From positions 1-31,809 of IMG/VR virus record IMGVR_UViG_3300002835_000699: a stretch of 31,809 nucleotides of DNA; one strand, written 5' to 3'. Positions 1 through 31,809 of the stretch are shown here, in pieces. Position 1 is the first letter of the stretch. The number at the start of each line of letters is the position of its first letter. The notes under the pieces are model-generated. The model saw only the letters and a program-made list of their open reading frames with translations. It was not told the DNA's origin and did not search any database. The position numbers and the translations under genes are program-made. The DNA comes from a virus.

Positions 1-546
1 CTAGGCGATGATCTACGGTCAGCGTTTCAAAAGGTCAATGCAAACTTCTCGTCATTAGATGCAGAACTATCGGTTACAGGAAAAAACATACCAGAAACTG
101 TAAACGGTGAAGGCATTTTTAAACAAAAGAATGGTCTTAATCTAGAATTTAAAAAATTAATTGCTGGAAATAACAAGATCTTACTTTCATCAACTTCAGA
201 TACTGTTGTAATTTCAAATAACACTCCAGATGCATTTACCAAAGTTATAACTGAAAGCGGTATAGCATCTGCAGTACCTAGCGGAACTAGCGTCTCAGCA
301 AACACAGTTTTAACCATGCAAGGTGGTAATAATATAAGTGTTACCGCTGCAAACAATGTTATCACTATAGATACTGACTTACCAGTAACTAACATTTTAA
401 GAAATGTTGATTTTGGACCAGTGTCCAACGACTACGACAGTGTCGTGCAATTTAATTTATCTGCATCTAATATTGATTTCGGAACTGTTCCAATTCCTAG
501 TAGGATATCTGTAGATTTCGGAACGGTCGTAGCACCGTTGATCTAA
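1..546 (+). CDS. virion structural protein, C-terminal part (partial)
   Basis: The reading frame is open from base 1 to the TAA at 544-546, so this is the last 181 residues of a gene that starts upstream. The fragment opens with GDDLRSAFQKVNANF, a pattern I associate with tail or baseplate proteins of marine T4-like phages; a related F-R-D-N-F segment occurs near the start of the protein at 3315. The C-terminus is rich in Ser, Thr and Asn and carries three short DFG-V/T-V motifs (DFGPV, DFGTVPIPS, DFGTVVAP), consistent with beta-rich fibre-like structure. A good ribosome site for the next gene follows at once, so the two are probably co-transcribed. The exact virion role is not known. Confidence 0.7.
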   Translation, partial: LGDDLRSAFQKVNANFSSLDAELSVTGKNIPETVNGEGIFKQKNGLNLEFKKLIAGNNKILLSSTSDTVVISNNTPDAFTKVITESGIASAVPSGTSVSANTVLTMQGGNNISVTAANNVITIDTDLPVTNILRNVDFGPVSNDYDSVVQFNLSASNIDFGTVPIPSRISVDFGTVVAPLI

Positions 547-555
547 GGAGTATTA

Positions 556-3318
556 ATGACCATATCCTGGACAACGGCAGCTGGCAGTTTAGGAACTTTT
601 CAAGAACGACAGACAATATCTGTACAATTACAGGCATCATCAGATGTTGGAGCTGTATCGTTTGAAGTGATTTCAGGATCATTGCCACGAGGTCTACGAC
701 TTAGCGGATCTGCTATTGTTGGAACTCCCACAGAAGTAAGAAAATTTACAGAAAGTAGATTTGTAATCAGAGCTAGAGATTCTTCCGATCTTGAAGATAG
801 AACATTTTCTATATCTATAGATGGCTCAGACGCACCTCGATGGATTACTGAGGAAGGATTTCTACAGGTTGGACAAGGCGAAGCTTACTATGCTTTAGAT
901 AACAGCTATATTGATTTTCAATTAGAAGCCAGAGACACTGACGAAATAGCCGGAGATAGCTTAGAATACTATCTAATTCCTAATGGTGGGGAACTACCTC
1001 CCGGATTGACTCTTACCGCTGAAGGAAGAATATACGGATTTACTGATCCTATCTTCGCTGTAGAATATAGCGAAAACCCTACAGGCGCCTACGATACCAG
1101 CGCATTTGATGTGCTACCGTTAGATGTTCCCCAAGCTAGGTCTAACGGATTTGATAGTTACTTTTATGATGCCGTAACTTTTGATTATAATGAACCAGTT
1201 AGAGCTCCAAGACGTATCAGTCGACCATACGCTTTTGTAGTTTCTGCAACAGATGGGCGCAATGAAATTCGAAGACTTTTTAAAATTTATGTAGTAACTG
1301 AAGAATTTCTTAGAGCAGACAACAGCATAGTTCAAGTAGATACTAATCTATTCAGAGCAGACTCAGCAGGAGACCGTGTACCTCAATGGATCACTCCAGG
1401 GTATCTTGGTCGTAGAAGGGCTAATAATTATCTAACAATTTTCTTAGATGTATACGATCCTGCTGAATTCACTGGAACTATAGTTTATTATAAATCTGAT
1501 ACTAATCCTGGTACTTACATCTTAAAAGAAACTGGGGAAACCATCACTGACGGGAAATACGAAATTTCAGACATATTGCCTAAATTCACTTATAACCTAA
1601 AAGGTAATTGGTCGAGTGTTATTAATTACAAAGTAGGGGATGCTGTAATTTATAACAGATTAACCTGGGTTTGTATTTCAAATCATTTGAATCAAACTCC
1701 GATAGAAGGCTCCTATTGGTCAAACGAATTAATAAACACACAGCTAGGAAAATTCACGGCTCCCAGTCCGTCCTACTGGACTGTAACTGAGAAAGAAACA
1801 GACAGTATATTTCCTCCTGGATTAACATTAGATAGTCTATCAGGTGACCTAGCGGGTAAGATTCCTTATCAGTCAGCAGTTACCAAGACTTATAAATTCA
1901 CAATGTTGGCTGTAAATTTCCCTGCTGACCTTACAGAATCAACTCTCCAAGGAGACTGGGACGGGACTTCTACGTATTTCGAAGGTGAATCTGTAAGGTA
2001 CGAAGGTTTTATCTATGTGGCTATTTCAGATAATCAAAATCAAATTCCGGACGTTTCGACAGACTACTGGCGATTAGGTGTTTCTACAGCAGAAAAAACA
2101 TTTACTATAGATATCATAGGAGAAATAGAAAGTGCTATCGAATGGGTTACTGACGGCGATTTAGGAACTATTAAACCTAATCAGCCTAGCAGAAAACAAT
2201 TAATAGCAAATAGTTTACTATATGGAAATCTTCCTGTGTACGAGTTGGTCAGCGGCAATTTACCTCCAGGATTAGATTTACTTGGTACGGGATTGATAGT
2301 TGGTAAGGTTAGACAATTTGGTGACCTAAGCAACGGCATTACCGGTCTTACTCGATTCTACGAACGCACTGACAGTATAAATGCCAACGAAGATAGCTCT
2401 ACTGGATCACGTGCTTACACAACTACTTTCGATGACGATACTACAACTTTCAATAAAAAGTTTACTTTTAAAGTTAAGGCAAGAGACACAGCGAATTATG
2501 CTGAATTAATTAAAGAATTTTCTATAACCGTAATAACAGATAATCAAAAAACTTTTGCTAATTTATACCTGGTTGCATTACAATCTAAATCAAATAGATT
2601 AAATTGGTTCAATTTTATTACTGATTCTAATATTTTCAAAATTGAAGATGTATACCGGTACGGAGATTCTAACTTCGGAGTTCAGTCTGAAATCAAAGTT
2701 TTAGTATTCGCAGGTATAGAAAGTGTTGATGCAGTAAACTTCGTACAGGCAATGAGCAGAAATCATTATAGAAAACAAATAAGATTTGGTGAAATTAAAA
2801 AAGCCCTGGCTAAAGATCCCGTAACACAAGAAATTGTCTACGAAGCTGTATACGTAGAAATCGTAGATGAGTTCGAATCAAATGGGGTTAGTATCAGTGA
2901 TACCATAAATTTACCAGATAACATAAACAGCAAAGTGCTTATTAGCTATGATGCTATTAAAGTAGACAGCGACATACCGTTTGTCAGCGACAGTGATCAT
3001 CAGCGGTTATTTCCAAATTCAATAAAAAATATGAGGAAGCGAATTAGATCAGTTGGAGATCGAGATAGAGATTTTTTACCTCTTTGGATGCGTTCTACTC
3101 AAATTACTTCACCGGTAGAGCTAGGTTATACAAAAGCTCTAGTACTTTGCTATGCTAAATCGGGTAGAGCGGACTATATTATTAGCAGAATTAAAGCCAA
3201 TGGCTTTGATTTCAAAAAAATAGATTTCACAGCTGATCGTTATCTAATTGACGTTTTAGAGGGTGAGATAGAGAATAAATACCTTGCGTTCCCACAACGC
3301 GGAGAAAAATTACCATGA
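556..3318 (+). CDS. large virion protein with Ig-like repeats and two CBM5/12-like inserts
   Basis: A 920-residue protein with AAGGAG 5 bases before its ATG. I see four Ig-like (He_PIG type) signatures of the form LP-x-GL-x-L...G-x-I/L-x-G, near residues 43-57, 147-161, 420-434 and 569-583. Four units begin with W-x-T-x2-G-x-L-G-like stretches near residues 5, 97, 278 and 530. Two inserts near residues 350-390 and 466-507 share the pattern G-x-W...Y-x2-G-(D/E)-x-V-x-Y...P...YW, as in type-3 chitin-binding modules. The last 250 residues look different, without obvious repeats. There is no signal peptide. It is most likely a tail, baseplate or fibre protein that touches surface glycans; the binding role is inferred from the modules. 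Confidence 0.75.
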   Translation: MTISWTTAAGSLGTFQERQTISVQLQASSDVGAVSFEVISGSLPRGLRLSGSAIVGTPTEVRKFTESRFVIRARDSSDLEDRTFSISIDGSDAPRWITEEGFLQVGQGEAYYALDNSYIDFQLEARDTDEIAGDSLEYYLIPNGGELPPGLTLTAEGRIYGFTDPIFAVEYSENPTGAYDTSAFDVLPLDVPQARSNGFDSYFYDAVTFDYNEPVRAPRRISRPYAFVVSATDGRNEIRRLFKIYVVTEEFLRADNSIVQVDTNLFRADSAGDRVPQWITPGYLGRRRANNYLTIFLDVYDPAEFTGTIVYYKSDTNPGTYILKETGETITDGKYEISDILPKFTYNLKGNWSSVINYKVGDAVIYNRLTWVCISNHLNQTPIEGSYWSNELINTQLGKFTAPSPSYWTVTEKETDSIFPPGLTLDSLSGDLAGKIPYQSAVTKTYKFTMLAVNFPADLTESTLQGDWDGTSTYFEGESVRYEGFIYVAISDNQNQIPDVSTDYWRLGVSTAEKTFTIDIIGEIESAIEWVTDGDLGTIKPNQPSRKQLIANSLLYGNLPVYELVSGNLPPGLDLLGTGLIVGKVRQFGDLSNGITGLTRFYERTDSINANEDSSTGSRAYTTTFDDDTTTFNKKFTFKVKARDTANYAELIKEFSITVITDNQKTFANLYLVALQSKSNRLNWFNFITDSNIFKIEDVYRYGDSNFGVQSEIKVLVFAGIESVDAVNFVQAMSRNHYRKQIRFGEIKKALAKDPVTQEIVYEAVYVEIVDEFESNGVSISDTINLPDNINSKVLISYDAIKVDSDIPFVSDSDHQRLFPNSIKNMRKRIRSVGDRDRDFLPLWMRSTQITSPVELGYTKALVLCYAKSGRADYIISRIKANGFDFKKIDFTADRYLIDVLEGEIENKYLAFPQRGEKLP
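3274..3281 (+). promoter_or_regulatory. candidate T4-type late promoter (AATAAATA)
   Basis: AATAAATA lies inside the end of the 920-residue gene, 33 bases before the next ATG, leaving room for a start site near 3287 and a GGAG at 3301. The match to the late consensus is 7 of 8. AT-rich coding sequence can produce this by chance. Confidence 0.3.
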
Positions 3319-3929
3319 CAGAAAGACTAACAACCAGCAGAGTCATTTATAATATTGATGTGAACTTTCCTGTAGCAGGACAGGACAACGACACACAGAC
3401 ATTTAGAGATAACTTTGATACCATTTATAACGGACTCTACGAAGCTAATAGAGAGCTGTCTGACTTACTAGAAAATACAGCTAAGACAGACACTGACAAT
3501 AGCTTTAACTATAAACTCTTAAATGAAGCTTATACTCAAAATTTTATCACTAGAAAACGACAGATAGTTGTAACATCAGCTAATAGGGAAATAGATTTTG
3601 AGCAAGGACAATATCAAATTGTAAGTATACAAGAAAACTCAAATCTAGTATTTAGAAATTTTCCTACCTTAGACGATCCAGATACTAATGTTGTATCAGG
3701 AGTTGGCAAGATAACCTTAGAGATATATTTGGATACAGCAGCCACGGAAAATAAAACGATTATCTTTACCACAGAAGGCGGTACTGTTTTTAAGAAAAAT
3801 GCTACTTTTCCGGTAGTAGGTGCTAGTCCTCAAATTACATTAACATCAAAAACCAATCCTGTAATTATAGAAGTTTGGCAACACGATTCTGATAATATTT
3901 TCCTAAATTATCTAGGTAGCTTTAGTTAA
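3315..3929 (+). CDS. conserved virion-type protein
   Basis: A 204-residue protein whose ATG overlaps the previous TGA (ATGA), so translation is probably coupled. The N-terminal third has a helical segment with the pattern F-R-D-N-F-x2-I-x3-L, like the GDDLR...VNANF segment of the partial protein at the window start. The rest is rich in beta-strand-forming residues and ends in W-x-H-D-S-D-N-I-F-L-N-Y. There is no signal peptide or membrane segment. Position among structural genes points to a tail, neck or baseplate component. I do not recognise a characterised homologue. Confidence 0.65.
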   Translation: MTERLTTSRVIYNIDVNFPVAGQDNDTQTFRDNFDTIYNGLYEANRELSDLLENTAKTDTDNSFNYKLLNEAYTQNFITRKRQIVVTSANREIDFEQGQYQIVSIQENSNLVFRNFPTLDDPDTNVVSGVGKITLEIYLDTAATENKTIIFTTEGGTVFKKNATFPVVGASPQITLTSKTNPVIIEVWQHDSDNIFLNYLGSFS

Positions 3930-3930
3930 T

Positions 3931-4164
3931 ATGTTTCATCCATTTGTCAATGACTTATCCGATCTAAAGGATTCTGAAGTAGAATCTAAGCTGTTAGAAG
4001 TTACCAAAAAATACCACGCAGCAGCAAGATTAGGTAAGACTGACCTGTTGACACAATTAGGTACGTTTGTTACAATATATAGAGAAGAGATGTCTAAGAG
4101 ATATCTTAGAAAAAATCAAGGACAAACTGATACTGACTTGGATCAACTAATTAATGTGGACTGA
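3931..4164 (+). CDS. small helical conserved protein
   Basis: A 77-residue charged protein starting one base after the preceding stop. It is predicted mostly helical (E-S-K-L-L-E-V-T-K-K-Y-H, then T-F-V-T-I-Y-R-E-E-M), with no membrane segment and no catalytic motif I can name. It overlaps the next gene by 11 bases. Its size and place after virion genes resemble short conserved genes of marine T4-like phages. Function unknown. Confidence 0.6.
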   Translation: MFHPFVNDLSDLKDSEVESKLLEVTKKYHAAARLGKTDLLTQLGTFVTIYREEMSKRYLRKNQGQTDTDLDQLINVD

Positions 4165-4624
4165 AATTAACACTGAAGAACAATTAATCAAAGGCATACT
4201 AAAACATGGTCCAGAAATCCTAGACCATTGTCTCTGTTCTGACGATCTCGAGAAATATATAGATCGAGTATATCAAGAGCATTTAAGTTATCCAATCCCT
4301 CCAGCTAGTATCGATCCATCAAATTGGTTTATTCCAGAGAAATACCAAACGATGGATATTTTAGATTGGTTATACCAACGTTGCCCTACTCCTGAAACTA
4401 AAGAACGAGTAGTTGAAGAACTTAGATTATTTGCCAAATACAATATGATTCCTATGTTAAAAACTATGAAATATATAGTTGACACACTTCGTGCTAACAA
4501 TATAGTCTGGGGTGTAGGGCGAGGTTCGAGCGTAGCTAGTTATGTACTCTATTTGATAGGGGTACACAGGATAGACAGTGTTAAATACAAATTACCAATA
4601 GAAGAATTCTTCAAGGAGATATAA
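4154..4624 (+). CDS. DnaE-like (C-family polymerase) palm fragment
   Basis: A 156-residue protein. Its second half matches the region of bacterial DNA polymerase III alpha just before the catalytic aspartates: E-R-V-V-E-E-L near residue 84, a helix, then W-G-V-G-R-G-S-S-V-A-S-Y (119-130), like the GPGRGS-(A/G)-AGS motif, followed by I-G-V-x-R-I-D-S-V-K-Y, like the family's LGIT-x-IDP-x-(R/K)Y. The protein ends at E-E-F-F-K-E-I, where DnaE continues into the catalytic PDFD(I/V)D segment. It therefore lacks PHP, catalytic, thumb and DNA-binding parts and cannot be a polymerase. This phage has its own B-family polymerase, so the fragment may bind nucleotide or DNA, or act on a partner. Its role is unknown. 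Confidence 0.7.
   Translation: MWTEINTEEQLIKGILKHGPEILDHCLCSDDLEKYIDRVYQEHLSYPIPPASIDPSNWFIPEKYQTMDILDWLYQRCPTPETKERVVEELRLFAKYNMIPMLKTMKYIVDTLRANNIVWGVGRGSSVASYVLYLIGVHRIDSVKYKLPIEEFFKEI
4479..4506 (+). promoter_or_regulatory. possible internal sigma70-like promoter
   Basis: TTGACA (4479-4484), a 16-base spacer, then TATAGT (4501-4506), inside the coding sequence of the DnaE-like fragment. This is 11 of 12 consensus bases. It could drive the gene at 4626 and the co-chaperonin at 4859. A coding-region match may be chance. Confidence 0.3.
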
Positions 4625-4625
4625 A

Positions 4626-4856
4626 ATGGGTAAATCATACACAAGTATGCGAGGCAAAGAAGTTGATCTAGAAAAGCTAGCTCTTAAAAATGAAAAAGAA
4701 CCTGCTGTAGGAAATGCTAAAATGAATGCTCGCGGGGATATCATCGGAACCGGTGGTAAAGTCGTTAAAACTAGAGAAGAAATTCTACAAGATTATTATA
4801 AAAATAATCCTAGAGCAATCAAAGAAGAATTGGGATCTCGAGGTAACAAGAGGTAA
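4626..4856 (+). CDS. small conserved phage protein
   Basis: A 76-residue basic protein with AAGGAG 8 bases before the ATG. It begins M-G-K-S-Y-T-S-M-R-G-K-E-V-D and has a middle segment N-A-R-G-D-I-I-G-T-G-G-K-V-V-K-T-R-E-E-I. I recall similar small proteins in many T4-like marine phages. There are no cysteines, membrane segment or enzymatic motif. It precedes the co-chaperonin with a 2-base gap, so the two are probably translated from one message. Function unknown. Confidence 0.65.
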   Translation: MGKSYTSMRGKEVDLEKLALKNEKEPAVGNAKMNARGDIIGTGGKVVKTREEILQDYYKNNPRAIKEELGSRGNKR

Positions 4857-4858
4857 TT

Positions 4859-5257
4859 ATGGTCACTGCCTACGATGTAAAACATATAAAAATTCGTGCG
4901 TTACACGATGACGTAATCATCACAGATATGGATCTGGGAGAACAAACAACTATGGGTGGTATCGTAATTCTAAGCGATGACGGTAAGGCTCACGGTGTTA
5001 AACCTAGATGGGGTAAAGTATACAAAGTAGGTCCCAAGCAAGAAGATATCAAAGAAGGTCAATGGATCTTGATAGAACACGGTCGTTGGACCAGAAAAAT
5101 AAAAATCAACGACGGTGACAGTGAGAAAGAGATTCAAAAGGTAGAAGTTTCTAGTATTCTAGCCGTTGCTGACGAAAGACCCAATGATGCCTACATAGGA
5201 CAAGAATTTGGTCACGGATCCAGTACAACTATACGCCCAGAAGATTTTATAAAATAA
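4859..5257 (+). CDS. 31: gp31-like GroES-type co-chaperonin
   Basis: A 132-residue protein with the GroES-fold order: an N-terminal strand (I-R-A-L-H-D-D-V-I-I), a mobile-loop region around residues 25-38 with the hydrophobic G-G-I-V-I-L, a G-K-V-Y-K-V-G-P strand, and a C-terminal G-Q-W-I-L-I-E-H-G-R-W-T segment. In T4 gp31 caps host GroEL and enlarges the cage so the major capsid protein can fold; the same role is inferred here. It is longer than host GroES (about 97 residues) and has a Gly/Ser/Thr-rich tail, as phage versions may. The next gene starts on its stop codon (TAATG). Confidence 0.82.
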   Translation: MVTAYDVKHIKIRALHDDVIITDMDLGEQTTMGGIVILSDDGKAHGVKPRWGKVYKVGPKQEDIKEGQWILIEHGRWTRKIKINDGDSEKEIQKVEVSSILAVADERPNDAYIGQEFGHGSSTTIRPEDFIK

Positions 5258-5496
5258 TGGGATTAAAAAAGAGTTGGGATTTGGCTGACATAGTCAACCA
5301 GATACATTCCCTATCAAGAGAATGTAACAGTGCATATAACGACGGTTTCACTTCTTTTGAATTCAAAAAAGAATTATACATTCTTAAAAATATCATAGAC
5401 CAATCAATAAACGATGCTCCTGATTTCGGCCAGTTGGAAAAAGACTGGTTGCAAGAACAAGAAAAGAAGCGTATTATTAACATTCTAAAGTCCTAA
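5257..5496 (+). CDS. small helical protein
   Basis: A 79-residue protein whose ATG shares the A of the co-chaperonin's TAA stop. It is entirely helical in appearance, with charged and hydrophobic residues alternating and a C-terminal Q-E-Q-E-K-K-R-I-I. There is one cysteine and no membrane segment or known motif. An antisense frame of similar length is open over the same bases, but the co-directional start and spacing favour this strand. Function unknown. Confidence 0.6.
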   Translation: MGLKKSWDLADIVNQIHSLSRECNSAYNDGFTSFEFKKELYILKNIIDQSINDAPDFGQLEKDWLQEQEKKRIINILKS

Positions 5497-5505
5497 GGAA
5501 ATCAA

Positions 5506-5916
5506 ATGACCAATGCTTTTAGAGATCAAGAAAAGTTCATGAGAGCCTGTGATCAAAGCACCGACACATTCAATCAAGATCAATTCAATATGTATCTTAA
5601 ACTCATTCAAGAAGAACATAGAGAATTAGCCGTAGCTGTTGATAATAATGACAAAGTAGAAACGTTAGATGCACTAATAGATATTCTTGTTGTTACCATC
5701 GGCACTATTCATTCTATGGGTGCAGACGCTGAAGGCGCCTGGAAAGAAGTAATGCGTACTAACTTTGCCAAGATTGACAAAGAAACAGGCAAAGTTCGTA
5801 AACGTGAAGATGGTAAAGTTCTCAAACCATTGGGCTGGGAACCTCCTAACTTAAAACCTTTTGTTTCTAAAGATAACGGTAATGGATGGATCTCGCCGGA
5901 AATGGATATCCTATGA
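5506..5916 (+). CDS. MazG-like / PRA-PH-type nucleotide pyrophosphohydrolase
   Basis: A 136-residue protein with AAGGAAA before its ATG. Residues 26-75 carry the all-alpha NTP pyrophosphatase pattern: E-E-H-R-E (36-40), then E-T-L-D-A-L-I-D (52-59), whose acidic residues would bind magnesium. The tail has the K-V-R-K-R-E-D-G-K-V-L-K-P-x-G-W sequence often found in phage members. The family hydrolyses nucleoside triphosphates to monophosphate and pyrophosphate; phage forms are proposed to alter dNTP pools or (p)ppGpp, but the substrate cannot be read from sequence. It overlaps the next gene by ATGA. Confidence 0.78.
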   Translation: MTNAFRDQEKFMRACDQSTDTFNQDQFNMYLKLIQEEHRELAVAVDNNDKVETLDALIDILVVTIGTIHSMGADAEGAWKEVMRTNFAKIDKETGKVRKREDGKVLKPLGWEPPNLKPFVSKDNGNGWISPEMDIL

Positions 5917-6347
5917 AGATAGGATTTACCTGCTCAACCTTTGATCTGTTTCATGCCGGACATCTTTTGATGTTAGAAGAAGCCAAAAAACAATGCGACT
6001 ATCTCATTGTAGGTTTACAAACAGATCCTACTATAGATAGACCGACAGAAAAAAACAAGCCTGTACAAAGTGTATTTGAAAGATTCGTACAACTTAAAGC
6101 CTGCAAGTATATCGACGAAGTAATCCCCTATTCTACTGAAAAAGAATTAGTAGACATCTTGCTTTCTTATCCTATTACTGTTAGAATATTAGGAGATGAA
6201 TATCAAGAAAAAGAATTCACTGGAAAGTACGAATGTATTGCTAAAGGAATTGAATTTTATTTCAACAGGCGCCAACACAGTTTTTCAACAACAGAATTGC
6301 GGAATCGTGTAGTAGCCGCAGAAGTAGAAAAAGGATTAAAACAATGA
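5913..6347 (+). CDS. glycerol-3-phosphate cytidylyltransferase-like nucleotidyltransferase
   Basis: A 144-residue protein. The start is taken at 5913, in the ATGA overlap, because the fold begins directly with G-F-T-C-S-T-F-D-L-F-H-A-G-H. HAGH (residues 14-17) is the HxGH nucleotide-binding motif, and F-S-T-T-E-L-R-N-R-V near the C-terminus corresponds to the family's RTxGISTT segment. Length fits TagD-like enzymes, which join CTP to glycerol-3-phosphate or a similar phosphorylated alcohol. In a phage this may serve surface-glycan or lipid modification. Substrate is uncertain because related enzymes use ethanolamine phosphate or sugar phosphates. Confidence 0.8.
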   Translation: MKIGFTCSTFDLFHAGHLLMLEEAKKQCDYLIVGLQTDPTIDRPTEKNKPVQSVFERFVQLKACKYIDEVIPYSTEKELVDILLSYPITVRILGDEYQEKEFTGKYECIAKGIEFYFNRRQHSFSTTELRNRVVAAEVEKGLKQ

Positions 6348-6538
6348 ATATGGACCATGCGGCTATGTTTTTAGCCAGTAGTATTTTAACTATGTTAGCC
6401 GCAATAGTATGGGTAATCGCTATTTTAATTATTAATAATCTTGTACACAAATATTGGAAACCTGTGGGAATCTACAAAATAATAGACCCGAACGTAAGAT
6501 TTGCAGAACCTCAAGAACTAAAGAAAGAACATAAATGA
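6344..6538 (+). CDS. small single-pass membrane protein
   Basis: A 64-residue protein overlapping its neighbours by ATGA on both sides. Residues 8-32 form one strongly hydrophobic helix (F-L-A-S-S-I-L-T-M-L-A-A-I-V-W-V), followed by a charged tail ending in E-L-K-K-E-H-K. No lipobox or cleavage site is evident. Function unknown. Confidence 0.55.
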   Translation: MNMDHAAMFLASSILTMLAAIVWVIAILIINNLVHKYWKPVGIYKIIDPNVRFAEPQELKKEHK

Positions 6539-6702
6539 ACATACAGCCTAAAGATACCAGCAAAGGACACTTTTATGTGAGTCTTGCAAAAAGTGGAATC
6601 AGAATATTTGCCGGTGGTGTATTAATGGCTGGAAACTTTTGGTTAGCTGGTTTATGTATTGTATTAGCCGAAGTTCTAGGTATCGCTGAGGAATTGGTAT
6701 GA
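6535..6702 (+). CDS. 55-residue membrane peptide
   Basis: Read directly from the sequence: ATG at 6535 in an ATGA overlap with the previous stop, TGA at 6700-6702. The peptide begins M-N-I-Q-P-K-D-T-S-K-G-H-F-Y and then has one long hydrophobic stretch (about residues 22-50, G-I-R-I-F-A-G-G-V-L and W-L-A-G-L-C-I-V-L) ending in A-E-E-L-V. The continuous overlapping stop-start chain supports translation. Function unknown. Confidence 0.5.
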   Translation: MNIQPKDTSKGHFYVSLAKSGIRIFAGGVLMAGNFWLAGLCIVLAEVLGIAEELV

Positions 6703-6824
6703 ACGATGATGAATATCACGAACCGCCCGAACCTTGCTATATAATTGAAGGCGACTGGGCTAAAGACACAGAGGAAAAAAATGAAAGAACTATGGGTAGA
6801 GAAGTATCGTCCGAAAACAATTGA
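6699..6824 (+). CDS. possible 41-residue acidic peptide overlapping gp44
   Basis: ATG at 6699 overlaps the preceding TGA in the ATGA arrangement used throughout this operon, and TGA falls at 6822-6824, 44 bases inside the clamp-loader gene. The first 28 residues are acidic (M-N-D-D-E-Y-H-E-P-P-E-P-C). Its main effect could be to carry ribosomes to the gp44 start. It may not be a functional protein. Confidence 0.35.
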   Translation: MNDDEYHEPPEPCYIIEGDWAKDTEEKNERTMGREVSSENN

Positions 6825-7698
6825 TGGTTATGTCTTTAGAGATGACCATCAGCGTAAACAGATCGCAACCTGGATCAAAGACAAAAGCATTCCGCATCTA
6901 TTACTAAGCGGAACAGCTGGCATAGGTAAGACTACTCTTGCTAAGATTCTTATCCAAGAGTTAGGAATTGAAGATTATGATGTATTAGAAATTAACGCAA
7001 GTCGTACCAATTCGGTAGATGATGTGCGTGATAAAATTACAAATTTTGTCCAGATGATTCCATTTGGACCATTCAAGGTGGTGCTATTAGATGAAGCTGA
7101 TTATCTTAGTCCGAACGCTCAGGCAGCGTTACGTGGGGTCATGGAGGAGTACCATGCAACTTCTCGTTTCATCCTCACCTGTAACTACCCTAATCGTATT
7201 ATCCCTGCTATACACTCACGATGTCAAGGATTTCACGTTGAGCGAACGGATCTTACTGAGTTTACCGCTCGTGTTGCTACTGTTCTTGTTGAAGAGGCTG
7301 TGGAGTTCGATCTTGAAACTCTAGATAATTATGTCAAAGTAACTTATCCTGATCTTCGCAAATGTATTAATCTGATCCAACAAAATGTTCAAGATAATAA
7401 ATTGGCAGCTCCTAATAAGGGAGATGCAGGTGAAGCCGATTGGAAATTTGACATGGTAAAATTGTTTAAAGAAGGAAAAATCAACGAGGCTCGAAAAATG
7501 CTCTGCGGAAAACTTCGAGCAGAGGAAATGGAAGAAGTATTTGTTTGGTTATATAACAATTTAGATATTTTTGGTTCAGAAGACAATCAGGATAAAGCTA
7601 TTTTGATTATCAAACAAGGATTAGTGGATCATACTTTGATAGTTGATCCAGAAATAAATTTATCTGCTACTTTAGTCAAACTTGCAAGGATAGTATAA
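6781..7698 (+). CDS. 44: sliding-clamp loader large subunit (gp44-like AAA+ ATPase)
   Basis: A 305-residue AAA+ protein. I chose ATG 6781 because GAGG lies 6 bases upstream and the protein then starts [12 protein letters not shown], the usual opening of gp44 and RFC small subunits; an upstream TTG would add a tail without a ribosome site. Walker A is G-T-A-G-I-G-K-T-T, Walker B is V-V-L-L-D-E-A-D, sensor 1 is T-C-N-Y, and the arginine finger is in H-S-R-C. With gp62 it would load the gp45 clamp onto DNA. No gp62 gene was recognised in the window. The ferredoxin gene follows with one base shared. Confidence 0.9.
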
Positions 7699-8021
7699 TG
7701 AGTTATTTGGTTACAGAAAACTGTATTAAATGCAAACATACTGATTGTGTAGAAGTATGTCCAGTTGATTGTTTTTACGAAGGTCCAAATTTTTTAGCAA
7801 TCAATCCAGACGAATGTATTGATTGTGCGGTGTGTGTTCCTGAGTGTCCTGTTGATGCTATCGTTCCAGACAACGATAAAGACATTGATATAGTATTTTG
7901 GACAGATTTAAATCGTAGACTAAGCTCTAAATGGCCGAATATCACTAAAAAGAAATCGTCGTTACCGGATTCTGAAGAATGGGATGGTAAACCTAATAAG
8001 TTACCATTGTTGGAAGAATGA
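7698..8021 (+). CDS. fdxA: 7-iron ferredoxin, bacterial FdxA type
   Basis: A 107-residue protein with two cysteine clusters: [14 protein letters not shown] (Cys 9, 12, 17, 21) plus Cys 25, and [12 protein letters not shown] (Cys 40, 43, 46, 50). This layout, with Y-E-G-P-N-F-L after Cys 25 and a long C-terminal tail ending in a K-L-P-L-L segment, matches proteobacterial FdxA, which holds one [3Fe-4S] and one [4Fe-4S] cluster. It would act as a one-electron carrier, perhaps for a host or phage reductase. It sits between gp44 and phoH and is likely a host-derived metabolic gene. Confidence 0.88.
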
Positions 8022-8260
8022 AATATAGATATATGTTAGTTTCGTACATCCAGAAACCCAACGGCAAATGGGACGAAATTACCGATTTTAAAAATAGTCT
8101 AAAAACTCGGCACTACCAAACTTCTAAAGTCATTTTAGATTTTAAAGAGAAGAAGTGTATTATGAATTCTATCAATCCTCAGGCTGGCTTCGATGATATG
8201 TTAGAATTCTATAAAAGATTGTTAGGGGATCAATTGACCCCCTATCTTCCTAAAGATTAA
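8018..8260 (+). CDS. small conserved protein
   Basis: An 80-residue protein in an ATGA overlap with the ferredoxin gene. The first half looks like a small beta sheet ([10 protein letters not shown], then [12 protein letters not shown]), the second half like a helix. Its stop overlaps that of phoH on the other strand by 3 bases with no terminator between them, so transcripts from the two sides would collide or overlap. Function unknown. Confidence 0.6.
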
Positions 8261-8991
8261 TCATCTCCGTATATTGCTAGTATCTCCTTAACCGCCTCGT
8301 GGCGTTCAACGTCACCTACTGTGAAGTGACAGATATCTACATATCTGTGATTTGCAAAGTTGTTATACAACCCAAGGAACTCGAGCAGTCCGTTGTTTGA
8401 AGGACGGTCTGCCTGTTGCAAATCTCCAGTAACAATCATCTTAGAACCCTGACCTAACCTAGTAAGCAGCATCTTCATTTGACTAGGTGTAGCATTCTGC
8501 ATCTCATCTGCGATGATTACAGCATTTTTAAATGTTCGGCCTCTCATATATGCTAAAGGACTGGTTTCAATCACCCCCTCGGTTATCATGTTAGTAATTT
8601 CTCTAGCATTGTAGTTCTCGGCGAAAACATCCATTATCGGTTTAGTCCAAGGTTCCATTTTTTGCTGTAGGTCTCCCGGTAAAAATCCGTGTTGTTCATC
8701 TACTGAAACAGCTGGTCTAGTAATAACAATTTTCGTAGTTGACCCGTATTTCAACTGGTCTATCGCCCACTGTACAGCTAACATAGTTTTACCCGTGCCT
8801 GCTGGACCTATGGCAAAAATTATCATTTTTTGCTCATTGTTAAGTTTTAACAGGTAGTTTTCTTGATTAAGATTTTTTGGGTATAACTGGACTTTCGGGC
8901 GCTTTTGATAATTTTTATCAACTAGCTTTATTACATTAGACTCTTCTTGATAATTAGTAGCTTTCAGTACTGCTGCTCTTTTACGCTTCAT
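8257..8991 (-). CDS. phoH: PhoH-like ATPase
   Basis: The only confident minus-strand gene, 244 residues. Walker A is G-P-A-G-T-G-K-T; Walker B region is V-I-I-A-D-E-M-Q-N; the family segments P-A-V-S-V-D-E-Q-H-G-F-L-P-G and V-T-G-D-L-Q-Q-A-D are present. About 70 N-terminal residues are basic and variable. The ATG at 8989-8991 has AAGGAGG about 12 bases upstream. PhoH proteins are P-loop ATPases related to the RNA/DNA helicase core; their role in phages is unsettled, with phosphate-stress and RNA-processing links proposed. Lone reverse orientation suggests separate control. Confidence 0.9.
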   Translation of the reverse strand: MKRKRAAVLKATNYQEESNVIKLVDKNYQKRPKVQLYPKNLNQENYLLKLNNEQKMIIFAIGPAGTGKTMLAVQWAIDQLKYGSTTKIVITRPAVSVDEQHGFLPGDLQQKMEPWTKPIMDVFAENYNAREITNMITEGVIETSPLAYMRGRTFKNAVIIADEMQNATPSQMKMLLTRLGQGSKMIVTGDLQQADRPSNNGLLEFLGLYNNFANHRYVDICHFTVGDVERHEAVKEILAIYGDD

Positions 8992-9014
8992 ATAAGGTTA
9001 GCCCTCCTTTAAAC

Positions 9015-9058
9015 GTGTTAGGCACGGACCTCAAACCGTAGTGTCCGTAGCCGAACAC
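9015..9058. promoter_or_regulatory. long imperfect inverted repeat in the phoH leader
   Basis: Arms 9015-9029 and 9043-9058 can form 14 base pairs (GTGTT with AACAC, GGC with GCC, ACGGAC with GTCCGT), with one A-G mismatch, one bulged A and a 13-base loop. It lies in the 146-base divergent region between phoH and 9138. On the phoH strand it sits just upstream of the AAGGAGG and could control translation; a minus-strand TATAAT at 9091-9086 may be the promoter, though no good -35 was seen. There is no T-run, so a terminator role is unlikely. Confidence 0.5.
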
Positions 9059-9114
9059 AAACGTATTTAACCGGAAGCCTATTTTATTATAAGTTATGTT
9101 TAAGTTTTAGGCGG

Positions 9115-9122
9115 AATAAATA
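9115..9122 (+). promoter_or_regulatory. candidate late promoter motif (AATAAATA)
   Basis: AATAAATA begins 23 bases before the ATG at 9138. With T4 spacing the transcript would start near 9128, inside the GGGAG ribosome site, which argues for caution. This intergenic position and the downstream genes make it the only late-type motif seen here. Confidence 0.3.
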
Positions 9123-9137
9123 CATTGGGAGAACTCC

Positions 9138-9671
9138 ATGGCAGATATAAAAGATATCATAAGCAATATAGAACAAATCTACGGTTCTAATAATAGCTTA
9201 AATTTACTTAAAGATTTTGAACGTGTTATAGACGAGCTAGATACCTATGTCTATGATAATTGGCTAGACGGGCAATTAGTGGCGGGTCCTAAGGAACACA
9301 GGTATTTTGTAGAGTGTACCTTTATGTGGCCAAAAGATCGTATGCCCGAGCCTAGAGGCGGAATGAGATTATTAGATTACGGGTGCAAAGTTAAATTTGC
9401 AGAATCAACCCTAAAAAAAGTAAGAAAAATTAAAACTCCTGATGATATAAGACCAGGAACACGCAAAGGTAAAATCGATATCGAAGATATCTGGTTAGTT
9501 AAAATTTTGATGCCTAAAAAATTAATGCAGGACATTAATCGTGGTTATAAGAATTTAGACAAAAATAAAGTAGAAGATATCATAAATCAGTTCGGCGTTG
9601 TTAACACTAATGTTGACGCATCAGAAACACAAGTACAGGATCAAGCTAATGCAGAACAACCAGCAGCTTAA
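9138..9671 (+). CDS. conserved T4-like phage protein
   Basis: A 177-residue protein with GGGAG 6 bases before the ATG. It starts with a helix (I-K-D-I-I-S-N-I-E-Q-I-Y), then has F-V-E-C-T-F-M-W-P-K-D-R-M-P-E-P-R-G and L-L-D-Y-G-C-K-V, then I-W-L-V-K-I-L-M-P-K-K-L-M. I recall this pattern in marine T4-like phages, where it is usually annotated only as hypothetical. The tail is low-complexity (Ala, Gln, Glu). It overlaps the next gene by 23 bases. No enzyme motif is evident; a virion role is possible. Confidence 0.65.
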   Translation: MADIKDIISNIEQIYGSNNSLNLLKDFERVIDELDTYVYDNWLDGQLVAGPKEHRYFVECTFMWPKDRMPEPRGGMRLLDYGCKVKFAESTLKKVRKIKTPDDIRPGTRKGKIDIEDIWLVKILMPKKLMQDINRGYKNLDKNKVEDIINQFGVVNTNVDASETQVQDQANAEQPAA

Positions 9672-10395
9672 TGAAGGATTAAGATCAGATGATCTACTTA
9701 ATCTAGTTCATCCTATTTTTGATATAGATACCTACAGATCAAAAATGGGAGAGGATCGGGATGTTTGCGTTCTTTCTTTTAAGGTTAAAGACAGAGCTCC
9801 GGCAAAAGACCTAATGGAATTCGTTGAAAAAGGTTACTCTTTTGTTTTAGATGCAGATGTTAGCTCTGGTGAAAACGATCAGGGAGAATATTTTGTTTTT
9901 ATAGAACTTTCACGAAACGAAAAGTTATCAGAAAACATTAAAGAACTAACCTACGGTATTAATAAACTTACCGGCAATGATCAGTGGAAATTTAAATATC
10001 ATAAAGATTCTGCTGTACACGAGGCTAATCAGGAAATGTTAAGAAAAATCGTTCCGGAAACTCCAATGGCCTATGAAGGGTTTATGAATAAAACCAAAAC
10101 TGAAAGTATTAAAAAATTCTTCAACAAAACCTTAATGGATGATTTAGTTTTAGAAAACGATGTTATCACAATTAAAAAACCTTTTAATAAATTTGTTAGA
10201 TTAAAAATAATAGGCGAAGACAATACTCAACACATTTTAGAAAATACCGAAGATACAACTACAGTAGATCAAACATCAACCAGTGAAGTTTTTTGGTTAA
10301 CTAAAGTATTAGGGGATTATAACATTACTAAAATTGGCGAGAACTTCTTGTTCGATAACAAGGGGCGAGCCATGTTACTACAAAGGATAGACTAA
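9649..10395 (+). CDS. conserved phage protein
   Basis: A 248-residue protein. The longest frame begins at 9598, but ATG 9649 has AGGA at 9637-9640 and avoids a long overlap, so I prefer it. N-terminal residues 10-90 look mixed alpha/beta (V-C-V-L-S-F-K-V, Y-F-V-F-I-E-L-S), then a helical stretch with E-S-I-K-K-F-F-N-K-T, then beta strands ending M-L-L-Q-R-I-D. No signal peptide or catalytic motif. It is paired with the gene at 9138, so the two products may interact. Function unknown. Confidence 0.65.
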   Translation: MQNNQQLNEGLRSDDLLNLVHPIFDIDTYRSKMGEDRDVCVLSFKVKDRAPAKDLMEFVEKGYSFVLDADVSSGENDQGEYFVFIELSRNEKLSENIKELTYGINKLTGNDQWKFKYHKDSAVHEANQEMLRKIVPETPMAYEGFMNKTKTESIKKFFNKTLMDDLVLENDVITIKKPFNKFVRLKIIGEDNTQHILENTEDTTTVDQTSTSEVFWLTKVLGDYNITKIGENFLFDNKGRAMLLQRID

Positions 10396-11024
10396 TGAGT
10401 TTTACATTCAACTTTACCAAAGATCAACTTAAAGAAATGATTCCGAAAAATCCATATTTGGATAATTGGTACAAAGCCATATCTGAAATTCTTCCGGAAT
10501 ACGAAATAAACACTCCACAGAGAGTTGCAGCATTTTTAGCACAATGCGCTCACGAATCAGGTGGTTTTATTTTCCTAAAAGAAAATCTAAATTACAAAGC
10601 AGCAAGTCTACGCAAAGTGTTTCCTAAGTATTTCCCAGACGATGCAACAGCAGCGGCCTACGCTAACAAGCCAGAAAAGATCGCTAACAGAGTTTATGCT
10701 AGTCGTATGGGAAACGGTGACGAATCATCTGGAGACGGATGGCGCTACTGTGGTAGAGGATTGATCCAGTTGACTGGTAAAGACAATTATACATTCTTCG
10801 CAGCAAGTTTAGATATTCCTGTAGAAGAGGCTAGCGAGTATCTACAGACCTTCGAAGGTGCTGTACAGTCAGCCTGTTTCTTCTGGGAACAAAATAACCT
10901 AAATAAGTGGGCAGACGCAGGTGACATACTCACACTGACCAAGCGTATCAATGGTGGTACTATTGGTCTAGAGGATCGCCAGAAACACTATCAACACGCT
11001 TTACATATTTTTGGAGCACACTAA
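10395..11024 (+). CDS. GH19 chitinase-type endolysin
   Basis: A 209-residue glycoside hydrolase family 19 domain with no signal peptide and no cell-wall-binding domain. The catalytic region reads F-L-A-Q-C-A-H-E-S-G-G-F (Glu54 the likely acid), with a second Glu at 63 in L-K-E-N-L-N-Y; later Y-C-G-R-G-L-I-Q-L-T-G is the family's substrate-binding segment. In Gram-negative phages these enzymes cut peptidoglycan glycan strands to lyse the cell. It heads a run of membrane and spanin-like genes, which supports lysis. It starts on the previous stop (TAATG). Confidence 0.88.
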   Translation: MSFTFNFTKDQLKEMIPKNPYLDNWYKAISEILPEYEINTPQRVAAFLAQCAHESGGFIFLKENLNYKAASLRKVFPKYFPDDATAAAYANKPEKIANRVYASRMGNGDESSGDGWRYCGRGLIQLTGKDNYTFFAASLDIPVEEASEYLQTFEGAVQSACFFWEQNNLNKWADAGDILTLTKRINGGTIGLEDRQKHYQHALHIFGAH

Positions 11025-11026
11025 AA

Positions 11027-11494
11027 ATGTGGTTAACTAGCTGGATGCTAAGTTTTATACCGGATACTTTCTTTGTCTGGGTAAGCTATGCACTGGTTGG
11101 TCTAGGGGTAGCGTTATATATTCTTAGCAAAGTTATTCAATGGCTACCTCTTTTAAGCCAATATAAATTTCCTGCAGAAATCTTAGGTGTCCTACTATTA
11201 ACTGTAGGTGCCTATGTATTTGGCAGCTATGGAACTGAAATGGTATGGCGTGAACGTGTTCGTGAACTAGAAGAAAAGGTAGCGATCTCAGAACAGAAAG
11301 CCAAAGAAAAGAATATCGAGATACGCACTAAGATTGTAGAAAAAATCAAAGAAGTTAAAGTAGTACAAGAAGTTGTTAGAAATATAATTGTTGAAAAAGA
11401 AAAGATAATCGATGCACAATGCAAGGTTGCACCTGAAGCTATCGACATACTTAATATGGCAGCTACCGGACAGTTAAAGGAAGAAAAGAAATGA
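11027..11494 (+). CDS. inner-membrane spanin-like protein
   Basis: A 155-residue protein with two hydrophobic helices (about residues 14-38 and 49-70) followed by a long charged coiled-coil (R-V-R-E-L-E-E-K-V...K-E-V-K-V-V-Q-E-V-V) and a C-terminal C-K-V-A-P-E-A-I-D segment. The layout, its place after the endolysin and the overlapping lipoprotein gene fit an inner spanin of the Rz type. Classical Rz has one membrane helix, so the extra helix is unusual; a combined holin/spanin role is possible but unproven. Confidence 0.6.
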   Translation: MWLTSWMLSFIPDTFFVWVSYALVGLGVALYILSKVIQWLPLLSQYKFPAEILGVLLLTVGAYVFGSYGTEMVWRERVRELEEKVAISEQKAKEKNIEIRTKIVEKIKEVKVVQEVVRNIIVEKEKIIDAQCKVAPEAIDILNMAATGQLKEEKK

Positions 11495-11763
11495 AAAAAC
11501 TAATTTTAATTCTTCCAGTATTTTTATTAGCAGGTTGTCTAGGAACTACTGCACCAGTAAAAAGAAACTTTCCAGGTGTTCCAGAAGAATTAATGAAAGC
11601 CTGTCCTGCACTGAAAACCGTAGAGCCTGGTACAGAACAACTATCAAAGGTCATAGGTGTAGTAGCTGATAATTACGCACAATATCACGAATGTAAGATC
11701 AAAGTTGACGGCTGGGTCGAATGGTATAATGCGCAGAAGAAAATTTTCGACGAAGTGAAATAA
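11491..11763 (+). CDS. outer-membrane spanin-like lipoprotein
   Basis: A 90-residue protein in an ATGA overlap with the preceding gene. It starts with a short basic segment and hydrophobic core ending in the lipobox L-A-G-C (Cys16), the site for lipid attachment after signal peptidase II. The mature part has A-C-P-A-L and a W-V-E-W-Y-N-A-Q-K-K-I-F tail. Overlap with a coiled-coil inner-membrane protein and location beside an endolysin are the usual features of an Rz1-type outer spanin, which helps fuse inner and outer membranes during lysis. Confidence 0.68.
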   Translation: MKKLILILPVFLLAGCLGTTAPVKRNFPGVPEELMKACPALKTVEPGTEQLSKVIGVVADNYAQYHECKIKVDGWVEWYNAQKKIFDEVK

Positions 11764-11764
11764 T

Positions 11765-12130
11765 ATGGTTTCAGTTGCAGATCTAGACAACGACGGTAAG
11801 ATAGGTCGACGTGATATAGAAAACAGTACTCAACTGTTAGAATTAGAACTTAGAGAAGAAAAAGCAGACAGCCAGCGCAGAATGGCTTGGGTAGCTATTA
11901 TTTCCATGATCGTGTTTACTGTCTTACTGTTCAGCCCTGTTGTATCCGACAGTAGGGTCGAAGCGTTAGCGGATTTACTAGGACTGTTTTATATTGCGCA
12001 GGCCGGAGTAGTAGGTGCCTATATGGGAGTAACTGCCTGGATGAGCAAAGGGCAGAGCTCAGTGGTCAGCAGAATTTCCCCGGCTCCTGGTCCAAAACGT
12101 GTACCCCAACCGGCTGAGCCTGAATTATAA
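11765..12130 (+). CDS. two-helix membrane protein with an EF-hand-like loop
   Basis: A 121-residue protein. Near the N-terminus, D-L-D-N-D-G-K-I-G-R-R-D has the acidic residues of a canonical calcium-binding EF-hand loop (positions 1, 3, 5 and 12, with Gly at 6 and Ile at 8). Two membrane helices follow (about residues 39-59 and 70-94), then a Pro/Ser tail. Its place in the lysis region suggests a holin or a regulator of lysis, but calcium binding and function are untested. Confidence 0.5.
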   Translation: MVSVADLDNDGKIGRRDIENSTQLLELELREEKADSQRRMAWVAIISMIVFTVLLFSPVVSDSRVEALADLLGLFYIAQAGVVGAYMGVTAWMSKGQSSVVSRISPAPGPKRVPQPAEPEL

Positions 12131-12210
12131 TAGCAGTTTATTCAAGGCGGCACTTTACAGATTTTTTGGGTAAATAACATTGTATTTTATGTTAGAGCAA
12201 AAGGAGCGGT

Positions 12211-12486
12211 ATGAACAGTGATTTAAAATTATTTAAATGGGTAATTATTTTGCTTGCCCTACCTTTAGGTCTAGCTATTTTCGGAGGAGATAGTTTCCGT
12301 TATCCTTGTCAAGATCCAGCTAATTGGGACAAAGATATATGCAAACTTCCATTATGTGATGTAACGAGAACCTGTCCTGAGCATATATTCAAAGGACAAA
12401 GAGATCCTAGATTAGGACCTCCTAAAGATGGAACTCCAGCTTCAATAGCTCAACCCCCCGTAGTCGATAATAAAGGATGCAGATAA
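12211..12486 (+). CDS. small anchored or secreted cysteine-containing protein
   Basis: A 91-residue protein with AAAAGGAG before the ATG. Residues 8-26 form a hydrophobic helix (W-V-I-I-L-L-A-L-P-L-G-L-A-I-F), acting as a membrane anchor or uncleaved signal. The exported part has five cysteines (C-Q-D, I-C-K-L-P-L-C-D, R-T-C-P, G-C-R), which could form disulphides, and a Pro-rich tail. The 80 bases before it (12131-12210) hold no clear promoter or terminator beyond the ribosome site. Function unknown. Confidence 0.55.
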   Translation: MNSDLKLFKWVIILLALPLGLAIFGGDSFRYPCQDPANWDKDICKLPLCDVTRTCPEHIFKGQRDPRLGPPKDGTPASIAQPPVVDNKGCR

Positions 12487-13067
12487 TGGAACTTTTAACT
12501 AGATTCAAAAAAGAAGATAAAGAAACAGGCGAATACTTTATCTATACAGAAGACCAATTAATGGCTAGACTCAGATTCTTTATCGGAATCTGTCTAGCCT
12601 TAACACTAACAGGCATTGTTTTTGTTGTGTTGTATTCGATTATTTTTGTCACACAACCACTAAATGCTATCAGTCCAATCGATCAAAAGTTTTTTGAATT
12701 GATTATACCTATTGCAACATTCCTTACAGGAACACTGTCAGGGATTATGTTAGCAGGCAACGATAAAGATCTAAAAGCCAAGGCCCTTGAATCAGCTAAT
12801 AAAGCACCAACTGTGAGCCCGGCTCCGGGTGCAGGTCCAAGTGGTGGCGGATTTAGTGCATCTGCTAACATAGGTGGATTTAATGCTACATTCAAATCCC
12901 CAACTTCTGCATTTGGCGCACCCCAAACAGGAGGCTTTGGTACAATCAGTCCAGGTTTTGGTGCAGTTCCTCCGGCATCAGCAGGTTTCGGAGCGATGTC
13001 AGCAGCACCATTAATGAGTAGTACAGGCAAACCTATGCCTGAACAACCCGATCATCCAGAACTTTAA
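12486..13067 (+). CDS. membrane protein with Gly/Phe-rich repeat tail
   Basis: A 193-residue protein. I chose ATG 12486 (TAATG with the previous stop, AAAGGA 8-9 bases upstream) over ATG 12477, which lies on that ribosome site. There are two membrane helices (about residues 32-54 and 70-90). The tail after residue 100 is low-complexity with repeated G-G-F, A-F-G and G-F-G units separated by Pro, Ser and Ala, a composition that tends to be disordered. An antisense frame is open across the tail because of this composition. Holin-like topology is possible; no family was recognised. Confidence 0.55.
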   Translation: MELLTRFKKEDKETGEYFIYTEDQLMARLRFFIGICLALTLTGIVFVVLYSIIFVTQPLNAISPIDQKFFELIIPIATFLTGTLSGIMLAGNDKDLKAKALESANKAPTVSPAPGAGPSGGGFSASANIGGFNATFKSPTSAFGAPQTGGFGTISPGFGAVPPASAGFGAMSAAPLMSSTGKPMPEQPDHPEL

Positions 13068-13076
13068 GGAGAATAT

Positions 13077-13307
13077 ATGAAACACATTATTTTTGTAGCA
13101 GGTTTAGCTCTAGCACTATCATATCCTGCTGTTTATGCAGATAACCATGATAAACAACCAGAAACCAAAAAAGTCTGTGTAGACGCACAGGGTAAAGACG
13201 GTAAACCTATTATAGATCCAAAAACTAAAAAACCTAAACAGAACTGCAAAGAAGTAAAGGTACACAAGAAGCACGAAGGTACAGCAGTCCCTGAAAAGAA
13301 AAAATAA
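13077..13307 (+). CDS. secreted Lys-rich small protein
   Basis: A 76-residue protein with AAGGAG before its ATG. It has a classic signal peptide: M-K-H then I-I-F-V-A-G-L-A-L-A-L and a likely cleavage after V-Y-A. The mature part of about 55 residues is very basic with two cysteines (V-C-V-D, N-C-K-E), a D-G-K-P-I-I-D-P-K-T-K segment and a K-K-K end. It probably acts in the periplasm during late infection or lysis. It ends just before a strong terminator. Function unknown. Confidence 0.6.
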   Translation: MKHIIFVAGLALALSYPAVYADNHDKQPETKKVCVDAQGKDGKPIIDPKTKKPKQNCKEVKVHKKHEGTAVPEKKK

Positions 13308-13331
13308 CAGCTCAGTAACAGCGAAGTAAAT

Positions 13332-13363
13332 AATAGGACTGATTGATTCAGTCCTATTTTTTT
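13332..13363 (+). terminator. rho-independent terminator overlapping a promoter
   Basis: An 11-bp perfect stem (13332-13342 with 13348-13358), a 5-base loop (TTGAT) and a run of seven T (13357-13363). It ends the lysis-region transcript. The loop plus the first base of the 3' arm forms the -35 box of the next promoter. Confidence 0.88.
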
Positions 13364-13371
13364 CGTATAAT
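13343..13371 (+). promoter_or_regulatory. sigma70-type promoter for the dnaJ-def-clpA operon
   Basis: TTGATT (13343-13348), 17-base spacer, TATAAT (13366-13371). The expected start site is about 13378-13380, on the dnaJ ATG (13379), so the transcript may be leaderless. The -35 box lies in the terminator loop. Confidence 0.8.
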
Positions 13372-13378
13372 ATACTGT

Positions 13379-14218
13379 ATGGATTATTATAAAACATTAG
13401 GGTTAAACAGAGGGTCTTCGGAGTCAGACATTAAAAAGGCCTACCGAAGCCTCGCGATGAAACATCATCCAGATCGCGGAGGTGATGAAAAAAAATTCAA
13501 AGAGATAGAGGAGGCCTATCGGACACTAAGCGATCCTGAAAAGAAAAGACTAGTAGATGCCGGAGTCGATCCCAACTCTCAAAATCAAGGTCATAATTGG
13601 AATCAGGGACCGTTTGAATTTCATTTCGGCTCTGATAATATACACGATATTTTTAATCAATTCGGATTTGGATTCAATCAACGACCAATGAGAAGAAATA
13701 AATCTTTAAACATTACTATAGATGTCGCTCTGGAAGATGTACTATCTGGTAAGGAAATAAACGCAGAAGTCGGAATTCCGGGAGGAAAGAAAAAAGTAAT
13801 CAATATTCAAATCCCGCCTGGGATAGATAACGGTCAACAAATAAAATATTCAGGAATGGGCGACGATTCTATTCCTGACTTAAGGGCAGGTGATTTGATT
13901 GTTAACGTAAGAGTTAGACCGCATCCTGTGTTTAGAAGAGAGGGTGATGCTCTAGCCATTGAAAAAGTTATCAGTGTTTGGGATGCTATCCTCGGAACAA
14001 ATTTAAATATTTCAACTATAGATAACAAGATTATTACAATAACAATTCCACCCGGGACTCAGCCGGAAACCGTGTTAAGCTGTCGAGGGGAAGGATTACC
14101 TAATATGCGAACTAGGCAAAGGGGTAATCTGTTAATGAAAATAAAAATCGATATTCCAAGAAATCTCGATGCTGCACAGAAAAACCTAATAGAAACGATA
14201 AGAAAAAATGCAATTTAA
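13379..14218 (+). CDS. dnaJ: DnaJ/CbpA-type J-domain co-chaperone
   Basis: A 279-residue protein. The J domain covers residues 1-65 with the HPD motif at 30-32, which stimulates DnaK ATPase. A Gly/Phe-containing linker (about 70-105) follows, then the two beta-barrel substrate-binding domains. The zinc-finger C-x-x-C-x-G-x-G repeats of full DnaJ are missing, so this is the CbpA-like class B type. An upstream start would overlap the terminator; ATG 13379 gives the family opening M-D-Y-Y-K-T-L-G. No ribosome site precedes it. It would recruit host DnaK, for example in virion assembly. It overlaps def by 11 bases. Confidence 0.92.
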   Translation: MDYYKTLGLNRGSSESDIKKAYRSLAMKHHPDRGGDEKKFKEIEEAYRTLSDPEKKRLVDAGVDPNSQNQGHNWNQGPFEFHFGSDNIHDIFNQFGFGFNQRPMRRNKSLNITIDVALEDVLSGKEINAEVGIPGGKKKVINIQIPPGIDNGQQIKYSGMGDDSIPDLRAGDLIVNVRVRPHPVFRREGDALAIEKVISVWDAILGTNLNISTIDNKIITITIPPGTQPETVLSCRGEGLPNMRTRQRGNLLMKIKIDIPRNLDAAQKNLIETIRKNAI

Positions 14219-14702
14219 TCTAGGGCCGCACGAAAGTCTAATCGAAAAGAGCATAGGATGGGATTTTAATTCCGACGGCGACGCAGAATTAATTGAAAAA
14301 TTTATGTGCGAATTCATGATATCTAACAACGGAATAGGCCTTGCGGCCAATCAAATCAATATTGCTAAAAGAGTATTTGTTATAGGCAGCGAGAATATAC
14401 CAGGTTTTCCGAAACCATTTGCTGTGTTCAATCCTAAAATTATAGAATCTAGCAAAGAAACAGTTCTGGATAAAGAAGGATGTTTAAGTTATCCTGGACT
14501 GTTTTTAATGATTAAAAGACCTCAATGGGTCATTGCTGAATATCAAGACAGCAAAGGTAATATTAAAGAAATTAAAGTAGATGGGTATCTATCAAAATGT
14601 TTTCAACATGAATACGATCATCTAGATGGCGTATGTTTCGTTGACAAAGTATCTCAATTAAAGTTACAATTAGCTATGAAGAAATTAAGGAAATTTAAAT
14701 AA
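14208..14702 (+). CDS. def: peptide deformylase
   Basis: A 164-residue metal-dependent deformylase that removes the formyl group from new proteins. All three motifs are present: G-I-G-L-A-A-N-Q (42-49), E-G-C-L-S (90-94, metal ligand Cys92) and H-E-Y-D-H (134-138, two His ligands and catalytic Glu). Phage deformylases are known in marine phages and often lack the C-terminal helix of bacterial forms; here a short helix remains. It lies between dnaJ and clpA, overlapping the first and sharing the stop/start with the second (TAATG). Confidence 0.93.
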   Translation: MQFNLGPHESLIEKSIGWDFNSDGDAELIEKFMCEFMISNNGIGLAANQINIAKRVFVIGSENIPGFPKPFAVFNPKIIESSKETVLDKEGCLSYPGLFLMIKRPQWVIAEYQDSKGNIKEIKVDGYLSKCFQHEYDHLDGVCFVDKVSQLKLQLAMKKLRKFK

Positions 14703-17023
14703 TGATCGAACCTAGTAAGAGCCTTCAGGGTGTTTTCGAAACTGCTATCGAAGTAGCTAAATCGAATCAACACGAATACATAACACTAGAACATATTGTT
14801 TATAGCATAATGTTAGATGAAAATTCCTATAATCATCTAGAACAGTTCGGTGCTGATGTTAATTTTATTAAAAACAATTTAGAAAATTACGTCATTAACA
14901 ATCTCAGCGACATTAAGACCGAAGATGAAAAGCTAAGACCTAAAAAAACCAATTCGGTGGAACGAGTATTAAACAGATGTTTCTCACAGGTACTATTCAG
15001 TGGGCGTCAAAAAATTGAAATTATAGATGTTATTTTAAGTATTCTTAATGAAAAGAATTCTTTCGCTTTTTATTTTTTAAGCAAAGGCGGAGTCAGCAAA
15101 GAAAAATTCATCCAACACTTTCATGATCAACTCACAGGAGATGATGAAGAAAACGACAATGAGAACGCTGTAGTGAATCCAAATCAAATCGAAAAAATTA
15201 TCAATCAATTTTGTACTAATCTAAGCCTATTAGCTAAACAACGTAAAATAGATCCTGTAATTGGACGAGATGAAGAACTTGAAAACATTCAACTAATTTT
15301 GGCTCGCAGAAATAAGTGTAATGTACTAATGGTTGGCGAGCCAGGTGTAGGTAAGACTGCGATCGCAGAAGGTCTAGCACGTAAGATATTTGAAAAGAAA
15401 GTTCCTAAGTTTATTCAAGATCACCAGGTATATACACTAGACATTAGTTCGTTGTTAGCAGGATCTAAATATCGAGGAGACTTTGAAGAACGCATCAAGG
15501 CTGTATTAACCGCACTAGAAAGAAAAGGCAAGATTATTCTTTTCATTGATGAGGCACATATGATGCAAGGTGCGGGCGCAGCCAATCAATCAAGCAACGA
15601 TCTGGCCAACATTCTTAAACCTATATTGACCAAGGGTGTTATTAAACTGATAGCATCTACTACCTGGGAAGAATATCGCAAGCATTTTGAAAAGGATCGT
15701 GCGTTGATGCGCAGATTCCAACGTGTTACTATCGACGAACCGACCAGCGAAATTACCGTTAAGATCATCAAAGGAATTAAAAAATATTATGAAAAGCATC
15801 ATAATGTAAAGATTACAGAAGCAGCAATTGAACAAGCGGTTAAACTATCTGTGAAGTATATGCCAGACAAAAAACTTCCAGATAAGGCTATCGATATTAT
15901 TGATTGTGCATCTGCTAGATATAAACTTCGAGACGACGAAACAATGGAAGGTATTGAGCAGATCGTAGACGTTGAGCAGGTAACCTACGAACTTAGCAAG
16001 ATGATCAATATGCCTTTGGAAACTGTAGCGCAGAAAGAGAGCAAAAATCTTGCAGATCTAGAATCCGGAATGAAAGAAGTTGTCTACGGTCAGGATGGTG
16101 CTGTAGATAACTTATTAGATAAAATTTTTGTAGCACAGGCTGGTATGAAGTTACCTAATAAACCAGTTGGATGTTTCTTATTTGCAGGTCCGACGGGTTG
16201 CGGTAAAACAGAAACTGCTAAACAACTAAGTTTAAAAATGGGATTGCCGTTGGTTAGATTTGATATGAGTGAATATCAAGAAAAACACAGCGTCGCCAAA
16301 CTTATCGGTGCACCTCCAGGATATGTAGGTTACGAAGATAATGCTGGTCAACTTATCACGAAATTACAGGAAACACCAAATTGTGTTTTACTATTAGACG
16401 AAATTGAAAAAGCTCATCCGGATGTTACTAATATTCTATTACAATTTATGGACAACGGATTCGTTACTGGTAGCAATGGAAAAGTAGCAGATGGTAGGAA
16501 TACTATTTTGATTATGACCAGCAACTTAGGTGCTGCTGATAACGAAAAAAATACTATCGGTTTTGGAGATTTATCTCGAGAAGGGGAAGATGACAAAGCA
16601 GTTAAAAAATTCTTCGCTCCCGAATTCCGTAATAGATTAGATGCGACTATCAAGTTTACAAAATTATCACAAGAAACTGTGCGTAAGATCGTTGAAAAAT
16701 TTATTTCTGATTTAAATCAACAGATCAAAGAAAAGAACATCGAGATCGTCGCTGATCAATCTGTGATTAGCTGGTTAGCCGAAAAAGGCTACGACAGTAA
16801 GATGGGTGCAAGACCGTTAGCGAGATTGATTGATAACAAAATTAAATCTCCTCTAAGTAGACAAGTCCTATTCGGAGAGTTAAAAGAAGGCGGAAAGGCA
16901 GTCGTAAACTTAAACGGGAACGAAATTTCTTTCACATTTCTTAAAAAAGAAGTGACTCTGACTAAAGAACAGCGCAAGGCATTGAAAAGAGGGGAACCGA
17001 TCCCATTACTAGAAAATGACTAA
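14702..17023 (+). CDS. clpA: ClpA-type AAA+ unfoldase
   Basis: A 773-residue protein with ClpA order: an N-domain (about 1-145), an acidic linker, NBD1 with Walker A G-E-P-G-V-G-K-T (212-219) and Walker B I-I-L-F-I-D-E-A-H, then NBD2 with Walker A G-P-T-G-C-G-K-T near 496 and Walker B C-V-L-L-L-D-E-I-E. There is no ClpB-type middle coiled coil. Residues 619-621 are I-G-F in the loop that, in ClpA, docks to ClpP (IGL). It could therefore work with host ClpP to degrade chosen proteins; no phage clpP was seen here. It overlaps the next gene by 8 bases. Confidence 0.92.
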   Translation: MIEPSKSLQGVFETAIEVAKSNQHEYITLEHIVYSIMLDENSYNHLEQFGADVNFIKNNLENYVINNLSDIKTEDEKLRPKKTNSVERVLNRCFSQVLFSGRQKIEIIDVILSILNEKNSFAFYFLSKGGVSKEKFIQHFHDQLTGDDEENDNENAVVNPNQIEKIINQFCTNLSLLAKQRKIDPVIGRDEELENIQLILARRNKCNVLMVGEPGVGKTAIAEGLARKIFEKKVPKFIQDHQVYTLDISSLLAGSKYRGDFEERIKAVLTALERKGKIILFIDEAHMMQGAGAANQSSNDLANILKPILTKGVIKLIASTTWEEYRKHFEKDRALMRRFQRVTIDEPTSEITVKIIKGIKKYYEKHHNVKITEAAIEQAVKLSVKYMPDKKLPDKAIDIIDCASARYKLRDDETMEGIEQIVDVEQVTYELSKMINMPLETVAQKESKNLADLESGMKEVVYGQDGAVDNLLDKIFVAQAGMKLPNKPVGCFLFAGPTGCGKTETAKQLSLKMGLPLVRFDMSEYQEKHSVAKLIGAPPGYVGYEDNAGQLITKLQETPNCVLLLDEIEKAHPDVTNILLQFMDNGFVTGSNGKVADGRNTILIMTSNLGAADNEKNTIGFGDLSREGEDDKAVKKFFAPEFRNRLDATIKFTKLSQETVRKIVEKFISDLNQQIKEKNIEIVADQSVISWLAEKGYDSKMGARPLARLIDNKIKSPLSRQVLFGELKEGGKAVVNLNGNEISFTFLKKEVTLTKEQRKALKRGEPIPLLEND

Positions 17024-17690
17024 AATAAAATACACCAATAGAAAGTTCTATAATAAATGGGTATACAAGGTATCACTATTGATACCTGGTGTATCTATAA
17101 TGAGAATAAATTCTATTGAAAAATTGATTAATTTTGATAAAGAAGAAATGCCCGAAGGCAATGGTTATAGACAAAGTAGCCTGATCAAGGCCTACAGCAA
17201 TAAATCGTATATCAGTAAATTAGCATGTATTCTAAACTTAACTCAGAAAGATTCTTACGCTAAGAGGATCGAAAGCAATAGGATTGACATTTACACAAAT
17301 GACAAATCTATATGCGATAGTATTGAAAAAGAGCTAGCTGATAAGATTGTTTATATCTCAGTGCCTGATAACAATCAGTTAGATATTCTCAATACAGGAT
17401 TAATACCTGTACAAAAACTTCCACACGGATCGTACAAATATAAAGTTTATCTATTACCGCACAAACTTAAAAACGATATACAGGCTAAGAACAACTATCT
17501 GTCTTGGCTCAATCAACAAAGTCCTAAAATTTTAATTTCTGAAAAAGTTAAAAAGTGGTTTATAGATACCAATTGGAACTGGGATCGACGGTACATCTAT
17601 GTGCAGGACGAACATACCCTGCTATTACTGAAACTTAGATCTAGCGAATCTATGGGCAGAGTACACGAATATAGTATAGTCGATAAATAA
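17016..17690 (+). CDS. unknown conserved-looking protein
   Basis: A 224-residue protein overlapping the end of clpA. It is basic at the N-terminus (K-I-K-Y-T-N-R-K-F-Y-N-K-W) and has helix-strand patterns with I-Y-T-N-D-K-S-I-C, V-Y-L-L-P-H-K-L and W-N-W-D-R-R-Y-I-Y-V-Q-D near the C-terminus. There is no signal peptide, membrane helix, P-loop or metal site. Co-transcription with clpA makes an adaptor or substrate role worth testing, but nothing in the sequence shows it. Confidence 0.6.
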   Translation: MTKIKYTNRKFYNKWVYKVSLLIPGVSIMRINSIEKLINFDKEEMPEGNGYRQSSLIKAYSNKSYISKLACILNLTQKDSYAKRIESNRIDIYTNDKSICDSIEKELADKIVYISVPDNNQLDILNTGLIPVQKLPHGSYKYKVYLLPHKLKNDIQAKNNYLSWLNQQSPKILISEKVKKWFIDTNWNWDRRYIYVQDEHTLLLLKLRSSESMGRVHEYSIVDK

Positions 17691-17693
17691 TAG

Positions 17694-18068
17694 ATGTCCA
17701 ACGAAAACACTATTTTATTATCGTCTACTTCTGTTGAAACCTGGGATGGAACTTCGGGTATAGAGTATCAGTATAGCGATAAACAAAAGGCTGCAGGATA
17801 TCATAAAAAATCCTCAGCTCTACATACCGCTATATTTGAATTTGATAACTTTTTAGGCGATATCAAAATACAAGCGACATTAGAAACGCATCCATCTTCT
17901 AATGACTGGTTTGATGTGGAATACGATACTGGATCAGAAATACAGGCATTAGACAGTACTCCTTTGCTAACTAACGAAACACGTAACTTTACTGGTAATT
18001 TTGTGTGGATAAGAGCTGCATACAGGCTAATGCAAGGTACTATCACACAAGTTCGATATACTTACTAA
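17694..18068 (+). CDS. beta-rich putative virion protein
   Basis: A 124-residue protein beginning 3 bases after the previous stop, with no strong ribosome site. It is rich in Ser, Thr, aromatic residues and alternating beta patterns (H-T-A-I-F-E-F-D-N-F, D-W-F-D-V-E-Y-D, N-F-V-W-I-R-A-A-Y) and has no cysteine or catalytic motif. This composition resembles small head or tail decoration proteins. The GATAAATA at 17682-17689 overlaps the preceding stop codon and lies too close to be a convincing late promoter. Function unknown. Confidence 0.55.
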   Translation: MSNENTILLSSTSVETWDGTSGIEYQYSDKQKAAGYHKKSSALHTAIFEFDNFLGDIKIQATLETHPSSNDWFDVEYDTGSEIQALDSTPLLTNETRNFTGNFVWIRAAYRLMQGTITQVRYTY

Positions 18069-18080
18069 GCTTTAAAGATC

Positions 18081-18088
18081 GATAAATA
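18081..18088 (+). promoter_or_regulatory. T4-type late promoter (GATAAATA)
   Basis: GATAAATA sits in a true intergenic gap 24 bases before the ATG at 18113. Using the T4 geometry the start site is near 18094, inside the left arm of the hairpin at 18088-18114. It would drive the virion-protein genes that follow. Confidence 0.6.
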
Positions 18089-18114
18089 TAGTATCACCTT
18101 ACGGAAGATACTAT
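18088..18114 (+). promoter_or_regulatory. ribosome-site hairpin upstream of 18113
   Basis: ATAGTATC (18088-18095) pairs perfectly with GATACTAT (18107-18114). The 11-base loop holds most of the ribosome site (GGAA) and the right arm runs into the ATG. Read-through RNA would hide the start; RNA made from the late promoter would lack most of the left arm. Confidence 0.6.
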
Positions 18115-18844
18115 GAGAGACCTTTTAAACAAATTAACATCAATCGAAAACACTCAAGAGTCCATTGTTCCAGAACTAGGCGACTCGATCGGATTTAGTT
18201 TTAGTCCTGATTTAGAAATAGTTACTGAGGTTATCGGATTCACAGAAGACGGAATCGTTGTAGAATTAGACGAAACTGGCTTAAATCACTTAACTGAAAA
18301 CGGTGCTATAATGCTAGAAGGCGAACTGATCTACGAAGAAAAGCAAAAAGGCGTAGATGGTAAAGCCTGTTGGAAAGGCTACAAGCGTATGGGCACCAAA
18401 CAGAAAGGCGGCAAGACCGTAGACAACTGTGTTAAGATGGGCGAAGATCTTGACGAGAGCGGATTACAACGCTATACAGGTATTAAAAAATATGGCAAAG
18501 ACGGATTTGAAGCACTGCAGAAAGCAGGTCGTGAAGGTGCAGACGAGGAAGAAAAAGGACGCATCAAAGACAAGTATCTAAAAAAAGAAGATGCAGCAGT
18601 AGACGAAGCTGAATATCAAGGCCGTAAAGTACAGCTAGGCAAGAAAATGCCAGGTGATGTTAAGAAATCAAAAGTATATGTAAAGAATCCACAGGGTCGT
18701 GTTGTTAAAGTAAACTTTGGCGACAAGAAAATGCGTATTAAGAAATCAAATCCAGCACGTAGAAAGTCATTCCGTGCTCGTCATAATTGTGCGAATCCAG
18801 GTCCGCGTCATAAGGCAAGATACTGGTCTTGTAGGAGCTGGTAA
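18113..18844 (+). CDS. conserved virion-associated protein
   Basis: A 243-residue protein. The middle has C-W-K-G-Y-K-R-M-G-T-K-Q-K-G-G-K-T-V-D-N-C, and the basic C-terminus has K-V-N-F-G-D-K-K-M-R-I-K-K-S-N-P followed by R-A-R-H-N-C-A-N-P-G-P and A-R-Y-W-S-C-R-S-W. The paired Cys/His residues of the tail may bind metal. I recall both modules in many marine T4-like phages, usually joined to varied partners. The N-terminus resembles a short helical tag. Likely a head-associated or internal protein; the exact role is unknown. Confidence 0.65.
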   Translation: MRDLLNKLTSIENTQESIVPELGDSIGFSFSPDLEIVTEVIGFTEDGIVVELDETGLNHLTENGAIMLEGELIYEEKQKGVDGKACWKGYKRMGTKQKGGKTVDNCVKMGEDLDESGLQRYTGIKKYGKDGFEALQKAGREGADEEEKGRIKDKYLKKEDAAVDEAEYQGRKVQLGKKMPGDVKKSKVYVKNPQGRVVKVNFGDKKMRIKKSNPARRKSFRARHNCANPGPRHKARYWSCRSW

Positions 18845-19185
18845 TGTTATTAAGAGAAATGTTTTCACCAATCGGTGCTCCGAATGAAAAAGAGCAAGAT
18901 GTTGATTGGATCAATGATTTAAAATTCTTCATCGACAACGATGATACTGTTCTCAGTAAGAATTTTTTTCCTGCTATAAAAAAACACAGAGATTATGTAG
19001 GAAATCCTAATGTCTATAAGATTTATATAAGACCAATTGAAAGCAGTTGCGAATCATATTGTGAAAAATATCAAGTCAGTGATAGAGAGAAAAAATTTCC
19101 AAAAGAAGATTTGATCGGGTTGGCGAAAAAATTTGCCGAAGAACAAGAAATACATATCAAAAATAAAAATTACGATTCCGAATGA
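18844..19185 (+). CDS. small conserved phage protein
   Basis: A 113-residue protein starting on the preceding TAA (TAATG). It opens with M-L-L-R-E-M-F, similar to the short N-terminal tags of its neighbours, then has D-W-I-N-D-L-K-F-F-I-D and a mid-region Y-K-I-Y-I-R-P-I-E with two cysteines (S-S-C-E-S-Y-C). The C-terminus is a charged helix. No catalytic motif is seen. It overlaps the fusion gene that follows by ATGA and may be co-packaged with it. Confidence 0.6.
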   Translation: MLLREMFSPIGAPNEKEQDVDWINDLKFFIDNDDTVLSKNFFPAIKKHRDYVGNPNVYKIYIRPIESSCESYCEKYQVSDREKKFPKEDLIGLAKKFAEEQEIHIKNKNYDSE

Positions 19186-20720
19186 AACTTTTAGAACTTT
19201 TTGAAGCCGACACAAAACATATAACTTTCGTATTCGGAAGACTTAATCCCCCCACCATCGGACATAAACAGTTACTAGATACTGCTGCTAAAGTTGGAGG
19301 GGACTATAAAATATTTGTTAGTCCTAGTCAAGACAAAAAAGATAATCCATTAGATTATTCTACCAAAATTAAATTTATCAAAGCAATCATACCCGAACAC
19401 GCCAAGGCGATAGTCGAAGATCCCGGCCTTAATACTCCTGTAAAAATTGCCAGCTATCTATACGATCAAGGTTATAGAGCAGTAACATTTGTAGCTGGCA
19501 GTGATAGATTAGAATCTATGAAGAAGCTGCTAGAAATGTATAACGGAGTCGAAGGTAAGGCGCACGGGTATTATAAATTTGGTGTCTTAGATTTTAAAAG
19601 TAGTGGTGAAAGAGAAGATGGAGCAGAAGGTGTTGCAGGTATCAGCGCCAGTAGAGCACGATCTATGGCAGCCGGAGGCGACCTAGAAGGTTTTGCAGAG
19701 GCGACCGGGGCAGGACAATACGCAGAAAAACTTTACATCGCTGTAAGAAAAGGGATGGGAATAAACGAGTCGACTCTAGAAGCGAATCCTAATCAACAAA
19801 TATCAATATACAAATCAGATGGTAAAACTTATAGACAACAACCTATGCCATCCTTAGAAAAAGATCCTGTAGATGATGCTGATCCGTTAGACATTTTAAA
19901 AAATGAGCCGTACGAAACAGATTTCAGCAAGGAAGAATTAAAGAGAATCATTGCAAAAAACTTTGAAAAATTAAATGATCAGCAAAGAAAAGTGCTTAAA
20001 GCAAGATTCTGGCTCGGTATGACTTTAGATGAAGTTTCCGAAAAGATGAAATTATCTCCTGAAAGGATAAGGCAAATCGAAGCGAGGGCTATAAGAATCC
20101 TAAGACAGTCTTTAGGAGTAGAAAAAGAAAAAGATTATGTTGAATCAGTAGAAGAAGGTTGGAAAAGCAAAATGGCTGGTGCTGCCCTTGCTGCTGCGAA
20201 TCTATTAGGCAGTCCTGCTCAGGCAGCAGAAGAACCAATTAAACCTATTACTATTGCCTATGTAATGATAGACGGTGAGGTTAGAAAATATAATCTTGGT
20301 GATAAATTTGATAATGCCAAAGAGGCAGAAAAATTTATCAGTGGAGTTTTAGACAAGCAAGGTTTACAAGGTTATCAATTAGAAATCAAACACGGATATC
20401 CTAAAAAGAAAGAAGTCAAAGAAGCACCTATCGAGATGGACCCCACTGATCCTATGGATCCTATGATATATGGTGCTGGAGGAAATCCAGCTAAACTGAA
20501 ATATCGTATGATGAGAGCCGCTGGGCAAATCAAAGATTTAGCTAGTCGTGTAGATAATGCTAGCCCTAGCGAGTGGCAAACAATGGCTAGACAATTCGAT
20601 GAATTAAAAATGAATGTAGAACAAATACGTCATGCGTTAGAAGAACTTGCTAAAGTTCGTAAAAAAGGCGGAATACGTAGTCGCGGAATTGATCCTATGT
20701 TAGATCATATAGAGAAATAA
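19182..20720 (+). CDS. nucleotidyltransferase fused to sigma70 region-4 domain
   Basis: A 512-residue multidomain protein. Residues 1-10 (M-K-L-L-E-L-F-E-A-D) resemble the T4 capsid-targeting sequence. Residues 12-190 form an NMN-adenylyltransferase-like domain with T-I-G-H (25-28), V-A-G-S-D-R-L and the I-S-A-S-R-A-R motif (154-160). After a linker, residues 250-312 match sigma70 region 4: L-N-D-Q-Q-R-K-V-L, G-M-T-L-D-E-V-S, and S-P-E-R-I-R-Q-I-E-A-R-A, the -35-binding helix. An Ala-rich hydrophobic segment (330-349), a small domain and a helical C-terminus follow. The frame is continuous with no sign of error. It may be injected and touch host RNA polymerase; this is inference. Confidence 0.8.
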   Translation: MKLLELFEADTKHITFVFGRLNPPTIGHKQLLDTAAKVGGDYKIFVSPSQDKKDNPLDYSTKIKFIKAIIPEHAKAIVEDPGLNTPVKIASYLYDQGYRAVTFVAGSDRLESMKKLLEMYNGVEGKAHGYYKFGVLDFKSSGEREDGAEGVAGISASRARSMAAGGDLEGFAEATGAGQYAEKLYIAVRKGMGINESTLEANPNQQISIYKSDGKTYRQQPMPSLEKDPVDDADPLDILKNEPYETDFSKEELKRIIAKNFEKLNDQQRKVLKARFWLGMTLDEVSEKMKLSPERIRQIEARAIRILRQSLGVEKEKDYVESVEEGWKSKMAGAALAAANLLGSPAQAAEEPIKPITIAYVMIDGEVRKYNLGDKFDNAKEAEKFISGVLDKQGLQGYQLEIKHGYPKKKEVKEAPIEMDPTDPMDPMIYGAGGNPAKLKYRMMRAAGQIKDLASRVDNASPSEWQTMARQFDELKMNVEQIRHALEELAKVRKKGGIRSRGIDPMLDHIEK

Positions 20721-20721
20721 A

Positions 20722-21258
20722 ATGAAAGCAAAAGAATTTATACCAACAAGTAAGCCTAGAAACTTTGTAGCTAAGAATCAAAAAACTGCAGGCGCAGGCG
20801 CCCATCGTGATAAGAAAAAAGAGCAGAAACAAGGTTACGAAAAACATAAAAGCAAAGATGTTACTGAAACCGAATTAAGAGATAAAGAAGATTTAATTGC
20901 AAAGCGAAAAGCACTTCAAGACTTGCAAATGGATCCTATTGCGTCGCAAGACAAAGAAATCAAACAGGCTATAATTCAACGTAAAAACGATTTAGAAAAA
21001 GAAGCAAAGAGTAAAGGTATGACAGAAAGAATTCGAGATCCGGAAGATTGGGATGAGGGTAACACTGAGCCTCCGAATAATTTTGCTGTTTACATCAACG
21101 GTAAGAAATGGAAAGTATTTCAAGGTCGTGGTCAATATGCCGACGACTATCGTGAAAAACAACACTATCAACAATTAAAAGATTGGGCTCGTAAAAAATC
21201 AGAAGCCACAGGTAAAAAGTGGGAAGTATACGTTACTGGCGAACCTGCTACAGCATAA
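20722..21258 (+). CDS. conserved basic virion-type protein
   Basis: A 178-residue protein opening with M-K-A-K-E-F-I, close to the T4 capsid-targeting pattern. The N-terminal half is highly charged and probably disordered (Lys, Gln and Glu rich). The C-terminal 65 residues are compact: N-F-A-V-Y-I-N-G-K-K-W-K-V-F-Q-G-R-G, then Y-A-D-D-Y-R-E-K and a W-E-V-Y-V-T-G end. I recall this C-terminal module in many marine T4-like phages. Function unknown; an internal head protein is plausible. Confidence 0.65.
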   Translation: MKAKEFIPTSKPRNFVAKNQKTAGAGAHRDKKKEQKQGYEKHKSKDVTETELRDKEDLIAKRKALQDLQMDPIASQDKEIKQAIIQRKNDLEKEAKSKGMTERIRDPEDWDEGNTEPPNNFAVYINGKKWKVFQGRGQYADDYREKQHYQQLKDWARKKSEATGKKWEVYVTGEPATA

Positions 21259-21476
21259 TGGAACTTAACGAATTAAAACGTCTTGCTGGTATTACAGAAT
21301 TCAAAGGCTATCAACCCTATGAAGGTAGTAATATAAGTATTACTGGTAACGAAAAGCGTCAGATAGAAAAAAAGCATAACATACAGCCCGGAACTCCTGA
21401 ATGGTTTCAACTGTGGTTTAGTTTGCCTTACATGACTGGCGAGAAACCAGTAGGAGATAAAAAATGGTTGAGATAA
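21258..21476 (+). CDS. small conserved phage protein
   Basis: A 72-residue protein; ATG 21258 shares its A with the previous stop (TAATG), which I prefer over an upstream in-frame ATG buried in that gene. It begins [15 protein letters not shown] and ends in [17 protein letters not shown]. The N-terminal helix again resembles the tags of its neighbours. It overlaps the Fe-S carrier gene by 13 bases. Function unknown. Confidence 0.6.
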
Positions 21477-21790
21477 GTGAATCAGCAAAAGCAAAAGTTA
21501 TAGATCTTCTTTTAGAAGAAAATAATCCTAATTTAAAATTAAGAACATTTGTCCAAGGTGGAGGATGCTCAGGATTTCAATACGGATTTACTTTTGACGA
21601 AGAACAAAATGAGGACGATTTTGAAATAGCATTAGATGATAAATGGAAAGTAGTTGTCGATGCTATGAGTATGCAGTACATGACTGGTGCTATTATAGAT
21701 TATACAGAAGATTTATCTGGAGCGAATTTTAGCATAAAGAATCCCAATGCACAGACAACCTGTGGTTGTGGATCAAGTTTTTCGGTGTAA
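21464..21790 (+). CDS. A-type iron-sulfur carrier (IscA/ErpA family)
   Basis: A 108-residue protein with the full family signature: G-G-G-C-S-G-F (Cys35) and C-G-C-G (Cys100 and Cys102) close to the C-terminus. The spacing of 64 residues between Cys35 and Cys100 matches the usual range. These proteins carry Fe-S clusters from the scaffold to target enzymes. Its presence within a group of virion-type genes is odd and suggests a host-derived gene. It may mature the phage ferredoxin at 7698 or host targets; which one cannot be told from sequence. Confidence 0.92.
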
Positions 21791-21793
21791 CAC

Positions 21794-22126
21794 ATGAGAG
21801 CTCACGAATTTGTCACTGAGAAAAAGCGTAAGAAACATAAATCTCGTCAGGCTGCATACGGGCCAGGACCGTTTGGCGGGTATGGTTATTATGCAGGCTA
21901 CAGCGGAGATTCAAGCGGTGATAATGGCGGTGGAGAAAGCGTAGAGCACGAAAACTTTGCCGATGGCAAAGTTAAGGGTAAAAGTCGCCCTGGTCGTGTA
22001 AAACGTTCAGGGGCTAGTTGCAACGGAAGTGTAACAGACTTACGTAAACGTGCCAAAAATGCATCTGGTGAGAAAGCTAAAATGTATCACTGGTGCGCTA
22101 ATATGAAATCTGGACGTAATAAATAA
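21794..22126 (+). CDS. conserved basic virion-type protein
   Basis: A 110-residue protein opening M-R-A-H-E-F-V-T-E-K-K, the clearest match here to the T4 IPIII targeting sequence, with V-T-E as a possible protease site. A Gly/Tyr-rich disordered middle (G-P-F-G-G-Y-G-Y-Y) precedes a compact basic C-terminus: G-A-S-C-N-G-S-V-T-D-L-R-K-R-A-K, then K-M-Y-H-W-C-A-N-M-K-S-G. I recall this C-terminal module in marine T4-like phages. It is probably a packaged head protein; no enzymatic motif is visible. Confidence 0.65.
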   Translation: MRAHEFVTEKKRKKHKSRQAAYGPGPFGGYGYYAGYSGDSSGDNGGGESVEHENFADGKVKGKSRPGRVKRSGASCNGSVTDLRKRAKNASGEKAKMYHWCANMKSGRNK

Positions 22127-22132
22127 TAGATT

Positions 22133-22390
22133 ATGAAATTAAAAGAAATATTAGAATCTGCTACTGTAGGAGCCACAAACGCCGGAAATGTAGGCACTGT
22201 GATTAACCCGCATATTAGCCCCGGAAAAGCCAGAGGTAAGAAAAGCTACACAGGTAGTCCAGGGAAAAGCGGAACTAAAGCTCCGCCGGAACCTAAGGTT
22301 TCTCAACCAAAAAACAAAGACGGTACAGCTAAAAACGCCTTAGATACACCAACTAGCTTGTTCGGTGAAGGTAATTTCATACAGAGATAA
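22133..22390 (+). CDS. small disordered conserved protein
   Basis: An 85-residue protein opening M-K-L-K-E-I-L-E-S-A, a targeting-like helix with I-L-E as a possible protease site. The rest is rich in Gly, Pro, Ser, Lys and Asn (S-P-G-K-A-R-G-K-K-S-Y-T-G-S-P-G, then P-K-V-S-Q-P-K-N-K-D-G) and has no predicted fold. I recall near-identical small proteins in T4-like marine phages. Probably an internal or head-associated component. Confidence 0.6.
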   Translation: MKLKEILESATVGATNAGNVGTVINPHISPGKARGKKSYTGSPGKSGTKAPPEPKVSQPKNKDGTAKNALDTPTSLFGEGNFIQR

Positions 22391-22397
22391 ATATAAT

Positions 22398-22706
22398 ATG
22401 GACCTCGAAAAACCAAGACCAGACGATCACGAAGCAAAAATGGCAAGAGCCGATTGCTATAAATTGGCAGAATATTCTGCCAAATTATTTCAAATGATCA
22501 AAGAGGGTGAAGAATTAGACGGCTGGGTACAGGCTAAAATTACCAAAGCTGCTGATTATATTTCTAGCGTATATCATTACTTAGAGTATGAAAAAATGTC
22601 TAGAGAATCGATTAATTTAGGCCCTAGAGAATTCGAAGAAGCTGTTCAGGCTAAAGTAAAAGATAGCCTTACAGAACAATGGTTAAACAAAAAACAAGGA
22701 AACTGA
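22398..22706 (+). CDS. small helical conserved protein
   Basis: A 102-residue protein. I chose ATG 22398, 7 bases after the previous stop, since the longer frame would overlap that gene. It is helical and charged: H-E-A-K-M-A-R-A-D-C-Y-K-L-A-E-Y, then L-D-G-W-V-Q-A-K-I-T-K-A-A-D-Y-I-S-S-V-Y-H-Y-L. No ribosome site is evident upstream, where AT-rich GATAAATATAAT occurs. I recall the pattern from marine phage genomes without an assigned role. Confidence 0.6.
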   Translation: MDLEKPRPDDHEAKMARADCYKLAEYSAKLFQMIKEGEELDGWVQAKITKAADYISSVYHYLEYEKMSRESINLGPREFEEAVQAKVKDSLTEQWLNKKQGN

Positions 22707-22707
22707 A

Positions 22708-23778
22708 ATGGATTTCAAATCACTTATTTCTAAAATCAGCTCATTAGACACACCAATTGAGTCAAAACCTGCTGCAGAGGCACAGGAAGTTCTAAGATTA
22801 GACGAAGACACAGAATTTAGAGTTCTGGCTGGTCTTACTCCTCTTACTGAATCTTTGATTGCTGAAAAGAAATTAACTAAAGCAGAAAAAGATAAAAAAG
22901 AAGAAGTAGTAAAGTCTATGAAAAAAGACAAAGACGGATTTGAAAAGAGATACGGTAAGCGAGGCGAAGAAGTTATGCATGCCACAGCTACTAAGGTCGC
23001 TAAGAAAAAAGAAGAATCTGTTGAAGGCGACGACGAAGCATTAAACGAATACCAATCTAAAGATGGTAAGTATGTTCACAAAGGCAAATACGGTTCAGAT
23101 TACGACGGCAGCGATCATCAAGACGACCCTAAGAAAAAAGAAAAATCCGGTATGACTGGTGCTGAAAGACGCGAACAAAAATCTAAAGATAAAGAACAAG
23201 ACAAAGCTTCTAAAGATTATGAAAAGAAACATGGTAAAGGTTCAGTGACTCGTCATAAGATGGAAGGCGCTGAATTAGACAAAGAAAATTTCCAAAAGAA
23301 ATTTGATTCTATGGTAGAAGCTAAGAAAGAAAAAATGGCTAAGAAAGATAAGAAGATGGACGAAGGTTCGAAACCTGATTTCTTAGATCTTGACAAAGAC
23401 GGCAACAAGAAAGAGCCAATGAAAAAAGCTGCTGCCGACAAAGGCGGAGATAAAAAAGACAGTGGTAAGAAAGGTATGAGTGCTGCACAGGCTAAGTACT
23501 TTGGAAAGAAAAACGAATCTGTCTCAACTTCAAAGAAAGTTGTTGCCGAATCCGTTGAAGCATCGTCAAACTTTAGAGAACTAATGAAACTTGTTATCGA
23601 AAGCGGCGGTCAGCAAGCTATCGATCCGTTAGACAAGGCATTGTTTGATTGGGCTACTAGAGTAGCACAGAGAAAGTTTACAGAATCAACTAAAGCAGAA
23701 GTTTATGCTGGCCTAGTATACGAAAGAATGGGTGGCCGTTTTGAAATGTACGATGTGTTAAGTGAAGAACAAAAATAA
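22708..23778 (+). CDS. highly charged virion core-like protein
   Basis: A 356-residue Lys/Glu/Asp-rich protein with AAGGAAA before its ATG. The N-terminal helix (M-D-F-K-S-L-I-S-K-I) may be a targeting tag. Residues 65-270 are low-complexity and likely disordered, and include an EF-hand-like D-L-D-K-D-G-N segment and G-M-S-A-A-Q-A-K-Y-F-G-K-K. The last 70 residues form a compact domain (F-R-E-L-M-K-L-V-I-E, P-L-D-K-A-L-F-D-W-A). Scaffold or internal-head proteins of T4 are similarly charged, so a packaged or core role is likely. A terminator follows. Confidence 0.6.
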   Translation: MDFKSLISKISSLDTPIESKPAAEAQEVLRLDEDTEFRVLAGLTPLTESLIAEKKLTKAEKDKKEEVVKSMKKDKDGFEKRYGKRGEEVMHATATKVAKKKEESVEGDDEALNEYQSKDGKYVHKGKYGSDYDGSDHQDDPKKKEKSGMTGAERREQKSKDKEQDKASKDYEKKHGKGSVTRHKMEGAELDKENFQKKFDSMVEAKKEKMAKKDKKMDEGSKPDFLDLDKDGNKKEPMKKAAADKGGDKKDSGKKGMSAAQAKYFGKKNESVSTSKKVVAESVEASSNFRELMKLVIESGGQQAIDPLDKALFDWATRVAQRKFTESTKAEVYAGLVYERMGGRFEMYDVLSEEQK

Positions 23779-23793
23779 ATTTAAGTTGGAAAT

Positions 23794-23826
23794 AAAAAGC
23801 CAGTCCTAGGTTGACTGGCTTTTTTT
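23794..23826 (+). terminator. rho-independent terminator overlapping a promoter
   Basis: A 12-bp perfect stem (23794-23805 with 23813-23824), a 7-base loop (CTAGGTT) and a T-run to 23826. It ends the virion-gene transcript. The -35 box of the next promoter spans the loop and the 3' arm. Confidence 0.9.
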
Positions 23827-23839
23827 ATGACTATATAAT
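23811..23839 (+). promoter_or_regulatory. sigma70-type promoter for dsbA-like gene
   Basis: TTGACT (23811-23816), 17-base spacer, TATAAT (23834-23839). The start site is expected near 23846, followed by AAGGAG (23848-23853) and ATG 23862. The -35 box is inside the preceding terminator. Confidence 0.82.
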
Positions 23840-23861
23840 TGTCTTATAAGGAGAATAGTAT

Positions 23862-24128
23862 ATGGCAAAAATGTATGGTCCTGAAGAACGAGCTAAACTA
23901 GAACGTCTCATCAATGAAGGTTCAAATGTTCTACGAGAAGTAGAGGATCTTCAAGAGGGTCTTAAAGAAACAGTTAAAGCAGTAGCTGAAGAACTACAAG
24001 TAAAACCTAGTATTATCAATAAGGCAATTAAGATTGCACACAAAGATAATTGGAAATCTCATGAAGAAGAATGGGATGAAATTGAAATGATCTTAGGTGT
24101 TACTAAACATTTGCCCGAGAAGGATTAA
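23862..24128 (+). CDS. dsbA: DsbA-like double-stranded DNA-binding protein
   Basis: An 88-residue all-helical protein, the same length as T4 DsbA. The second half resembles it: a helix with E-E-L-Q-V-K-P-S-I-I-N-K-A-I, then I-A-H-K-D-N-W (T4 has L-Y-H-K-D-N-R) and an acidic helix E-E-E-W-D-E-I-E. T4 DsbA binds double-stranded DNA, including near late promoters. It is not the disulphide enzyme of the same name: no cysteines are present. Driven by the promoter at 23811. Confidence 0.7.
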   Translation: MAKMYGPEERAKLERLINEGSNVLREVEDLQEGLKETVKAVAEELQVKPSIINKAIKIAHKDNWKSHEEEWDEIEMILGVTKHLPEKD

Positions 24129-24416
24129 ATGATTAATGAATTATTTAGACCTACACTAGAATGGATAAGAGATGATTGGCGTAGTCACCCGTTCCGTTTT
24201 ATGGTGGAGATTGTCGCATGGGCTATATCGATTGGATGTAGCATCACTATGGCGCTCACTGTCCCCAATCCACCTTTACTTATTTTGTACCCTATTTGGA
24301 TCGCTGGCTGTGCCATGTATGCTTGGGCTGCTCATACTAGGAAATCGTTTGGCATGTTGGCTAACTACCTGTTATTGGTAACCATAGATACCGTCGGATT
24401 AATCCGTATGTTATAA
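24129..24416 (+). CDS. conserved multi-pass membrane protein
   Basis: A 95-residue protein starting directly after the previous stop. It has about three hydrophobic helices (residues 24-46, 48-68 and 74-94) after an N-terminal segment I-R-D-D-W-R-S-H-P-F-R-F. Internal features include N-P-P-L-L-I-L-Y-P-I-W-I and N-Y-L-L-L-V-T-I-D-T-V-G-L-I-R-M-L. I recall close relatives in cyanophages and other marine T4-like phages, where the gene sits near replication genes. Function unknown; a transporter of small molecules has not been shown. Confidence 0.65.
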   Translation: MINELFRPTLEWIRDDWRSHPFRFMVEIVAWAISIGCSITMALTVPNPPLLILYPIWIAGCAMYAWAAHTRKSFGMLANYLLLVTIDTVGLIRML

Positions 24417-24419
24417 ATA
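24412..24419 (+). promoter_or_regulatory. T4-type late promoter motif (TATAAATA)
   Basis: An exact TATAAATA overlaps the stop of the membrane-protein gene, 78 bases before the polymerase start. The transcript would start near 24425 and include the hairpin at 24468. A late promoter before a replication gene is unexpected, so it may be chance or a second, late source of polymerase mRNA. Confidence 0.4.
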
Positions 24420-24467
24420 AATCTGTAAAAGATGGTAGGCGTGGCCATAAACCGCACATTTGGTATT

Positions 24468-24492
24468 TGCGAGCCCTAAGTCGCATATGGAG
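24468..24492 (+). promoter_or_regulatory. possible polymerase autoregulatory operator and ribosome site
   Basis: TGCGA (24468-24472) pairs with TCGCA (24481-24485) around an 8-base loop GCCCTAAG, and GGAG (24489-24492) follows 3 bases later. T4 gp43 represses its own translation by binding a 5-bp stem with an 8-base loop next to the ribosome site. The geometry matches; the loop sequence differs from T4. Confidence 0.5.
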
Positions 24493-24497
24493 AAAAA

Positions 24498-27167
24498 TTG
24501 AGTTACGTTGACGCATTCTATGATCGCAACGACGATATTATTCGTATCGTCGAACGAGACAGCAAAGGTAATAGGCATTATAAAGACTATCCTGCCAAAC
24601 ACCTTTTTTATTACAAAGATTCCAAAGGCAAGTTTACTTCTATACACGGAGATCCGTTGAATCGAGTTTCCTGTAAGAATATAAAAGAACTACGGAAAGA
24701 ACTTGCAATCCATTCAAATAAAAAACTATACGAAAGTGATATTAATCCAATCTATCGCTGCCTAGAAGATAACTATCTCAATGCGGATGCACCTAAGCTA
24801 AATGTAGCCTGGTTCGATATTGAGGTGGACTTTGATCCAGAACGTGGCTACGCATCACCGGAAGATGCATTTATGCCTATCACTGCTATCGCTGTTCACT
24901 TACAATGGATGGACACTATGGTTTGTTTGGCAATTCCGCCAAAAACTATTTCAATGGCAGAGGCAAAACGTCAAGTTGAAGAATTTCCTAATACTATGCT
25001 GTTTGATAACGAAGCAGATATGTTAGACACATTCCTAGATCTAATTGAAGATGCAGATGTATTGTCGGGATGGAACAGCGAAGGTTTTGATATTCCCTAT
25101 ACCGTCAATAGAGTAACAAAAGTTTTAAGCAAAGAAGATACTCGTAGATTTTGTCTATGGAATCAGTTCCCAAAAAAGAGAGAATATGAAAAGTACGGAA
25201 AGGCGGCTGTTACTTATGATCTTGTTGGTCGTGTTCATCTAGATAGTCTCGAGTTGTACCGCAAATACACCTATGAAGAACGCCATACATACAGACTTGA
25301 TGCTATCGGAGAAATGGAGATAGGCGAGAACAAGACTGTCTATGAAGGTACATTGGATCAACTTTATAACAATGACTTTAAAAAGTTTATCGAATATAAC
25401 AGACAGGACTGTGCATTGCTAGATAAACTTGATAAGAAGTTAAAGTTTATGGATCTTGCTAATACACTGGCACACGAATGTACAGTATTATTACAGACTA
25501 CTATGGGTGCGGTCGCCGTTACAGAACAAGCTATTATTAACGAAGCACATAAGCGTGGTATGATTGTGCCTAATCGTATCGGTCGTGACGAAAGTGTTAA
25601 TACCCAGGCAGCAGGGGCATATGTTGCCTATCCTAAAAAAGGTATTCACGAATGGATTGGTTCGTTGGATATTAACTCGCTGTATCCTTCAGCGATTCGT
25701 GCGTTGAATATGGGGCCGGAAACTATCGTAGGTCAACTACGTGCAGATGGAACTAAGGCATATATCGAAGCAGAAATGGCTAAAGGAAAATCATTTGCAT
25801 CAGCGTGGGAAGGCGTATTCGGATCACTAGAATATACCGCAGTAATGAATCGTGAGGTAGGAAGAGAAATCACTATCGACTGGGAGGACGGAGAAAATGA
25901 TACTCTAAGTGCTGCTCAGATCTACGATTTGATATTTGAAAGTAATCAGCCTTGGATACTGTCAGCAAATGGAACTATCTTCACCTACGAAAAGGAAGGT
26001 ATCATTCCTGGTTTGCTCAAGCGTTGGTACGCTGAACGTAAAGAAATGCAGGCTAAACTTAAAGAATGTATTTCCGCAGGAAACAAAATTGAAGAAGAAT
26101 ACTGGGATAAGCGTCAGCTAGTTAAGAAAATTAACTTGAACAGCTTGTATGGTGCTATTCTCAACCCGGGCTGTAGATTCTTTGATAATAGAATCGGTCA
26201 ATCCACAACTCTTACTGGTAGAGCCATTGCTAAACATATGGCATCAAAAGTTAACGAAATTATCACCGGTGAATATGATCACGTTGGAAAATCTATCATA
26301 TACGGTGACACAGACTCTTGTTACTTCTCAGCGTATACTACGTTGAAGAAGGATATTGAGAAGAATACGATTCCTTGGTCTAAGGAATCTGTTGTTGAAC
26401 TTTATGATACTATAGGAGAAACTGTTAATGGAACATTCATTAGATTCATGCAAGACGCCTTCCATGTCCCAAAATCCCGAGGAGAGGTCATTAAAGCGGG
26501 TCGCGAGATTGTTGCTTCCAAAGGACTATTCATTACAAAGAAACGATACGCAGTACTTTACTACGACAAAGAAGGAAAACGGACAGATGTTGACGGCAAA
26601 CCAGGGAAGATCAAAGCTATGGGGCTCGATCTCAAACGTTCAGATACCCCGGTTGTTATCCAAGAATTCTTAAGTAATGTTCTAGAAAGAGTCCTTACAG
26701 GACAAAGCAAAGAAGAAGTACTAGGATACATTACTGATTTCCGTACAGAATTTAAAACACGCCCTGGTTGGGAGAAAGGTTCGCCTAAGCGAGCTAACAA
26801 TATCACAGAATATGCTGCCAAAGAAAAGAAAGCCGGTAAGGCCAATATGCCTGGGCACGTTCGTGCTAGCCTAAATTGGAATACTTTAAAGCGTATGATG
26901 GATGACAAATATAGTATGCATATCACTGACGGTGCTAAGGTTATCGTCTGCAAAATTAAAGATAATCCAATGGCTTATACATCAGTGGCTTACCCTGTAG
27001 ATGAATTAAGACTTCCACAATGGTTCAAAGATCTGCCATTTGACGATGCCGAGATGGAAAATACAGTTATCGACGAAAAGCTAGAAAATCTTATTGGTGT
27101 TTTGGAATGGGACATCAGTTCAACAAGGTCGGATAACACATTCAGCAAATTGTTTGATTTTGAGTGA
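24498..27167 (+). CDS. 43: B-family DNA polymerase (gp43-like)
   Basis: An 889-residue replicative polymerase. I place the start at TTG 24498, five bases after GGAG; the only close ATG upstream (24487) is out of frame and stops at once. Exonuclease motifs: W-F-D-I-E-V (ExoI), G-W-N-S-E-G-F-D-I-P-Y (ExoII), Y-N-R-Q-D-C (ExoIII). Polymerase motifs: D-I-N-S-L-Y-P-S (A), K-I-N-L-N-S-L-Y-G-A (B) and Y-G-D-T-D-S (C), then K-K-R-Y. It copies the phage genome with the gp45 clamp and gp44/62 loader. The C-terminal S-K-L-F-D-F-E resembles the gp45-binding tail of T4-type polymerases. Confidence 0.97.
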   Translation: MSYVDAFYDRNDDIIRIVERDSKGNRHYKDYPAKHLFYYKDSKGKFTSIHGDPLNRVSCKNIKELRKELAIHSNKKLYESDINPIYRCLEDNYLNADAPKLNVAWFDIEVDFDPERGYASPEDAFMPITAIAVHLQWMDTMVCLAIPPKTISMAEAKRQVEEFPNTMLFDNEADMLDTFLDLIEDADVLSGWNSEGFDIPYTVNRVTKVLSKEDTRRFCLWNQFPKKREYEKYGKAAVTYDLVGRVHLDSLELYRKYTYEERHTYRLDAIGEMEIGENKTVYEGTLDQLYNNDFKKFIEYNRQDCALLDKLDKKLKFMDLANTLAHECTVLLQTTMGAVAVTEQAIINEAHKRGMIVPNRIGRDESVNTQAAGAYVAYPKKGIHEWIGSLDINSLYPSAIRALNMGPETIVGQLRADGTKAYIEAEMAKGKSFASAWEGVFGSLEYTAVMNREVGREITIDWEDGENDTLSAAQIYDLIFESNQPWILSANGTIFTYEKEGIIPGLLKRWYAERKEMQAKLKECISAGNKIEEEYWDKRQLVKKINLNSLYGAILNPGCRFFDNRIGQSTTLTGRAIAKHMASKVNEIITGEYDHVGKSIIYGDTDSCYFSAYTTLKKDIEKNTIPWSKESVVELYDTIGETVNGTFIRFMQDAFHVPKSRGEVIKAGREIVASKGLFITKKRYAVLYYDKEGKRTDVDGKPGKIKAMGLDLKRSDTPVVIQEFLSNVLERVLTGQSKEEVLGYITDFRTEFKTRPGWEKGSPKRANNITEYAAKEKKAGKANMPGHVRASLNWNTLKRMMDDKYSMHITDGAKVIVCKIKDNPMAYTSVAYPVDELRLPQWFKDLPFDDAEMENTVIDEKLENLIGVLEWDISSTRSDNTFSKLFDFE

Positions 27168-27175
27168 TTTCTAGG

Positions 27176-27204
27176 TTGATTTTCATTCAAGATCTAAATA
27201 TAAT
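27176..27204 (+). promoter_or_regulatory. sigma70-type promoter for the sliding clamp gene
   Basis: TTGATT (27176-27181), 17-base spacer, TATAAT (27199-27204), start near 27211, AAGGAG 27214-27219. The -35 lies in the loop of a weak 11-bp hairpin (27156-27166 with 27184-27194) that includes two G-T pairs and has no T-run. Confidence 0.8.
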
Positions 27205-27227
27205 CTTAATATAAAGGAGAATTCTCA

Positions 27228-27965
27228 ATGAAAGATATTTTACAAGACATTGTGTCGCACACACAAAACCTAGGCTTCTTAACAACAGTTAAAGTCACAG
27301 GCACAGAAGATAAAACGCAGGTATTTTCTATGGCTGACGATCGCTCAGTGATCATGGAAGGAGAAACTGCAAACCCCTATCCAGATATGTTAGGCACATT
27401 CGGTATGCCGCAACTCAACAAATTGAAATATTTGTTAGACGGTGCCGAGTATAAAGAAGATTCTAAAATTAATGTAACGTTTGCAGAACGCAACGGTGAA
27501 ACTATTCCTGTCGGTATCCACTTTGAAAACAAAGATGGCGACTTCAAGAATGACTATCGTTTTATGAATCAGGAAATCATCAACGAAAAGATGAAGACTG
27601 TCAAGTTCCGTGGCGTTAAGTGGGACGTAGAGATTGAACCTAGCGTGGCTGCGGTACAACGTTTTAACTTCCAAGCAGGTGCTAACAACGAACATCCAAC
27701 TTTCTTAGCCAAGACAGATGGCGGCAACTTAAAGTTTATCTTCGGTGACGCTAGCACACACGGCGGTGAATTTGTATTTGCACAGAACGTAGCAGGTAAG
27801 TTAGATCGTGGTTGGACATGGCCAGTGTTACCTGTGTTAAGCATTTTAAAAATTGCAGACGTTAATAACACTAAGATGGCTTTGAGCAATGAAGGTGCTA
27901 TTCAGATCACTCTCGATAGCGGACTTGCTACTTACAAATACATTATCCCTGCACAGGCAGCTTAA
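27228..27965 (+). CDS. 45: DNA polymerase sliding clamp (gp45-like)
   Basis: A 245-residue protein, close to the 228 residues of T4 gp45, placed directly after the polymerase. It has strand-rich halves with segments such as V-F-S-M-A-D-D-R-S-V-I-M, L-N-K-L-K-Y-L-L and W-P-V-L-P-V-L-S-I-L-K, and a C-terminal strand Y-K-Y-I-I-P. It would form a trimeric ring around DNA; in T4 the same ring also links replication to late transcription through gp33 and gp55, which are not in this window. It has its own promoter and a good ribosome site, allowing more clamp than polymerase. Confidence 0.85.
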   Translation: MKDILQDIVSHTQNLGFLTTVKVTGTEDKTQVFSMADDRSVIMEGETANPYPDMLGTFGMPQLNKLKYLLDGAEYKEDSKINVTFAERNGETIPVGIHFENKDGDFKNDYRFMNQEIINEKMKTVKFRGVKWDVEIEPSVAAVQRFNFQAGANNEHPTFLAKTDGGNLKFIFGDASTHGGEFVFAQNVAGKLDRGWTWPVLPVLSILKIADVNNTKMALSNEGAIQITLDSGLATYKYIIPAQAA

Positions 27966-28336
27966 TGATTAATTCTTTTACACAAGCATCTAAGTATGTC
28001 ACTGCATACATGGGATCTAACAACGATCCCTATTTCAGTATGTCGGCGCCAAGTGCTGGTATGTTGAGATTTAATGGCGACACAAGAAATATGGAAGTGT
28101 ATGACGGCAGTAGTTGGAGACCGATGACGGGGACTTCGGCTAGTGTAAGTATGAATCCAGATGCAGAGAAAGCCATAGAATGGGCGTTGAAAAGAATTGA
28201 ACAAGAGAAACAATGGTACGAGCTCGCATCAAACAACGAAGCAGTTCGTATTGCATTAGACCAATTAGAACAGGCAAAAACAAAATTAGAACTTACAGCA
28301 ATTTTAGCGAGAGATTATGAACAAACAACCAGTTGA
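27965..28336 (+). CDS. small protein with tail-fibre-like motif and helical tail
   Basis: A 123-residue protein that begins on the clamp gene's stop (TAATG). Residues 31-55 include G-M-L-R-F-N-G-D-T-R-N-M-E-V-Y-D-G-S-S-W, a repeat motif typical of phage tail-fibre and virion proteins. The second half is a charged helix (A-I-E-W-A-L-K-R-I-E-Q-E-K-Q-W-Y-E). It overlaps the following gene by 20 bases. Likely a virion component despite its place among replication genes. Confidence 0.6.
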   Translation: MINSFTQASKYVTAYMGSNNDPYFSMSAPSAGMLRFNGDTRNMEVYDGSSWRPMTGTSASVSMNPDAEKAIEWALKRIEQEKQWYELASNNEAVRIALDQLEQAKTKLELTAILARDYEQTTS

Positions 28337-29873
28337 CTTAACACCATTACAAAAGGACTACGCAGTTTATCTTCCTGCGATCAGTTCTTTCTATAGTACC
28401 TATGTAGACAAACAACGAAAAGAAGAATTTATACCTAATGATCGAATTCCTAAAGGATTTGACCGTGGTATCGAAGGTATGAACTTTCTTAATCCAGAAC
28501 AAGGATATTTTTATTATAAAAATGCTTTGTATTCAGCAGGTCATGCACAATTAGATATCGAAAAGAGTCTTGATCAAGAACTAATGATACAGGCTAGAGA
28601 TCGTTCTAAAACAATGATCTTAGGAGATTCTGGTGGATATCAGATTGGTAAGGGTGTTATTAAATTCGACTGGCAAGACTTCGAAGGCCCTGCTGCTAAC
28701 AAAGTCCGTGAAAAAATCTTAACTTGGTTAGATGTTACTGCAGACTGGTCAATGATGTTGGACGTCCCTACCTGGGCCTGTGATAAAAATCATACTGAAA
28801 AAACAGGTTTAAAAACCTTTGATGATTGTCTTGAGAAGACACAATTCAATAACAAATACTTTATTGAAAATAGAGTCGGTTCTGCTAATGGTGGTACTAA
28901 ATTTTTAAATGTTTTACAGGGTTCTAATTGGGAAACTGCAGAAGCTTGGTATCAAGGTGTTAAAGAATTCAGCGACAAAGCAGTATGGGGTGACAAAGCT
29001 GCTGAAGGGTGGGCTATGGGTGGTGCCAATATGTGTAAAATGCCAGTAACCTTAAAGCGTCTTATCACTATGAAGTTTGACGGTATGCTAGAAGGTAAAG
29101 ATTGGATGCACTTCTTGGGTACTGCACAATTAGACTGGAGTTGTTACTTAACGTCTATTCAGAGACAAATTAGGAAACATATCAATGAAAACTTCACTAT
29201 CTCCTTTGACTGTGCATCACCGTTCATCGCAACAGCTCACGGATTGGTATACACTAACGCCCAACATACCCCTAAACGCTGGAGTGTTATCATGGATAAA
29301 GCCCCGGATAATAAGAGTCTTTCCGGACGGCACGATATACCTTTTCCTTTCGAGTCCGAAGTTGGTCGCAGACTTACGATCGCTGATATCTGCCACTATG
29401 CACCAGGAATGTTAAACAAAATCGGTAAAGAAGGTAAAACTTCTTGGGATTCATTTGCCTATGCACTGATGATGAGTCATAATGTGTATTGTCATATTGT
29501 TGCGGTACAACGTGCAAATCACTTAATGGATATCGAGCTAAAAAATAAACCTAGAATGCCGTGGAGAACATATCGTGCTAAAGTCAAAGACAATGACTAC
29601 AGCGACGAAATCAGTGATTGGGTTCCTAGAAACATTCTTTACTTTGACAGCTTTGTAGAAGAATTGTTTGCCTGTAAAGATAAAACCGCAGCATTCGAAA
29701 TGATCGAAACTGCTACTACACTAGGATTCTTGAACGGTGTGGAAGGTGCTAGACTGCGCGGAGGTGTTAAGAGTACATTTAATCAACACTTCTACGAAGA
29801 AGGCGAAGAAGAAAAATCTGCTTACTCAGATGAGAGAGAAGACGAAGAACTTGACAAATTGAAAGTGGAATAA
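28317..29873 (+). CDS. dpdA: TGT/DpdA-like base-exchange enzyme
   Basis: A 518-residue protein of the tRNA-guanine transglycosylase superfamily. The base-binding motif D-S-G-G-Y-Q is at 104-109, N-V-L-Q-G-S at 198-203, G-W-A-M-G-G at 231-236 (matching the family's G-x-A-x-G-G), and F-D-C-A-S-P around Asp298 fits the nucleophile region (DC-x-x-P in TGT). The usual zinc cluster was not recognised. Phage DpdA swaps guanine in DNA for a 7-deazaguanine that resists restriction; a tRNA target is the alternative. No queuosine-pathway genes lie in this window. The C-terminus is acidic. Confidence 0.75.
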   Translation: MNKQPVDLTPLQKDYAVYLPAISSFYSTYVDKQRKEEFIPNDRIPKGFDRGIEGMNFLNPEQGYFYYKNALYSAGHAQLDIEKSLDQELMIQARDRSKTMILGDSGGYQIGKGVIKFDWQDFEGPAANKVREKILTWLDVTADWSMMLDVPTWACDKNHTEKTGLKTFDDCLEKTQFNNKYFIENRVGSANGGTKFLNVLQGSNWETAEAWYQGVKEFSDKAVWGDKAAEGWAMGGANMCKMPVTLKRLITMKFDGMLEGKDWMHFLGTAQLDWSCYLTSIQRQIRKHINENFTISFDCASPFIATAHGLVYTNAQHTPKRWSVIMDKAPDNKSLSGRHDIPFPFESEVGRRLTIADICHYAPGMLNKIGKEGKTSWDSFAYALMMSHNVYCHIVAVQRANHLMDIELKNKPRMPWRTYRAKVKDNDYSDEISDWVPRNILYFDSFVEELFACKDKTAAFEMIETATTLGFLNGVEGARLRGGVKSTFNQHFYEEGEEEKSAYSDEREDEELDKLKVE

Positions 29874-30284
29874 ATGCGATCACAATCAACAGCTAAAATT
29901 CATGCTCCTAAATGTGCGTTACCAAATTGTTGTAATCAAGTAGGATACCATCGACGAAGTAATAAATTAGATGGTAGTCCTGTTTGGAAATGGAAGACAT
30001 TTTGTGAACCCCACAGAACTGCACTACGTTTCGAAGTTGACGAATGGATGCGGTCTGTTGGTTGTGAAAATAAACACGGCTACCTAGGATGGTTCTGTAA
30101 AGACCCTCATACAGAAAGTTTAACTATTGATCATCACGACGGAGATAAGTTAAATTCTTCTAAAGAAAATCTAAAAATTTTATGTGCTAATTGTCATAAC
30201 AAGAAAACTAAAATTTTTGGAGATCACAAAAAAAGGTATTCGTATACCAATCCAATGTTTAATAATTTTTTCGAGGAGGTATGA
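29874..30284 (+). CDS. HNH endonuclease
   Basis: A 136-residue protein with a Cys-rich N-terminus (K-C-A-L-P-N-C-C) and a C-terminal HNH domain: T-I-D-H-H-D-G-D, N-L-K-I-L-C-A-N-C-H-N-K-K-T, where His, Asn and His chelate the metal and the Cys pair binds zinc. It begins directly after the DpdA stop. Such proteins in T4-like phages are often mobile (homing) endonucleases; none of its neighbours is visibly interrupted. A role in packaging or DNA processing is the alternative. Confidence 0.8.
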   Translation: MRSQSTAKIHAPKCALPNCCNQVGYHRRSNKLDGSPVWKWKTFCEPHRTALRFEVDEWMRSVGCENKHGYLGWFCKDPHTESLTIDHHDGDKLNSSKENLKILCANCHNKKTKIFGDHKKRYSYTNPMFNNFFEEV

Positions 30285-30285
30285 T

Positions 30286-30495
30286 ATGTATGAAAGTCGT
30301 ATAAAAATGCTTACCGAAAGCCATCGTTTATTGGATAATCAAATATCCGAAATAGAGAAAAATGGCAATTTTGATAATCAAAAATTGTCTGAATTGAAGA
30401 AACAGAAGTTGCTTTTTAAAGACGAAATTGCTAGACTTACTAAATTGCAATGGGAACAGGATCACGAAACTGTTGATTACGATGACGAAAGATAA
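30286..30495 (+). CDS. DUF465/YdcH-like small protein
   Basis: A 69-residue protein. I chose ATG 30286, since the strong GAGGAGG at 30273-30279 lies 6 bases upstream and the longer frame would overlap the HNH gene. It shows the family pattern of an N-terminal H-R-x-L-D-x-Q-I and a coiled-coil with L-K-K-Q-K-L-L-F-K-D-E-I-A-R-L. The function of this small helical family is not established. It overlaps the next gene by 14 bases. Confidence 0.65.
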   Translation: MYESRIKMLTESHRLLDNQISEIEKNGNFDNQKLSELKKQKLLFKDEIARLTKLQWEQDHETVDYDDER

Positions 30496-30709
30496 AAAAC
30501 ATAAACCCAGTCAATTTTCTCTTAACAGGGGACAGATTGAAAAACTTGCTAAAATGGCTGCTCACTTCAAAGAAGTTGAGTGGTTTACTTTAGAAGAAAG
30601 TAATAGCAGCGGAATTGGTCCTGCCGTTGTTGTCAAGTTTAACCTATTCAACGATAGCGATAAGGACATCGATACTACCGTTGATATCACTGATGTAAGC
30701 ACTTGGTAA
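30482..30709 (+). CDS. small conserved protein
   Basis: A 75-residue protein. ATG 30482 is preferred to the longer frame from 30428 because that would run deep into the previous gene. It has a helix (L-N-R-G-Q-I-E-K-L-A-K-M-A) and beta strands (V-E-W-F-T-L-E-E, G-P-A-V-V-V-K-F-N-L-F). There is no known motif. The next gene begins on its stop codon. Confidence 0.55.
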   Translation: MTKDKKHKPSQFSLNRGQIEKLAKMAAHFKEVEWFTLEESNSSGIGPAVVVKFNLFNDSDKDIDTTVDITDVSTW

Positions 30710-31242
30710 TGAAAAGAAATTATGAATCTGGTGTTAAAGAGGATATTATATTCTTTGTTGGCACTGAAATTGAAAGAACTCCTGCCTTTGGAATGAAAAC
30801 TTTGTTTGTTGTAGGTGTTCACGATCCGTATATTATTATGGAACTGGCTCGAAATAACAAATGTCAGCATATCTATTTCGGCGCTAATCAAAGTTTTAAA
30901 ACTCAAGGTGTCAATGATTCTGAAACTTGGCGACCTTGGGAAGATATGATCTATGTCTGCCTAGATGCCGAAGATGGGTTTTGGTGTACCCTAGATTTTG
31001 ATGTCAGCGAAACGGAAGGATTGCTAGAGAGCGGTCTTACCGAAAAGCGTAGATTTATTCCGCAAATTAGTGTAAAATTACCTTATATTAATCAACTAGG
31101 CTATAATGCTACACTAAAAATCGACGATAAAGATTTTTCAGCAACTAATCCTGGGGTATGGTGCCATAACCTACAGGACCTTCTGGGAAGAGATCGCTTC
31201 ACAGACTGGGACCAATATGGCAAGGATGAGATACTCAAATGA
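30709..31242 (+). CDS. conserved phage protein, unknown function
   Basis: A 177-residue protein. ATG 30709 shares its A with the previous TAA; an in-frame TTG 6 bases earlier is less likely. It starts with I-I-F-F-V-G-T-E-I-E-R-T-P-A-F-G and T-L-F-V-V-G-V, then I-Y-F-G-A-N-Q-S-F and W-R-P-W-E-D-M-I. I recall this pattern in cyanophages and related T4-like phages, where it is named only hypothetical. There is no membrane segment or recognised catalytic site. It overlaps the next gene by ATGA. Confidence 0.65.
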   Translation: MKRNYESGVKEDIIFFVGTEIERTPAFGMKTLFVVGVHDPYIIMELARNNKCQHIYFGANQSFKTQGVNDSETWRPWEDMIYVCLDAEDGFWCTLDFDVSETEGLLESGLTEKRRFIPQISVKLPYINQLGYNATLKIDDKDFSATNPGVWCHNLQDLLGRDRFTDWDQYGKDEILK

Positions 31243-31583
31243 GTGGTTATGGACAGGCAATCGCTACTATTGGCTCAGCAAATAAACAGCGAAGAATAAG
31301 AAAGGCAAAGAAAGTGAAGCTAACACTGAAACAACGTATTCGCAATTGGATAAACAGCGATGATTATGAAGAAGACTCTCTACAGGTCGTAGAGGCAGAC
31401 AGACTTTCTAGTGACGGTATGCGTCTACAGATCTATAGAGCCAGCGGTGGCTATGTTGTAGAAACTCGTAGTTACGATAGTCACAAAGATCGTAATCTTA
31501 ATAGTATGCACGTTATCACTGAAGATCAAGATCTCGGCAAAGCATTAGGTCAAATCGTCATGATGGAGGCATTGAAGAGATGA
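31239..31583 (+). CDS. conserved phage protein, basic N-terminus
   Basis: A 114-residue protein in an ATGA overlap at both ends. The N-terminus is strongly basic (R-R-I-R-K-A-K-K-V-K-L-T-L-K-Q-R-I-R), then a compact domain with L-Q-V-V-E-A-D-R-L and M-H-V-I-T-E-D-Q-D-L-G. The basic start might bind nucleic acid, though no motif proves it. Function unknown. Confidence 0.6.
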   Translation: MSGYGQAIATIGSANKQRRIRKAKKVKLTLKQRIRNWINSDDYEEDSLQVVEADRLSSDGMRLQIYRASGGYVVETRSYDSHKDRNLNSMHVITEDQDLGKALGQIVMMEALKR

Positions 31584-31809
31584 TTATCAAGCAAGACATT
31601 CGACCTAACAAAATGATTTGGGTTACCTTTCGCAAAGAAGGTATTCACAAATATCCCGCAGCCGCAACTGATCCAAACTTAGCAACAGGAGATGAATATG
31701 ATGTTTCGTTTTTGGCTAATCCCCATCGCCATATTTTTCATTTTAGGGTTTATCTTAGTGTCACCCACAATGACAGAGATGTGGAATTTATACAATTCAA
31801 GCGATGGCT
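31580..31809 (+). CDS. conserved phage protein (partial, runs off the window)
   Basis: Read from the sequence: ATG 31580 overlaps the preceding TGA, and the frame stays open to the end of the window, giving 76 residues. It begins M-I-I-K-Q-D-I-R-P-N-K-M-I-W-V-T-F and contains Y-D-V-S-F-L-A-N-P-H-R-H-I-F-H-F-R-V and R-D-V-E-F-I-Q-F-K-R-W. This is consistent with a small mixed alpha/beta phage protein, but the end is missing and I assign no function. Confidence 0.6.
   Translation, partial: MIIKQDIRPNKMIWVTFRKEGIHKYPAAATDPNLATGDEYDVSFLANPHRHIFHFRVYLSVTHNDRDVEFIQFKRW

Follow-up and report, generated by a model that had tools for sequence, protein, structure and literature searches.

The window, the whole stretch of 31,809 nucleotides analysed here, encodes a protein in which a nucleotidyltransferase (NT) domain and a sigma70 region 4 share one chain behind a start resembling a capsid-targeting sequence, and the question is what a fragment of a sigma factor does in such company. 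A sequence-only reading of this DNA had proposed an injected enzyme that region 4 steers to RNA polymerase or -35 DNA. Our analyses point elsewhere, and the reading that we prefer, with somewhat less than even confidence, is that of a head-packaged precursor cut at head maturation into separate cargoes, one of them a free region 4 whose target would be host RNA polymerase. Coordinates of the features are collected in Table 1.

Table 1. Features of the gene and its neighbourhood in window coordinates (AF2, AlphaFold2; a slash marks a putative cut).
Feature	Position	Strand	Details and basis
Whole gene, putative modular precursor NT - sigma region 4 - A - B	19182..20720	+	512 aa, 57.2 kDa; Pfam, AF2
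Capsid-targeting-like N-terminus MKLLELFE, putative cut before A9	19182..19205	+	Sequence pattern; similar start in relatives
Nucleotidyltransferase (CTP_transf_like) domain, residues 9-196	19206..19769	+	Predicted fragment 20.3 kDa; Pfam, phrog_3041/395, AF2, Foldseek, VIA-align
375-bp block missing in frame from relative L006	19763..20137	+	Pairwise DNA alignment; protein alignment agrees
Sigma region-4 module, residues 197-321	19770..20144	+	Bounded by INE/S and YVE/S; predicted fragment 14.7 kDa
Module signature YKSDGKTYRQQPMPSLEKDPVDDA, residues 210-233	19809..19880	+	Form common to all seven architectures; alignment and locus scan
Folded region 4, residues 250-311, four helices	19929..20114	+	AF2, Pfam
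-35 recognition helix, residues 293-304	20058..20093	+	RpoD E585, R586, R588, Q589 equivalents kept; R584 -> P
Module A, residues 326-414, small alpha/beta fold	20157..20423	+	9.7 kDa; AF2
Module B, residues 415-512, helical	20424..20717	+	11.1 kDa; AF2
Neighbouring gene with CWKGYKRMGTK-type exchangeable module	18113..18844	+	phrog_4359
Neighbouring gene, DUF7230-like N-terminus	20722..21258	+	Slightly below Pfam cut-off
Short gene MKLKEILE/SATVGATNAGNV...	22133..22390	+	Segment in common with inferred gp23 cut site of G010

The frame is uninterrupted over its whole length, as had been claimed, with disordered linkers at residues 197-233, 314-352 and 408-434 (AlphaFold2 pLDDT <50) separating the folded units; several domains of disparate activity lie in one chain (Pfam, AlphaFold2) as in a polyvalent protein. 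A sequencing or joining error as the origin of the fusion is unlikely, and we set it aside, because separate contigs repeat it: L001 carries the same fusion differing by 3 bases, L002 covers region 4 (residue 257 onward) through module B, and NT and region 4 occur together again in L093 and L117, where the NT part of L117 is assigned by BLASTP only, through a match to the NT domain of L040. The DNA polymerase of this phage is nearest to that of Sinorhizobium phage Phosso (51%), a megablast of window positions 12000-24000 among phages returned no match, and a host search by genome-contig scan revealed no relative (17 stretches fitted a pattern, none of them confirmed).

Evaluation of the NT domain upheld its earlier description as NMN-adenylyltransferase-like with TIGH and ISASRAR motifs, as far as domain identity goes. 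Pfam CTP_transf_like matched residues 17-115 (E 8.2e-5, 23.3 bits, slightly over the cut-off of 21), the two motifs begin at residues 25 and 154, and VIA-align, which like Foldseek was run on the whole model and so essentially probed residues 11-195, gave Z of 13.8 to PPAT, 13.5 to NadD and 12.7 to NMNAT, with a NadM structure also matched. Both motif types and a Rossmann-like fold place the domain in the nucleotidyltransferase superfamily, within which the PPAT, NadD and NMNAT structures, as candidates for the substrate class, all lie within about 1 Z. Compared with the motif definitions HxGH and ISxTxxR, the window has T replacing the first H and S replacing T, and the AlphaFold2 model (residues 11-193) has a pLDDT of about 90, falling to 50-70 at residues 141-160, where the second motif lies.

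Region 4 was identified by several means. Pfam Sigma70_r4 matched residues 262-309 (E 4.5e-14; 52.1 bits, cut-off 24.1) and AlphaFold2 gave the four-helix fold with a pLDDT of about 80, in agreement with the resemblance noted earlier for residues 250-312; the recognition helix, too, lies within the residues assigned to it, with PERIRQIE beginning at 293. A PDB sequence search returned sigma factors (region 4) for every match at E < 0.04, weaker rows including unrelated proteins, and Foldseek with the region-4 model matched sigma region-4 structures at weak E values (best 0.005), among them 1ku7, sigmaA region 4 on -35 DNA (E 0.08, TM 0.65 by target). The absence of further sigma regions also held in Pfam, which at E <= 0.1 detected neither Sigma70_r2 nor Sigma70_r3. 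A full sigma factor was considered and rejected: the protein has the helix-turn-helix of region 4, and region 2 (-10 recognition, core binding) was undetected in it. In a positive control with two proteins from isolated phages, the same scan found Sigma70_r2 together with r4.

Comparison of ten region-4 modules, some of them close to each other, revealed that the equivalents of R562, R586, R588 and R596 (RpoD numbering) are kept in all ten and those of E585 and Q589 in nine, that the F563 position is F or Y in 10/10 and that L598 is kept in 9/10, with R584, which reads -31, replaced by P in five, the window's among them. This pattern bears on the best-surviving alternative, unlikely in our estimate, in which region 4 would bind DNA in a generic way, anchoring internal head proteins to the packaged genome or aiding core assembly, and would have no part in transcription. 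The helix-turn-helix, its recognition helix retained, would suit such a role, and T4 internal proteins are described, in the part of the literature consulted, as sitting in packaged DNA and touching it (PMC3012670). Against this, the core-polymerase residues R562, F563 and L598 would be needless for binding DNA alone, although some of them also contact DNA or serve the fold.

Judged from the alignments, region 4 is one exchangeable module within a string of modules. The relative lacking the 375-bp block shares 82.0% DNA identity with the window across the aligned remainder outside it; for L008 and L010, a single clean gap relative to the window appears in the protein alignment but not at the DNA level. 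Modules A and B follow one another in either order in relatives, and in L024, L025 and L038 module A sits in the neighbouring gene, the counterpart of the DUF7230-like gene. Architectures of NT genes include NT-A-B-C, NT-B-A-C, NT-B, NT-B-C, NT-A-B, NT-C and NT-S4-A-B. The region-4 module is recognisable by a private signature, YNPDGxTYR..MPxLD, and is found in seven architectures, its partner being NT, a HExxH peptidase-like domain or no recognised enzyme, and the CWKGYKRMGTK-type module of the upstream gene comes after it in L092-L094 and L117. A scan of 225 loci for the signature gave ten sequence contexts, with region 4 downstream in 10/10, counting one (L093, L094, L120) in which it was missed by pattern and found by Pfam in L093. 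Among 29 S4-only sequences at E <= 1e-4, six bear the signature (L054, L057, L092, L094, L097, L099), and the remaining 23 have none and appear by eye to be ordinary sigma or regulator genes. PF04545 was present in 4/29 related records, all of them already-known carriers deliberately included.

The junctions between modules share a short motif. Of 38 distinct junction spacers, 37 hold a site of the form [ILVFYM]xE[AGSNDT], against an expectation of 4.0 when windows of equal length are drawn from the same proteins; the spacers are related, comprising 13 kinds of junction and 7 of downstream module, and both motif and anchors were picked by eye after viewing the data. Replacing E by D, K, Q or S left 8, 0, 1 and 0 of the 38 (expected 4.2, 3.2, 1.8 and 2.6), a polar P3 left 6 (expected 7.1), and the stricter [IL]xE[AGS] retained 17 against 1.1. 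T4 prohead-protease sites have I or L at P3, and at many junction sites P3 is V, Y or F. A test on BLAST ends, blurrier than the anchor test, found [ILV]xE close to 59 of the 134 break points against 21.2 expected. Sites of this type are commoner in the chosen head and cassette proteins of relative G010 (18.1 versus 7.3 per 1000 residues), which have 63 versus 28.3 in shuffles; the window protein alone is mildly enriched (7 versus 4.7 in shuffles), and two hydrophobic-x-E sites fall within its NT domain, at residues 79 and 173. The inferred gp23 cut site of G010, LAE/SATAG, is echoed as ILE/SATAG in a small cassette protein. By pattern, the junction sites resemble those of the T4 prohead protease (gp21) and are putative substrates of such an enzyme. 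Peptidase_S77 (gp21) is encoded by 4/29 related records, which are four of the five longest, and was not found in the other 25, most of them short but including G001 (86 kb) and G004 (147 kb), in a set that the window record lies outside.

These distributions also bear on whether the chain stays intact, with region 4 tethering the NT to RNA polymerase or promoter DNA such that its target is modified on arrival, much as Alt does. The two domains do occur together in three separate groups (window/L001, L093, and L117 with its BLASTP-based NT), and packaged T4 Alt, in the part of PMC9026906 drawn on here, sets the precedent of an enzyme acting on RNA polymerase. However, region 4 elsewhere stands beside a HExxH peptidase-like domain or no recognised enzyme, 25 of 28 distinct NT-bearing frames do without it (the three with it are the window's own, that of the nearly identical L001 and that of L093), and long disordered linkers bearing protease-like sites flank it. 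We therefore consider an intact chain improbable, and the earlier idea that region 4 steers this enzyme to RNA polymerase or -35 DNA fares poorly. Enzyme and region 4 are more likely separate cargoes, because region 4 is self-contained, its partners vary, only 3/28 NT frames have it and protease-like sites flank it.

Separate cargoes would have to reach the head, for which the N-terminus may be relevant. The capsid-targeting-like start claimed earlier agrees with the pattern, MKLLELFE/A, and in relatives, which open similarly, M1, L3, L6, F7 and E8 are nearly invariant; the homologous NT protein of cyanophage S-CREM2, ORF154 (38% identity to the window), begins MKNFSSFLTE/A. In the portion of the S-CREM2 study used here, mass spectrometry of virions detected ORF154 by 3 unique peptides and ORF160, which shares modules with the window's group (59% over 78 aa in G010), by 7 (PMC10665884). 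Its authors caution that carry-over in CsCl purification is possible (PMC10665884), such that the idea of packaging gains a virion-detected homologue and keeps that reservation. The NT gene lies 5 kb from gp23 in S-CREM2 and about 88 kb from it in G010.

Late expression offers a further reading, in which region 4 would pair with gp55 as a split sigma or act as a gp33-like co-factor, packaging being incidental. gp55 has no region 4, a gp55 gene lies immediately upstream of the NT gene in S-CREM2, and G010 holds a gp55-like gene (tblastn E 4.5e-10, 31% over 98 aa), which is separate, in line with the earlier remark that gp55 stands alone. Yet a capsid-targeting-like start and protease-like sites would then serve no purpose, and 25/28 distinct NT-bearing frames have no region-4 module, making this reading quite improbable. 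Least probable is the chance acquisition of a bacterial sigma fragment, decaying as functionless filler in a tolerant head protein, for although the block has lower GC (0.34 versus 0.41 and 0.39 in its flanks) and close relatives differ in its presence, nine other modules at 30-47% identity to the window's retain the recognition helix and signature across seven architectures.

With domains, folds, modularity and junction sites observed, and gp21 and gp55 present in some relatives, the preferred reading of a precursor cut into separate cargoes would run as follows. The N-terminal sequence would bring the chain into the prohead core, a packaging step that homologues in published virion proteomes support by analogy. 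During head maturation a gp21-type protease of the phage would cut after glutamate (hydrophobic-x-E/small) behind the targeting sequence and within the disordered linkers, freeing modules A and B as well as the nucleotidyltransferase (20 kDa) and a sigma region-4 protein of 15 kDa. We infer this cleavage and also injection, in which the released pieces would stay with the DNA inside the head and pass into the cell on infection. The free region 4 would most likely dock on host RNA polymerase at the tip of the beta-flap and/or on -35 DNA, and might thereby disturb host sigma70 region-4 function or favour early phage promoters; this action on transcription is conjecture and the weakest step of the proposal. 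The strong -35 promoters ascribed earlier to the phage did not stand out, positions 12000-31809 of the window having 50 promoter-like sites versus 56.6 in shuffles (sd 7.8), no excess.

More tentatively still, head polyproteins of the T4 superfamily may generally carry interchangeable effectors cut by the maturation protease, E-flanked domains being cargo and the free region 4 the first injected sigma fragment, rivalling host sigma70 for the beta-flap and -35 DNA moments after infection. If true, T4 internal proteins and polyvalent proteins would merge into one plug-in delivery system with the head-maturation protease as its cutter, injected effectors could be predicted by a sequence rule, and modules listed as 'hypothetical' in the virion proteomes of T4-like phages could be accounted for. 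Known routes to takeover of RNA polymerase include Alt (modification), AsiA (region 4 remodelling) and gp33/gp55, to which injection of a region 4 would add a new one.

Our searches and comparisons place the window protein among known systems. Isolated phages searched with the window's region 4 gave no match at E <= 1e-5; relaxing the threshold to E <= 10 gave 7 records, the best of them with E 1. Searches with stretches of L057, L117 and L119 matched 123, 157 and 101 records; among the matches listed, many were annotated as sigma factor or unannotated, and three were inspected, so an isolate may yet carry the module. Open-licence PMC articles contained no sigma region 4 in a virion polyprotein among the matches listed. 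The phrog_351 sigma70 factors of Vibrio phage 144E46.1 and Aeromonas phage phiA8-29 have the same kind of region 4; they differ in having region 2 too and neither NT nor a capsid-targeting-like start. Because these two isolate members have regions 2 and 4, the window's match to phrog_351 may mean only a shared region 4, and phrog_351/phrog_1740 were rejected as proof of a known module family. Both phages are Ackermannviridae.

Closer in kind is S-CREM2 ORF154, which shares the NT family, the capsid-targeting-like start and, by the published portion cited above, detection in virions, and differs in its C-terminal module and in giving no region 4 match in the PHROG scan. A protein of cyanophage S-SCSM1 described as NMNAT-like/cytidyltransferase was likewise detected in virions. 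Polyvalent proteins, as outlined in the main text of PMC5512222, also string together and shuffle unrelated domains thought to be injected with DNA, but their release is credited there to embedded peptidases, whereas the likely cutter for the window protein is the head-maturation protease; region 4 as putative cargo sets the window protein apart from them, and in that main text the words sigma and cyanophage do not occur, and prohead occurs a single time, within a reference. Like the window protein, Alt and the T4 internal proteins have a short N-terminal targeting-like sequence ending in hydrophobic-x-E; they are DNA-associated head cargo, as the window protein would be, and Alt acts on host RNA polymerase. 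In the published passages available on them, each T4 protein is a single cargo behind a single short propeptide, whereas the window protein has several folded putative cargoes with sites at their junctions, and where the cargo of Alt is an ADP-ribosyltransferase, one of those in the window would be a sigma region 4.

Evaluating the product of the modular-chain gene revealed a chain of a nucleotidyltransferase domain (NT), a sigma70 region-4 module (S4) and two smaller exchangeable modules (A and B), which we judge very probably to be a modular head-type precursor. The sequence-only reading had proposed a nucleotidyltransferase joined to sigma70 region 4, and Pfam matched CTP_transf_like at residues 17-115 (E 8.2e-5, just above the cut-off) and Sigma70_r4 at 262-309 (E 4.5e-14), with no sigma region 2 or 3 found by Pfam in this protein; PHROG agreed (cytidyltransferase 6-212, E 7.6e-45; sigma factor 229-321, 5e-13). 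An AlphaFold2 model built with 20 aligned sequences predicted four folded units, with linkers at 197-233, 314-352 and 408-434 of pLDDT <50. Because the NT model was about equally similar to PPAT, NadD and NadM structures (Z 13.8 to 12), no single NT substrate is assigned. The region-4 model resembled sigma region 4 as solved in complexes, 1ku7 with -35 DNA among them, with weak Foldseek E values of at least 0.005. The 31.8-kb virus record has a family B DNA polymerase whose closest relative is from Sinorhizobium phage Phosso (51% identity), and megablast of window 12000-24000 against the phage collection gave no match.

Features of the window and its protein, and architectures bearing the S4 module
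Feature	Location	Strand	Detail
Modular-chain gene	window 19182-20720	+	ORF, 512 aa
NT	residues 11-193		AlphaFold2 pLDDT about 90, dip at 141-160
Region 4	residues 250-311		AlphaFold2 pLDDT about 80
Unit A, alpha/beta	residues 355-405		AlphaFold2 pLDDT about 75
Unit B, helical	residues 436-494		AlphaFold2 pLDDT about 70
ClpA/B-like AAA+ chaperone gene	window 14702-17023		773 aa, upstream of cassette
A-type iron-sulphur carrier gene	window 21464-21790		within head-protein cassette; Fe-S_biosyn, E 7.7e-16
Related iron-sulphur carrier gene	contig G001 47213-47533		28% over 108 aa
NT-S4-A-B	window, L001, L002		L002 signature beyond contig end
Other parts, S4, CWKGY module	L092-L094		NT in L093
NT-like domain, S4, CWKGY module	L117, L118
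S4 ahead of glycine-rich parts	L119		5' end missing
HExxH peptidase-like domain, S4, further modules	L054, L057, L099
Short protein: targeting-like start, S4	L097, L098
Targeting-like start, unrecognised part, S4 last	L198

Among translated loci of the 51 in IMG/VR that matched the window protein, the strings after NT varied (NT-A-B-C, NT-B-A-C, NT-B, NT-B-C, NT-A-B and NT-C, C being a further module). Only the window and locus L001 had the order NT-S4-A-B, with L002 holding S4-A-B at its contig end, and region 4 occurred in 3 of 28 distinct NT-bearing frames (window, L001 and L093). The window carried a single in-frame 375-bp block, at 19763-20137, that L006 lacks (DNA identity 82.0% in the aligned part); DNA alignments to the more distant L008 and L010 were broken up, but protein alignment placed their gap at the L006 position too. 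Module A lay outside the NT gene in L024, L025 and L038, in the next gene behind a V/I-x-E|G site (bar, putative cut). Which chain bears a module seems of no consequence, a pattern expected if the chains are cut. A 1133-aa chain at L040:3817-7215 combined a KxDG ligase-like motif (by eye), an NT-superfamily domain (phrog_3041, E 3.1e-15) and modules B-A-C.

To our judgement the chain is probably cut at its junctions, where motifs like those of the T4 prohead protease (gp21) recur. Across 28 proteins, with module ends and starts set by anchors and spacers limited to 45 aa, [ILVFYM]xE[AGSNDT] was present in 37 of 38 distinct spacers, where windows of equal length from other parts of those chains would lead one to expect 4.0. 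The spacers are kin, with 13 junction kinds and 7 downstream modules, and both motif and anchors were picked by eye post hoc. Stricter forms gave 33 of 38 ([ILV]xE[AGS]; 2.2 expected) and 17 of 38 ([IL]xE[AGS]; 1.1 expected); replacing E with D, K, Q or S gave 8, 0, 1 and 0 (4.2, 3.2, 1.8 and 2.6 expected), and a polar P3 gave 6 (7.1 expected). The single spacer lacking the motif, A to z in L029, reads VNE|L. Over the whole of the larger record G010, hand-picked head and cassette proteins were richer in the site (63 in 3481 aa) than the rest (435 in 59385 aa) and exceeded shuffles (28.3, sd 4.9), the picked set taking in gp22 and gp23, known kinds of prohead-protease substrate; G001 gave 27 in 1867 aa versus 224 in 25779 aa (shuffles 15.7, sd 3.7). 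Since the window protein alone had 7 sites versus 4.7 in shuffles, and 2 of the 7 fall in NT, the placing of sites is more telling than their number.

Peptidase_S77 (gp21) was found in 4 of 29 records (G010, G015, G022 and G027; 135-219 kb) and not in the other 25, which are mostly short but include G004 (147 kb). The G010 gp23, so labelled by a tblastn match to that of cyanophage S-CREM2 (E 5e-42), has an inferred cut segment LAE|SATAGATSAGNV that is found again where a small cassette gene begins (MKIRDILE|SATAGATSAGNI); the window counterpart of this cassette gene is 22133-22390. The G010 counterpart of window 21794-22126 has a HAD-like domain (by eye) that the window gene lacks. Mass spectrometry of S-CREM2 virions (PMC10665884) detected the NT homologue ORF154, ORF155, ORF156 and ORF160 by 3, 5, 6 and 7 unique peptides, with the authors' caution that abundant proteins may co-purify; an NMNAT is likewise reported in virions of cyanophage S-SCSM1 (passage in PMC9602691). 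ORF154 begins MKNFSSFLTE|A and shares 38% identity with the window NT, and ORF160 modules also occur in the G010 gene after the NT gene (59% over 78 aa). Residues 17-70 of virion-detected ORF160 (L115:11843-12736) resemble a major head protein piece (phrog_696, E 4.8e-10), followed by cassette modules.

Searches with the S4 module revealed seven architectures. A common signature stands ahead of region 4 in each of them, and its Y, G, T, Y, M, P and D were invariant over ten sequences. No signature without region 4 was found among 225 loci scanned (region 4 by Pfam in L093-type sequences). The L117/L118 domain shared 29% identity with the L040 NT domain (E 5e-24) and had no Pfam or PHROG nucleotidyltransferase match of its own. 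Among the peptidase-like proteins, so labelled from an HExxH motif spotted by eye and weak profile matches, S4 was present in L057 and absent in L206 between similar flanks. In L211:3254-5098 and L218 one chain joins head-type modules to an HExxH peptidase-like domain and to a domain resembling HAD/polynucleotide kinase (phrog_415, E 5e-6 for L211), and several adjoining radical SAM-type-looking genes (by eye, N-termini only) lie at 60-86 kb of G001 (L103-L104).

The window region 4 was compared with E. coli RpoD (residue roles from passages of PMC4943231 and PMC2613000). Of the 16 residues listed as contacting the -35 element it kept 8, E585, R586, R588 and Q589 among them; of the 6 listed as core contacts it kept R562, F563 and L598. 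According to the same passages E585 reads -33 and R584 reads -31; the R584 equivalent is P in the window. Across ten modules R562, R586, R588 and R596 were constant, E585 and Q589 were kept in nine, and R584 was R in only three. The window region 4 is well kept, with a sequence preference that may be altered.

We propose that the chain would be targeted into the prohead and cut there by gp21, setting free separate cargoes that would be injected, whereupon free region 4 would act on host RNA polymerase, a last step that we hold only tentatively. By sitting on the beta-flap tip, free region 4 could weaken -35-dependent host promoters, a comparable effect to the one AsiA reaches by remodelling region 4 (passage in PMC2613000). 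Alternatively, it could read early phage promoters; -35/-10 promoter-like sites showed no excess in window 12000-31809 (50 versus 56.6 in shuffles, sd 7.8), which speaks neither for nor against such reading.

The kinds already known are T4 internal proteins, Alt and polyvalent proteins. As far as searches of open-licence papers show, two features are new: a region 4 that travels as cargo, and protease-like sites where the modules of a chain with several cargoes meet.
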